A stretch of 64,000 nt of DNA. It comes from an uncultured Verrucomicrobia subdivision 3 bacterium. GTDB taxonomy: Bacteria; Verrucomicrobiota; Verrucomicrobiia; Limisphaerales; UBA11358. The number at the start of each line of letters is the position of its first letter. The first letter of the stretch is position 1. Below the pieces are notes generated by a model. That model was not told where the DNA came from and did no database searches. It worked only from the letters and a program-made list of their open reading frames with translations. This document shows positions 1 to 64,000 of this stretch, in pieces. A program made the position numbers and the translations under genes. The stretch lies in assembly GCA_903889895.1 (NCBI GenBank), contig CAISYZ010000186.1:1-64000 (forward strand), given 5' to 3'.

Positions 1-373
1 CAACGAGTTTCTCGCGCATCGCCCACGGCTGCGCCATGTGGACGAGCGTCGGATAAATCACCGCTGCGCCGTGCGGATGGTAGTTACCCGAAGTGTCACC
101 GCAAATTTTCGCGCACTTGATATGCTTGCGACCCGGAAACAGCGATAGGTTTTCCATCGCATACAAAATGCGGCGCTGCGACGGCTTGAGCCCATCGCGA
201 ACGTCGGGCAACGCGCGCGAAATGATGACGGACATCGAGTAGTCGAGGAACGAGTTCTTGATCTCGTCGGCGACGTTGATCTTGGAAATCTTTTCGCCTT
301 GCGTGTAAGCGCCGCCGCTCGGTTTTTGTTCCGGCGATTGCGGTGGCTGATTCGGTTCAATTTCGTCTGGCAT
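1..373 (-). CDS. gyrA: DNA gyrase subunit A, N-terminal part (runs off the left edge)
   Basis: Minus-strand translation from ATG at 373: [12 protein letters not shown]...[44 protein letters not shown], the classic GyrA N-terminus; directly downstream of gyrB. Confidence 0.95.
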
Positions 374-403
374 GATACGGATTCGGGAAAAAGTTAAATT
401 GGA

Positions 404-2992
<2,589 letters not shown>

Positions 2993-3153
2993 TCACAATG
3001 CGAAACTGCGGGTATTTTTGGCAAAAAACACCATTAGTTGTGGCATTTTATACTTGCCAACCAAACCCGTTGTGGATGCAAAAAATCGCCACCCAACCCG
3101 TTTGTGAACAAATCCAACTCGCTTTTTCCCGCCGCAATCCGTAATTTCGACAG

Positions 3154-6045
3154 ATGGACTCGACTGAAAAGAATTTTGCCCATCCCGATCAATTTGTCCG
3201 CCGCCACATCGGCCCGAACGCGCCAGAAACCGGCGCGATGCTCGCGCTCCTCGGACACAAGAATCTCGACGAGTTGATTGACGCCGCCGTGCCGAAAAAA
3301 ATCCGGCTGCCGAAAAATTTGAAGCTGCCCGCCGCGCGTAGCGAACACGACGCGCTCGCCGAACTCAAGCGCATCGCCTCCGAGAACAAGGTGTTCCGCT
3401 CGTTCATCGGCCAGGGTTATTACGGCACCATCACGCCGCCGGTCATCCAGCGCAACGTCCTCGAGAACCCCGGCTGGTATACGCAATACACGCCGTATCA
3501 GGCCGAGATTTCCCAAGGCCGGCTCGAAGCGCTGCTGAACTTTCAGACCATGGTCACGGACCTCACCGCGATGGACATTGCGAACGCCTCGCTGCTCGAC
3601 GAGGCCACCGCCTGCGCCGAGGCCATGATGATGAGCCACCGGTTCAAAGGCTCAGACGCGCGCAATGTTTTCTTCGTCTCGGAAAATTGCCATCCGCAAA
3701 ACATCGAGGTCGTCCGCACGCGCGGCGAAGCGCTCGGAGTCAAGGTGCTGGTCGGCGACCATCACACGTTTGTATTTTCTGAAAATGTTTTTGGCGCGCT
3801 GGTGCAATATCCGGATACGTTCGGTGCCATCCATGATTTCGCGCCATTCATCGCGAAGGCGCATGCCGCCGGGGCGATGGTCACGGTTTCAGCGGATCTG
3901 CTCGCGCTCACCCTGCTGAAGCCGCCGGGGGAATTCGGGGCGGACATCGCGGTCGGCAGCGCGCAGCGCTTCGGCGTGCCGCTGGGCTACGGCGGACCGC
4001 ATGCGGCGTTTTTCGCCACGAAGGATGAATTCAAACGCCAGATGCCGGGGCGTATCATCGGTGTCTCGAAAGATTCGCGCGGCAAGCCTGCGCTGCGCCT
4101 CGCGCTCGGCACGCGCGAGCAGCACATCCGCCGCGAGAAAGCCACGAGCAACATCTGCACCGCGCAGGCGTTGCTCGCGAACATGGCGTCGCTTTACGCG
4201 TGCTACCACGGGCCGAATGGATTGAAGAAAATTGCCGAGCGAGTTCATTCAATGGCTGATTACTTTGCCGGCGCAATTATGGCAAACGGCTTCACCGTTG
4301 ATTATGCGGAATTTTTCGACACCGTTGGCGTTGAATGCAAATCAGGCATGCAACGCGACGAAATCATTCAACGCGCAACCGAATCTTTAATCAATATTCG
4401 CCAGCATGGAGAAAAATTAATTCTCGTTTCGTTCGATGAAACTTCCAGTTTTGCAATCTTGTATGAGTTGATTTCCGTTTTTACGGGCAAGCCGTTGAAA
4501 TCTCTCACGCCCAAAAAACATTTCGAAGTTGGAGAAATAAAATTGGGATTTAGAGATCAGTTCAAACGTAGCAGCAAATTCCTCCAACACTCCGTCTTCA
4601 ACCGCCATCACAGCGAGACCGAGATGCTCCGCTACATCAAGCGGCTCGAATCGCGCGACCTTTCGCTCACGGCCTCGATGATTCCGCTCGGCTCCTGCAC
4701 GATGAAGCTCAATGCGGCAGCGGAAATGTTTCCGGTGTCGTGGCCGGAGTTTGCGAAGATCCATCCGTTCGCGCCGCTCGGTCAGGCGCGCGGCTACCAG
4801 ATCCTTTTCCAGAACCTCGAAGACTGGCTGGAGGAATGCACGGGCTTCGCGGGCATTTCCTTGCAGCCCAACGCCGGTTCGCAGGGCGAATACGCCGGCC
4901 TGCTCGTCATCCGCGCGTATCACGAGTCGCGCGGCGACGCGCATCGGAACGTCTGCCTGATTCCCACCTCGGCGCACGGCACGAATCCGGCGAGCGCGGC
5001 GATGGCGGGGATGAAGATTGTCGCCGTGGCGTGCGACCCCAACGGCAACATTGATGTCGCCGACTTGAAGGCGAAGGCCGAGGCGAACCAAAAGGATTTG
5101 TCCTGCCTGATGATCACCTATCCCAGCACGCACGGCGTGTTTGAGGAAACCATCCAGCAGATTTGCGAAATCATCCACGCGAACGGCGGGCAGGTTTACA
5201 TGGACGGCGCGAACATGAACGCGCAAGTCGGCCTCACCTCGCCAGGTTTCATCGGCGCGGACGTGTGCCATTTGAATTTGCACAAGACGTTTTGCATTCC
5301 GCACGGTGGCGGCGGGCCGGGCGTGGGACCGATTGGTGTGGCGAAGCATCTCGTGCCGTTTCTGCCGAGCCATCCGGTGTTCACCGCGCGACTGGACGAA
5401 GATCATTCCAAGAAACACATCGGCCCGGTCAGCGCCGCGCCGTGGGGCAGCGCGAGCATCCTGCCGATTCCGTGGATGTATATCGCGATGATGGGCGCGG
5501 ACGGCCTGACCGAGGCGACCAAGTTCGCCATCCTCAACGCGAATTATATTTCCAAGCGGCTGGAGAATTATTTTCCCACGCTCTATCGCAGCAATGGCCT
5601 CGTAGCGCACGAATGTATTTTGGATTTGCGCGCTTTCCACGCCACCACCGCCGAGGATGTGGCCAAGCGCCTGATGGATTATGGCTTCCACGCGCCCACG
5701 CTCTCGTGGCCCGTCGCCGGCACACTGATGGTGGAACCGACCGAAAGCGAATCCAAATACGAACTCGACCGTTTCTGCGACGCGATGATTGCCATCCACG
5801 CCGAAATGACTGCCGTGGAAAACGGCACCGCTGACGCGAAGAACAATCTGCTCAAGAACGCGCCGCACACGGCCGACCAGATTGCCAGCGATGCTTGGAA
5901 CCGGCCTTACAGCCGCGAACAGGCGGCGTTTCCGGCGAAGGATTTGCACGACTACAAATTCTGGCCGCACGTCAGCCGCGTGGACAACGTCTTCGGCGAC
6001 CGCAATCCGGTTTGTTCGTGCGTGGGGATGGAGAATTATGCTTAA
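3154..6045 (+). CDS. gcvP: Glycine dehydrogenase (decarboxylating), P-protein
   Basis: 963 aa; single-chain P-protein with RRHIGPN start, PLP-lysine motif [18 protein letters not shown], and C-terminal [14 protein letters not shown]-type motif ([16 protein letters not shown]). Confidence 0.97.
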
Positions 6046-6685
6046 AGAAATTATTTTTGCTATTTCAGCGAGCGGTATAGCCATAGCTGCTCTGGCATGG
6101 TTGGCAAAAGCGATAGTTTTGCATTTCTTGTCAAAGGATGTTGAAACCTTCAAAGCAAAAATTCAGGCGGAATCGGAAATCGAGATTGAAAAACTTAAAA
6201 GCGCATTAAATCAAACTGCGTATGAACACGAAGTTGTTTTTGGGCATCTTCATAAGCAGCGGCTTGAGGCAATTTTACAAATTCATGCAGCCTTGTTAGA
6301 TGTTAAATCCGCCGTAGAAAGAGTGGTCACACTTCATCAGGGACCAAATTTCCATGAAGACAGAATCACCAACGGACGGATTGCGGAAGAAAAAGCTCGT
6401 GATTTTTATCCGCTTTTTGAACAAAAGAAGTTATTTCTAGACGAAAAGCTGGCCGAAGAGATTGATGCTTTGGTTGTGAAATTTTTTCAACTCACTATAC
6501 GTTTCAATGTAGAAATGACATTGGCAACATCGCCGATTACTCATGAAAGACATGAAACAGCGTCAAACGTATGGACAGCTAATTGGAATGCCTTCGAGAA
6601 GGAATTGAAGCCAATCATGCGGTCACTTGAAAATCAATTCAGAAGTTTATTAGGCGTTTCTCCGAGCCAGAAGTCCGATAAATAA
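6038..6685 (+). CDS. Small protein with one N-terminal TM helix and a coiled-coil/helical region, unknown function
   Basis: ATG at 6038 overlaps the gcvP stop (ATGCTTAA); [27 protein letters not shown]... then charged helical sequence; visibly more AT-rich than neighbours. Confidence 0.7.
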
Positions 6686-6819
6686 GTTACCCAATCCGTG
6701 TTCATTGCCGTCCATCCCGTCTTCATTTCATTTCGGCGCGGCAAGCCGTGGTTCATTTGATTTCAGAAGGCTTCGTTCGGCGGGAATTTCTCGAAAAACC
6801 AAGGTTTTCGGCGGTTTTG

Positions 6820-7113
6820 CCGGTGGCAGCGTTCATAAACCGACCGGCAGAGGTCATTTGGCGACTGACAGACGCAATAAGTCAACTGACAGACGCGATT
6901 TGGCGGTTGTCAGTGGTCAAAAATCAACAGCACGAGGTCGTCCGGCAACTGGCAGATGTCATCCGGCGACCGCACATGGTCATAAATCAACAGCACGAAG
7001 CCATTTTCCAACCGACATATGCGATTGGGCGACCGGCAGATGGCGTTTTTCAATTTCCAGATCGAATCGGGCAACTGACAGACGCAATCTTTTGACCGGC
7101 AGATTGAATCCGG
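6820..7113 (+). repeat. Degenerate 21-bp tandem repeat, about 13-14 units with no indels
   Basis: Consecutive 21-mers from 6841: cgaccggcagaggtcatttgg / cgactgacagacgcaataagt / caactgacagacgcgatttgg / cggttgtcagtggtcaaaaat / caacagcacgaggtcgtccgg / caactggcagatgtcatccgg / cgaccgcacatggtcataaat / ... to 7113; ccggtggcagcgttcataaac (6820-6840) is a weaker first unit. Confidence 0.9.
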
Positions 7114-7145
7114 CGGCCGGCGGGGCGTTGCGGCGGGTGAAAGTT

Positions 7146-7409
7146 TCACTCGCCGCGCGGCAAATGGAGTTCGGACTGGATGGCGGCGAGTTCCGCGCGC
7201 GGTTCGTCGGCGACATGGTCCAGCCGGTCGGCGCGCTGATACCAGTAGCGGGCGTTGGCGAGGTCGCCTTCGACCTTATGCAGCACGGCATGAATCCACG
7301 CGGCGCTGGGGTCGTCTTCGTGGCGCTGGACCAGTTGATGCGCGGTGTCCCAGTCGCCGGCGAGGGCCAGTTCAATTGCGCGGAGCAGTTCAGTTTTTGG
7401 CGCGTTCAT
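7146..7409 (-). CDS. Small conserved-looking hypothetical protein (87 aa)
   Basis: [87 protein letters not shown]; plausible helical protein. Confidence 0.7.
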
Positions 7410-7496
7410 ACCGGTTGTTTTAACGGTGAACGGCGGCGGCGGCAAATGGATTTGCTCTTGCATCAAAATGGGCGCTTCCGCAAGCTGGCGGCAGCC

Positions 7497-7940
7497 ATGA
7501 AAATCACAGATGTATTGCGCGCGGAACACGCGGTGTTCCACAACCTGTTCGACCACATCGAGGCCAGCGTGCCGAAGCTCAAGACGCTCGGCGAGGTGAA
7601 GGCGCTCGCCGCGGTGGTGGACAAGGTGCATGCGCCGCATTCCAAATTGGAGGATGACCTGTTCATCGAGCCGCTGGAGCCGTATTTCGACCAGATGGGC
7701 CAGCGCGAGACGTTTCACGCGGAGCATGAACACATTGAGTCGACGTTAATCAAGGTGCAGAAGGCGCGCACGCTCAAGGACGCAAAGAAGATTTTGCTGC
7801 AAGCCATCGCCGCGTCGCGCAAACATTTCGACAAGGAAGAGCGCATCGTGTTCCCGCTGGCCGAACGGATTCTCAAGGCGAAAACCCTGACCGATCTGGG
7901 CGCCCAATGGTTATCGCGCCGCGACCCGGCAAAAAAATAA
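7497..7940 (+). CDS. Hemerythrin HHE-domain protein
   Basis: [23 protein letters not shown]...[16 protein letters not shown]...FHAEHEHIE...[20 protein letters not shown]-type H/E spacing. Confidence 0.85.
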
Positions 7941-8693
7941 TCAGGCGATTTCGATTCCCACCGGGCAATGGTCGCTGCCCAGCACCTCCGGACGAATATA
8001 GGCCTTTTTCAGGCGCGGCCGCAGCTTGGCGGAGAGCAGGAAATAATCAATGCGCCAGCCGACATTCCGTGACCGCGCGCCGGACATCGGGCTCCACCAG
8101 GTGTAATGTCCTCCACCCGGCTCGAACTCGCGGAAGGTGTCCACGAACCCCGCGTTCACAAACGCGGTGAAGCCGGTGCGCTCCTCGATGGTGAAGCCAT
8201 GATTGCGGACATTCGCCTTGGGATTCGCCAGATCAATCTCCGTGTGCGCCACATTCAGGTCGCCGCAAAAGATGACGGGCTTTTTCTTTCCCAACTGCTT
8301 GAGATATTTTAAAAAGTCCGCATCCCACACCTGACGATACGGCAGGCGTTCCAGTTCACGCTTGGAATTGGGCGTGTAAACATTGACCAGAAAAAAATCT
8401 TTATACTCGGCGGTCAGCACGCGGCCTTCCTTGTCATGTTCCGCGATGCCGATGTGCGGCGTCACCTGGAGCGGACGTTCCTTCGTGAAGATGGCGGTGC
8501 CGGAATACCCCTTTTTCTCCGCGCTGTTCCAATAAGTCGTGTAAGTCGCCGGCCAAAGCTGTTCCACTTGGTCCGGCGTGCATTTGGTTTCCTGTAAACA
8601 GAGGATGTCCGGCTTCTCCGTGTCGAGAAATTCCAGAAAATTTTTCTTCAACACGGCGCGCAGGCCGTTGACGTTCCAGGAAATGAGTTTCAT
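7941..8693 (-). CDS. xth: Exodeoxyribonuclease III (AP endonuclease family)
   Basis: 250 aa; MKLISWNVNGLRAVLKKNFLEFL, DILCLQETKC, GDLNVAHTEIDLANPK, WRIDYFLLS, GSDHCPVGIEI. Confidence 0.95.
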   Translation of the reverse strand: MKLISWNVNGLRAVLKKNFLEFLDTEKPDILCLQETKCTPDQVEQLWPATYTTYWNSAEKKGYSGTAIFTKERPLQVTPHIGIAEHDKEGRVLTAEYKDFFLVNVYTPNSKRELERLPYRQVWDADFLKYLKQLGKKKPVIFCGDLNVAHTEIDLANPKANVRNHGFTIEERTGFTAFVNAGFVDTFREFEPGGGHYTWWSPMSGARSRNVGWRIDYFLLSAKLRPRLKKAYIRPEVLGSDHCPVGIEIA

Positions 8694-10885
8694 TCCGCCT
8701 GAAAAACCGTGACGCTCAACGGCGGCAAATTAAATTCCGCCGAATATTGCTGGCCGTGGGCTGCAATATTTTGCGCGGTAACGCCGCCGTAATTTCCCTG
8801 ATTGCTGCCGCCGTAAATTTCCGCGTCGCTGTTCAACGCCTCTTTCCATTTGCCGCCGCACGGCACGCCGACGCGATAGCCGGGGCGCGGCACCGGCGTG
8901 AGATTTAGAATAACAACCGTGTGGTTCTTGCCGTCGGCGGTCTGACGCAGGAACGACAGCAAGCTGTTCTCGCGGTCGTTGCAGTCAATCCATTGAAAAC
9001 CCGCGTGGTCGTAGTCCGCCGACCAGAGCGCCGGGGAATTTCTGTAAAGATGGTTCAAATCTGCAAGAAATTTTTGCGCGCCGGCGTGGAACGGCCCCGC
9101 GCCGAGCAGCCACCAGTCGAGCTGCGCGTTCTCATTCCATTCCTTGACCTGCCCGAATTCACCGCCCATGAACAAAAGTTTTTTTCCGGGAAACAACCAC
9201 TGGTAGCCAAGCAGCGTGCGGAGGTTCGCAAATTTCTGCCAGTCGTCGCCGGGCATCCGCGTGATGAGCGAACCTTTGCCGTGGACCACTTCGTCGTGCG
9301 ACAGCGGCAGGACGAAATTTTCATTGTGATGATACAGCATCGCAAACGTGAGATCGTTCTGATGATACTTGCGATGAATCGGCTCGTGCTTGAAATAACC
9401 AAGCGTGTCGTGCATCCAACCCATGTTCCACTTGAACGTGAAACCGAGTCCGCCGATGTAAGGAGGCCGCGTCACCTGCGGCCAAGCGGTGCTCTCCTCG
9501 GCGATGGTCACCACGCCGGGAAATTCCGTCTGCGTGATGTGGTTGAATTTTTTCAGGAATTCAATTGCCTCCAGATTTTCGCGCCCGCCGTATTGATTCG
9601 GAATCCATTCGCCGGCCTTACGCGAATAGTCGAGGTAAAGCATCGAGGCAACGGCGTCCACGCGCAGGCCGTCGATGTGAAAACGTTCGCACCAGTAAAG
9701 CGCGTTGGCGACGAGGAAATTCACCACCTCGTGCCGGCCGAAATTAAAGATGAGCGTGCCCCAATCCTGATGCGCACCCTTGCGCGGGTCCTCGTGTTCG
9801 AACAACGCCGTGCCGTCGAACTTGGCCAGCGCCCATTCGTCGCGCGGAAAATGCGCGGGCACCCAATCCACGATGACACCGATGCCAGCCTGATGCAGCG
9901 CGTTGACGAGAAACTGAAAATCGTCCGGCGTGCCGAAGCGGCTCGTCGGCGCATAAAAGCCCGTGACCTGATAACCCCACGACGGATAAAATGCATGTTC
10001 CGCCACGGGCAAAAATTCGACGTGCGTGAAGCCCATCTTCGTGACGTATTCGGCGAGCGGCTGCGCCAACTTGCGATAACTCCACGATTCCGTAGCCGTC
10101 TTTTTTTGCCACGAGCCAACGTGGACTTCATAAACGCTCATCGGCGAACGCAACGCGTCGCGCTCCTTGCGTTGCTTCAGCCACGCGTCGTCGCTCCAGG
10201 AAAACTTCTTGGTATCCCAAACAATCGCCGCCTGCTTGGGTGCAACCTCGAAGAAAAAACCGAATGGATCGGTGTTCAATTTGACATGGCCGTGCGCATC
10301 ACGGATCTCAAACTTGTAATGTGCGCCCTGCCCCACGCCGGGAATAAAAATCTCCCACACGCCGGACGCGCCGAGCATCCGCAGTGCGTGGAACCGCCCG
10401 TCCCAGTTGTTGAAATCGCCCACGACGCTGACGCGCTGCGCGTTCGGCGCCCAGACCGCGAAGCTCGTGCCGTGAACGCCGTCAATCGTGCGGAGCTGCG
10501 CGCCGAGCTTGTCGAAAATCTTCCGTTCATCGCCTTTGCCAAAAAGAAACAAATCAGATTCACCCAATGTCGGCAGAAATGAATAGGCATCGCGCGTGCG
10601 GCGAGTCTGGCCGGCCTTGTCCGTGACGATCAAATCGTAGGCATAAACCATTTTTGCCGCCGTGGTGACGGCTTCAAAAATATCCGTGTTCGGAATCCGC
10701 TGGAGTTCCAACTTCGGCTTGTTTTTTTCATGCACCGGCGCGATTTCGACTTTTTGCGCATCGGGCAGGAGCGCACGGATGACGAGCCCGGATTGGTCGC
10801 CAAGCGGGTGCATGCCGAGAAGCGTGTGCGGGGACTGATGCGTGAGTTCAACCAGACTGCGAAGTTCGTCGGGCGTCAGAATCAT
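8690..10885 (-). CDS. glgB: 1,4-alpha-glucan branching enzyme
   Basis: 731 aa; SVYEVHVGSWQ, GIGVIVDWVPAHFPRDEWALAKFDGTALFEHEDPR, DGLRVDAVASMLYLDYSRKAGEWIPNQYGGRENLEAI, LPLSHDEVVHGKGSL. Confidence 0.97.
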   Translation of the reverse strand: MILTPDELRSLVELTHQSPHTLLGMHPLGDQSGLVIRALLPDAQKVEIAPVHEKNKPKLELQRIPNTDIFEAVTTAAKMVYAYDLIVTDKAGQTRRTRDAYSFLPTLGESDLFLFGKGDERKIFDKLGAQLRTIDGVHGTSFAVWAPNAQRVSVVGDFNNWDGRFHALRMLGASGVWEIFIPGVGQGAHYKFEIRDAHGHVKLNTDPFGFFFEVAPKQAAIVWDTKKFSWSDDAWLKQRKERDALRSPMSVYEVHVGSWQKKTATESWSYRKLAQPLAEYVTKMGFTHVEFLPVAEHAFYPSWGYQVTGFYAPTSRFGTPDDFQFLVNALHQAGIGVIVDWVPAHFPRDEWALAKFDGTALFEHEDPRKGAHQDWGTLIFNFGRHEVVNFLVANALYWCERFHIDGLRVDAVASMLYLDYSRKAGEWIPNQYGGRENLEAIEFLKKFNHITQTEFPGVVTIAEESTAWPQVTRPPYIGGLGFTFKWNMGWMHDTLGYFKHEPIHRKYHQNDLTFAMLYHHNENFVLPLSHDEVVHGKGSLITRMPGDDWQKFANLRTLLGYQWLFPGKKLLFMGGEFGQVKEWNENAQLDWWLLGAGPFHAGAQKFLADLNHLYRNSPALWSADYDHAGFQWIDCNDRENSLLSFLRQTADGKNHTVVILNLTPVPRPGYRVGVPCGGKWKEALNSDAEIYGGSNQGNYGGVTAQNIAAHGQQYSAEFNLPPLSVTVFQAE

Positions 10886-10981
10886 GATGCGACTCTAGCA
10901 AAGTATTTTTGGCAAGGCACGACAAAGAAACGTCGCGGGCTTAAAATGTTCACACCGGAAAAAGACCACCGACAAAAAGAA

Positions 10982-11009
10982 AAGCGGCCGGACACTACTC
11001 CGGCCGCTT
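10982..11009 (-). terminator. Intrinsic terminator downstream of coaE
   Basis: aagcggccgg-acactact-ccggccgctt perfect 10-bp stem; on the minus strand followed by ttttctttttg. Confidence 0.75.
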
Positions 11010-11082
11010 CAACAACACTTTAAATCTTTTGTTGGAGTCACTACTTCCAACATCAAAAGCATAACACAGCGGCGGATTTTGG

Positions 11083-11117
11083 CTTGTCCCCAGTTATGGT
11101 TACATGCAGGGGACAAG
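11083..11117. repeat. Perfect inverted repeat CTTGTCCCC / GGGGACAAG, 17-nt loop
   Basis: cttgtcccc agttatggttacatgca ggggacaag, 6 bp beyond the coaE stop. Confidence 0.7.
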
Positions 11118-11122
11118 AAAAC

Positions 11123-11707
11123 TCAGGGTTTTTGAAGGATTTTGGCAAGCTGGCGGCGGTGAACCGCGGGCTGGCCTTCCGACCAGACGACAAATTGGGA
11201 GCGGGCGATTTTTTGTGCCACCGGCAATTGCGCGGTGAGGCGGCGGCGAATCTGGTCATCGGTCCAGCCCCGGGCCAACAGCCGTTCGCGCTGGGATGAC
11301 GGCGAGCAGGCCAGGCAAATGATTTCATCGAACTGGTTTTCCGCCTGCGTCTCGAACAGCAGCGGGATGACGACGACGGCCAGCGGCCAATTTTCCCGAC
11401 GCCACGTTTCAACCTGCGCCAGCCAGCATTCGCGGATGCGCGGATGCAGGATGTTTTCAAGCTGCTTCCGTGCGGATTCGTCGCCGAAAACTTTTTCAGC
11501 GAGCGCGGCGCGGTTAAGCGAACCGTCGGATAGAATCATTTCGCCGCCGAATTCGCGGCGAATTTCCGCCAGCGCGGGGCGGCCGGGCTGGACGAGTTCG
11601 CGGGCCAGTTCATCCGTGTCCACCACCCGCGCGCCCAGCGACAAAAGAAAACCGGCGGCGGTGGATTTGCCCATCCCCACGCCGCCGGTCAAACCGAGGA
11701 GCTTCAT
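11123..11707 (-). CDS. coaE: Dephospho-CoA kinase
   Basis: 194 aa; MKLLGLTGGVGMGKSTAAGFLLSLGARVVDTDELAREL...HPRIRE, P-loop GGVGMGKST. Confidence 0.95.
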   Translation of the reverse strand: MKLLGLTGGVGMGKSTAAGFLLSLGARVVDTDELARELVQPGRPALAEIRREFGGEMILSDGSLNRAALAEKVFGDESARKQLENILHPRIRECWLAQVETWRRENWPLAVVVIPLLFETQAENQFDEIICLACSPSSQRERLLARGWTDDQIRRRLTAQLPVAQKIARSQFVVWSEGQPAVHRRQLAKILQKP

Positions 11708-11722
11708 GCCGGAAGCCGGTCG

Positions 11723-14275
11723 TTACGGACCGGTGACCGCCCGGTAGAACCGGTGCGCAAAGTTGGTGGCATCAAAGTTGGTGAACGTGAAGGGCTCAGT
11801 ATTCGTCAGGATGGGAATCCACGAAAGCAGGTTCGTGGAGGCCTGGATGATGACGGACTGGCCGGGCGCGTTGGTGATGCTCAACTGGAAGCCGCCGCCC
11901 GACCCACCCAGAACGGCGGACAATTGCGGGGCCGGCGGATAGGCGACATTGACAAGAGCCGAGGCGGAATTGTTGTCCGGATTGGGATCGGGCGTGGACG
12001 CCTGGGCGATGGCCGTGGCCTCAACGGTGCCGGCGGCGGCCGGCGTCTGGACGGTGAGCGTCAACGAGGCTCCGGCCGTATTGGTCAGGCCGTTGGTGGT
12101 GACCGACCAGGAAACCTGGGAGCCTTCGACGAGAATCTGATTAGCCAGCGTCGCGTTGCTGGAGAGCAGGCTGGCACCGGACGGCAATGTGACGGAGACC
12201 AGCACGTTGCTGGAGGTGCAATAGCCGTAGTTGGTGACGGTGAGGCTGTAAACCACATTGGAACCGGGCAACGCATTGGTCGGGCTGACGGACATGGTCA
12301 CACCCAAATCCGCCACGAGGCCGACGGGGTTGGCCAGCGTCAAGGTGATGAACCAGCCGTTGGAAATCATGCCGCCGAAGAGCGTCGGGGAATCATCCAT
12401 CACAAACAACGCCCAGGTGCCGTTGGGGCTGCCGCCGTTCACGGCGGAAAGCGTGGCGCCATAGGGCGGCGGCGGCGGAGAAATATGCAGCGCCAAATTA
12501 TAGTTGGCCCCCGTGGTGAGGGCGTTGATCAGATTGGTGCCGTTGGGCGTGCCCAGGCCGGTGCACAGGTCATAGTTTGTCACCGCATAAAACAGGTTGG
12601 GGCTGCCGCTCCAAGTGTTGTTGCCGGTCGTGATGTCATTAAAACAGTTGGTGTAGGTCGAAATGCCGGCAATATGGTAGATGGCCGGATTAATAAAACC
12701 GATGGCCCCACGTCCGGAATTCGTGCCCTGCTGGTTGATCAAGGAGGTGAAAGCCGCCCACAACGGAGACGCACAACTGGTGCCACCGACCTGATATTCC
12801 ACCCCGCCATCGGCGATCACGAGCACATTATCCGCCGTCAGGGCGACATCGGGGAAATTGCGATAGGTCGTGGAACCCTGGCAAGCCGTCATGCTGACAT
12901 TCGTCTGCCAATAAGGAATCTTGTAATAGGTGCTGATGCCGCCGCTGCTGCCAATCCCGTCGGCACCGTATTCAATGCCCCAATTCCAAACGGTCTCAGA
13001 AATTTTGGCCGAAGCGGTCGGGGTCATCGTCAGCGTGGTGCCACCCACGGAAGTGACATAAGCGCTGTCGGCGGGCGTGCCAAAGCCAAACGGGCTGTCC
13101 ACCGTGCCGGCGGGATAGGCACAGCTGTCGCCGGCGGCCACAAAGAAAGACTGCCCCTGCAGGGCCATCTGCTGGAAAATGGCATCGGTGGTGGCTGACG
13201 GTCCACCGGTCCAGCCCCAAGAACAGCTTACCTGATTGGCGAGGTCGTCCGTGGCAATCTTGTTCAACACGTCGTTGGGATGAAAGTTATTAGGGTCGCC
13301 TTCATACACAATGATTTTGGCCAGCGCCGGCGCCATGGAGACGGCCATCTCGATGTCCAAGGAGACTTCCACCTCGCCGCCGTTGCCGGTGGGAGCGCCG
13401 CTGAAACCATCCAGCAAAACATTTTGCAGCGGAATATTGGTGCGACCGGCCAGCGTTTCGTAGGCCTGAATGTCACTGGCGTTATAACCATCAAACTGCA
13501 CCAGCGCCACACTTTGAATGGCGCCATTAAGGGACGAGCCCGGGATGTAGGCATTGCGAAAGTCATTGCCAACATAGGTGCCAAACGGACCGGAACCGGT
13601 GTTGTGCTTGGCCGTGGGGACCGGCAATTTGGGAATATGGGCCTGCGAAGTCACGTCGGCCGATTGCGTCAACGGCCTGGCTTGGTAATGGGCCTGCGGA
13701 CGGCGGTAGCTGTCCAGACCGCTAATGTCTTGAACCACCAATCCCGCCGGCACCGAGGGCTCGCTGTCCGGCGCATAGAAATCGCGGTTCTCGCTCGGAT
13801 GATGATATGTATGCAGCTTGATTTGAAACGCCTGCTCAACATCCGAGGATTTGCCGCTGACATCCACCAGCAGCCGGTTGGAATACGTGGTGGTCACGGT
13901 CAACCCGTGCTGTTTGGCAAACGCGACAACCGCCTGATAATCTTTTTCCGTGGGGCTGAATTGATCCGCAAACTGCGCCGGCGTCAGAAATTTATGATAG
14001 TTCGGACTGGCCGGATCATAAACCTCCTGAAGCAGATTGGTGAGCGCGGCCTGATTGCGCAAGGCCAGACCGATGGCCAAATGCAAGGTTGTATCCCCGG
14101 CCAGTTGTGCCTTGACGGGCAACTGCGACACGACGCCGAGGTAATGACCCGGCAACGTCACGCGACCGGCATCTGCCGCCAGCGCGCCGGTGCCGGACAA
14201 CGCCAGGGCCAGCGTCAAACCTGTCATCAAAAAACTATTGCGAATTAAATTCCTCATATAACGATTTCGTTTCAT
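11723..14275 (-). CDS. S53 sedolisin/kumamolisin-like secreted protease fused to the C-terminal half of a P-domain, a DUF11-like domain and a C-terminal module
   Basis: Signal peptide MKRNRYMRNLIRNSFLMTGLTLALALSGTGALAAD; pro-kumamolisin region (NYHKFLTPAQFADQFSPTEKDY); EVSLDIEM, SCSWGW and GGTSCASPLWAA catalytic motifs; then PPPPPYGATLSAVNGGSPNGTWALFVMDDSPTLFGGMISNGWFITLTLA (P-domain second half) and LGVTMSVSPTNALPGSNVVYSLTVTNYG (DUF11-like). Confidence 0.9.
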   Translation of the reverse strand: MKRNRYMRNLIRNSFLMTGLTLALALSGTGALAADAGRVTLPGHYLGVVSQLPVKAQLAGDTTLHLAIGLALRNQAALTNLLQEVYDPASPNYHKFLTPAQFADQFSPTEKDYQAVVAFAKQHGLTVTTTYSNRLLVDVSGKSSDVEQAFQIKLHTYHHPSENRDFYAPDSEPSVPAGLVVQDISGLDSYRRPQAHYQARPLTQSADVTSQAHIPKLPVPTAKHNTGSGPFGTYVGNDFRNAYIPGSSLNGAIQSVALVQFDGYNASDIQAYETLAGRTNIPLQNVLLDGFSGAPTGNGGEVEVSLDIEMAVSMAPALAKIIVYEGDPNNFHPNDVLNKIATDDLANQVSCSWGWTGGPSATTDAIFQQMALQGQSFFVAAGDSCAYPAGTVDSPFGFGTPADSAYVTSVGGTTLTMTPTASAKISETVWNWGIEYGADGIGSSGGISTYYKIPYWQTNVSMTACQGSTTYRNFPDVALTADNVLVIADGGVEYQVGGTSCASPLWAAFTSLINQQGTNSGRGAIGFINPAIYHIAGISTYTNCFNDITTGNNTWSGSPNLFYAVTNYDLCTGLGTPNGTNLINALTTGANYNLALHISPPPPPYGATLSAVNGGSPNGTWALFVMDDSPTLFGGMISNGWFITLTLANPVGLVADLGVTMSVSPTNALPGSNVVYSLTVTNYGYCTSSNVLVSVTLPSGASLLSSNATLANQILVEGSQVSWSVTTNGLTNTAGASLTLTVQTPAAAGTVEATAIAQASTPDPNPDNNSASALVNVAYPPAPQLSAVLGGSGGGFQLSITNAPGQSVIIQASTNLLSWIPILTNTEPFTFTNFDATNFAHRFYRAVTGP

Positions 14276-14280
14276 GCCAA

Positions 14281-17200
14281 TCAAGGGAAGGTGACGGGTG
14301 ACGGCCATTGCGTCGGTTTGTTCGTGCCGGTGACAATCTGACCATTCTGGGTCAGATTCGTCGCCGCCGCGTCGTCAAAGGTGAGCGTTACTTTGGTGAT
14401 CTGATTGCCCGCACCGGCGTGCGACATGATCAACGTGTCTGACTGGTTGGGAGCCACCACCAGCGCGCTCATCTGGCCGGGCTCGTAATGGCTCAAATTG
14501 GTCAAGGTGACGGTGGCCTTGGTGACCACCCCATTCAGACCGCTGATGTTAATGTAGGACGGATACGGACTGGCCACACCGTTCGGATTGATAATGATGG
14601 TCGCCGTATTGGAAACGACCGTCTTCCAGGTGCCGAGCGTGAAGGTGAAGATGGCCGTGCCCAGATTGCTGCTGCCGTTCGACAGATTAAAGTTGGCAAC
14701 AATGTTCTGCGCGTTGGTGCCGTTGGCCACAAATGTATAGGGCTGGAACTTGGCCGCACCGCCCACCGTGAGCAACCCGTAGCTGGCCGACGCGCTAGAA
14801 GCGCCGTTGGTAAAGGTCACGCCGTTGGTAGCCACCAACGTGGCGACGAGGTTGGTTACATTCAGGCCCGCGCTGGCGCGGAAGCCGAAGGCAACCGTAT
14901 TGGTTTCACCCGGATCAATAATACCGTTGGCCGGCGAGAAACCTTCCTTCACCAGCACCGCGCCGGAAGGCACCACCAGACTGCCGCTGACATCGTGGAT
15001 AGTCAGCGTGCTGAAACTCGGATAAATCAAGGCCGCATTCGTCGGGCTGGACAACTGCATCAACACGGTCAAATCCTGCTGGATGGCAGTGTTGTCCAAA
15101 ATGGTCACGCCAAAATTCTGGCTGGTCTGGCCATTTGTAAATACGAGCGTGCCGCTAGCTGGCAGGTAATTCTGGTTGGCCACGGCGGTGCCATTGGTGG
15201 TGGCATAGTTCACGGAAACCGTGGTGTTGGTGTAGCCGGTGCGGAACACGGTGATGTTTGCAACGACATTGGATTTGAGCACCGTGTAAGTCGGGCTGGA
15301 GAACTGCACGCCGCAATTGATGTCCACAATCGTGACCACTTCATTGGTGGGCGCCATCAGCACGCCGGTGGCCGTGGGCTGCGCCAGCACCACGTTGAAG
15401 GTGCGGTTGCCTTCCAGCAAATTGTTGCCAATGATCGGCACGACGATGGTGTTCGTGGCGATGCCGTTGGTGAACACGAGCGTGCCGCTGACGGGAACAT
15501 AATCCGTGCCGGCCACCGCCGTGATGTTGGTGGTGTAATAGCTGACGGAAAGCGGGATGGTGTTGGTGTTCAGCACCACCGGTTCGGCGCTCGGGTTGGA
15601 GCAGACCACGGTGATCAACAGGTTGGTGCCGCTCTTCAAGACACTGACCGCGTTGGTGGTGAAGCTCAAGCCCGCCAAGCTACCCTGGATATACACCAGC
15701 GCGCTGGACGGTTGCACGACCGTCGTGCCCGCAGACGGTCCGGACAGGTTGATGCCGAACGAAACATTGGTCGTAAGCGAGCGGTTGTAGAGCGGAACGG
15801 AAATGGCCGCGACGGTTTCACCGGGATTGAAGGTCATCGTCCCGGTGGACGGGACGTAATTATATCCGGCCACCGCCGTGCCATTGTTGGTGGTCGCGTA
15901 ATTCACCGTGATAGTGTCATTGGTGTTGCCAAACCGCTGGACAAACACCAGCCCAACCGAGTTGGTCTCACTGACGTAGTTGGTGGCCGACTGGAACGCA
16001 AGGCCAGAATTGCCGCTCACAATGGTCACGGTGGCATTGGTCGGTGCGGTCAGCGCCACGCCGGTGGTCGGATTAACCAGATAGACCGAGAAGGTAGTCG
16101 TTTGGAACACCAGCGGATTGTTGATCAGCGGAATCTGGAACGACTCGCTCGTCTGGCCATCCGGAATAGAGACGGTGACCGGGCTATTGACATAATTACT
16201 GCCGGGTGCCGCCGAGCCGGGCACCAGCACATAATTCACGTTGATGTTATCGGAGAAGCCGTTCGTGCGGAGCACCGTCAAATTGGCAAACCCATCCGTC
16301 GAATTCACGACATAATTCGTGGCGCTTAATTGCAACTGGCCCAGCGCAAACACCGTGTCATTGATGGTCAGGGTGGCGTTCGACGGGCTGGTCAGCAAGG
16401 AGCCCAGCACATTCGTCAATTGCAAGCCCACCGTGCGATTGCCTTCCGGAATGGTGTTGTTGATGATCGGAATCTGAACAGTCTTGTCCGTGTCGCCCGG
16501 ATTGAAGGTGACGGTGGCGTTGGTCGGATAATAATCCGTGCCAATCACCGCCGAGCCATTGGTGGTGGTGCTGAAGTTCACCATGCTCGTGCCGCTGGTC
16601 GAGCCCTGCCGGATGATATCAATGGTCGCCACACCGTTGACCGTGTTCTTGGGAATTGTATAGTTCGCTGACAGGAAACTCAGCGTGCTGTTCACATTGA
16701 TAATGGTGAGCACGGCGGTGGACTGGTCGCCCAGACTGGCCGGTGCACTGGGGTTATCCAAAGCCAGATTCACGGTCAGATTGGAGGTGGTGAACAGGTT
16801 GTTGATCACCGGCACAAAAATCTGTTCAAACACTTCGCCCGCCGGGAACGCCAGATTGGTGCTGACCGGCAGGTAGTTAACCCCGGCCACTGCGCTGCCG
16901 CCGTTCGTGGTGGCAAAATTTACATAGACGAGGCCGGAACCGTCGGCATTCGTGCCGCTGGTGCCACCAGTGCGCGCGACCGTGATGATGCCGAAGCCGG
17001 CGTTCTCAGCAATCTGGAAGCTGGCCGAGCTGAACTGGAACGTGCCGGAACCGGTCGCAGAGTTGCCATAGAGCCGGGCGATGTAATCGGCGGCCTGACC
17101 GTTGAACTGCGTGAACGCACCGCCGATGACAATCATGCCGTCGGCCGGTTGGACCACGGCAGCATTGACGGCGCCATTAGCGCCAGCACCAAAGTTGATG

Positions 17201-20200
17201 GTCGGATCCACCACGCCAGTGGACAAAAGGCGGGTCAAGCCGCTGCGGGTGACGCCGTTGGCCCGGGTGAACTGGCCGCCGACTATGATCCGGTTGTCCG
17301 CCTGCAAGACGATGGTTGAAACCGTGCCGTTGATGCCACCGGCCGAATTGGTGACAAACGCCAGGTCCAAGCTGCCGTCAGCATTGAGCCGGGCGAGGTG
17401 GTTGACCGCAACATTGTTGATGTTCGTGAAATCACCGCCGATGAGAATGCCACCGTCCAGCTGAAGTGCGATGGCACGCACGGCGGCGTTGACACTGACT
17501 TTCGCCGCAAAATTGGTGTCCACGGAACCGTTGCTGTTCAGGCGAACCAAATTGGCAACTACCGTATTGTTGAAATTCGTGAAGGAACCGCCCGCCAGCA
17601 CCTGGCCGGCATTGTAGATGGAATTGGTCGGATACGCAGCAAGGGCATAGACCGCGCCGTTGGCGCCAATACCGGTGGCAAACGTCGCATCCACCGCACC
17701 GCTGTTAAACAGGCGGACAATGCCCGGATACGAAGTTCCGTTGAAGGTGCTGAACGCACCGCCTACATATAGCTCACGCGCGCCATTGATGAAGGTTTCG
17801 GCCAGGGCAAAGACGGAATTATCCGCGCCCGAGCCGGGACTGAAGCTGCTGTCCAGCGTGCCGTCCGTCATCAGGCGTGCAATGCGGTTGCGCACGGTGC
17901 TGTTCACGTTCGCAAAGGCACCGCCGATCACTATCCGGTCATCCGTCTGGCTGATCAGGGCATTGACCGAGCCGTCCGCGCCAGCCAGACCATTGAGAAA
18001 GGCCGTATCGAGCGAACCGTCAAGATTCAGACGGGCCACATGACTGCGGCTCGCGCCATCTACCAAACTAAAGCCACCACCGGCCACAATCTGGCCGTCG
18101 GACTCAAGTGCGAGCGCCAGCACACTATTGTTCATGCTGCCGGTGAATGACGGATCCAGCGAACCCGGCGGCTGGTTAAACGACTGCACGTCCACGATGT
18201 TCACCGGCGATGTGACGGGCGAACCCAAGACGGCACCGGCACTCGGAGTGAACAAATTGACCGTAAAGAAGAATGCGCTGGGCGGCGGGTTCGTCTTGCC
18301 GTCATTCAAAATCGGCACGGTGAAGCTGCTGGTCAACTGCCCCTGCGCAAAGTGCAGCACACCATTGGTGGCGACATAGTTCGTGCCGGCAAACGCGGTG
18401 ACATTGGTGGTGGCAAAATTAACCGTCGCCGCCCCCAAGCCGGAGCCCGAACGTGTGACCGTGATGGTGGCATAGCCACCGTTCTCGTTCACCAGATAAC
18501 TGGCGCGGCTAAACTGGAACGTGCCGTTGCTGTTGTCATCCACAATGTTCATGACGGCGTTCGTGACGCCCCCCAGAACCAGCGGCGAATTGGTGCCGTT
18601 CAAGGTGGGGTTGAACAACGCCAGACCGAACTGCTTGTTGGGCGCGCCCACCACGCTGTTGGTCAGGAGCGGGATGCTGACCGTGCGCGGCGAGACATCA
18701 CCGCTATTCCAAGTGAGCGTGTTGGTCGTGCCAAGATAATCCACACCATTGATGGCGGTGCCGTTGGTCGTGGCATATTGCACGGTGAGCGTGCCCTTGC
18801 TGCCGACGGAACGGGTCACGGTAAAGGCGATGGCCTGCGCGCTCAATTTGGCGGTGTAATAGTTGGTGGTCAGGTTCAGGAAGCCCTGATAGTTCGGATT
18901 GATGATGCGCAACACCGCGTTGCTCAAGCCGAGGAAAGCGTTACCACCGCTCGAATCCTGAATGTTGTTCAACAGCAGGTTGACGGTTTTTTCCGCCGTC
19001 GAGATATAGCTGTTTTCCAAGATGTTCACGGTGAAATTATTCAAAGACTGACCGGGGCTGAAAATGAGCGAACCGCTCGCCGCCGAATAATCCGTGCCCA
19101 GCACCGCCGTGCTGCCGTTGGTCGTGGTCTGGTAAGAGACCGTAACCGTGCCGATGGTGCTATTGGTGCGAACCACATTCACCACGGCGGTCGAATTGGT
19201 GGCCGTATAAGTCGGCGAGCTGAAACCAAAGGTGCCGTCCTGATGCCCATTGTCCACGATGGTCAGCGGCGCATAAGATTCACCCAGGGCCACGCCCACC
19301 GGAATGTTCTGGCCGCCAAGATAGAACTGGTCGGCATCCGCCGGATTGGCCATTTGCAGACCCGCGCTCAAGTTGCCGGAGGTCTGGCTGTCGTTGATGA
19401 TGGTGATATTGACGGAGGCCGGACCGTTGAAACCATACTTCAACAACGAGCCATAGGTAGACTGCATGATGCCGGCCGAGCCGAACCAGCCGTCACTGTG
19501 CATACGCGAAGGGTCGTTATATTCCCAATCAATGGGATACAGCGGGGCGACCGAACTGTAGGAATAATCCGCGCCGCTCTGGGCCAAACCCGGCAGCACG
19601 GCAAAATTTGCGGAGGCATAGCCCAGCGCGCCGTTGGTGCGCACCAAGGTGATCGGCTCGGTCAGCTGGGTCTTGTTGACGGCATAACTGGTGGAAACCA
19701 TGCCGATGTTGCCGGGCCCGGGCGTGACGCCGCCAATCAGGCGGGCGACGTTGCTCCGGTTGCGGACACCGTCACGCGACTTGGGTTCAAGGGCCGAACC
19801 ACCTTCGGCAACCCACAGATTCGGATCCGCGAAGCTGGGCAGCAGGCCCCGTTCCTCATCCAGAGTGTCGCGAACGTTATAATCCGCCTGACCACCGCCG
19901 ACTTCCTGGAACGCACCGCCAATCATCACATTGCCATCACCCTGCACCGCCAATGAATAAACAGTTCCCGGCGCATCACTGAAGAGGATGCGCGGCAGGC
20001 CCGCAAACTGGTTGTAGGCCGTGTCCAGGAACGTCGTGTCCAGCGTGCCGTTGGGATAAATCCGCGCGAAGCCGAGGCGGTGCGTGCCGTTATAGGTGGT
20101 GAAGGAGCCGCCGAGATACAGCGTGCCGTCCAGCTGCGGCATGATCGAATAAAGGACGCCGTCCAAACCGGTGCCACAATAAAACGCGTTGTCCAACGAA

Positions 20201-23200
20201 CCATCGGCATTGAATCGCACGATACGGCTGGCGGCGGTGCCGTTGACCGTGAGAAAATTGCCGCCGGCGACAATCTGGCTGTTAAGCTGCCAAGCCAAGG
20301 ACATCACCGCCCCGTCCGCGCCCGAGCCGGGGTTGAATGTGGTGTCGAGCGAGCCGTCAGTGTTCAGGCGGGCGATATTGGAGTAATGCTGGCCGGCGAC
20401 GTTGAACTGGCCGCCCACCATGATGCCCTGGGAAGACTGCGGGATGCTGACCGAGGCGGTGTAGTTCCAACTGGTGCTGGCGTTGGTGGAGCCGCCCTGG
20501 TTCATCACAATCGTGAGAAGATTCGTGGTAAAGCCGCCAACGGGGGCAAACGGCAGCACAATCGAGCCGGGGCCGGTGACATTGCCCGTGTCATAAACCA
20601 ACACGCCGGTGCCCGCCGCGATGTTGGTGTTGCCATAGAAAATCCTCATGTCGTTGGGATTATTCGCCATGTTGTAGTTCACCGTCAGCGTGCCCGCTGT
20701 CAAAGTGCCCAAATTGATGGCCTGATCATCCTCGTTGGTGCTGGATGAGCTTCGGGTAAGGTTGAAAAGCTTCGCCGCCGCCTGCGCCATCGAATAGACC
20801 GGGCCGGTCAGGACATTGCTGGCATTGAAGGTCGTGTCCAGTGCACCGGAGGGCAGCAAGCGCGCTACATAGCTGCAAGGCGTGCCGTTATAGGCGGTGA
20901 AATCACCACCCGCCAGAATGGATCCGTCCGACTGCAGCAGGACGCTCCAGACCGTGCCATTGAATCCTGATCCCGGATTGAAACTGGTGTCCAAAGACCC
21001 ATTGGCTGCAACGAGCGCGATGGAGTTTCGCTGGGTGCCTTTATAGGAACTAAAATCACCGCCGATGAACACTTCGTTAGCCGGGGTCAGCGCCAGCGAG
21101 CGGATGAACTCGCCGTTTTGAACATTGATACCAATGCCGGAATTGAAGGTGGTATCGAGCGAACCATCAGCATTCAACCGGGCCAAGCCATTGACGATAT
21201 GCGCGCTGTTGTTGCCATCCGCATAGGTCGCGAAGGAGCCGCCAATGATGGTCTGGTTGGCCGGCGTCAGCGCCAGTGCATAAACTTCACTGAAAGGATC
21301 GGTGCCGGGATTGACCACCGACGTGCCGAGCGTCAGCGAATTCGTGACGAAGGCCAAATCCACGGCAAAGTCCGGATTATACAACTCATCCACCGAGCCG
21401 GCGGGCGGCACCGTGTCATCAAACAGAATGGTTACCGTGGTTTCCGCCACCATACCGGCCTGAACCGGATTGCCGTCTTTGTCTTCGGTGTAAATCCCGA
21501 TGCGGACGTCCTTGTTGAACGTGTTCACCTGGTTGTTCTGGATGTTGAAATGAATCGGCTGCGACTGGAACGGATTGTTGTTACCACCCGGGAAGGTGAG
21601 CGATCCGTCGGCGCTGGTGAAGTCCGAATTCGTGCCCAAGACGCCGGCGGTGGTTGCCGGGGTTGGCGTGGCATAGTCCGAACCGGCCTGGAGCGGGAAA
21701 TAGATGTTGCGGTCATCCGCGCCGTTCTTGGTCAGGAAGTAATTGTCAAACCGGTAATAGACGGTGGTGGACGCACGGTTCGTGCCCATGCGGTTGACAT
21801 AAACCGTCACCGGGGTGTTGGGGAAATAACTCGGCTCATCGCGGGGCACGCGGTAACAGGCCTTGGAGAAGTTGAATACGCCGTTGGTCGGCTGCAAGTT
21901 CACCGTAACATTGGTGGTATAAGTCGTGTTGGTCACACCCAAGACGACAACCGTGTTGCTGGTGATAAGCTGCGTGCGACTCGGGCCATGTGGATCAATG
22001 TCGCAGTCCAGAATCCGGCAGAGAGCCTGACCGAAAATGTTGTCCACCCGCGGGACCGACACGCTGGTGGTTTCATTAGTGTCCCGCCGCGGATTGGACA
22101 GCACCACCGTGAAGTCACGATTTGGCCGGGAAATCCCGCCGTCATCAATGATGGGCACCACGATGGTCTTGCTCATCTCATAGTCATCAAACACCAGCGT
22201 GCCGCTGATTGGCGTATAATCCACGTTGGACAAGGCCGGCACATCGCCCTGCGTCAGCATATTGGTATAGCCATCTGCCGTGGCATAATCCACCAGAGCG
22301 CGGCCCGACGAACCGGCCACACGGGTCACGGTGACCAAAAGACCATAAACGTCGTGGGTATAATAGGTATCCGTGGTTGACCGATACTCGTCAGCATTGA
22401 CCGGGCCCACGACGCCGTGGGTAAAACCACCGCGGGATGAAATGGAGCCCTCCGTCTCCGCACAATGATACAGAAGGATAGGATTGCCGTTCGTGTCGGT
22501 GATGCCGGTCTGATCCACATCCTCGGACGCAAACCGGAACGCACCGGAGGAATGGTAAGCCCAGTTAATTTGAATCGCCCCCGTGCCAGTGATGGTGAAC
22601 TGCGCGGTCTGGGGATTATAAACCTCGCTCGCTTTCGTATCCGCCGCGAAATAATAAGTGGTGCCCGCCTTGGCATTAAAGCGAAGTCCGCTGGGCCCGC
22701 TGAAGGGCTCGGTATATTGCGAACTCACCGGTTGAAATATGCCACCTTGATTGGTGATGACATTCGGTATCAAGACAATGTAAGGTGGAACATTGGTAAA
22801 ATAAAAGCTGCTGTAACCATTGGTGCTGACCACGCTATTGGTGTTGAAAATATTCTGACCGGTATAGTTGAACTGGGTTTGCGGAAAATTCGGATACAAA
22901 TCATCGTTCGCCGCCACCTGGTTGAGATTACCCAGGCTGGTGCCCGTGAAGACGGCCAGCACAGTGTCCAGTTTGACGCCGTTGGTGCTTACGCTGCCGA
23001 TGGTATCCACCGTCACCTCGCCGTCGGCGGGCGCAGTCCACTGGACCCAGACGGGTGCCGTCGGTGCAAAGCCGGCAATGTTCGGGTCGCCGATTTCCGG
23101 TGCGCCGCCGGTATTATTGATATTGGTGACACCCCAGGTGCCATTGATTACCAGCGGCGTCTCAAAGCTCAGACCGGGCGGCGTGTTGGTGCCGATAATG

Positions 23201-26200
23201 GTCACCGTCTCCACGCTGGGCACAAGCAACTGGCCGGGCGCGGTTGGCGCAGACAAAGTCACGTTAAAGGTCCGGTTGCTCTGCACCGAGTTGTTGATCA
23301 GCAGCGGCACAGTGAAGTAGCCAAGCGACTGTCCGTTGGTGAGCGTGAGCGTGCCGCTGGTGGCGGTGTAATCCGTGCCGGCCACCGCCGTGCCGCCGCC
23401 GGTCGCATAATTCACCGAGACTGGGCCGACATTCGGGTTGGAGGAAATGACCTCAATGATGGCGCTGCCGGCATTGCGATAAACACTCTGAGCCGCCGTG
23501 AGGAAGCTGATGCCCGCATCCGCATCGTGGTCAATCACGGTAGTCACGCTCGGCGCGGTAAGTTGCGCGCCAAGGCTCGGATTAAACAGGCCGACACTGA
23601 AGAACAAATCACCCGTCACAAGCGGATCATGGATGGTGGTGAGGGTGATGGACTTCACGGAATCACCGGGATTAAACGTCAGCAGTGCGTTGGTGACGCC
23701 AATGAAATTGGTGCCGGCCACCGCGGTGCCGTTGGTGGTGGAATAATATACCGTGGTCGTGCCATTGGTGTTGTTGAGGCGGATGACATTCAACACCACG
23801 GAACCATTCACCGTGCCGGAAGGCTCGGTGAAGCTGTTCGTCCCAAGCGCAAAGGCCAGGCCGACGTTGGTGTTGAGAATGGTCACCGTGGCATTGGTCG
23901 GCGTGGCCAACGAGGCACCGCCGGTCGGATTAAACAGGTTCACGTTCAGATATTCCGGCCCTTCCGCCGTGGCGGTGTTGACTGCCTGCACGACAAAGGA
24001 TTTGCTGGTCTCACCATCGGCAAAATTCAGCACGCCATTAGTTGAAAGATATTTCAGGCCGGAAACGGCCGTGCCGTCCTGCGTGTTGAAGCCCACCGAC
24101 ACCGTGCCATAGGAACCATAGGTGCGCTGGACGGTAACATAGGCCGCGGAATAGCCCACCCCACCACCTTCCGTGACGATGTAATTGGTGGCAATGAAAC
24201 TCAGCTGACCGGGGGCATTCACCGTGTCGATGATCGTCAGGGTTGCGTTCGTCGGCGTGGCCAGGACCGGCGGCGTCAGCGAAGAACCTGCGGGATTCGA
24301 CAATTGCAGACCAACGGTCTGATTCCCTTCCGGGATACCGTTGTTGTTGATCGGAATATTAACCGTGACATTCGATACTCCCGGGGCGAACGTCAGCACT
24401 GCATTCGTAGGGGCGTAATCCAGACCGATGGTGGCCGTGCCGTTGGTGGTCGTGGTAAAAAAGACCGAGGCCGAGCCGTTGATGCCGCCGTTGCGGGAAA
24501 CAGTGATCGGGGCCACGCCGTTGACGACATTCTTGGACACCGAATACGTGGCCGAGGAGAAGCTAATCGTCGAGTCGTCATTGGTGATATACAAGGTCGC
24601 AATGGGCTGGTCGCCGATTTCCGCCGGGGCCGTGGGGTTGGCCAGCGCGAGGTTGACCGTCAGGTTGGTCGTCACCACGCCGTCATCCATCACGGGAATC
24701 TTAAAGGTCTTGAGCACCTCGCCCAACGGGAAATCCAGCACATACGGGGACAGGTTGCTGTAGTTGACCCCGCCCACCGCCGAGCCGTCGGTGGCGTTGG
24801 CCGTAATGAACACGTCGCCTGAAGGCGCATTGCTGGTGCCGCCTGTGCGGATGACGGTGATGGTCACATTCGTGCCATCTTCATCCACGCCGTAATCCGA
24901 CGAAGAGAACTGGAAGGCGCCCGAACCGCTGATGGAGCCGCCATAAATCCGCGCAATATACGCATGCGGTGCGCCGTCATACTGGGTGAAACCGCCGGCG
25001 AGAATAATTTTTTCATCAGGCACATTGGTCGGATAGCCATTGATGGTGTCCTCCTGGATGGCCAGCGCCGCGACAAAGTTGTTAGCCCCGGTGCCGAAAT
25101 TGATGGTCGGATCCACCGAGCCATCGGGATTCAGGCGGGTGATGCGGTTACGGGTGACGCCACTGGCGGTGGTGAAACTGCCGCCGACCACAATGCGGTT
25201 GTTGCTCTGGATGGCCAAGGCAAGCACCGCGTCACTGGCACCGACCCCGGGATTGAAGGATGTATCCACCGAGCCGTCCGCATTCAGACGGGCGATGCGG
25301 TTGAACGCCACGCCGTTGACATTGGTGAACAAACCACCGATGACAATCTTGCCATCCAATTGCACCGCAATGGCCCGCACGGAACCGCTGGCTCCCGCAC
25401 CCGGATTGAAAGCCGTGTCCACCGAGCCGTCCACATTCAGACGGGCAATATGATTGAAGTTGGTCACGCCGTTATAGCTCGTGAAATCACCGCCGATGAT
25501 AATCCGACCATCCGGCTGCACCGCGAGAGCATAGACCGTGGCGTTCGCGCCCAAGCCGCCCGCGTTAAAGGTCGTGTCCGGCGGACCGCTCGCGGTCAGT
25601 TCCGCAATGCCGTTGAAGGTGTTGCCGCTGACCGTGGCAAAGGCCCCGCCGATGAGCACCTCGCCATTGACCGGCGATTGGGCGATGGCATAGACCGTGT
25701 TGTCCGCACCGGAGCCCGGCTGGAACAGGCTGTCGAGGGTGCCGTCATAATTCAACCGCGCGACATGGTTCAACACCACGCTGTTCACGTTGGTGAACAG
25801 ACCGCCAATGAGGATGCGCCCATCCGTCTGCACGGCAATGGCCCGCACCGAGCCGTTCGCGCCCATGGCGGAAGAAGGCAGGGAGAAGCCGGCATCAATG
25901 CTGCCATCCGCATTCAACCGCGCGATGTGATAGCGGGTGACGCCGTCCGCCAAGGTGAAGTCGCCGCCGGCCAGAATCTGGTTGTTCGGCTGGAGCGCGA
26001 GGGCATAAACGTTGTTGTTGAACCCGGCCGAGGAATCAAAGGTGATGTCCGAAGAACCTGGTGATTCCTCGACATTGAGCGTGTTGATGATGGTCAACGT
26101 GGCGGTGGCGGGGGAACCAAGATTGCTGCCGCCCAATTGCAGGGTGAGATTCAGCGGCGTGGCGTTGGTGTTGCTGTTGTTGATGATCGGCACAGTGAAA

Positions 26201-29200
26201 TACTGGCTCACCTGGCCGTTGGTAAAGATCATCGTGCCGGAATTGGTCTGGTAATCAATGCCGTTGACCGCCGTATTGTCCAGCGTCGTGAAAGTGTTGG
26301 TAATGGAACCGACGCTGCCACCGAGCCGCACCACCGGGATCAGCGCATAGCCGCCGTTTTTATTGACGGAATAGGCCGCCGTGCTGAACTGCACCGCGCC
26401 CGCCGAATCCACATTGTTGATGGTCAGGGTGGCATTGGTGCCGCCAAACGCCAGCAGCGTGCTGTTGTTGGTGCCATTGACCGTGGAATTGGTCAGGTAA
26501 ATGCCAGCCGTGAGGTTGGCCGTGACCACATGGTCGTCCAATACCGGAATCGCAATGGTCTGCGGCGAAGCGTTGCCGCTATTCCAAGTCAGGATATTGG
26601 TGGAACCGACGTAGTTGATGCCGTTGATCGCTGTTCCGTCGGTGGTGACCACGGTGACGCCGAGCGTGCCACTGCTGCTGCCGGCGCGGTTGACCGTGAC
26701 ATAGAGCACACGGGAATTTTCATTTGTGGCAAAATTAGCCTGAGCAAATTCCAGATGACCATATGAATTGCCATTCGGGTTGATGAGCGTCAGCACCGCG
26801 TTAGTCTGACCGATAGTGGCCCCGCCCGTCGCCCCAAACAGACTTAGGTTGACTGTCTTGTCCGGCTGAACCGAGGTGTATTTACTCTTGGTCGGGATGG
26901 TGAAAGAAGCGCTGCTCTGACCGACGGCAAAGGAAAGAAAATTGGTGCTGCCGGTATAATCCACTCCGTTCGTGGCCGTGCCGTTGCTGGTGGCATACCC
27001 GACCTGCACGGCAACCCCGGTGCCATTGGTGCGGGTAACCGTAATCGTGGCCGTGCTGCCATTTTCCACCACTGAATAAGCCAGCGCACTGTAACCCAGA
27101 ACCCCGGGCAGGGCGTTTACATCAATAATGGTCAACGGCGCGGACGCGCGCGCACCCAAGGCCGCGTCCAACTCAATAAACTCGCCGCCCAGCTTGAAAG
27201 TCGCGCCGGAGGGATTCGACAGCGAGAAGTCAGCGCTCAAATTGCCACTGATGTTGCCACTGTTGGTCACCGTGACATAGACATCCGCTGCCCGCGTAAT
27301 CAGCGGGGTGGTTTGAAAGTTTGGCCCATACACGCTCACCTCATACAGCCAAGCCGCCGCCGTCCAAGCTGTCCCCCAAGTCGGATCATCATAATTAGTG
27401 CTCAAACCAAAATCCGCACCGGTGGCCACGCCCGGACCAGCGGTGGCGGTGTTGGTCGAGAACGTCGCACTGGCAATGCCCAGGTTGCCATTGGTGCGGA
27501 TTAGCGAAACGTAAAGCGAGCCGGCACTGTTGTTAACCGAATACTGGTTGTAAAGAAATTCGATGTTCCCAGGTCCGGGTGTCGAACCACCCACCAACCG
27601 GGCCACATTGCTGCGAGGACGGATGTCATCCCGCGTATAACCGCCGCCGACGCGGTCAAAGGTGCCCCCGATAATCACATTCCCGCCGCTCTCCTCCGCC
27701 AGCGCATAAATGGCATTGCGCGTGTTATAATTGAGCGGATTGAGATAGGTATAGTTGGTGCCGACGGCATCGGGATTAAAATAGGCATTGGGCACGCCGG
27801 CCAAGGCATTGTAAGCTCCATCCATGAAGCTGGTGTCCACCGAACCGTCCGTAAATAGAAGCGCCAGCCCTTCACGCCGGGTCTGGTTGAATGTGGTCAG
27901 ATTGCCGGCGATGAGAATTTCACCATTTGTCTGGAGCAGCATGGCATAAATCGTGTCCGAGTCTCCCGTGATCGGATTCAACGTGCCCGTGCCGGGCGAG
28001 AAGGTCAAATCCAGCGTGCCATCCGTGTTCAGCCGGGCCAGACCATTGTAGTTGACCAGGTTGTAATAGGAGAAGGATCCGCCAATCAATATACGTCCAT
28101 CCGTCTGCACCGCGAGCGAATGGATGGTATCCGTGGCAAAAGTATCCGGATTAAAAGTGCCGATGCCCGGCGAGAAGGTCGTGTCGAGCGAACCATCCAC
28201 ATTCAAGCGCGCCACCGCGCCGCTGCTGACGCCGGCAACATTCTCAAACGCCCCGCCGATGAGGACGCGGCCGGAAGCATCGAGGGCAATCGCATTGACC
28301 ACGCCATCCGGACCGATGCCGGGATTGAAGGTGGTGTCCAGTGAGCCGTCCGCATTCAGACGGGCCACCCCCTTCACCATGTTGCCGTTGTAATTGGTAA
28401 ACGCACCAGCGATGTAAACCTGGCCGCTCGGGGCCAGTGCCACGGCCCAGACAATGCCATCCGCACCGGTGCCGGGATTGAAGGTGGCATCCAGCGAGCC
28501 ATCGGTGTTCAAGCGGGCGATGTAATGCCGATTGTTGCCATTGTAGGCGGTAAAATTACCGCCGATGATGATCTTGCCATCCGCCGGCTGCAGGGCCAGC
28601 GCGGCGATGAAATCATTCGGACCGGAACAGGCCGAGTTATACCACGGAGAAAAATCCCCCTGAAAGGCGGGGTCTTGAAAACCATTCGGCAGCAAACGAA
28701 CGATGCGGTTGTATTGCTGCTGGTCAAAGGTGGTAAAGCTGCCCGCAACGATGGCGTCGCCATTCGGCTGCTCGGCCACGGCATAGACCGTGCCGCCACC
28801 GCCGGCCGTGCCGGGAGAAGCCTGAAACGGCGGATTGGAGTCAGACACCCCGTTCTGATTCCAAGTGCGGTCCACCGCACCCGCCGGCTGCTGCCCGCCG
28901 TCGGTATCATTGAAAAGAATGGTCACATTCGCACGGTTGACCTGTCCGACCGTTTCATAGGTATGGGCAGACGGATCGGCAAAATAAATCCGGACGGAAA
29001 TATCCATGTTGAACTCCACCTGACCGTTGTCGAGGATGGGAATGGAAATGGTTTGTGGAGTCGTAACATTGGCGCCCCATGAAACCGTGCCACTGACCGG
29101 CGTAAAGTCAGTATTCGGGGTGGCATAGTCTGAACCAGCCTGCAGCGGAAAGGTGTCAGCCGGATTATAGCCAATGGTGCCCGTGGGGTCAGTGGTATAA

Positions 29201-30774
29201 TCTATGGAAACCGACTGCGCAAGATTTGGCGACGTGCTGCGCAACACGCTGATAACGGCGTTACCGCCGTTTACATCCTTATCTACGCGGAAAGTGGCGC
29301 GCTCCAAGTTAAGCGCATCCAAGCCGGCAGATGGATACCGCGTGCTTTCCACCGTCACCACAGTCTGGGTGATGGTGCCCAGCGTGGGCGGGATCAATGT
29401 GGACGGCTCCTGCGAATCCAAACGCGGGTTGGAAAGAATCAGATAAGGAGCGACAGCCGGGAGTTGCGTCTTGCCAATAAGACCCACATTTTGGGTCACC
29501 GGCAAAATCACATCCTCATTCAGCACCTGATTATCGAAAACAATCGTGTTGGTGCCAGCGGTCAGACCAGAATTATTGAGCACGATTGCATTGGTCAAAT
29601 TGACGGTATAGCTGACCAGACTGGGATTCCCCAGATTGGTAACGCTAAATGAACCATTGGTGGCGGAGTAGGTGATAATGGTCATCTCGCTAAACGTATT
29701 GGTTGTGGAGAAGACGATGTTGTAGTCGGTGGTGTTGGTCACCGGCGGCAACAGCACCTGCGTCAGGTTCAGAGCATTGGTCACTGAATTGGTAAGAACA
29801 GTGGTGGTAATGTAATCGTAGGTTTTACCTGACGTGTTGGTGGCAACGTTGCCATTGTTGGGATCCGGATAACGCACGCCATTGTAATAAACAAAGGTGT
29901 TGGTGGTGATGGTATTGGTGGTGAAGACGATGTTCTGAACATTGGTGGCGGTCGGCAGAACTACCGTATAATCCACCAACGCCCGGCCATAACCCGGACT
30001 CGGACGGGTGACGGTGATCCGCGCGCCGAGAACACTCTTATTTACGGTTGCACCATCCTGCGCCACGGGCGAGCTGGATTCCCGTTCGCTATAGACGTAG
30101 TTCGCCGTGGAAAATTGGAAACCGCCGGTCGGAATCGTCGCAATCTTGGCATCCCAGTTCAGAACATAGGGGCCGGCGTTGTCGTTGGGGGCGCTGCCGT
30201 CATCCCAACTTTCAACCGCGAGGTAATAGGTGGTGCCGGCCACCACGGGCAGGTTCACCTCGCTGTAGGCATTGCCCAGCCCGTCCACCTGGCCATCATC
30301 GTCAGAAATGAGGTTGGTCAGGCTGCCGTCGCACATGGTGACCACCCCGGGAGCATTGGTGCTCGTCCAAACTGACAAAAGGAAATCAAGACCGGAACCA
30401 CTGCCCGCGGTGTCCGCCTCCAGCGTCCCGTTGGCCGGCGCCGTCCACGCATACCAGACGGTATTGGTGATATTTTCCACATTATATTCGGGATCATAAA
30501 CCGCGTTGGTTTCACAAGGCTCCAGGGTGGCCAAGGTGTTATCACCATTCGTGCTGCCATAGTTTGCAGTCAAAATGGTGGCGTTTGCAAAGTTATCGTT
30601 CGTCGGCTGGGCGGCGGCGAGGCCGGCGGCCAGCAGAAAGGCCGCCGCACCGGCAAGTCGCAGCCAGCGGGCGGGACGCACGCGGCAAATCATCATCAGG
30701 CTGGCAAGTTGGTTTCGCATCTTTTTCACAAAATTATCTCCGATGTTTCCGGCGGCTCGGCCACCAAGGTTCAT
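14281..30774 (-). CDS. Giant secreted/surface protein (about 5480 aa) with Calx-beta domains, delta-60/DUF5122 propeller repeats and a truncated C-terminal P-domain
   Basis: Continuous ORF; signal peptide (probable GTG start near 30729: VKKMRNQLASLMMICRVRPARWLRLAGAAAFLLAAGLAAAQ); many DGSLDTTFNPG delta-60 motifs; many TVTRTNG...DYxxxSGTLxFxxGxxxxxFxVPIxxD Calx-beta motifs. Confidence 0.95.
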   Translation of the reverse strand: MNLGGRAAGNIGDNFVKKMRNQLASLMMICRVRPARWLRLAGAAAFLLAAGLAAAQPTNDNFANATILTANYGSTNGDNTLATLEPCETNAVYDPEYNVENITNTVWYAWTAPANGTLEADTAGSGSGLDFLLSVWTSTNAPGVVTMCDGSLTNLISDDDGQVDGLGNAYSEVNLPVVAGTTYYLAVESWDDGSAPNDNAGPYVLNWDAKIATIPTGGFQFSTANYVYSERESSSPVAQDGATVNKSVLGARITVTRPSPGYGRALVDYTVVLPTATNVQNIVFTTNTITTNTFVYYNGVRYPDPNNGNVATNTSGKTYDYITTTVLTNSVTNALNLTQVLLPPVTNTTDYNIVFSTTNTFSEMTIITYSATNGSFSVTNLGNPSLVSYTVNLTNAIVLNNSGLTAGTNTIVFDNQVLNEDVILPVTQNVGLIGKTQLPAVAPYLILSNPRLDSQEPSTLIPPTLGTITQTVVTVESTRYPSAGLDALNLERATFRVDKDVNGGNAVISVLRSTSPNLAQSVSIDYTTDPTGTIGYNPADTFPLQAGSDYATPNTDFTPVSGTVSWGANVTTPQTISIPILDNGQVEFNMDISVRIYFADPSAHTYETVGQVNRANVTILFNDTDGGQQPAGAVDRTWNQNGVSDSNPPFQASPGTAGGGGTVYAVAEQPNGDAIVAGSFTTFDQQQYNRIVRLLPNGFQDPAFQGDFSPWYNSACSGPNDFIAALALQPADGKIIIGGNFTAYNGNNRHYIARLNTDGSLDATFNPGTGADGIVWAVALAPSGQVYIAGAFTNYNGNMVKGVARLNADGSLDTTFNPGIGPDGVVNAIALDASGRVLIGGAFENVAGVSSGAVARLNVDGSLDTTFSPGIGTFNPDTFATDTIHSLAVQTDGRILIGGSFSYYNLVNYNGLARLNTDGTLDLTFSPGTGTLNPITGDSDTIYAMLLQTNGEILIAGNLTTFNQTRREGLALLFTDGSVDTSFMDGAYNALAGVPNAYFNPDAVGTNYTYLNPLNYNTRNAIYALAEESGGNVIIGGTFDRVGGGYTRDDIRPRSNVARLVGGSTPGPGNIEFLYNQYSVNNSAGSLYVSLIRTNGNLGIASATFSTNTATAGPGVATGADFGLSTNYDDPTWGTAWTAAAWLYEVSVYGPNFQTTPLITRAADVYVTVTNSGNISGNLSADFSLSNPSGATFKLGGEFIELDAALGARASAPLTIIDVNALPGVLGYSALAYSVVENGSTATITVTRTNGTGVAVQVGYATSNGTATNGVDYTGSTNFLSFAVGQSSASFTIPTKSKYTSVQPDKTVNLSLFGATGGATIGQTNAVLTLINPNGNSYGHLEFAQANFATNENSRVLYVTVNRAGSSSGTLGVTVVTTDGTAINGINYVGSTNILTWNSGNASPQTIAIPVLDDHVVTANLTAGIYLTNSTVNGTNNSTLLAFGGTNATLTINNVDSAGAVQFSTAAYSVNKNGGYALIPVVRLGGSVGSITNTFTTLDNTAVNGIDYQTNSGTMIFTNGQVSQYFTVPIINNSNTNATPLNLTLQLGGSNLGSPATATLTIINTLNVEESPGSSDITFDSSAGFNNNVYALALQPNNQILAGGDFTLADGVTRYHIARLNADGSIDAGFSLPSSAMGANGSVRAIAVQTDGRILIGGLFTNVNSVVLNHVARLNYDGTLDSLFQPGSGADNTVYAIAQSPVNGEVLIGGAFATVSGNTFNGIAELTASGPPDTTFNAGGLGANATVYALAVQPDGRIIIGGDFTSYNGVTNFNHIARLNVDGSVDTAFNPGAGASGSVRAIAVQLDGKIVIGGLFTNVNGVAFNRIARLNADGSVDTSFNPGVGASDAVLALAIQSNNRIVVGGSFTTASGVTRNRITRLNPDGSVDPTINFGTGANNFVAALAIQEDTINGYPTNVPDEKIILAGGFTQYDGAPHAYIARIYGGSISGSGAFQFSSSDYGVDEDGTNVTITVIRTGGTSNAPSGDVFITANATDGSAVGGVNYSNLSPYVLDFPLGEVLKTFKIPVMDDGVVTTNLTVNLALANPTAPAEIGDQPIATLYITNDDSTISFSSATYSVSKNVVNGVAPITVSRNGGINGSASVFFTTTTNGTATIGLDYAPTNAVLTFAPGVSNVTVNIPINNNGIPEGNQTVGLQLSNPAGSSLTPPVLATPTNATLTIIDTVNAPGQLSFIATNYIVTEGGGVGYSAAYVTVQRTYGSYGTVSVGFNTQDGTAVSGLKYLSTNGVLNFADGETSKSFVVQAVNTATAEGPEYLNVNLFNPTGGASLATPTNATVTILNTNVGLAFALGTNSFTEPSGTVNGSVVLNVIRLNNTNGTTTVYYSTTNGTAVAGTNFIGVTNALLTFNPGDSVKSITLTTIHDPLVTGDLFFSVGLFNPSLGAQLTAPSVTTVIDHDADAGISFLTAAQSVYRNAGSAIIEVISSNPNVGPVSVNYATGGGTAVAGTDYTATSGTLTLTNGQSLGYFTVPLLINNSVQSNRTFNVTLSAPTAPGQLLVPSVETVTIIGTNTPPGLSFETPLVINGTWGVTNINNTGGAPEIGDPNIAGFAPTAPVWVQWTAPADGEVTVDTIGSVSTNGVKLDTVLAVFTGTSLGNLNQVAANDDLYPNFPQTQFNYTGQNIFNTNSVVSTNGYSSFYFTNVPPYIVLIPNVITNQGGIFQPVSSQYTEPFSGPSGLRFNAKAGTTYYFAADTKASEVYNPQTAQFTITGTGAIQINWAYHSSGAFRFASEDVDQTGITDTNGNPILLYHCAETEGSISSRGGFTHGVVGPVNADEYRSTTDTYYTHDVYGLLVTVTRVAGSSGRALVDYATADGYTNMLTQGDVPALSNVDYTPISGTLVFDDYEMSKTIVVPIIDDGGISRPNRDFTVVLSNPRRDTNETTSVSVPRVDNIFGQALCRILDCDIDPHGPSRTQLITSNTVVVLGVTNTTYTTNVTVNLQPTNGVFNFSKACYRVPRDEPSYFPNTPVTVYVNRMGTNRASTTVYYRFDNYFLTKNGADDRNIYFPLQAGSDYATPTPATTAGVLGTNSDFTSADGSLTFPGGNNNPFQSQPIHFNIQNNQVNTFNKDVRIGIYTEDKDGNPVQAGMVAETTVTILFDDTVPPAGSVDELYNPDFAVDLAFVTNSLTLGTSVVNPGTDPFSEVYALALTPANQTIIGGSFATYADGNNSAHIVNGLARLNADGSLDTTFNSGIGINVQNGEFIRSLALTPANEVFIGGDFSSYKGTQRNSIALVAANGSLDTSFNPGSGFNGTVWSVLLQSDGSILAGGDFTAYNGTPCSYVARLLPSGALDTTFNASNVLTGPVYSMAQAAAKLFNLTRSSSSTNEDDQAINLGTLTAGTLTVNYNMANNPNDMRIFYGNTNIAAGTGVLVYDTGNVTGPGSIVLPFAPVGGFTTNLLTIVMNQGGSTNASTSWNYTASVSIPQSSQGIMVGGQFNVAGQHYSNIARLNTDGSLDTTFNPGSGADGAVMSLAWQLNSQIVAGGNFLTVNGTAASRIVRFNADGSLDNAFYCGTGLDGVLYSIMPQLDGTLYLGGSFTTYNGTHRLGFARIYPNGTLDTTFLDTAYNQFAGLPRILFSDAPGTVYSLAVQGDGNVMIGGAFQEVGGGQADYNVRDTLDEERGLLPSFADPNLWVAEGGSALEPKSRDGVRNRSNVARLIGGVTPGPGNIGMVSTSYAVNKTQLTEPITLVRTNGALGYASANFAVLPGLAQSGADYSYSSVAPLYPIDWEYNDPSRMHSDGWFGSAGIMQSTYGSLLKYGFNGPASVNITIINDSQTSGNLSAGLQMANPADADQFYLGGQNIPVGVALGESYAPLTIVDNGHQDGTFGFSSPTYTATNSTAVVNVVRTNSTIGTVTVSYQTTTNGSTAVLGTDYSAASGSLIFSPGQSLNNFTVNILENSYISTAEKTVNLLLNNIQDSSGGNAFLGLSNAVLRIINPNYQGFLNLTTNYYTAKLSAQAIAFTVTRSVGSKGTLTVQYATTNGTAINGVDYLGTTNTLTWNSGDVSPRTVSIPLLTNSVVGAPNKQFGLALFNPTLNGTNSPLVLGGVTNAVMNIVDDNSNGTFQFSRASYLVNENGGYATITVTRSGSGLGAATVNFATTNVTAFAGTNYVATNGVLHFAQGQLTSSFTVPILNDGKTNPPPSAFFFTVNLFTPSAGAVLGSPVTSPVNIVDVQSFNQPPGSLDPSFTGSMNNSVLALALESDGQIVAGGGFSLVDGASRSHVARLNLDGSLDTAFLNGLAGADGSVNALISQTDDRIVIGGAFANVNSTVRNRIARLMTDGTLDSSFSPGSGADNSVFALAETFINGARELYVGGAFSTFNGTSYPGIVRLFNSGAVDATFATGIGANGAVYALAAYPTNSIYNAGQVLAGGSFTNFNNTVVANLVRLNSNGSVDTNFAAKVSVNAAVRAIALQLDGGILIGGDFTNINNVAVNHLARLNADGSLDLAFVTNSAGGINGTVSTIVLQADNRIIVGGQFTRANGVTRSGLTRLLSTGVVDPTINFGAGANGAVNAAVVQPADGMIVIGGAFTQFNGQAADYIARLYGNSATGSGTFQFSSASFQIAENAGFGIITVARTGGTSGTNADGSGLVYVNFATTNGGSAVAGVNYLPVSTNLAFPAGEVFEQIFVPVINNLFTTSNLTVNLALDNPSAPASLGDQSTAVLTIINVNSTLSFLSANYTIPKNTVNGVATIDIIRQGSTSGTSMVNFSTTTNGSAVIGTDYYPTNATVTFNPGDTDKTVQIPIINNTIPEGNRTVGLQLTNVLGSLLTSPSNATLTINDTVFALGQLQLSATNYVVNSTDGFANLTVLRTNGFSDNINVNYVLVPGSAAPGSNYVNSPVTVSIPDGQTSESFQIPLINNPLVFQTTTFSVYLVNPTTGVALTAPTNATVTIVSGNSGLAFQSATNYVSETNSVGLVFVQRFGNTNDTITVNYATTNNGTAVAGYNYVPSTGTMTFNPGETVAAISVPLYNRSLTTNVSFGINLSGPSAGTTVVQPSSALVYIQGSLAGLSFTTNAVSVLKSGTNLLITVVCSNPSAEPVVLNTNTIPLSVSYYTTNITAVAGTDYVPVSGTLVFTNGIATNTIVVPIIGNNLLEGNRTFNVVLAQPTATGVLMAPTNEVVTIVDINCGVQFSSPTYTVLKSNVVANITVFRTGYTNTTVSVNYATTNGTAVANQNYLPASGTLVFTNGQTSQNFGVTILDNTAIQQDLTVLMQLSSPTNAALIYPSFSTLTIHDVSGSLVVPSGAVLVKEGFSPANGIIDPGETNTVAFGFRASAGLNVTNLVATLVATNGVTFTNGASSASASYGLLTVGGAAKFQPYTFVANGTNAQNIVANFNLSNGSSNLGTAIFTFTLGTWKTVVSNTATIIINPNGVASPYPSYINISGLNGVVTKATVTLTNLSHYEPGQMSALVVAPNQSDTLIMSHAGAGNQITKVTLTFDDAAATNLTQNGQIVTGTNKPTQWPSPVTFP

Positions 30775-30856
30775 CTATAAATCTGCCTTCAGTCGTTGCT
30801 TATCAATTTAACGGCAGCGCCGGATGACGCCGCCGACTCAAGTTTGGGTTATAGCT

Positions 30857-33800
30857 TCAATACACCGGCCACGTCAGGTCGGCATTGACCTGCACATTGT
30901 AAAACCGCGTCGGGTCGCTCAAAAAGCCGAAATCCAAAAATCTCACCGGCTGCGGCGCCGATGGAGCGGAGAATGGCGAGGTGAAATTCGTCAGCACCGT
31001 CCACGGGCCGTTCGAATTGGTGCTGTAATAAACCGTGTTCATCGCGTTCGGAATCGTGTTCCAAGTGATGGCCATGGCGAGCGGCGGCACATTGGTGATT
31101 CCGATGCTCACGTTGTATTGGTCAGGCGTGAAGAACGGAGAAAGGCCATGAGCCAGGTCATAAGCAACTGAATTACCATCGCCGTTGGGATCCAGGTCGG
31201 AACTCTGCCACAGGGCGGAATTAATCAGATTGGTGACGCCGTTGGAAACAAACGGAACGGAGCTGTAATAACCGGCGTAGCCTGGCACCCAGCGCAGCCG
31301 GCCGTGGTTCTTGCCACTGAAGATGCTCGCCTTGTCAATCGCCTCGGCCACGGTGACGCCGTTGATGAGCGCATCGCCGAAATAGATGGTGAGGTTGGTA
31401 TTGATATTCAGCCAGTTGGTAAATTCAAAACTGGTGGTGACACCATTGGTCAGATATCCGGTGAACTCCAGCAGGTCCACATACAGCGCGTTGTTCGTGC
31501 CGGTGGCGCCGGTGAAATTCATCCGGCTAGTCGGGCCCTGCACGGAGAGCAGCAGATGTCCGATGGCCATGTTGTTCGAGTAACCTTGCACCGAGACTCC
31601 ATAGTTGGTCCCCGCCCAGGTGTTAAGAATGGCCTTGTTCGGTCCGGGCGCAAGGTTCGTAATCGTTGTGCCCAACAGGTCCCCCGTCGGCGGCTTGATG
31701 GCAAGGTCAATACCCTGCCCGCCGGTGCCGCTCGAACTGCCCACGGTCCAAAAGTTGCCGTTGGTCAGTCCGGCATCAATGAAGTTAGTCGGCGTGAGCG
31801 TGAGCGAGAGACATTGGAGGGTCAGATTGCTCATGAGCAAGGTGTCCGCCGTGAGAGAAATATTGCCGCCGGCATAGATGGCACCGTTCGTCAGCGTGGT
31901 GGTCAGCGTGTTGGCGGTGAAGTTGCCGGCACCATTGGTGATGACGCCGCTGCTCAGGAAATTATCCGCAAACAGCGTCGTGCCCTGATCGGCAACCAGA
32001 CCGTTGTTGATGAAGGCAACGTAAGGCACCGTGAATGAGGATGAGTTGGTCACCGCCGGAATGGCATTGGCGCCACCAAAAAGCGTGTTGTGTCCGTTCC
32101 ACGTGAGCCGCGCCGACGTGGTGGTGGTGGGGACAGCATTGCCGGCCGCCCCAGTCTGGGCTGCGGTCACCGTGAACGAATTACCAACCAAGGCGCCGGC
32201 CCGGACAAACAAGTTGGACTTGGTGGCCGTGCTGTAAATTTTGCCCGCGCCCGGCGCGCCATTGATGGCGGCAATCAAATTGCTGATGGAACCGTTGAGG
32301 GTGGAGCCCAGCTTGACTTCATTGGCCGTCTTGTTGACCAACTGGCTGACGAAGACATATTGGTTGGTGCCAATGACGACCTTCGCCTGTTTCTGGAGAT
32401 TCACATTACCAACTTTGGAAAGCGTGCCGCTAGCCGTGGTCGCCGGCGAGCCGGGGGTGATGGAAACGCTGCTGGATTGGCCGATGAAGTTCGCCAGATT
32501 GGCTCCGGCGCGGATGGCACCGTTGTTGGTCAGACAGCTCAAATTCGGCAATTGGCTCAAACCGAGGGCACCATTGCCAATCCAATTCAATTCACCGTCC
32601 AGCGAGGTGGCACCGCCACCGATTATGTTGGTCGTGAGCGTGATTTGTTGCGCATCAATGGACAGAGAGGAATAGACATTAAGCGTATCGCTGATGACCA
32701 GATTGGTGGCGCAATGCACCTTCAGGTTCTGCACCCACGGCACGCTGGTGGGCTGCAACTGACTATAGACCAACAGCACGCGGAAATCATTGGTGAGGCC
32801 GGTATTGGGATCCACCTCGATCCAGCGCGTGCTCCACGCCTGAATGCCGCCGCTCCAATTAGGCAGGTTGGCCTCCAGCAAATTGCTGATGGTCAGGAAG
32901 CCGTTTGTCACCCCGAGGTTGAGGTCCGCGTAAGGCGAAAGAATTTGCGCACCGGCGCTGCCGTCAAACTGGTTGGTAGCCGTGAGCGACAAGTAATTCT
33001 GTCCGCCGATGATGGCATTGGCCAGGTTCAATTCCTGACTGGCCGAGATCATGAACCGGGCCGGCAGGTTCGTCAGCGTGCCGTGCGGGTTGGTATCGCT
33101 GACATTGGTTGAAACCGACGTGGCCAGAATCTGGCCATTCATGTAGGAATAGGGATTGGTGATATTCGCCGTGGTAAAGATATTCTGGAATCCAGCCGTG
33201 ACGGGATTGACCAAGAGCGGGGTGGATGAGGAAACAAAGGAGAAGTTGTCCGGCACGCCGCCAATAATCGCCACATTGGTGGAAGCACCAAACACATAGT
33301 TATCCGTCAAATAAAGATAGTTGGTCGTGCTGATACCGGTGGACGGATCCAGCGACGACCCCACCCATTCCACATGAGCCGCCCCGCCCTCAAACCCGAG
33401 GTTGATGGTGCCGGGTTCATCAATATAAACATTATACGGTGCCTGCGGGCTGTTGTTCTCAACGAAAACCGCGCGATTAATGACATTGCCGGTGCCCGCC
33501 TGGATGCGCTGACTAAAATAGGCGGTCGAGTTGGTCAGCACCAAATAGTAGGGACTAATTGGAACAAATGAGGACAGCGCCGAATTGGCGTTCAAGTCGA
33601 GGCCAGGATTCCAGTCACCATTGGTATCCAAGCCAGCCACGCCCACACTGTTAAAATTAACATTGTCGAGCAGGGTGGTGCCGACCACTCCCTGATTAGC
33701 ATTCAACGTGCTTTCCATGGTGAACACGCCCCGGGTCAAATCCACGTTCTGGCCGGTCATCTGCATCAAGCCTTCCGCGCCCACCACGATATCGCCCGGA

Positions 33801-34348
33801 TTCGTGATGTTCGTGGCCGAGATGATGCACTGGCCAAGGCTGGTCAGGATATAAAACTGAAAACCGCCAAAATCAAAGACGTTGTTGTTATCAATCAGCG
33901 AATCCACACGGATGGTGCCCTGGTTGAAAAAGGAGCCGGCCATGAAGTTGTTGTTCAACGCCGGCGCCCAAGTGTCAAACTCAGCCTTCACGCCATAAAG
34001 GCTAAAAATAAATCCATTGGTATTCGGCGGACTGTTGAAGGTCATCAAGCCATTGGCACCATTGGTATAATCAATGGTGTTCTTGAATTCATACGGCACC
34101 GAAGTCTTGGTCGAATAGGTGGTGTAGGTGATGTTGAACTGGCTTTCGTTGTCAAAAATCGTGGCATCAATGATCGGCGGCGGGTTGCCAGGCACGGTGT
34201 AGGAACTATTGGCGAGGTTCTGGTAAATCGGATCCGTTGCCCGGACCGACTGGACGGAAAGCACAGCCAAGCCGGTAAGGCAAAGGGCATTTTTTAGCCA
34301 AACAGCCACGCTGGCAGAAGAATTATTTTTTGAGGCCATGCGGTTCAT
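30857..34348 (-). CDS. Large secreted protein of unknown function with an embedded phage-structural-like domain
   Basis: ORF track 30857..34372; likely start MNRMASKNNSSASV at 34348, which overlaps the upstream stop (ATGA); signal peptide; C-terminal RFYNVQVNADLTWPVY. Confidence 0.85.
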   Translation of the reverse strand: MNRMASKNNSSASVAVWLKNALCLTGLAVLSVQSVRATDPIYQNLANSSYTVPGNPPPIIDATIFDNESQFNITYTTYSTKTSVPYEFKNTIDYTNGANGLMTFNSPPNTNGFIFSLYGVKAEFDTWAPALNNNFMAGSFFNQGTIRVDSLIDNNNVFDFGGFQFYILTSLGQCIISATNITNPGDIVVGAEGLMQMTGQNVDLTRGVFTMESTLNANQGVVGTTLLDNVNFNSVGVAGLDTNGDWNPGLDLNANSALSSFVPISPYYLVLTNSTAYFSQRIQAGTGNVINRAVFVENNSPQAPYNVYIDEPGTINLGFEGGAAHVEWVGSSLDPSTGISTTNYLYLTDNYVFGASTNVAIIGGVPDNFSFVSSSTPLLVNPVTAGFQNIFTTANITNPYSYMNGQILATSVSTNVSDTNPHGTLTNLPARFMISASQELNLANAIIGGQNYLSLTATNQFDGSAGAQILSPYADLNLGVTNGFLTISNLLEANLPNWSGGIQAWSTRWIEVDPNTGLTNDFRVLLVYSQLQPTSVPWVQNLKVHCATNLVISDTLNVYSSLSIDAQQITLTTNIIGGGATSLDGELNWIGNGALGLSQLPNLSCLTNNGAIRAGANLANFIGQSSSVSITPGSPATTASGTLSKVGNVNLQKQAKVVIGTNQYVFVSQLVNKTANEVKLGSTLNGSISNLIAAINGAPGAGKIYSTATKSNLFVRAGALVGNSFTVTAAQTGAAGNAVPTTTTSARLTWNGHNTLFGGANAIPAVTNSSSFTVPYVAFINNGLVADQGTTLFADNFLSSGVITNGAGNFTANTLTTTLTNGAIYAGGNISLTADTLLMSNLTLQCLSLTLTPTNFIDAGLTNGNFWTVGSSSGTGGQGIDLAIKPPTGDLLGTTITNLAPGPNKAILNTWAGTNYGVSVQGYSNNMAIGHLLLSVQGPTSRMNFTGATGTNNALYVDLLEFTGYLTNGVTTSFEFTNWLNINTNLTIYFGDALINGVTVAEAIDKASIFSGKNHGRLRWVPGYAGYYSSVPFVSNGVTNLINSALWQSSDLDPNGDGNSVAYDLAHGLSPFFTPDQYNVSIGITNVPPLAMAITWNTIPNAMNTVYYSTNSNGPWTVLTNFTSPFSAPSAPQPVRFLDFGFLSDPTRFYNVQVNADLTWPVY

Positions 34349-36660
34349 TGGATTACAAGGGAATAGCTCCACTGCGCCGAGATGGACAGTGAATCGGTCA
34401 GGGTGAAAGTGACATCATATACCAGCGGACTGGGTGCTTGCCATACGGGGGTGCCGGAAAGGATGCCATCCGTGGACATCGTCAAGCCGGGCGGCAATCC
34501 AGAAGCCGACCAGGTGAACGGCGGCGTCAGACTGGTGCTAGTGGCAGAGAACTGCACTGGGCCATAAGGCACGCCATTAGTGCCATTGTCCAAGCTAGTG
34601 GGGGAAATCTGGGTCAACACTTGGCTGCCCAAATTATCGAGACTAGTGCCGTCCGGATAAATGACCGGAGCATTGGTGCTGTCATCGAAGGACGCCCAAG
34701 CCGCCGTGGGCACCTGCGTAGTCTCATCCACAATCGTGGGGATGGTGGTCAGGAACGGATTGGCTTCAAACCCATTGCGGAAAGTGTCCCCAATCTCATT
34801 ATAATCAAATACCGTGTTGGGTGTGATGACCCCCGGACCGGCCAACCCCGGCAAAACCTGGGACACGTCATAATTGATGTTACGGGTGACGGTGCCATTA
34901 AAGGTGTTGGCTACACCTTGATCCGTGGCCGTCAGCAGAATTTCCGGAGCCGCGACCTGACGGTCAAAATGCTGGGTATGCATGGCACCATTGGTAATCA
35001 CGACCATGGTATAGCTGTTGGTCTGCGGCTGCCAGAACTGGCCAATCAGCGAATCGTAGTCCACCCGGACAAATTGAACCTTGCCGATTCCTTGATACAA
35101 ACCAACGGCATTAGGCGTCTGCGCACAGGTCACCGGCAAGGTGACATAGGTGTAATTGGTATACCAAGTAATCAAGCTCTGCGAATAATTATAGGACGTG
35201 CTGTTGGTGGCAGTGACCACATTGGTGCTGGCCCCGGTGAGCAGGTTGGTGGTGTAAACCACACTCTTCTGCAAAGTATAAAGAATATCCACCGGACATT
35301 TATTGTTTCCGAGCAAAGGCAGGATATAAAAGCTGCCGGAGGGGACATTTTTCAATGTCACCTTAACCGTGTTGGTGGTGGTGACTGGCGGCGAGCCATA
35401 GGGCGCACCAATCTTTTGCGATGTCGTCACGGTTTGCAGCAGCGCCGGGGTATTGCTGGAGTAATAATTGGTCACAACATTGGCAAACGTGGTGATATAC
35501 TTTTGCAACGGATAATAGGAACGATTGGTAACGAGCAACAACGTCGGCGGTGTGCCGTATGGGGAACCCAACGGTGCCGCCACATAGGTGGCGGTGACGG
35601 TTGTGTTGGTGGCGAGAATCCAATAGTTTTGGGAACTGGTCACCACCAGGCCCGGATAATTGGTGGCCAGCGTGCCTGGATCATTAGTGGTGGATGCCAG
35701 ATAGAAGGAGTGAAAATCAAAAGTTCCGTAGCCCGTAACCGTGTTGGGGTTGACAGGAAATAATGTCTGCGGGCCGGCAATGTTGGTGCTGGCCGTGAAC
35801 AGCAGGCTACCGTTGGGCACCCGTTCCCGGTTCACATTGTTTGTGGAAAGGAGAAAGCCCCAACCGGCCACGTCGTCCCGGGTCAACCCGGTGTAGAAGC
35901 CACCCACTTGCAAACCACCAAATAGATCACCGTCATTGGAAGCCACGGCGTTGTAACCATCCGCCAGCGGATCGGCGGCAAAGGGCACCGTAAAGGCAAG
36001 GGGATTTGGACCAGTGCAATTCTCAATGATATAATAGGTATAAAGCACATCGTTGACATAGGATGAATACACAGCATGGCTTAGCAGGGAACTGGCAATA
36101 TCAAAATTACGCTGAACGACAAGATACTCCGTGGTCAATGGACAGCCCGGCGGAGCAAAGCGATCATGCAAAGTCCAAGTAAACCGCTCGGGCTGCGCCA
36201 AACCCATCTGCTCCACGAGCAGATGCAACGTCGCGGATTTCAAATCTGTCAAATACAGGGCGGTGGCCGTGGGATTCACATGCTGCGATTCCATCGGATA
36301 GGTGGACAAATTGAGTTTGTTTGCATTGGTGAGGTTATTCATGATGGCCACCGCACTGTCCACGGCCGCCACACCATTGGAACCGAAAAAGCCGAGGAAA
36401 TTAGCATCGCAGGAATAATAAATTACGGGGACATCGCGCCGATATCCTTGATCAAGGTTTTTGGGAGCACCGATATCGCCCAGATAAACCGGGCCGCCAG
36501 GAAAACCATAATCCAAGTAAGCGAGACCGTAGCCAATAACTACCGTCTGCCAGGCATCGCCGCCATTGCCCTGTGGCCCCAGCAAGGCAAAGCCCCAACT
36601 CGACTGCAGGCCGACCGCCAGCAGCACCATCCAGGAAAATCTTTTAATTGTTCGCAGCAT
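34345..36660 (-). CDS. Large secreted protein with C-terminal He_PIG/Ig-like domain
   Basis: Likely start MLRTIKRFSWMVLLAVGLQSSWGF at 36660 (ORF extends to 36774); C-terminus FTWSASGLPPGLTMSTDGILSGTP... typical He_PIG. Confidence 0.85.
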   Translation of the reverse strand: MLRTIKRFSWMVLLAVGLQSSWGFALLGPQGNGGDAWQTVVIGYGLAYLDYGFPGGPVYLGDIGAPKNLDQGYRRDVPVIYYSCDANFLGFFGSNGVAAVDSAVAIMNNLTNANKLNLSTYPMESQHVNPTATALYLTDLKSATLHLLVEQMGLAQPERFTWTLHDRFAPPGCPLTTEYLVVQRNFDIASSLLSHAVYSSYVNDVLYTYYIIENCTGPNPLAFTVPFAADPLADGYNAVASNDGDLFGGLQVGGFYTGLTRDDVAGWGFLLSTNNVNRERVPNGSLLFTASTNIAGPQTLFPVNPNTVTGYGTFDFHSFYLASTTNDPGTLATNYPGLVVTSSQNYWILATNTTVTATYVAAPLGSPYGTPPTLLLVTNRSYYPLQKYITTFANVVTNYYSSNTPALLQTVTTSQKIGAPYGSPPVTTTNTVKVTLKNVPSGSFYILPLLGNNKCPVDILYTLQKSVVYTTNLLTGASTNVVTATNSTSYNYSQSLITWYTNYTYVTLPVTCAQTPNAVGLYQGIGKVQFVRVDYDSLIGQFWQPQTNSYTMVVITNGAMHTQHFDRQVAAPEILLTATDQGVANTFNGTVTRNINYDVSQVLPGLAGPGVITPNTVFDYNEIGDTFRNGFEANPFLTTIPTIVDETTQVPTAAWASFDDSTNAPVIYPDGTSLDNLGSQVLTQISPTSLDNGTNGVPYGPVQFSATSTSLTPPFTWSASGLPPGLTMSTDGILSGTPVWQAPSPLVYDVTFTLTDSLSISAQWSYSLVIQ

Positions 36661-36671
36661 ACAAATGATGT

Positions 36672-38759
36672 TTAGCGTAAAAGCAACACGTGATAATAAC
36701 CGACCGTGCCGCCCTTGATGAATATGGAATCGGTGTGGCCGGCCGCAAAGCGTGGCGAACCCACCGGCTGCCAAGTGGTGAAATTGGTAGTGACTTCAAC
36801 CTGATAAATCGCCCCGGGCTGGGTGTTCCAAGACAAATATTTGCCATTTTTTGTTTGTGAAATGGCGGCGGTCAGCCAAGTGCTGGAATCCTTCGGATTT
36901 CCCCCACTTAAATAAATCTGCTCCAAGGTAGGGCCTGTCTCACCAAGTCGGTCGCCGGCGGCCAGCCAGAGGTTCGTGGCACCCGATCCAAATTGTTCGA
37001 CCATCCATTCCCAAGGAATACTACCCCAGCTCAAACCGCTCCATGTCCTGCCTTGTGCCGCTGCCGAAACCGGCGAGTGCCGGCCATCATTCAAGACATA
37101 ACCCACCTGAAAAGTGTGCGTGCTGTTCGTGGTCAATCCATGAACCACCGACATCGTCCAGAGATTGCTCGTGACCAGCGCCAGCGGCGTGGCGGAGCCA
37201 TCCGCATAGACTTCAAAGTTGGCCACGGAAAGGCCCGGCAATGTCGGCCAAGAAACCTGCAATTCCGGCTGATAAATTCCCTTTGTCACCTTAAACGGCG
37301 CATAGACGTAGGGTTTGGCCAGCGGCTGTAACAAAGAGGTCACGTCCGCGTAACGCTGCGCATACAAATCAAAACCGTAGTTTAAACCAGTGTAACTCGT
37401 CCAGACCGCCACAAACTGGCTGCTGCCGTCCGAAGCCACCGCCGGTTCCATTTGCCGGCTGACGGTGGTGGTATTGACCGGCAGTTCTCCGCCGACCAGC
37501 GTGCCGTCACTATGGACAAACTGACCGAAGACGCCTTCGCGGGAACCATCTTGTCCCAGGCTCACCCACACCACAAAATACTCCTGATTGAGCGAACAGA
37601 TTCTCGGAGAATACTGGTCGCCGTATGTATAATTGTTAACCCGCACCACCGGACCAGCTACGGCGGCGTTGCTAAATGGGCGCGCAAAAATATCCCAGCC
37701 ATTGGTTTGGGTTACCGAATCATGCGCGGACCAGACGACCATGAAGCTGCCGTCCGCCGCCGTGGCCAAACCCGGGGTTGCGCAAGGGTTGGAATCAGTG
37801 TCCACCAGAAATTCATTGCCGACAGCCACGGCATTGCTTCGAAAAAGCCGGGCATAAACGTCCACGCTGGGCAGGGTCACGGCGCTGGCCGTTTGATAAA
37901 CCGTATTACTACCAAGCGAGGGAGCCGCGACCTGTTCCTGCTCGGAAATCCAAGCCACCACAAAACCGCCAGTCGCCAGCGCTGTCACCGCCGGGGTGCG
38001 TTGGTTGAAGTTGATAAACTGGTTGACCAAAAATTCGCCGCCAATCTTTTTGCCCGCCGGCGAAAACAATTGGCCATAGACATCCTGCAGGGAGTTTGAC
38101 TTGGCCTCATCGTAACTGCCCCACACCACTACGGCATTGCCATTGCTCAAAACAGCTACTGCCGGATTGATTTGGAAATTATTGGTGAAAGTATCCACCA
38201 GAATGTCGCTGGTTGTCGTAAACGTGTTGCTGGCCGTCAGAAAGCGGGCGTAGATGTGTTGGAAGCCCAGTTTGCCACCCTGCCAGACAAACACCGCTCC
38301 GCCGTTATTCAATAAGGCGACCCGGGCATTCTGCTGATCGTTCGAACCCTGCGCATTCACCCGGAAAGTTCCCAAGCTCGCCGAGAGCGTGCTGTTCAGC
38401 TGACTGGCGCTAACACCCCAGCCGGAGCCGTCGGTGATGTTGTCCTGCCAAACCACAAAGCCGCCAGAAGCCGAAAGCGCCACGTCGGGAAACATCTGGT
38501 CACCGGGCAACTGGCCGACAATGGCATATTCGGTGCCGTTGGTGCCGTAATAATTGGTTTGCGCAGAAGCGAAAAATGGCGACAACAAGCCGCAGGCAAA
38601 GCCTACAGCCAGCATTTGCGAACAAACAAGCGGCAAATTCATGAGGGCCGAGGAAAATAACCCATTCCGGCGGGTTTGTCTAAATTTTCCCGTCGTTGCC
38701 GCCGGCTGCTTTATCGCACCGGCCACTTTGTTAATCCAGCTTTGCAAATTCATGTTCAA
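36672..38759 (-). CDS. Secreted protein with repeated beta-propeller-like VVWxS/GxEFxVN segments
   Basis: 695 aa; repeated motifs GGFVVWQDN, NAVVVWGSYDEAKSNSLQDVYGQLFSPAGKKIGGEFLVNQ, GSFMVVWSAHDS, EYFVVWVSLGQDGSREGVFGQFVHSDGTLVGGELPVN; start overlaps the exonuclease stop by 4 bp. Confidence 0.85.
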   Translation of the reverse strand: MNMNLQSWINKVAGAIKQPAATTGKFRQTRRNGLFSSALMNLPLVCSQMLAVGFACGLLSPFFASAQTNYYGTNGTEYAIVGQLPGDQMFPDVALSASGGFVVWQDNITDGSGWGVSASQLNSTLSASLGTFRVNAQGSNDQQNARVALLNNGGAVFVWQGGKLGFQHIYARFLTASNTFTTTSDILVDTFTNNFQINPAVAVLSNGNAVVVWGSYDEAKSNSLQDVYGQLFSPAGKKIGGEFLVNQFINFNQRTPAVTALATGGFVVAWISEQEQVAAPSLGSNTVYQTASAVTLPSVDVYARLFRSNAVAVGNEFLVDTDSNPCATPGLATAADGSFMVVWSAHDSVTQTNGWDIFARPFSNAAVAGPVVRVNNYTYGDQYSPRICSLNQEYFVVWVSLGQDGSREGVFGQFVHSDGTLVGGELPVNTTTVSRQMEPAVASDGSSQFVAVWTSYTGLNYGFDLYAQRYADVTSLLQPLAKPYVYAPFKVTKGIYQPELQVSWPTLPGLSVANFEVYADGSATPLALVTSNLWTMSVVHGLTTNSTHTFQVGYVLNDGRHSPVSAAAQGRTWSGLSWGSIPWEWMVEQFGSGATNLWLAAGDRLGETGPTLEQIYLSGGNPKDSSTWLTAAISQTKNGKYLSWNTQPGAIYQVEVTTNFTTWQPVGSPRFAAGHTDSIFIKGGTVGYYHVLLLR

Positions 38760-39634
38760 ATCAATTCTGCCTGTTTTTCGCCGGGCACATCCAGCGCGGC
38801 GATCATGCCCTTGAAACCCCAGCTGGCAAACAGCCGACGCAACGCCGCCATGTCACCCGCCCGGACTGCCAGTTTATCCGGCGCAAATTCGCACGGCACA
38901 TCTGGCAACCGCACCAGCCGCTGGTTGCGCCGGAGGTTGTCCGCCGCTGCGTGCAACGCCTGTCGCAATTTTTCCGACTTTACTTCGCCTATCCGCGCCA
39001 GCAAATTTTCTACCGAGCCAAACTGTTTCAACAGTTCGGTGGCTGTCTTTGGCCCGACACCGGGCACGCCGGGGATGTTGTCCACCGCGTCGCCCATTAG
39101 CGCGAGCCAGTCAGCCACCTGCTCCGGAGGCACGCCGGTTTTGGCTAGCACCTGCCCGCATTCCCAAACTACTCCGGTCTTGTCGTTCGGGTTCAACAAC
39201 CCGATCTGCGCCGAGACCAACTGCATAAAATCTTTGTCGGAGCTGGCAATCACCACTTTCCAGCCCGACGCCGCCGCCGCCCGAGACAGGGTGGCGATGT
39301 AGTCATCCGCCTCGACACCGTCCTCCCGCAGGCTAGCTATTCCTGCCGCCGCCAAATAATCCGCAATCCCGTCCAACTGCGACCGCAAATCCGCCGGCAT
39401 GGGCGGTCGCTGCGCCTTATAATCAGGCAGTTCGGCCAGCCGCTCCGCACTCAACCCACCATCCCAGACAACCATCAAATGCGATGGAGCCACAGCCTGC
39501 CGCATTTTTTCGAGCATTTTGACGAAGCCGTAAATGGCATTCGTCGGCTGCCCAGCGGGCGAACGCAACTCGCGGATGGCGTGAAACGCCCGATACGCGT
39601 AGGCGTGCCCGTCAACAATCAGTAGCCGGCTCAC
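38756..39634 (-). CDS. Stand-alone 5'-3' exonuclease (DNA polymerase I N-terminal domain family)
   Basis: 292 aa; MSRLLIVDGHAYAYRAFHA, EDGVEADDYIATLSR, VVIASSDKDFMQLV, MGDAVDNIPGVPGVGPKTATELLKQFGSVENLL; no polymerase domain. Confidence 0.93.
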   Translation of the reverse strand: MSRLLIVDGHAYAYRAFHAIRELRSPAGQPTNAIYGFVKMLEKMRQAVAPSHLMVVWDGGLSAERLAELPDYKAQRPPMPADLRSQLDGIADYLAAAGIASLREDGVEADDYIATLSRAAAASGWKVVIASSDKDFMQLVSAQIGLLNPNDKTGVVWECGQVLAKTGVPPEQVADWLALMGDAVDNIPGVPGVGPKTATELLKQFGSVENLLARIGEVKSEKLRQALHAAADNLRRNQRLVRLPDVPCEFAPDKLAVRAGDMAALRRLFASWGFKGMIAALDVPGEKQAELI

Positions 39635-40290
39635 TCTTGGACCACCGGCGGCGGAATTTTCTGCACGCTTTCCGTCACCTTGCCGGCACCGGCGGGCTGG
39701 GATGGAATCGTGCTCTGAGCAAACGGCAAATCGTCATCGGTGTGAACCCGGTTGCCCGCCGGGTCAACAATCGTAGCGGTGACAAAAATCATCAGATTTT
39801 TTTTCTGGGTGGACTTGCTCTGGCTTTGAAAAAAGCGCCCCAACATCGGCAGATCACCGATGACCGGCAGCTTGTCCTTCGTGGACTGCACTTCCGAAGA
39901 AATTAAGCCGCCAAGCACCACGGTCTGGTTGTCCCAGACATTCACCGTGGTCACCACCTGACGAACGGTGAAGTCTGGAAGGATCACCGGCAACTGCACC
40001 ACATTCAAGTTGCCCGTGACACTGGGAATCGTCGGGGGCGTATCGTAGCCATTGAACACGGTCACCGATGGGATCAGCGACATGTTGATGGTATAACCAT
40101 CAGATAAAACATACGGAACCACATCCAGGATCGGTCCGGTTTCCACCGGCTGGGTGATGAAGGTGATAGCCGAGGTGCCAGGATTGATTTGTTGAACCTG
40201 GGCATTCAGGGAAGACGCCCCCATCAGCCCGCCTGCCACCAGCCCGGCAACCGCCAGCCGGGAAAATTGTTTGGATGAATTTTTTTTCAT
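39631..40290 (-). CDS. Secretin C-terminal half with its own signal peptide
   Basis: MKKNSSKQFSRLAVAGLVAGGLMGASSLNAQ then TFITQPVETGPILDVVPYVLSDGYTINMSLIPSVTVF...VNVWDNQTVVLGGLISSEVQSTKDKLPVIGDLPMLGRFFQSQSKSTQKKNLMIFVTATIVD (secretin signature). Confidence 0.88.
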   Translation of the reverse strand: MKKNSSKQFSRLAVAGLVAGGLMGASSLNAQVQQINPGTSAITFITQPVETGPILDVVPYVLSDGYTINMSLIPSVTVFNGYDTPPTIPSVTGNLNVVQLPVILPDFTVRQVVTTVNVWDNQTVVLGGLISSEVQSTKDKLPVIGDLPMLGRFFQSQSKSTQKKNLMIFVTATIVDPAGNRVHTDDDLPFAQSTIPSQPAGAGKVTESVQKIPPPVVQE

Positions 40291-40310
40291 ATAGTCTCGC
40301 TATAAAAAGT

Positions 40311-42584
40311 TTACGGAACGGTTCCACCGGCGGCACCAGTTTGAGCCGCTGTTCCCTGCTGGAAATTGACACTTGTAATAACGGTGATTACCTGGGTGGC
40401 GCGCATCTGAGTCTGGCGTCCGCTGGTCGTCGTGATTTCGGGTTCTGCCAACGATTCATAACCGCTGCGCTGCTCCAGGGCGTGAATAACCATCCGGAAA
40501 TTCGGATCGGTCAGGATGCCGGTAATCGTCGCCACCGTGGGTGCAGAATTGCGCAGCCCGCTGGTTAACATTTGATCTGTGGCTGCACCGGCAATCAGAT
40601 TGGCTGCCGTGTTGCCCGGAAATGCCCCCAAAGGATTTGCCGCCGTAACCGGCACGTTGAGGGAAGGCGCGGTGCCAGCCTGACCGACCACCGAGCCGTT
40701 ACCGCTCATGTTGAATTGGCCAAGATACCAATCGAAACCCAAAGCCTTGTTGTCATCCTGTTCCACTTCGATGAAGCGCGCCTTAATATGAACCTGTGGA
40801 GCGACTTCATTCAGCATCTCAATGGCGCGTTCAATCGTATCCAAATCCTGCTCGGTAGCTTTCACGAAAAGTTTGCCTAGGCGGTCGTTGAAAAAAACCG
40901 CCTTCCCCGGTGGATTCATCAGATTTACACCCAAAGCTGTGAAATAGGCGCGAGCCGCCGCGCTAACCGTGGAAGCAAGCGTGATTTGGGTAATGTAGTT
41001 GATACCGCCTTGGCCACCCACACCACCGCCACCACCGGCACCAGTTGTGCCAGCATTGAGCGGATTAATAGCACCATTCTGCCCACCGCCGCCGCCACCA
41101 CCACCACCGCCGCCGCTACCCGTGTTGCGCAGCCCACCAGCGCCAGCAAAGGCGTTAACCACACCAATAACCGCACCGTTGTTTTGATTGTTGCCACCAC
41201 CACCGCCGCCGCCGCCACCACCGCTGCTGCCACCACCAGAGTTATTTATGGCACCAAAGCTTGAAGAGCTAACGCTCTCTAGGCCGGAATAAAATGTGTT
41301 CGGATCGACTTTAAAAATGCGGGTGAACAGCTGTGGCGACTCGGCACCTTTGGAGGAGAATACTACGGCAAAATCCTGCACCGTGTATTTTATCGGATGA
41401 TCGGCCACCATTACAATCGCATCCAAAACATCCGCCAGCCGCACATCCGACAAATTGGGAATCTTGACAATGAAAGAGCCGACATCAACCGCCTCGCCAC
41501 CAGCGGCAGGTGCCGCATTGGCCTGCGGTAAACCGGTAGCCGGATCAATGGCCGGAGCCGCGGCCGGAGCGCCAGGCAAACCTAGTCCGCCACCTAAACC
41601 GTTGCCCGCCGGGGCGGCTATTTCCGGACCGGATTGATCTGGATTCGGGTTGATAAGGAAATTGATACCTTTGCGTTCCGGATCACGCAACCGTGATTGT
41701 TCAGAGAGATTGCGCAACACTTCGCTCAACGGCAAACCATCGAAGGAAACCGTGTCCAGCCGGATATGATCCAACTTGGCCATGATGGCCTGCCGGCCGG
41801 GCCCAGTATAAATCAATGTGTTCGTGGCGTAAGGATTGCCTGCCACGAGGTTGTTCTTATTGGAAGGCAGAATCCAATGTTTCTCCACGTCGGCCATGCG
41901 CACTTGGGTGTCTTCCGTGTGCATCGCGGCTTCACGTGCGAACTTGGCCTGTTGAATAAGATTCAAATAATATGAAGCCGCACCATTGTCAGGATCCAGC
42001 AAGAGCGCCTGGTTCAACTTGGCCTCGGCATCCTCCAGTTTACCCATTTCGTAAAGCAGCTTCCCGTCTTGAACCATGGTCTTGGCGTCCAGCTTCTGGC
42101 TGGCAATCTGTGGCATCTGCTCCATCACCGCTGCGCTGGGAATGCGCCCCTTGTTGGCGGCCAGCATCTGATCATTTTGCTTCTTGAAAGCCAGCGCCTC
42201 GGCGTGTTGGGGTGCAACTTTCAACACCTGCTGCACTTGCGTGGCAGCTTCGCGCAAATCCCCGTGGCTCTGCGCATCCCGCGCCAAGGCCAGCCGCGTG
42301 GCCGCAAGACCATTGATGGCTTGGGCATTTTCAGCGTCAATGCCGGAACCGATTTGCTGCGCCAGTTCGCAGGACTCCTGATAAAGCTTCGCGGCAGCCA
42401 CGGTCTCGCCGGACTGAGCGGCATGGCGCGCGTCAGCGAGCTTTTGGCGCAACACAATGGTGTTGGCCTGACGTAACACGGCTTCGTTGACCGCCGTGGC
42501 GGTGGGGCTATCCTGGGCTGGCGCGATTGCGGGCAAGGCAAGCAAGGCGGCAAGACCGAGGAAAAGAATGGCGGCTTTAGTCAT
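40311..42584 (-). CDS. Secretin N-terminal half (PilQ/GspD-like) with TPR-like N-terminus and poly-Gly linker
   Basis: 757 aa; N-domain VSFDGLPLSEVLRNLSEQSR, VRLADVLDAIVMVADHPIKYTVQDFAVVFSS, then VHIKARFIEVEQDDNKALGFDWYLGQF and SLAEPEITTTSGRQTQMRATQVITVITSVNF; stops before the secretin signature. Confidence 0.88.
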   Translation of the reverse strand: MTKAAILFLGLAALLALPAIAPAQDSPTATAVNEAVLRQANTIVLRQKLADARHAAQSGETVAAAKLYQESCELAQQIGSGIDAENAQAINGLAATRLALARDAQSHGDLREAATQVQQVLKVAPQHAEALAFKKQNDQMLAANKGRIPSAAVMEQMPQIASQKLDAKTMVQDGKLLYEMGKLEDAEAKLNQALLLDPDNGAASYYLNLIQQAKFAREAAMHTEDTQVRMADVEKHWILPSNKNNLVAGNPYATNTLIYTGPGRQAIMAKLDHIRLDTVSFDGLPLSEVLRNLSEQSRLRDPERKGINFLINPNPDQSGPEIAAPAGNGLGGGLGLPGAPAAAPAIDPATGLPQANAAPAAGGEAVDVGSFIVKIPNLSDVRLADVLDAIVMVADHPIKYTVQDFAVVFSSKGAESPQLFTRIFKVDPNTFYSGLESVSSSSFGAINNSGGGSSGGGGGGGGGGNNQNNGAVIGVVNAFAGAGGLRNTGSGGGGGGGGGGGQNGAINPLNAGTTGAGGGGGVGGQGGINYITQITLASTVSAAARAYFTALGVNLMNPPGKAVFFNDRLGKLFVKATEQDLDTIERAIEMLNEVAPQVHIKARFIEVEQDDNKALGFDWYLGQFNMSGNGSVVGQAGTAPSLNVPVTAANPLGAFPGNTAANLIAGAATDQMLTSGLRNSAPTVATITGILTDPNFRMVIHALEQRSGYESLAEPEITTTSGRQTQMRATQVITVITSVNFQQGTAAQTGAAGGTVP

Positions 42585-42636
42585 GGCAATGTGAGGTTCT
42601 TCAAAGTGGCGCGGTTCAATAAGGAATTTTTAACAG

Positions 42637-43422
42637 TCAGGGGGCAAATGGCAAAGCAGATTTTTTCTGGTTGGACTGATCCATCAAAACCAACTCATTC
42701 TGGCTAACCTCAGAAACGAGGAAATCCGTGAAATTAAACGAAACTTTTGTCCCCACCCGGCAATTGTGAAAAACTTTTTTCTCCGGGTCATAGCGAAAAT
42801 CAGCCATGTAACCGTCCACGCGCCGAAACGGTTTGTCGCGCAACACCGTCACGGTCTCGCCCGAATCCGCCAAATTGATGAGCACAGAGTCGGGATTCTC
42901 TGGCGCGCCTATCACATCCACCAGCGTGAACATGTCATTCTTGTCGCCCTTGGAAACAAAACGCTGCTGCTTATGCCGCTTGGCCAGCGTGGCGGCAGCC
43001 TGTCGTTCCACACCGATGACATAGCGCGCACCAGCCTCGTTGGTCGTAGCTGAATCCAATGTTAGGACCAGATACAGCGGGACGATGTTCGTCACCACCG
43101 CCACTTGTGGGCCAACGCTGGTATCTTTCTTAACGATGCGATTATCCAAAGTTTTCTGCCACTGAAACGGATTGAACAGCTTGTTGCCGGTTTCCAAATC
43201 CAACACAAAGGGCGATTGCAACCGCGTCATCGCGGCGCCATTGGTCGTCAAATCCAAATCCGGCAGCGCCTTGGCGGGAGGATTAATCAGCCCATTCGCT
43301 GCGTCATCCATCGCCTGCTTGTCCGACGCAATGTAAAACAGCATGAACACCAGCACGCCAATCAGACCCGCCAGCACAATGCCCAGCAAAATCTTTTCGT
43401 AATGTTTTTTGAAAAATTGCAT
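42637..43422 (-). CDS. PilP-like inner-membrane pilus/secretion assembly protein
   Basis: 261 aa; N-terminal TM ILLGIVLAGLIGVLVFMLFYI; position between PilO-like and secretin genes; VSFNFTDFLVSEVSQNELVLMDQSNQKK. Confidence 0.6.
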   Translation of the reverse strand: MQFFKKHYEKILLGIVLAGLIGVLVFMLFYIASDKQAMDDAANGLINPPAKALPDLDLTTNGAAMTRLQSPFVLDLETGNKLFNPFQWQKTLDNRIVKKDTSVGPQVAVVTNIVPLYLVLTLDSATTNEAGARYVIGVERQAAATLAKRHKQQRFVSKGDKNDMFTLVDVIGAPENPDSVLINLADSGETVTVLRDKPFRRVDGYMADFRYDPEKKVFHNCRVGTKVSFNFTDFLVSEVSQNELVLMDQSNQKKSALPFAP

Positions 43423-43423
43423 T

Positions 43424-44377
43424 TTAACTCTTAGGCAACAGTTTCACCAAACCGACTTCCAGTGAGACGCGGAGAACCTGCTCCTTCAAAATCGTCTGCA
43501 AACCGCCCTTGCCCGCCGTCGGTTGGACCGGAGCCGTCGGAGCCGGCATCATCCCCGGTTGCATCATCCCCGGCGGCAACAGCGCCCCCGGCATGCCGCC
43601 CGGCTGCATCCCAGCATCCGTCGGCGCGGCGAAGGCGGAGGATCCCGCTGGCTGGACATTGATGGACTTGATCAAAAACGTATTTGACGAAGTCGCAAAC
43701 GCGCCGATCACATGAGAAAGTTCGGGTGTGAAGCAACGGAAGGTAACAACATAGGGAGTTATCACGGCCAAGTCATTGGTGACCGGACGTTCGTCAATGT
43801 AATCGCCCGGCGAGCCTGCCGCATCGTCCGGCGAAACGCGCACCCGTTGGATACCATCCAAAGCATTCACGCGTGCGGAAAAGACAGTATCTGCTATGGC
43901 CTTGACCTCGCCCAACTGCTCCGCCAATGGACTCAGGCTACCGTCAGCGAATTTCACCAAGGTGCGCTGGGCCGAAAATGAAAAATCATATTTCGGAGGC
44001 AGCATCACGCCTGCATCATCAGCCTCATGTTGCAAGACATCAATCGTGCGACGCAGCGCCCCGGCGTAGGTTTCACTGCTGACATTGTCCGCCGGAATGG
44101 CCGGGATGGATTGAAAATAATTCCGCGAGGAAGCGATCCAAGCGCGCACCTGCTGCTCCTGATCCTTGGCGATTTTGGTATTGTCCACCTTCTCGTTTCC
44201 TGGTGACGGCTGTTGCTGCTGCAGATTTTTTAACGTGCCATAAATCTCGTTGAGCTTGTCGGCCGCGTCGGAGTTGCGGGTCCAATCCTTGTAGATGTAA
44301 AAACCGCCCGCGCCGAGCAACGCCAAGGTGACAACGCCGCCAATCACGATGAAAAGATTTCGTTTGATCCAGCCCAT
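43424..44377 (-). CDS. PilO-like / Amuc_1100-like pilus assembly protein
   Basis: 317 aa; single N-terminal TM then periplasmic alpha/beta region; gene order PilM-(PilN)-PilO-PilP-secretin. Confidence 0.6.
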   Translation of the reverse strand: MGWIKRNLFIVIGGVVTLALLGAGGFYIYKDWTRNSDAADKLNEIYGTLKNLQQQQPSPGNEKVDNTKIAKDQEQQVRAWIASSRNYFQSIPAIPADNVSSETYAGALRRTIDVLQHEADDAGVMLPPKYDFSFSAQRTLVKFADGSLSPLAEQLGEVKAIADTVFSARVNALDGIQRVRVSPDDAAGSPGDYIDERPVTNDLAVITPYVVTFRCFTPELSHVIGAFATSSNTFLIKSINVQPAGSSAFAAPTDAGMQPGGMPGALLPPGMMQPGMMPAPTAPVQPTAGKGGLQTILKEQVLRVSLEVGLVKLLPKS

Positions 44378-44378
44378 A

Positions 44379-46232
44379 TCAAAAATTAAGCGGGTTGAGC
44401 GGCATCACGTTCACGGTGAAAGTGAAAGTTCCGGTGGTTTCGTCCGGCACAATGTTTCCGACCAGCGACGTCGCCTTCGGATCAACCAGCGGTGAAGACT
44501 TGATTTCATTTTCCACCGCGTAGGCAATTTCACTGTCCGGCGCATCTACGCCGACAAGCCTGACGGCGCGGCATACTAACGTAATCACGGCGTTTGTATT
44601 GCCCGCAACTGCAGCCTGACCAGCGTCACCTGCCGGCGGCGGCGAGATGGCTGGCAGCATACCGGGCATACCGGGCATACCCGGCGGCGGCGGAGCACCC
44701 ATGCCGGGCATGGGAGCACCTAGGTTGGCACCGACAGCCGCAGTTCCTAGGTTGGCCGCTGATGTCATGGATTCAATCCAGATACCAACATCTACGCCCG
44801 CCTTTTCGGAGGCGAGCTTTTTCTGAATATCCGCTTCCGACCGAATCAGGGCGCGGCGCATTTCCGCAAGAAAATCGCCCCAATAATACCGCTGCTGCAA
44901 CCACGATAGCAGCTTGCCAGCTTCTGCTTGAGACTTCTGAAGTTTTTTGTAGGCACCATTGAACCGGTCCATCTTGGCATTCAACTCCGCCACCTTGGGA
45001 TTAAGCCGGTCAATTTCCGTCTCTTTGTTGACCGCCAGTTTCTGGAACAAAAAACCGACACCGAAGGCGACCAGCACCAGGCTGATGACCGTGGCGATAA
45101 AATAAGGCTTTTTCTGGTTGAAAGACTGCCAGCGCAGCGTGCTCTCCGGCATCAAATTCATTTCCACCGGACACGTCGCCAGATTCCGCAAGCCGAGGCC
45201 GACGACTTCGCCCAAGCCGTGTGCGACACGCGAAAGCGCTTCGAGATCCACCGCCGGATCAATCTGCACATTGCGGAATGGATTGAAATATTCCACCGGC
45301 ACGTTCAATTTTTCGGCGAAAAACTGCGCCGTGTAAGGCATGATGCTCGCACCACCGGACAGGAACAGGCGCTGTGGCTTGGTGCCGCCCTGCTGGCCGG
45401 TGTAAAACTGCATCGTCTGATTGACTTGGATATGCAGTTTGGTCATGAACTGCCGCGCGATTTTCGAGATGGCCGCCTGATGCGGATTCTCCGGCTCTTC
45501 ATAGGCGCCGCCTAGGCTGACAAAGCCTTCCGCGATTTTAATTTTTTCCGCCTCGTCAAATTTTAACTTCGACTCATTGGCAAAATCCTGCGTGATGATG
45601 TTCGCGCCCAGGTTAATGCTGCGGGAGAAAACTTTACCCTTCTCAAAGAACAGCAGGTTGCTCGTCTTCGCGCCGATGTCGAGCAGCATGGTGCAGTCTT
45701 CAAGGTCGGGATAATTGTAGCGGAAAGAATTGCACAGCGCGGCCGGCGAGGCGTCGCACAACTGTAATTTTAATTTGGCCTGGTCAGCCACGCGGAAAAG
45801 CCCCTCGACGATTTCCGACTTGATGGCGACGAGCAGCACTTCCAACTCGCCGCTCGCAGCCGAGCCGAGAATTTGGTAATCCCAAACCACTTCGGAAAGC
45901 GGAAACGGCACGTTCTGCTGCGCCTCGTATTGAATGATCTGGCCGACCTTGGCGGCATCCACCGGCGGCAGTTTTACAAACTTGGAAAAGACATGAAAAC
46001 CGGGCGCGCAGACGTTGACGCTCTTCGCCTTGAGACCTTTTTCCGCCAGCACTTCCTGTAGTGCCTGCAAAATGGTCTTCTCACGGGTGGCCTCCTGCGA
46101 ACCTTCCAGGCCGAGCGGCTTGATGGCAAAATTCTTCAGCAGCAAACCGCCTGACTCGTTGATTTCAAACTCGGCCAGCTTGAGGCTACCGGCTCCGAAA
46201 TCAACCGTCAAAAATGACTTGGTGTTCAGCAT
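44379..46232 (-). CDS. PilM (FtsA/actin-like) fused to PilN-like TM domain
   Basis: 617 aa; FLTVDFGAGSLKLAEFEINESGG, KLPPVDAAKVGQIIQYEAQQNVPFPLSEVVWDYQIL, LLDIGAKTSNLLFFEKGKVFSRSINLGANIIT, SGGASIMPYTAQFFAEKLNVPVEYFNPF; then KPYFIATVISLVLVAFGVGFLFQKLAVN TM + coiled coil. Confidence 0.88.
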   Translation of the reverse strand: MLNTKSFLTVDFGAGSLKLAEFEINESGGLLLKNFAIKPLGLEGSQEATREKTILQALQEVLAEKGLKAKSVNVCAPGFHVFSKFVKLPPVDAAKVGQIIQYEAQQNVPFPLSEVVWDYQILGSAASGELEVLLVAIKSEIVEGLFRVADQAKLKLQLCDASPAALCNSFRYNYPDLEDCTMLLDIGAKTSNLLFFEKGKVFSRSINLGANIITQDFANESKLKFDEAEKIKIAEGFVSLGGAYEEPENPHQAAISKIARQFMTKLHIQVNQTMQFYTGQQGGTKPQRLFLSGGASIMPYTAQFFAEKLNVPVEYFNPFRNVQIDPAVDLEALSRVAHGLGEVVGLGLRNLATCPVEMNLMPESTLRWQSFNQKKPYFIATVISLVLVAFGVGFLFQKLAVNKETEIDRLNPKVAELNAKMDRFNGAYKKLQKSQAEAGKLLSWLQQRYYWGDFLAEMRRALIRSEADIQKKLASEKAGVDVGIWIESMTSAANLGTAAVGANLGAPMPGMGAPPPPGMPGMPGMLPAISPPPAGDAGQAAVAGNTNAVITLVCRAVRLVGVDAPDSEIAYAVENEIKSSPLVDPKATSLVGNIVPDETTGTFTFTVNVMPLNPLNF

Positions 46233-46398
46233 GTGTTAAACGACCCGCCACCCAGAAAACTCCGGGGTCAAAATTTTATGCGTGGCAGCGCGTTGTGATT
46301 ACGGCAAATCCGGCATCCGGTCAAACCAAAAAGAGAAATCTTTGCGCCACCGCACAAAAAATATTGCATCCCGCCCGCGGCTTTGGCTTCATCCCGCC

Positions 46399-46698
46399 AT
46401 GTCACGACCGGTTTCCACCAACGCCCGCCGCCGGATGATCGTTTATTTTGCCGGTCGCGTGCAGGGTGTCGGCTTTCGCTACACCGCCAAGACCGTTGCC
46501 ACCGGCTTTGAAATCACCGGCACCATCCGCAATCTGCCCGACGGCCGCGTGGAACTCGTGGCCGAGGGCGACATGGCGGAACTCGACGCCTTTCGCGCCG
46601 ACCTGCGCGATGCAGGTCTTGCTGGATTTATTCGTGACGAGCAGGTAATGTGGGCGGACGCGAAAAATGAATTTCGGGGATTTGAGATTGTTCGTTAG
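46399..46698 (+). CDS. acyP: Acylphosphatase
   Basis: VYFAGRVQGVGFRYTAKTVATGFEITGTIRNLPDGRVELVAEGD. Confidence 0.92.
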   Translation: MSRPVSTNARRRMIVYFAGRVQGVGFRYTAKTVATGFEITGTIRNLPDGRVELVAEGDMAELDAFRADLRDAGLAGFIRDEQVMWADAKNEFRGFEIVR

Positions 46699-46701
46699 GA
46701 A

Positions 46702-47424
46702 ATGAAATACGCTATCATCGCAGACATCCACGGCAACTTGGACGCTTTTCAGGTTGTGCTGGAGGACATTCGTGCCCAGAACGCCACCCACATCGTCTGC
46801 CTCGGCGATGTCGTCGGCTACAACGCACAGCCTAAGGAATGTCTGAAGATCGTCCGCGACATGAACATTCCGTGCGTGAAGGGCAATCACGACGATCTCT
46901 GCTCCACCAACAACGAGCTTGAAGGTTTCAATCCCCACGCCGCTGACGCCGTCCACTGGACGCGCGCGCAATTGGACGAAGAAGAAAAAGCCTGGCTGCG
47001 CGATTTGAAATACACCCGCATGGCGGCGAATTTCACGATGGTTCACGCCACGCTCGACGCGCCGGACAAGTGGCAATACGTTTTCGACAAGCTTGCCGCT
47101 GCCGCCAGTTTTCCCTATCAAAACACGCAGATGTGCTTCTTCGGCCACACGCATGTGCCCGTCGCCTTCATGCGCGACACTGTTGTGCGCGGCGGCACCT
47201 ATTCGAAGTTCAAGGTGGACTCCTCGAAAAAATATTTTATCAACGTTGGTGCCGTCGGCCAGCCGCGCGACAACAATCCCAAGTCCGCCTACGTCATTTA
47301 CGACATGGACGCGCAGACGATTGAACTCCGCCGCCTCGATTACGACATCGAATCCGCCCAACGGAAAATCCGCGAGGCCGGCCTGCCCGAACGCCTCGCC
47401 GAACGGCTGGCCTACGGCCGTTGA
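46702..47424 (+). CDS. Metallophosphoesterase (YfcE/MJ0936-like)
   Basis: MKYAIIADIHGNLDAFQVVLEDI, CLGDVVGYNAQPKECL, VKGNHDDL, FFGHTHVPVAF. Confidence 0.93.
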   Translation: MKYAIIADIHGNLDAFQVVLEDIRAQNATHIVCLGDVVGYNAQPKECLKIVRDMNIPCVKGNHDDLCSTNNELEGFNPHAADAVHWTRAQLDEEEKAWLRDLKYTRMAANFTMVHATLDAPDKWQYVFDKLAAAASFPYQNTQMCFFGHTHVPVAFMRDTVVRGGTYSKFKVDSSKKYFINVGAVGQPRDNNPKSAYVIYDMDAQTIELRRLDYDIESAQRKIREAGLPERLAERLAYGR

Positions 47425-48461
47425 AAATTCTCATCCTCAAACCCAGTTCGCTCGGCGACGTGATTCACGCGCTGCCCGTGCTGCGTCTGCTGAAACGACA
47501 TCAGCCGAACGCGGAAATTTTCTGGTGGATTGACTCCGCGCTCGCGCCGCTCATCGAAGGCGATTCTGACCTGGCCGGCATTGTCCGCTTCGAACGCAAG
47601 CGCTGGGCCAAGCCGCAGCACTGGCCGGAAATGGTTCGCAGCCTCCGCTGGCTGCGCGCGCAAAACTTTGATCTCGTCATTGATCTGCAATGCCTTGCCC
47701 GCAGCGGCGCATTTGCGTGGCTGGCCAATGGCAAACAACTCATCGGCCTCGACGAAGTCCGCGAAGGCGCGCGCGGCTTTTACGACGTCGCCGTGCCGCG
47801 CAAAGATTTTCACACGCACGCCGTGGACTGGTATCTCGCCGTGCTGCCGCCGCTCGGCGTGCCCGTTCATAAAAATTTCAACTGGCTGCCCGAACGCCCG
47901 CAGATTGCCGAGGATGTCCATAAAAAGTGGCTTCAAGAAAATGCGAAATGCGAAATGCGAAATGCGAAATTGATCCTGCTCCAGCCCGGCGCGCGCTGGT
48001 TGAACAAACGCTGGCCCGTTCAGCATTTTGCCGAACTCGTCCGCGCGCTCGCAAAAAAATTTCCTGAGGCGCGCTTCGGCGTGCTCGGCGGCAAGGACGA
48101 CGCGCCGCTGGGCCAGCAGATTGCCCAAGTGGCGCCGGAAAAAGTTTTGAATCTCTGCGGCGCAACGTCGCTGCCCGAAATGATCGAGTGGGTTCGCCTC
48201 GGTGATTTGCTTGTGACCAACGACACCGGCCCGATGCACGTGGCCGCCGCGCTCGGCAAGCCGCTCATCGCGCTCTTCGGCCCGACCGCGCCGGAACGCA
48301 CCGGCCCTTACGGCCAGCTGGAAAATGTTCTGCGCCTGAAACTCCCCTGCTCGCCTTGCCTGAAATCGGATTGCCATTATGAAAAAACGGACGAGTGCCT
48401 GCGCGCATTTACCCCAGCGATGGTTGTGGCTCGCGTGGAAAAATTGCTGACACGCGCTTGA
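47421..48461 (+). CDS. Glycosyltransferase family 9 (LPS heptosyltransferase-like)
   Basis: TTG start overlapping upstream stop; MKILILKPSSLGDVIHALPVLRLLKRHQPNAEI...NLCGATSLPEMIEWVRLGDLLVTNDTGPMHVAAALGKPLIALFGPTAPERTGPYG. Confidence 0.92.
   Translation: MKILILKPSSLGDVIHALPVLRLLKRHQPNAEIFWWIDSALAPLIEGDSDLAGIVRFERKRWAKPQHWPEMVRSLRWLRAQNFDLVIDLQCLARSGAFAWLANGKQLIGLDEVREGARGFYDVAVPRKDFHTHAVDWYLAVLPPLGVPVHKNFNWLPERPQIAEDVHKKWLQENAKCEMRNAKLILLQPGARWLNKRWPVQHFAELVRALAKKFPEARFGVLGGKDDAPLGQQIAQVAPEKVLNLCGATSLPEMIEWVRLGDLLVTNDTGPMHVAAALGKPLIALFGPTAPERTGPYGQLENVLRLKLPCSPCLKSDCHYEKTDECLRAFTPAMVVARVEKLLTRA
47940..47970 (+). repeat. Heptamer tandem repeat (AATGCGA)x4 plus partial, inside coding sequence
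   Basis: aatgcga aatgcga aatgcga aatgcga aat in gaaaatgcgaaatgcgaaatgcgaaatgcgaaattg. Confidence 0.9.
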
Positions 48462-48491
48462 CGAAATATATTTCCGCGCCACGCTGAAGCC

Positions 48492-49127
48492 ATGAAATCC
48501 GCCGCGCTCCTGTTTCTGCTCGCCGTTCAATTTGGTTTCGCCGGTAGCATTGAACTTTTCAACGGCACCAACTTCGCCGGCTGGACATTTTGCATGAAGG
48601 ACAACGCCGACCCGCTAAATACTTGGAGCGTCACGAACGGCGTCATTCATTGCACCGGCAAGCCCACCGGTTATCTCCGCACCACACAAAGTTTCAGCAA
48701 TTATACAGTCGCCGTCGAATGGCGCTTCCGCAAAATCGCGCCCAAAGCCGACAACACTGGCGTGCTCGTTCATATGCAGTTGCCCGACAAAGTCTGGCCG
48801 ATGTGCGTGCAGAACCAGGGCAAATCCGGCCGGCAGGGCGACCTCTTCGTCATGGCTGGCGCGGAGTGCAAAGAGCATCTCGCGCTGGGCAAGGATGCCA
48901 ACACGCCCGTACCGCTGCGCGGAGCAGCGAATGAAAATCCCATAGGCAAATGGAACACCAACGTCACGATTTGCGCCGGCAACAAGGTTCAGGCCATCAT
49001 CAACGGCAAGCTGCTAAACGAAATTACCGAATGCACCATTTCATCGGGCTTCATTGGCATCCAGAGTGAAGGCGGCGACATTGAAATCCGATCAGTTGAT
49101 TATTTACCTCTAAAAGACAGCCGTTAA
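48492..49127 (+). CDS. DUF1080 (3-keto-disaccharide hydrolase-like) secreted protein
   Basis: Signal peptide; IELFNGTNFAGWTF...WSVTNGVIHCTGKPTGYLRTTQSFSNYTVAVEWRF...EIRSVDYLPLKD. Confidence 0.85.
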   Translation: MKSAALLFLLAVQFGFAGSIELFNGTNFAGWTFCMKDNADPLNTWSVTNGVIHCTGKPTGYLRTTQSFSNYTVAVEWRFRKIAPKADNTGVLVHMQLPDKVWPMCVQNQGKSGRQGDLFVMAGAECKEHLALGKDANTPVPLRGAANENPIGKWNTNVTICAGNKVQAIINGKLLNEITECTISSGFIGIQSEGGDIEIRSVDYLPLKDSR

Positions 49128-49171
49128 GAATTCAACCTGTTATAAATACCAATTAAAGCCTAGATTAAATC

Positions 49172-49915
49172 ATGAAACAGATATTATCAGCCATGCTGTT
49201 GTTCAGCCTTGTGATTGGCATTTGTTCCGGGGCAATAATCGCCGTCAAGCCTCCACAGCCGATTGCCTGCTGGCCGGGAAACGGCAATACTCAGGACATT
49301 ATCGGAGGAGACAACGGCACCATCGTGGGCAACGTGCGCTACCGCAGTGATGGTTTCTCTAAGTCATTTTCTTTTGACGGCAACTCTTCATTTGTCGCGA
49401 TCCCCAATGCTCCAGCCTTTCTTTTTCAAGACCAGCTCACCATCGAATTGTGGATGAAACCAAGCACCGACAATTTGATGAACAACTACAAAGGCCTCGT
49501 CTCCAGTGATTTTTTTGGCATAGAAATTTCCAACGGTTACGGCGGCACAATAGGCGTCAATTTTTATACCAGCTCAACCGCCGGCGCTTCCTGGGGCGAA
49601 ACGTCATCGGCCAATGGCGGTGGTGCAGTCGTTAAGTCTGGACGCTGGCATCACATCGCTGGAGTCTATGACGGCAATTCCGTGCAGTTGTATGTTGATG
49701 GCAAACCATGGGGAAATTCTGCTGCCTGTTCGGGAAACATCTCCCCGATGCTTGACGGCAGCTACCTTTGCATCGGCGGTGAGGATGGCCGAACCTTTTG
49801 CGGTTGCACCGACCGCTATTTCCAAGGCCTGATAGGCGAAGTAAAAATCTACAACCGCCCGCTTACAGCCTTGGAAATCCAGTCTGAATTCAAACAAGGC
49901 CAGTTCCGCAAGTAG
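49172..49915 (+). CDS. LamG/concanavalin A-like lectin domain secreted protein
   Basis: IACWPGNGNTQDIIGGDNGTIVGNVRY...FQDQLTIELWMKPS...WHHIAGVYDGNSVQLYVDGKPWG...GLIGEVKIYNRPLTALEIQSEF. Confidence 0.9.
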   Translation: MKQILSAMLLFSLVIGICSGAIIAVKPPQPIACWPGNGNTQDIIGGDNGTIVGNVRYRSDGFSKSFSFDGNSSFVAIPNAPAFLFQDQLTIELWMKPSTDNLMNNYKGLVSSDFFGIEISNGYGGTIGVNFYTSSTAGASWGETSSANGGGAVVKSGRWHHIAGVYDGNSVQLYVDGKPWGNSAACSGNISPMLDGSYLCIGGEDGRTFCGCTDRYFQGLIGEVKIYNRPLTALEIQSEFKQGQFRK

Positions 49916-51248
49916 CCTTAATATTCAGCTTTACCCAGGCCCGCGCCTCGGCAGGTGTTTTTATTTCCTCCGCAAGCTGTTGGTCGCGCAGCTCGTGCAA
50001 CAGCTCACCAATGCGTTTGCCGCGCGGAATGCCCAGCGCCAGCAAATCGTCGCCGGTCAGCAACGGCGGCAGGATTTCCGGCTGATTTTTTAATTCTTCC
50101 GCCGCCGCCACGCAAAAATCGTAGTGCGACAAGTCGCCATGCGCACCGAGACAATCCATCCGGTGCAGTTCCAGTTCGAGCGGAAACGTCTCGCGCAGCA
50201 GCATTCGCCGCAGCGTGGCCTTGCGCATGAGCTTCACGTCCTTGAACTGCATGTGATGGCGCACCGCCGCGATAATTTCCTCAATCGCGCGGTTCGGAAA
50301 TTTCAATCGCTGCAATAATTTTTCCGCCATCTCGGCACCGACTTTTTCATGGCCGTAAAAATGAATTTTGCCGGTCACCAAATCTTTCGCTTGCGTGGCC
50401 GGCTTGGCGATGTCATGCAGCAGCACGGCCCACGGCAGAGCTTCCCCGGCGTCGGCGGGCAATTTTTCCAGCATCAGCCGGAGATGGTTGAACACGCTGC
50501 CTTCGGGATGAAAATCCGGCGACTGCTCGCAGGCGATGGTCGGCACCAGTTCGGGCAATACCTGTTCCAAAAGGCCGCTGGCGCGCAGTAAATCCAACCC
50601 GCGCGCGGCGTGCGGCGGACGAAATAATTTAAGCAGCTCATCGCGCACGCGTTCGGCGCTGATGATTTGGATTTTCGGCGCGAGGGTTTGGATGGCGGCA
50701 AATGTTTCCAACTCAATCGCAAAATTCAACTGCGCCGCAAAACGCACCGCGCGGAGCATCCGCAAATGATCCTCGCCAAAACGCTCTTCGGGCCGGCCAA
50801 TCGTGCGGATGATTTTCGCACGCAGGTCTTTTTGACCGCCCACCCAGTCGTGGATTTTTTCCGTGAGCGGATCGTAAAACAGGCCGTTAACCGTGAAGTC
50901 GCGGCGCAGCGCATCGGCTTCGGCATTTGCGAACTCCACCTTCTCCGGGCGGCGACCGTCCTGGTAATCCGCCTCGGCGCGGAACGTGGCCACCTGAAAT
51001 TGCAGCCCATTTTCAACGACGATGACGACGCCAAATTTCCGGCCGACGGGAATGGTTTTCTTGAAAAGTTTTTCCACCTGCTCCGGCCTGGCATCCGTGG
51101 CGATGTCAAAATCCTGCGCGGCGCGGCCGAGCAAAAAATCGCGCACGCAACCACCGACCCAGAACGCAGCAAAACCGGCGTGTTGCAGTGTGGCAACAAT
51201 TTCTTTGGCGGATTGGCGCGGTGAACTCACGAAGCCATTCTCACGCAA
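49890..51248 (-). CDS. cca: CCA tRNA nucleotidyltransferase / poly(A) polymerase family
   Basis: FAAFWVGGCVRDFLLGRAAQDFDIATDARPEQVEKLF, RRDFTVNGLFYDPL, RFGEDHLRMLRAVRFAAQL, LLHDIAKPATQ. Confidence 0.93.
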   Translation of the reverse strand: MRENGFVSSPRQSAKEIVATLQHAGFAAFWVGGCVRDFLLGRAAQDFDIATDARPEQVEKLFKKTIPVGRKFGVVIVVENGLQFQVATFRAEADYQDGRRPEKVEFANAEADALRRDFTVNGLFYDPLTEKIHDWVGGQKDLRAKIIRTIGRPEERFGEDHLRMLRAVRFAAQLNFAIELETFAAIQTLAPKIQIISAERVRDELLKLFRPPHAARGLDLLRASGLLEQVLPELVPTIACEQSPDFHPEGSVFNHLRLMLEKLPADAGEALPWAVLLHDIAKPATQAKDLVTGKIHFYGHEKVGAEMAEKLLQRLKFPNRAIEEIIAAVRHHMQFKDVKLMRKATLRRMLLRETFPLELELHRMDCLGAHGDLSHYDFCVAAAEELKNQPEILPPLLTGDDLLALGIPRGKRIGELLHELRDQQLAEEIKTPAEARAWVKLNIKATCGTGLV

Positions 51249-51269
51249 AGGTGCAAAGTCGCAAATAAT

Positions 51270-52184
51270 TTATTCTCCTCCCCAGATGCGCTTGAGATGC
51301 GCAATGCCCAGTTTGGCGGATTCCACCGGCACCTTGGGGCTGAGTTCAAACACCTTGATGTGCTCCGGCTTCACCAGCGGCGCGAGCGCGGCGAAATCAA
51401 TGTCGCCGCCGCCCGGCGGAAAATGGTCGCGCGCGGGAAATTTAACGTCATGGATGTGAAAGCCTGCCAGCCGGTCCACCCGTTCGGCGAGAAACCGCGC
51501 GTGATCAATGAACCCGAGGTCATGCTTGATTTGCGCGTGGCCGGTGTCGTGCCAGTAATTCACCGTCGGCCCGGGAAATTCCGTCAGCAGCGCGGCAAAG
51601 TCAGATTCCACAGGCAACTCCTCCACCGCCTCGCGGATTTCGATGCCGAATTTGATGCCCCGCGCCTTGGCCTCGCCGTAAAGTCCGCGCAGGGTGTCGC
51701 GGGAATGATCCCAAAACTTTTTTTTCTTCGCCGCGCGCGCGGCCTCAGCTTCCGCGACAATTTTTTGGAATTTTGGCGTGCCGCGTTCGCCGCGCTCCAG
51801 CAGTTCCTTAAGTTTGCCGGTGTAATCCTTCAAGTCCATGCTGCCAAAATGCAGCACCACGAGCGGCGCGCCGACTTTTGACGCAAACTCCAGTGTGTTC
51901 AGCGTGTGCTTGGTGGCGAGCTGACGGTCACGCTCGCGGTCGGAAGAAAATTCGTAGAGGTTCGGCGCGGGCTTGTCCACGCCCACGGGCAGCGGGCAGA
52001 AATTATGCAGGCTGGAAATTTTGATCTCGCCCGCGCGCACGGCCTCGAAGATGCCGGGCACGAGGCTGATGCGGATGCCGTGGCTCAACTCGGCGTATTC
52101 AAAACCGAGGTCGCGGATTTCGCGCAGCATCGCGCGGCCGTCCGTGTGACGCGCGGAGTTCCAGCAGGTCGAAAGGGAATACAT
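51270..52184 (-). CDS. Sugar phosphate isomerase/epimerase (xylose isomerase-like TIM barrel)
   Basis: Likely start MYSLSTCWNSARHTDGRAMLREIRDLGFEYAELSHG at 52184; VVLHFGSMDLKDY, GIKFGIEIREAVEELP, VNYWHDTGHAQIKHDLGFIDH, GGDIDFAALAPLVKPEHIKVFELSP. Confidence 0.88.
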   Translation of the reverse strand: MYSLSTCWNSARHTDGRAMLREIRDLGFEYAELSHGIRISLVPGIFEAVRAGEIKISSLHNFCPLPVGVDKPAPNLYEFSSDRERDRQLATKHTLNTLEFASKVGAPLVVLHFGSMDLKDYTGKLKELLERGERGTPKFQKIVAEAEAARAAKKKKFWDHSRDTLRGLYGEAKARGIKFGIEIREAVEELPVESDFAALLTEFPGPTVNYWHDTGHAQIKHDLGFIDHARFLAERVDRLAGFHIHDVKFPARDHFPPGGGDIDFAALAPLVKPEHIKVFELSPKVPVESAKLGIAHLKRIWGGE

Positions 52185-52236
52185 GGTGGCGAGTCGTGAG
52201 CCGTGAATGGTAAAATCGTTAAATTGGTTAAATGAA

Positions 52237-52278
52237 GAATCGTTAAACCGTGGCAAGGATGCAACGATTTAACGATTC
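52237..52278 (-). terminator. Hairpin between rpsU and the isomerase gene, possible rpsU terminator/processing structure
   Basis: gaatcgttaaa (52237-52247) / tttaacgattc (52268-52278), perfect 11-bp stem, 20-nt loop; extra aatcgttaaa copy at 52214. Confidence 0.5.
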
Positions 52279-52295
52279 AACTAATTTAGCTTGGC

Positions 52296-52493
52296 CTAGT
52301 CGTCGGCGTGGCGCGCGGCGAGCATGGCGGAGAAGCGGGAAACCTTTTCCTTGCGCCGACGAACGGCGCTGGGTTTCTCGAACTGGCGGCGGCTGCGGAC
52401 AATCTTCAGCGTGCCTTCGCGGTCGACTTTTTTCTTCAGCCGGCGCAGCGCGCGGTCCACAGGTTCACCTTTTTTCAGTTTAATCTCGGTCAT
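52296..52493 (-). CDS. rpsU: 30S ribosomal protein S21
   Basis: MTEIKLKKGEPVDRALRRLKKKVDREGTLKIVRSRRQFEKPSAVRRRKEK. Confidence 0.93.
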   Translation of the reverse strand: MTEIKLKKGEPVDRALRRLKKKVDREGTLKIVRSRRQFEKPSAVRRRKEKVSRFSAMLAARHADD

Positions 52494-52741
52494 TACACTC
52501 ACATCCTTCCGGGGGCGGGGACAACTTGCCACGGGCAAATTCCCGCAAAATTTAGGAACGCGGAGCATAGGTTTTTTCCGCGTAAAGTCAATGTTTTTCC
52601 AGCAGCAAACCCGCTTACCATGACCCCGGCGCCGAATTTGACTAGACAACGGGAACCGGCGGAAATACGGTCTCTTCCGGCGGCGCTAGTCCATCCACGC
52701 CGCCGGCACCAACCCAAACCGTGACCGAAAGTCGAGCTACC

Positions 52742-53032
52742 ATGAACATTGTCATCCGTATCTACCGCGGACGCGGCGTTAAGCAGCTTTTTGACATCGG
52801 CGAACAACACGCCGCCGAACTGCAAGCCCGCATGCGCTCCATCCCGGACCTCGTAAGCTACACCCTGTCCCGCGACAGCGAGGGCGGATTCTCCGTCACC
52901 GTTTGCGAGACCAAGCGCAGCCTCAATCAGAGCATCAAGACCGCACGCGCCTTCCTGACCCAGCACGCCCCGAAAATGACCGTGGGCGCGATGCACATCC
53001 TCGAGGGCAAGGTCATCACGCATGTGAAATAA
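52742..53032 (+). CDS. Small protein of unknown function (96 aa)
   Basis: MNIVIRIYRGRGVKQLFDIGEQHAAELQARMRSIPDLVSYTLSRDSEGGFSVTVCETKRSLNQSIKTARAFLTQHAPKMTVGAMHILEGKVITHVK; alternating alpha/beta pattern resembling a ferredoxin-like fold. Confidence 0.65.
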   Translation: MNIVIRIYRGRGVKQLFDIGEQHAAELQARMRSIPDLVSYTLSRDSEGGFSVTVCETKRSLNQSIKTARAFLTQHAPKMTVGAMHILEGKVITHVK

Positions 53033-53100
53033 TTCGGCTAGAAGCCATCTCGGAAAATCTGGCAAACTAAATTTTCCAAAGATTTCCTGTTTCAAACAAA

Positions 53101-53134
53101 AAAAGCGCGGAAGGCTTTTGCCCTCCGCGCTTTT
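53101..53134. terminator. Bidirectional intrinsic terminator between pnp and the 96-aa gene
   Basis: aaaagcgcggaaggcttttgccctccgcgctttt, A-tract on one side and T-tract on the other. Confidence 0.8.
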
Positions 53135-53149
53135 GAATTGGTTGACTGA

Positions 53150-55291
53150 TTAAGCCTTGGGCGCTTCGTCCGCTGCGGCTTCTTTGTCGCGGTCTTCCAT
53201 CGCAGCTTTGCGCGAGAGTTTCACACGGCCTTTTTCATCCACGCCGAGGCATTTCACGGTGATGTCGTCGCCGACTTTCACGATGTCCTCGGTCTTCTTC
53301 ACGCGGAAGTTGGCCAACTCGCTGATGTGCACGAGGCCGTCCTTGCCCGGGAGAAATTCGACGAACGCGCCGAATTCTTTCACGGTCACAACCTTGCCAC
53401 GGTAAATCTTGCCGATCTCGGCTTCGGCAGTGGAACCGGCAATCGCGTCCACGGCGATCTTCATGCCCTCGGCGGACACGGAGAAGATGTTGACCGTGCC
53501 GTCGTCCTCGATGTCGATTTCGCAGCCGGATTCCTCGACGAGGCGCTTGATGTTCTTGCCGCCGGGTCCGATGATCAAACCGATCTTCTCGGGGTTGATC
53601 TTGAGCGTGGTGATGCGCGGGGCGTATTTGCTGATTTCCTTGCGCGGCTCGGCAATGGTCTTGGCCATCTCGGCGAGAATCGCGTGGCGGGCAATGCGGG
53701 CTTTTTCCACCGCAATTTCCATGATGGCGTGCGGCAGGCCTTTCAGCTTCAAATCCAATTGGAAACCGGTGATGCCCTTCTCGGTGCCGGCGATTTTGCA
53801 GTCCATGTCGCAATACGCATCTTCCCAACCGATGATGTCGGTGAGGAGTTGGTATTTGGAAATGCTGTCGCCGCTGTATTCGGTGCAGATGCCGACGCTG
53901 ATGCCAGCCACCGGACGAATCATCGGAACGCCGGCGTCGAGCAAAGCGAGCGTGCCACCGCAAACCGAGGCCATCGAGGTGGAACCGTTGGATTCCATGA
54001 TTTCGCTGGTGACGCGCACGGCGTAGGGATAGGTGTCGAGCGGAATCATCGGCTCGATGGAGCGTTCGGCGAGCGCGCCGTGGCCGATTTCGCGGCGGCC
54101 GGGGCCGCTGATACGGCCGGTTTCGCCGACAGAGAAATTCGGGAAGTTGTAGTGCAGGATGAATTTCTTTTCCGTGCCGCCGCCGGTGTAGGAATCAAAT
54201 TCCTGAGCATCGTCGCCGGTGCCGAGCGTAACCAGTGTGACGGCCTGCGTTTCGCCGCGCGCAAAAATCGCCGAGCCGTGAGCGCGGGGAAGAATGCTGA
54301 CTTCGCTGGAAATCGGGCGCACCTGTTCAAAATTACGACCGTCGAGACGCTTGCCGCTTTCGAGAATCAGTTTGCGGACAGCTTCCTTCTGGATGTAATA
54401 AAACGCGTCGTTGATGACGAACGGTGTGACTTTCTCCGCGCCGTATTTGGCGACGAGCTTTTCACCGACTTCGTTCTTGATGGCGTTGCAGGCTCCTTCG
54501 CGGTTCAATTTGCCGGGCGTGAGCAAGGCGGGAACGAAACGGTCGCCAGCGAGCGCCTTCGCGTCCGCGAGAATTTCGTCGGGGACAATCTTGAGCGTGA
54601 TGGCGCGCTTGGTCTTGCCGACCTTCGCGGCGAGTTCCTTCTGCGCGGCGATCTGCGGCTGGATGACTTCCTGGGCGTATTTCAACGCGGCGTTGAAGTC
54701 GGCTTCGGAGATTTCCTTGGCCGCGCCTTCATACATGACGATGTCCTTTTCGTTGCCGACATAGACGAGGTCGAGATCGCTCTCGGCCTGTTCGGCGTGC
54801 GTGGGGTTGGCGACAAACTTACCACCAATGCGACCGATGCGCGCGGCACCGAGCGGGCCGGCCCACGGAATGTCGGAAACCATCAGCGCAGCACTCGCGC
54901 CAATGATGCTCAAAATATCGGGATCGTTCTCGCCATCCGCGCTGAGAAGGACAGTCTGGACCTGAACTTCGTTATACCAGCCTTTCGGGAAGAGCGGACG
55001 GATCGGACGGTCGGTGAGACGGCAGGTGAGAATTTCTTTTTCCGTCGGCCGGCCTTCGCGCTTGAAATAGCCGCCGGGGAACTTGCCCGCCGCCGCCGCC
55101 TTCTCGCGGTAATCCACGGTGAGTGGGAAGAAGTCCTGGCCGTCTTTCGCCTTGGTGGCGGCGACGGCAGCGACGACGACAATCGTCTCGCCGAGTTGCA
55201 CGGTGACGGCACCGTCGGCCTGTTTGGCCAGCTTGCCGGATTCAATGGTAATGGATTTGTCGCCGATGGCGGCGGTGATTTTATGTGACAT
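53150..55291 (-). CDS. pnp: Polyribonucleotide nucleotidyltransferase
   Basis: 713 aa; [82 protein letters not shown] motif [15 protein letters not shown] and S1 domain. Confidence 0.98.
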
Positions 55292-55497
55292 GACTAACTT
55301 TCTTTCACCGCCTCCCGAGGAACTTCAGTGAACCCCGAAAGGTTTCGGAGCTGAATGAAATTTCCCGAAGGCGGATTTTATTTTCGCGAGGTTTTGGTTG
55401 AGGAGTCAGGCAGTTCGCGCGGGCTGCTGAATCCAAAGACGAAAGGCGGGCTTGGTTAAATAAGCCACGCCTTTCGTAAATTAAAACGAAACGGGGC

Positions 55498-55755
55498 TTA
55501 CTTGCGCAGCTTGAGCTTTTTGGTGACCGATTGGTAGCGGCCCAAATCCGTGTTCTGCAAATAATCGAGCAGGCGGCGGCGCTGGCTGACCATGATCAGC
55601 AGACCACGGCGGGAGCTGTGATCCTTCTTGGCGGTCTGCAAGTGCTCGGTCAAATGGTTGATGCGGTGCGTGAGCAGCGCGATTTGCACATCGGCGGACC
55701 CGGTGTCCTTGGCGTGCGTCTTGAACGTTTCAATCGTTTTCGTCTTTGCTTCCAT
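55498..55755 (-). CDS. rpsO: 30S ribosomal protein S15
   Basis: 85 aa; [72 protein letters not shown]. Confidence 0.98.
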
Positions 55756-55900
55756 AATTAAATGAGTTCGAGAGGATAATTATTCGCATTAGCGGTGTAA
55801 AGCGAATTACGCCACGATTTTTGACTGGGACCGCCGCCGCCGCGCTCGGGCGCGTCGAATAATCTCGCCAATATCCGCCGGCGCTGGCAGGTTGCCGGCC

Positions 55901-58213
55901 ATGAATTGCAGCTTGAAATTTCTCGCCGTTACGCTGGCCGTGGCCGCTGGATGGGGCCTTTCCGCCCATGCCGCCGGCGGCACCAATCTCTTTGGTTTCA
56001 GCGGCAAGGAGATTTATCCCATTGACCAGCAGATTGCCAACCTCCACGTCGCTGACCTCGACGGAGATGGCTTGAACGACATCATCGTCGTAAACAATCT
56101 GCGTTCCAAAATCAACCTGCTCTACAATCTCAGCGGCAAAACCAACCGCGCCGACGCCGCGAGCGCGCGCAAGCTGGAATTAAACGAGTTGCCGCCGGAC
56201 GCGCGCTTCCGCATTGATTCGGTGCCCACCGAGGAACGCATCGCTGCGCTTGCCGTCGCCGATGTGAACGGCGATGGCCGGCCCGATCTGATTTATTTCG
56301 GCGACACGAAGGATTTGATGGTCCGATACAACCTTGGCACAAACGGCTGGAGCGAGCCGAAGCAATGGCACCTCGACGACGGCCACATGGATCCAAACGC
56401 GCTCGCCGTCGGCGACTTGAATGGCGACGGTCTCAACGACATCGCCCTGCTCGGCGACAACGGCGTGGTCTATTTCCTCGCGCAGCAAAAAGACCACACG
56501 CTGGCCGAGCCGGTGAAGATTCCGTATTCCGGCACGCCCAAGGCCATCCAGATTGCCGACATCAACGGCGATGGGAAAAATGATCTGGTCTTTGTGGACT
56601 TTGACAGCCCGACACCTTTCCGGGTGCGGCTGCAGATTGCCGGCGGGCAACTGGGGCCGGAGATTTATTTCAAGACGCAACCCGTCCGCTCGTTCTGGCT
56701 CGATACGCTCGCCGGCGGCACGACCAATTATCTCGTGGATATCGTGACAGCCACAGGCCGCGCGGAAGTCTCGCAGTTCACGCGCAAGCCGGCGGAGCCG
56801 CTCACGGGAAAATTCCGGCAGGGCCAGTTGCAAATCCTGCCGCTCAACAAATCCGACGCCGCGCAGCGCGGGGTGCTGTGGGCGGACGTGGATGGCGACG
56901 GCCGCACGGATTTGATCGTCGCGGAACCGGAGAGCGGCCAGCTTTCCGTTTATCTCCAGCAGGCGGACGGCACGCTCACCTCGCCGAAAAAATTCCCCAG
57001 CCTCGCGGGCGTTGCGCAAATCGCCGTGGCCGACTGGAACCAGGACGGTCATCCGGAAATCTTTTTGTTGAGCCACGATGAAAATTCCGTGGCCGTCACG
57101 CAGTTTGACAAAAACGGCCGGCTGCCCTTCCCCACACCGCTGCCACTCGATGGCAAGCCGCTCGCCATGGCCGTGGGCGCATTGAAGCCCGGCGCCAAAC
57201 CCACGCTCGCCATTCTCGTGGACAAGGACGGCGTGCGCTCGCTCGTCACCCGCACCGCCGACGGCAAGACCGCGACGCAACAGTTGAGCGACAGCTTCAA
57301 GTCCAATCCCACGACGCTCGCGATTCAGGATGTGAATCAGGACGGCCTCGCGGATTTGGTGGTGCTGATTCCCTACGAAAAAATCAAGGTGCTGCTGCAA
57401 AAGAAAGACGGCAAGTTTAACGAAGTGGATGTGGATCCGCCGGGCGGCGCGATGGAACAGCCGTGGCTCGCCGCCGCCGATGTGGACGGCACCGGCAAAA
57501 CGGAATTGCTGCTGCCGCAGAAAAATTTTCTCCGCGCCGTCGTGCTGGAACCAGCGGCGAAAGTTGCCGGCTCGACGAATCCGCCGGAATGGAAATTCAC
57601 CGTGAAAGACCAGATCAACGGCTCCGCCAGCGACTCGCGCATCATCGGCGCGGCGGCGGTGGCGAATGGCACGAACGCCGTGCCGTCGCTGTTTTTGTTC
57701 GACGCGGAACACAAGCAGTTGACGCTTTGCGAACGCGATGCCGCCGGCGTGTGGCAGGTGGTGAAAAATCTGGATTTGCCGGTGACGACCTTTAGCGGCA
57801 TCAGCACCACATCGCTTGGCGGTGCGGCGGTCGCATTCACCGGCCAGAATTCCGTGGCGTGGCTGCCGCTCGGCGGCGACGTTTGGCAGCTCAAGCGGCT
57901 GGATGATTACGACACCTCCATCAAGGACGGTTATCTCAACGACGTCGTCGCCGGCGACCTGACCGGTGGCGGCCGCAAGCAACTCATCTTCATGGAAACG
58001 GCGAAAAATTATCTCGATGTCGTGAACTTCAGCGCGGCGGGCAAGCTCGTGCCGGGCGACCGCTGGCAGGTGTTTGAGCAGCACACGTTTCGCGGCGCGC
58101 AGAACGCGCTGCCCGAACCGCGCGAATGCGCCGTGGCCGACGTGACCGGCGACGGCAAGAACGACCTCATCGTGCTCGTCCACGACCGGATTCTGGTTTA
58201 TCCGCAGGAATAA
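55901..58213 (+). CDS. VCBS/FG-GAP repeat secreted protein
   Basis: Signal peptide MNCSLKFLAVTLAVAAGWGLSAHAAGG; repeats VADLDGDGLNDIIVV, VADVNGDGRPDLIYF, VGDLNGDGLNDIALL, IADINGDGKNDLVFVD, DVTGDGKNDLIVLV. Confidence 0.92.
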   Translation: MNCSLKFLAVTLAVAAGWGLSAHAAGGTNLFGFSGKEIYPIDQQIANLHVADLDGDGLNDIIVVNNLRSKINLLYNLSGKTNRADAASARKLELNELPPDARFRIDSVPTEERIAALAVADVNGDGRPDLIYFGDTKDLMVRYNLGTNGWSEPKQWHLDDGHMDPNALAVGDLNGDGLNDIALLGDNGVVYFLAQQKDHTLAEPVKIPYSGTPKAIQIADINGDGKNDLVFVDFDSPTPFRVRLQIAGGQLGPEIYFKTQPVRSFWLDTLAGGTTNYLVDIVTATGRAEVSQFTRKPAEPLTGKFRQGQLQILPLNKSDAAQRGVLWADVDGDGRTDLIVAEPESGQLSVYLQQADGTLTSPKKFPSLAGVAQIAVADWNQDGHPEIFLLSHDENSVAVTQFDKNGRLPFPTPLPLDGKPLAMAVGALKPGAKPTLAILVDKDGVRSLVTRTADGKTATQQLSDSFKSNPTTLAIQDVNQDGLADLVVLIPYEKIKVLLQKKDGKFNEVDVDPPGGAMEQPWLAAADVDGTGKTELLLPQKNFLRAVVLEPAAKVAGSTNPPEWKFTVKDQINGSASDSRIIGAAAVANGTNAVPSLFLFDAEHKQLTLCERDAAGVWQVVKNLDLPVTTFSGISTTSLGGAAVAFTGQNSVAWLPLGGDVWQLKRLDDYDTSIKDGYLNDVVAGDLTGGGRKQLIFMETAKNYLDVVNFSAAGKLVPGDRWQVFEQHTFRGAQNALPEPRECAVADVTGDGKNDLIVLVHDRILVYPQE

Positions 58214-58258
58214 AATTTATGGATGATGCCAGAGTCCCACGTTTATAAAATTGTATCT

Positions 58259-59155
58259 TTAATTGACGGGGACGAGGCGAAAGAAAAGGTTGCCTGCTGT
58301 AATACTATTCGTCACCGGACTGTTGGTGGCCGAATCAGTGCAGTCGTTCCAGAAAACAGAATTAAGACTGGCGTTGGTCTGCAATTTCCAGACGGAAGTG
58401 TATGCCGTCCACGAAACGATTGCCTGATTGTTCGCGACCTGTAGGGACAGAGCCGGTGGTGGTTCCGGCAACGTGGTGAAGAATGCCGCTTCGCTGACAT
58501 TCAGCGTGGGAACCACATCCCACTGGCCGTTTCCAAGATAAGTGCTGGTGGTGAAAACCGTGGACACCTTTTCTCCGATAAACGGCATCCGGCCAAGGAT
58601 GTTTAGAAAAATGTTAGTTCCAATGTCTAGAGTGGGGCAGGCGTCTCCCAGCAAATAAACTCCGGGTGATTTTGAAAATACATTTGGCAACACAAACTCA
58701 AAATTTGGCTCATTTTGTGCATTTGTGAATAAATTGCCATCGTGGTTATATACAGTCCCTAGAAAGCCATTGGTAAATGGCTGCGGAGCGGTAACCATGA
58801 CGCCGACGCCCGGCGTAAGCACCAGATTTTTCGACCAGGCTCCGTTTGTGTAGGTTGAAGCAATGTTAAACGTCCGGTTAGTTGGATTCCAAAATGAAAC
58901 TATCGTTCCTTCTGGGAGGGTGATTTGCAAATAAGGTGCATACAGTGTTGGTATTGTTGAAGTGATATTAAATATTTCATTCAGTGAATTGCTCGAACCA
59001 ATTTCGAGGTCGAGTGCAAAATAATTAGTTCCGGCTATAAAAATACGCGTATAATATCCCGATATATCCTGTGAATACGTTTGTGCAAAGCCATCGTTGA
59101 TTCCCGTAAAACAGACGGCGGCAGTCAGTAACATACTGGTAAATTTCCCGCTCAT
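58259..59155 (-). CDS. Secreted hypothetical protein with verrucomicrobial-style C-terminal module
   Basis: Signal peptide ...GINDGFAQ; C-terminus VWKLQTNASLNSVFWNDCTDSATNSPVTNSITAGNLFFRLVPVN. Confidence 0.75.
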   Translation of the reverse strand: MSGKFTSMLLTAAVCFTGINDGFAQTYSQDISGYYTRIFIAGTNYFALDLEIGSSNSLNEIFNITSTIPTLYAPYLQITLPEGTIVSFWNPTNRTFNIASTYTNGAWSKNLVLTPGVGVMVTAPQPFTNGFLGTVYNHDGNLFTNAQNEPNFEFVLPNVFSKSPGVYLLGDACPTLDIGTNIFLNILGRMPFIGEKVSTVFTTSTYLGNGQWDVVPTLNVSEAAFFTTLPEPPPALSLQVANNQAIVSWTAYTSVWKLQTNASLNSVFWNDCTDSATNSPVTNSITAGNLFFRLVPVN

Positions 59156-59233
59156 GTCACTAGCATAGCCAATTTTCTGGAAAATTCACACTTAAACAAA
59201 GTTGCCGTAGCCATTGGCGTTCACCGCATTATT

Positions 59234-60079
59234 TCAAAGCTCCACTGTCGCGCACGGCACGTCCTGCGCGGCGATTTGCAGCTGGACGTGTTTCGCGCCG
59301 ATGTGGTGGAGTTGCTCCGCCATGACGTGTTCAGCGAGCGCAGGTGTATTGCATTCGCGGCTCAAGTGCGCGAGGTAAAGCTGTTTCAAGCTGGATGAAA
59401 TGATTTGCGCAACAGTCTCGGCGGCGGTGACATTGGATATATGCCCGTGCCGGCCAAGGATGCGCTGCTTCAACGCCCATGAGCGGCGCGGACATTCTTG
59501 CAACATCTTCACGTCGTGGTTGGATTCGAGGACGAGCACGTTCGCGACGCGGATGCGTTCCAGCACGAGCTTGGTGACGTGGCCGAGGTCGGTGGCAAAA
59601 CCGATGTTGCCGGCGGCGGTGCGGAGGACGTAGCCCACCGGATCCTGCGCGTCGTGCGGAATGGAAAATGTCTCAATGCCGACCTCGCCGATTTCAAAGC
59701 TCGCGCCGGTCTCGAACAACCGCCAGTCAATTTTGGATTTGAGCAGCGTCGTGCCGTCCGCGCCGGCGAAGGCCGGTTTCTTTTTGGAATCCCATTTGGC
59801 TTTGAGCGCCCAAATCGTCCCGTCCTGCGTGCCGCGATTACAGAAAACCGGGATGTGAAATTTATCTGCGAGTCCAAGAATGCCAGCGATGTGGTCGGAA
59901 TGTTCGTGGGTAATTAAAATCGCGGAAAGATTTTCCGGTGTCTTGCCGATGGTGGCGAGGCGCTTGCGGATTTGCAGCGGCGAGAAACCGGCATCCACGA
60001 GGATGCGGGTTTCGCCGGCCTCGACGTAGGCGCAGTTGCCGGCCGAACCGCTGCCGAGGATGGTTAAATGCACGGACAC
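59234..60079 (-). CDS. MBL-fold metallo-hydrolase (YycJ/WalJ-like)
   Basis: LTILGSGSAGNCAYVEAGETRILVDAGFSPLQIRKRL, ILITHEHSDHIAGILGLADKFHIPVFC, GFATDLGHVTKLVLERIRVANVLVLESNHDVKML. Confidence 0.92.
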   Translation of the reverse strand: MSVHLTILGSGSAGNCAYVEAGETRILVDAGFSPLQIRKRLATIGKTPENLSAILITHEHSDHIAGILGLADKFHIPVFCNRGTQDGTIWALKAKWDSKKKPAFAGADGTTLLKSKIDWRLFETGASFEIGEVGIETFSIPHDAQDPVGYVLRTAAGNIGFATDLGHVTKLVLERIRVANVLVLESNHDVKMLQECPRRSWALKQRILGRHGHISNVTAAETVAQIISSSLKQLYLAHLSRECNTPALAEHVMAEQLHHIGAKHVQLQIAAQDVPCATVEL

Positions 60080-60222
60080 GCGGGGAAATTAAAGCGGAAA
60101 CCGGATGGCGGAAAGCGGAAAGCGCGCAGCGCAAATTGACATGGCTCGGAGATGGGTTAGCCTTTCGGGAAACATTGGACAAAATCGGGAACGCAAAATG
60201 CTTTTGTCGTCTTAAAACAAAC

Positions 60223-63200
60223 ATGTTTCGCAAAACGAGTCTTTTTCGCGTGGCCGCCGTGCTGGGCCTGTTCCTGACCGCTGGCGTTTGTCCTATTTCT
60301 GGCGCGGGTGTCAAAACTTTGCACGGTCATGTGCCGGCGATCGTCGGCAAGCTAACACCGCTTGGCGAGTTGCCGGCGACAAATGAGTTGTGGCTGGCCA
60401 TCGGCCTGCCGCTCCGCGACCCGGCGGGCTTGAGCAATTTTCTCGCGGACGTTTATAATCCGGCCAGCCCGAATTACCGGCATTACCTGACGCCGGAGCA
60501 GTTCACCGCGAAGTTTGGCCCGACCGAAAAAGATTACGCCGCCGTGCAAGCCTTTGCCACCGCGAGCGGATTCCGCATCGCCGCCACACACGGCAACCGG
60601 CTCATCCTCGACGTGCAGGCGAAGCCGGCGGACATCGAGCGCGCTTTTCATTTTCACCTGCGCCGCTTCCAGCACCCGACCGAGGCGCGGGAATTTTTTG
60701 CGCCGGATGCGGAACCGACGGTGGATCTCGCTTTGCCGGTGGCGGACGTAAGCGGCTTGAGCAACTACCAGTTGCCACACCCGAAACTGTTGAAGAAAAA
60801 AATCGCGGATGGCAAGGTCGCCACCAAGACCGGTTCCGCGCCGACCGGCGACTATCTCGGCGACGATTTCCGAGCGGCGTATGTGCCGGATACGACGTTG
60901 ACGGGCGTGGGACAAATGGTCGGCCTGTTGCAGTTCGACGGGTTTTATACGAATGACATCAACTCGTATGCGCAGCTCGCAGGCGGCGGGCGCGCGAACA
61001 TTCCCATTCAAACCGTTTTGCTGGACGGCTTCAGCGGCAAGCCCACGACCGGAGCCAACAGTGGGAACATTGAGGTGACATTGGACATTGAAATGACGAT
61101 GTCCATGGCTCCGGGACTTTCCAAAATCATTGTCTTTTCCGGCGGCCCCTACGGTTCGCAAAACGACATCTTGAACACCATGGCGGCGAGTAACATGGTG
61201 AAAAGTTTGAGCTGCTCGTGGGGCTGGGGCGGCGGGCCGGATGCCACCATTGATGCGATTTTTCAGCAGATGGCGGCGCAGGGACAATCTTTCTTCAATG
61301 CCTCCGGCGACAGCGACGCCTTCACGACCGGATCCAGCTCAGCCAATGGCGTTGATAACACACAGCTCCAAAATGCCCCCTCCAGCTCGCCCTACATCAC
61401 GCAGGTGGGCGGCACTACGTTGTTAACGACCGGACCGGGTGGCGCGTGGCAGTCGGAATCCGTCTGGAACTGGGGCGGCGGCACCGGCAGCAGCGGCGGC
61501 ATCAGCAGCTATTACCCCATTCCCACGTGGCAATCCGGCGTCAGCATGGCTAACAATCAAGGCTCCACCACCAAACGCAACATTCCGGACGTCGCGCTGA
61601 CTGCGGACAATGTTTATACCTATTCAGACAACGGCTCCGCGAGCAGCGTGGGCGGCACGAGCTGCGCCGCCCCGCTGTGGGCCGGGCTAGCGGCGCTGGC
61701 CAACCAGCAGGCCACCCAGACCGGCAACGCATCCGTCGGCTTCATCAACCCGACGGTTTATGCGCTGGGCACCTCGGCCAGCTATACGCAGGGTTTTCAT
61801 GACATCACCAAGGGCGACAACACCTGGAGCAAAAGCACAACGCAATTTTACGCGGTGAGCGGTTATGATCTTTGCACCGGCTGGGGCACGCCGGCAGGAC
61901 AGGCGCTGTTGGACGCGCTGGTGGGACAGGTGGGTTCGGTCACGGATTCGCTCGGCATCGTTTCCAATTCGCAGCTCTCGGCCACGGGACCGGCAGGCGG
62001 GCCTTTCAGCCCGGCGGGTTTTTCCGTGACGCTGACCAATTCTGGCACCACATCGCTGACGTGGTCGTGGGGCAATCCCGGCGTAGTGGACTGGCTGACC
62101 ACCGTCCCCACCGCGGGTTCGCTTGACCCGCAGGCAACCACCAATGTAAACATCAACTTCGCCCCAGCCGTCACGAACCTGGCTGCGGGCAACTATTCCG
62201 CGACGCTAATGTTCTCCAACCAGGTGACGGCAGCGGTGCAATACGTCGTCGTGCGATTGCAGGTGTTGCCGTTGCTGTCAGTTTCGCCGGCCGGCGGGTT
62301 CACCTTCATCGGGCCGAAAGCCGGACCGTTCTTTCCCTCGTCGCAAAACTTCACCATCGCCAACCTCGGCAGTTTGCCGGTCGGATGGAAAGTGGTGGTT
62401 TCCAACGTGACCTGGCTGGCCGTGAGCCAGACCAATGGCACCGCCCCGGCATCCGGCCAAAGCACTTTCACCATCAGCCTGACGGCCAAGGCCAATTCGC
62501 TGGCCGCCGGTTCCTACAAAACCACCGTGGCGGTGAAGAACAGCGCCAACAAAGTCATCCAAAATTTGCCGTTCACCTTGGCGGTCGCGCAAAACCTCGT
62601 GACCAACGGCGGATTTGAAACCGGAAATTTTGCGGGCTGGACTCTAAATGCCGGCACCACCTCGGTGGGCAAACGCAGCGGTTTGGTGCATTCGGGCAAA
62701 TACGGCGCGATGTTGGGACAGTCCACCACGCTGGGTTATCTCTCGCAACTGCTGCCGACCTTTGCCGGCCAGACCTACCAGCTTTCCGTGTGGGTGCACA
62801 ACCCCAACAACACCCTCGGCGCCACGCCGAATGAATTTCAGATCCAGTGGGAAGGCAACACGATTTTCGACCGCGTCAACCTGCCCTTTGGCGCCTGGAG
62901 CAATTTGCAGTTCACCGTCACCGCCACCATGACCGGTTCGCAGCTCCAGTTCGGCTTCCGCGACGACCCTTATTACCTCGGCTTGGATGACGTCAGCGTG
63001 AAAGCGATTGTCGCGCCCCACCTGAAGGCCATTGTGCAACCGCCGCCAACCACACCGGCATTCCATTTCGACTTCACCGTCACGCCCGGCTCGGTTTATC
63101 AAGTGCAATACAAGACAAACCTGACGCAGCCGGACTGGATTGACCTCGGCCCGACCAGCACGGCGGACACGGAGACCTTCACGCTGACCGACACCAACAC

Positions 63201-63246
63201 CGCGCCCTTCGCGCAGAAATTTTACCGGCTGAAGCTCGTGCAGTAA
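60223..63246 (+). CDS. S53 sedolisin/kumamolisin-like secreted protease with C-terminal beta-sandwich domains
   Basis: Signal peptide from MFRKTSLFRVAAVLGLFL; NYRHYLTPEQFTAKFGPTEKDYAAV prodomain; EVTLDIEM, CSWGWGGGPDATIDAIFQQMAAQGQSFFNASGDSD, GGTSCAAPLWAGLAAL; C-terminal FYRLKLVQ. Confidence 0.93.
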   Translation: MFRKTSLFRVAAVLGLFLTAGVCPISGAGVKTLHGHVPAIVGKLTPLGELPATNELWLAIGLPLRDPAGLSNFLADVYNPASPNYRHYLTPEQFTAKFGPTEKDYAAVQAFATASGFRIAATHGNRLILDVQAKPADIERAFHFHLRRFQHPTEAREFFAPDAEPTVDLALPVADVSGLSNYQLPHPKLLKKKIADGKVATKTGSAPTGDYLGDDFRAAYVPDTTLTGVGQMVGLLQFDGFYTNDINSYAQLAGGGRANIPIQTVLLDGFSGKPTTGANSGNIEVTLDIEMTMSMAPGLSKIIVFSGGPYGSQNDILNTMAASNMVKSLSCSWGWGGGPDATIDAIFQQMAAQGQSFFNASGDSDAFTTGSSSANGVDNTQLQNAPSSSPYITQVGGTTLLTTGPGGAWQSESVWNWGGGTGSSGGISSYYPIPTWQSGVSMANNQGSTTKRNIPDVALTADNVYTYSDNGSASSVGGTSCAAPLWAGLAALANQQATQTGNASVGFINPTVYALGTSASYTQGFHDITKGDNTWSKSTTQFYAVSGYDLCTGWGTPAGQALLDALVGQVGSVTDSLGIVSNSQLSATGPAGGPFSPAGFSVTLTNSGTTSLTWSWGNPGVVDWLTTVPTAGSLDPQATTNVNINFAPAVTNLAAGNYSATLMFSNQVTAAVQYVVVRLQVLPLLSVSPAGGFTFIGPKAGPFFPSSQNFTIANLGSLPVGWKVVVSNVTWLAVSQTNGTAPASGQSTFTISLTAKANSLAAGSYKTTVAVKNSANKVIQNLPFTLAVAQNLVTNGGFETGNFAGWTLNAGTTSVGKRSGLVHSGKYGAMLGQSTTLGYLSQLLPTFAGQTYQLSVWVHNPNNTLGATPNEFQIQWEGNTIFDRVNLPFGAWSNLQFTVTATMTGSQLQFGFRDDPYYLGLDDVSVKAIVAPHLKAIVQPPPTTPAFHFDFTVTPGSVYQVQYKTNLTQPDWIDLGPTSTADTETFTLTDTNTAPFAQKFYRLKLVQ

Positions 63247-63255
63247 GTTTGAACC

Positions 63256-64000
63256 ATGCCCGATTGCGCCCAGATGAAACGTGCGTTGGCTGCATTAGTA
63301 TTATTAACCGCAGCCATAAGTGTTTTGGCTGCGGATACCGGCCGGAAAATTCTTCATGGCCACACCATTCCCATTACCAGCAAGCTGACGCCGCTCGGCC
63401 AACTGCCCGCGACGAAGGAGCTTTCCGTCGCCATTGGCCTGCCGCTGCGCCACGAGGCGGACTTGGACGAATTCATCAGCCAGCTTTACAATCCAAGCAG
63501 CACAAACTACCACAAATTCATCGGCCCGGCGGAGTTTGCCGCGCGTTTCGGCCCGACGGCAAATGATTACGCGGCGGTTAAAAAATTTGCGGCGGAACAC
63601 GGCTTGAAAGTTACCCAGACTTACGCCAACCGGCTGGTGCTGGATGTCCGGGGACGCGTTGGCGATTTTGAGCGCGCGTTCCAAATCCAACTGCACACCT
63701 ACCGGCATCCGGAAGAAGCGCGGAATTTTTTCGCGCCCGATACTGAGCCGTCGGTGCCGGTGAACCTGCCGGTGGCCGACATGATGGGCTTGAGTGATTA
63801 CTCGCGGCCGCGGCCCTTGCTGCACGCTGTTCCGCAAGCGAAAATTTCGCCGCTGAATTACAACGGCTCCGGCCCGGGCGGCTCTTACCAGGGCAGTGAC
63901 TTTCGCAACGCCTACTTTCCCAATTCACCGCTGACAGGCGGCGGCCAGGTGGTGGCGGTGTTTGAAGAGGACACCTATTATCAGGCCGACATTACCAATT
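63256..64000 (+). CDS. S53 sedolisin-like protease, N-terminal part (runs off the right edge)
   Basis: Signal peptide MKRALAALVLLTAAISVLAAD (ATG at 63274 or 63256); NYHKFIGPAEFAARFGPTANDYAAVKKF prodomain, GSDFRNAYFPNSPLTGGGQVVAVFEED. Confidence 0.9.
   Translation, partial: MPDCAQMKRALAALVLLTAAISVLAADTGRKILHGHTIPITSKLTPLGQLPATKELSVAIGLPLRHEADLDEFISQLYNPSSTNYHKFIGPAEFAARFGPTANDYAAVKKFAAEHGLKVTQTYANRLVLDVRGRVGDFERAFQIQLHTYRHPEEARNFFAPDTEPSVPVNLPVADMMGLSDYSRPRPLLHAVPQAKISPLNYNGSGPGGSYQGSDFRNAYFPNSPLTGGGQVVAVFEEDTYYQADITN

Follow-up and report, generated by a model that had tools for sequence, protein, structure and literature searches.

How one protein domain comes to be encoded by two adjacent genes, and why both of its parts would then be kept, is the question raised by a locus in the 64,000-nucleotide stretch of DNA analysed here (the window). 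A giant ORF ends within a P-like domain, and the expected rest of that domain lies on the next gene, behind the catalytic domain of an S53 protease.

Organization of the locus

The features of the locus, all on the minus strand, are listed below by position in the window.

30857..46232, minus strand: upstream syntenic block u1–u9, including PilM (u9), a secretin C-terminus (u5) and a 5'-3' exonuclease (u4)
14281..30774, minus strand: giant secreted protein of 5497 aa, truncated at its C-terminus
14617..14985, minus strand: Ig-like module immediately N-terminal to the split P-domain, located with an HMM from split orthologues
14281..14616, minus strand: N-half of the P-domain, forming the giant's C-terminus and ending TFP-stop
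11723..14308, minus strand: S53 protease gene, an ORF of 861 aa (14308/14257..11723)
12482..14280, minus strand: inserted block of leader, signal peptide, pro-kumamolisin and S53 catalytic domain, missing from the empty sites of genomes G046 and G107
13709..14113, minus strand: Pro-kuma_activ domain (PF09286), residues 66–200, E 1.9e-31
12506..13576, minus strand: S53 catalytic domain, with tetrad E314, D318, D394 and S511
12323..12478, minus strand: C-half of the P-domain, PPPPPYG...FITLTLA, on the protease gene
11954..12310, minus strand: DUF11 domain (PF01345), once part of the giant
11726..11935, minus strand: C-terminal domain, once the giant's end; secreted proteins in these genomes commonly end in a domain of this type
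11123..11707, minus strand: coaE, the downstream syntenic anchor

DUF5122 propeller repeats (22 stretches) and Calx-beta domains make up the bulk of the giant ORF. At its end are the Ig-like module and the N-terminal two thirds of a P-domain (...GTNKPTQWPSPVTFP-stop), and the ORF terminates with ...GQIVTGTNKPTQWPSPVTFP followed by TGA. The protease gene has a probable ATG start at 14257 or 14275, 6–24 bases past the giant's stop, and a scan for promoters and terminators between the two genes gave nothing above shuffles. The best PDB match of the catalytic domain is kumamolisin (1t1e, E 1.2e-44), and the tetrad, a Ser-Glu-Asp triad plus the oxyanion Asp, is intact in 27/27 orthologues. A variable linker separates the catalytic domain from the C-half (PPPPPYGATLSAVNGGSPNGTWALFVMDDSPTLFGGMISNGWFITLTLA, beginning at base 12478), and the order from there is SPPPPPYG...GWFITLTLANPV, then DUF11, then the C-terminal domain. 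The sequence-only reading had placed the end of the giant ORF within a P-like domain, the missing rest after the catalytic domain of the next gene, and a signal peptide, pro-kumamolisin and S53 domain between them; the positions and the PF09286 and 1t1e matches agree with this on every point.

Because PilM and a secretin are among the genes upstream of the giant, an export machine may serve it. The secretin itself lies in two ORFs in the window (39631–42584, u5 and u6), one of 757 aa with TPR and one of 219 aa comprising the secretin C-terminus, the latter seemingly with its own signal peptide. It is split in most members of the genus seen, fused in G003, G016 and G029, and a single ORF in G107, and may be another case of a conserved gene split within the giant's operon. 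Two more S53 genes lie in tandem at 59938–63999, the second running off the window.

Conservation of the split

The P-domain is broken at the same residue in 26 genomes of the window's genus, with its second part on a protease gene of about 820–880 codons; the giant ends Phe-Pro-stop in 25 of them and Phe-His-stop in one. In every one of the 26 the giant terminates ahead of the protease, whose gene supplies a start and a signal peptide of its own. An intein, or a domain nested within one chain, was rejected, as the host frame is not continuous through the insert in 26/26. The split locus is cut by contig ends in three further genomes (G010, G039 and G044) and has a different protease in another (G035); the split, retained by about 30 of the genus's 49 genomes, is ancient and no recent accident in a single genome. 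A scan of named genomes found the same split in 25 loci, all from MAGs, mostly labelled Limisphaerales or Verrucomicrobia subdivision 3. The window comes from a MAG that is 76% complete and in 260 contigs, which might suggest an assembly join within that one MAG, but at least 26 genomes, each assembled separately and diverged to about 57% N-half identity, have the same structure. This rules out an assembly artefact, and the chance of such a join is negligible.

Some members of the genus are without a giant, with u1–coaE or u4–coaE directly in L213–L224. In three others lacking it (L210, L211 and L212, from G022, G021 and G031 respectively), an S53 gene of 1337–1346 aa with a different tail is located between u1 and coaE, and the S53 gene of G022 clusters with the window's S53 lineage. 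G034 has a 333-aa ORF similar to the giant's N-terminus.

The halves are complementary parts of one P-domain

We searched 117 relatives with a query composed of the last 234 residues of the giant followed by the protease sequence from the C-half on. Uninterrupted orthologues span the junction (query residues 1–482 of 485 in one ORF of G046, 4–483 in G107, and others too), which bears out the proposal that the two halves, read across the gap, constitute one P-domain. They are complementary without overlap or loss, with N rows finishing at FP and C rows starting on the PAPxxPYG side, all within one loop. The window's two halves alone gave no match to PF01483 (P_proprotein) in Pfam. The uninterrupted orthologues do match it, L153 at 28.4 bits against a gathering cut-off of 21 and 37/50 rows of orthologue alignment A3 at E 0.01, and it is because of these orthologues that we count the window halves as P-domain; the profile match expected from the sequence-only reading is thus found with the complete domain and not with the separated halves.

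An AlphaFold2 model of the uninterrupted domain of G046 (L153) has a pLDDT of 95.7 and a pTM of 0.90. With the complete domain as a Foldseek query, furin and Kex2 were the top PDB matches (best E 2.3e-4, probability 1.00, TM over the query about 0.5), which we read as matches to their P-domains. The N-half contains most strands of the modelled fold, and the split point, near residue 113, falls inside a strand-free stretch (106–121) that is the longest strand-free loop of the P-domain. Modelled together with DUF11, the window C-half has a pLDDT of 43–57 and no strands and DUF11 one of 91–98, the comparison of complete domain and C-half being based on shallow alignments of 25 and 50 rows. The PNGxWxLFV and NGW motifs typical of complete P-domains remain conserved in the C-halves.

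Mean pairwise identity is 0.57 for the N-half and 0.60 for the C-half, and 0.44 and 0.47 for DUF11 and the C-terminal domain respectively. The ratio dN/dS, calculated with unsaturated dS only, is 0.08–0.39 for the N-half and 0.11–0.22 for the C-half. Both halves are under purifying selection and have one common history.

Unbroken giants and the origin of the C-half

In G046, of the same genus, a single 3246-aa ORF contains the Ig-like module, N-half, C-half, DUF11 and C-terminal domain unbroken, with homologues of u1–u11 upstream and coaE downstream near a contig end. G107, from another family, has u6, u5, u3, u2, u1, one unbroken giant, coaE and glgB, and in G059 and G060 an unbroken giant adjoins coaE as well. 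Without block 12482–14280, the split pair has the exact module order of these unbroken giants. Uninterrupted syntenic orthologues of the kind that the sequence-only reading proposed to look for are therefore present in G046 and G107; DUF11 and the C-terminal module, which it had supposed the protease to have gained, are instead the giant's severed end.

In several other families a giant A is followed by an ORF B with P-domains of its own, and then by coaE. We constructed separate trees of the N-parts and C-parts and a concatenated tree, in which both halves group with the P-domains of G046, G107 and giant A (a 32-row clade, support 97/93 in the concatenated tree), apart from those of ORF B. 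In the C-part tree the split C-parts form one group (support 94). Monophyly of the split halves (89/92, below the program's star threshold) is suggestive, and G107 is closer than G046 to the split clade in the concatenated tree. Since both halves group with giant-A P-domains and away from ORF B, the C-half is the giant's own, which favours insertion over the trimming of two neighbouring genes; the trees thus support derivation of the C-half from the giant and not from the P-domains of other proteases. None of the other S53 paralogues that we fetched and searched has a C-half, so the refuting case of an S53–PPPPPYG architecture unrelated to a giant was not encountered among them. One S53 gene (L097, G001:C10) has a giant-type Ig-like module and DUF11, with another domain replacing the P-domain.

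It is also conceivable that there was no insertion, and that a separate ancestral protease gene resembling ORF B and the giant were both trimmed, with the C-half remaining from the protease's P-domain. In G056 and L184 the giant is indeed followed by an ORF B of S53 type that has P-domains of its own, but the C-part tree places the split C-halves with the giant-type P-domain rather than that of ORF B, so this source is unsupported by the trees; moreover, two deletions would have to stop at complementary residues, and the entire tail is on the giant in G046 and G107. We regard double trimming as highly improbable, and the syntenic empty sites together with the trees uphold the earlier proposal that the S53 block was inserted into a Pro-rich loop, truncating the giant.

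A repeat scan found no target-site duplication or direct-repeat pair bracketing the block at the junctions, consistent with an earlier inspection by eye, and thus nothing points to a mobile element as the agent; signals of mobile-element insertion could have decayed since. A few inverted matches of 11–14 nt with one arm near each block end (I3, I5, I6 and I14) are off the junctions and at chance level.

Exchange of the catalytic core

A single clade of split-site S53 catalytic domains is rejected (AU p 0.0021, log-likelihood difference 122), and three supported S53 lineages at the split site are interspersed among other S53 genes. The flanks make G012 and G032 sisters (100/100), yet their catalytic domains fall into different S53 groups; those of G006 and G013 likewise belong to different groups. 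When identities are compared across 325 genome pairs, those of the N-half and the C-half are correlated even though the two are on different genes (Spearman 0.54), whereas the correlation between the C-half and its own catalytic domain is 0.05. Two loci, G035/L146 and L137, have in place of S53 a metalloprotease core with an HExxH motif; the Reprolysin_3 matches are weak to moderate, one at 7.5e-6 (above the curated cut-off) and one at 4.7e-4 (just under it). The leader and signal-peptide DNA of L137 aligns with that of S53 versions with a score of 113, compared with a shuffled maximum of 58. That the protease core has been exchanged, at least once for an unrelated enzyme, is well supported, and the observations are best explained if the core was swapped in situ, with the signal peptide on one side and the C-half on the other left as they were.

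The presence of three S53 lineages and a metalloprotease at one site could also reflect several independent insertions at a hot spot instead of one insertion with core replacement. However, the split residue is identical everywhere, the C-parts are one group (94), and leader and signal peptide are common to S53 and metalloprotease versions, all of which make repeated insertion very unlikely.

A model for the split domain

We propose that the ancestral locus had one giant gene upstream of coaE, ending with Ig-like module, P-domain, DUF11 and C-terminal domain, and that a secreted-protease gene entered the longest strand-free loop of this P-domain in frame, most likely in a single insertion, in an ancestor shared by much of the genus. 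The giant has since ended with the N-half, and the protease carries the C-half along with the giant's old DUF11 and C-terminal domain. Both halves have been co-inherited and retained, while other S53 lineages, and also a reprolysin-like metalloprotease, took the place of the core. The ancient insertion, with its age and the later core exchange, is well supported.

As to why the halves persist, the C-half is predicted to be disordered alone and structured in the complete domain, and is conserved despite core exchange, from which we infer reassembly with the N-half. Outside the cell the halves may come together, with no covalent bond, as a single P-domain that docks the protease onto the giant; the C-terminal module, docked along with the protease, may anchor or sort. 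The split domain would then be the constant joint and the protease the interchangeable part. Docking by domain reassembly seems to us, on the basis of alignments and structural models, the best explanation of persistence, with a probability of roughly 0.6. The wider proposition of a natural split-domain docking system, in which a beta-sandwich adaptor encoded across two genes lets unrelated protease cores arm a giant extracellular scaffold, is tentative, at somewhat short of even odds.

Perhaps the halves do not pair, with the N-half sufficing by itself as the giant's end and the C-half serving as a linker or cap within the protease protein. Most strands of the AlphaFold2 fold do lie in the N-half, but the C-half keeps positions characteristic of complete P-domains (PNGxWxLFV and NGW), is predicted to be disordered by itself, and is retained even with a protease of an unrelated family; absence of pairing is therefore unlikely. 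Kumamolisin-type proteases self-process, and with a variable linker ahead of the C-half the protease might cut off its own tail, such that the freed C-half, DUF11 and C-terminal domain complete the giant and the protease is delivered free. The metalloprotease versions have the same layout, however, and we found no conserved cleavage site, so we consider tail-cutting quite unlikely and prefer docking of the protease through the reassembled P-domain.

Relationship to known systems

SpyTag/SpyCatcher, engineered from a split bacterial domain, and split inteins are cases of split-protein complementation. The present locus is similar in having complementary beta-sandwich fragments on separate chains, one of them predicted to be disordered alone; it differs in being natural and arising by gene insertion, with no covalent bond or splicing implied, and the binding is putative. 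The S53 part resembles sedolisins and kumamolisins in its prodomain, catalytic tetrad and PDB match, but has a P-domain fragment and the giant's old C-terminus appended. Bacterial proteins with a P-domain on the C-terminal side of a subtilisin domain are known (PMC2605481). The complete orthologues match the proprotein convertase P-domain of furin, Kex2 and bacterial subtilases (PF01483) in both model and fold, whereas here one P-domain extends over two genes and its C-terminal third is behind an S53 or metalloprotease core, not S8. Polymorphic toxins, whose cassettes are exchanged (PMC3482391), likewise have a scaffold part that stays constant and catalytic modules that can be exchanged; the proteins here differ in being secreted proteases, in which the signal peptide and the C-half stay constant and the core between them is exchanged.

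Our search of open-licence papers returned no description of a split P-domain, of UBA11358 proteases or of the present architecture; the parts (P-domain, S53, gene fission and cassette exchange) are known, and it is their combination that is not described in the literature searched. The locus can be seen before the insertion (empty site), after it (split site) and after later cassette exchange, and is a case of how a gene inserted into a domain can turn one protein into a two-part assembly rather than destroy it. If the halves bind, they would be a natural split-protein pair, perhaps usable as a tag.

The slot before coaE is a place of secreted hydrolase head exchange. In other families, ORF B at this slot has S53, S8, M36, M6 or Vps10-like heads on a conserved P/DUF11/C-terminal tail, and the exchange of secreted heads is thus habitual at the locus. 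Loci in which ORF B has unrelated heads are L066, L067, L068, L070, L073, L074, L148, L151, L155, L158, L161, L162, L166, L169 and L184.
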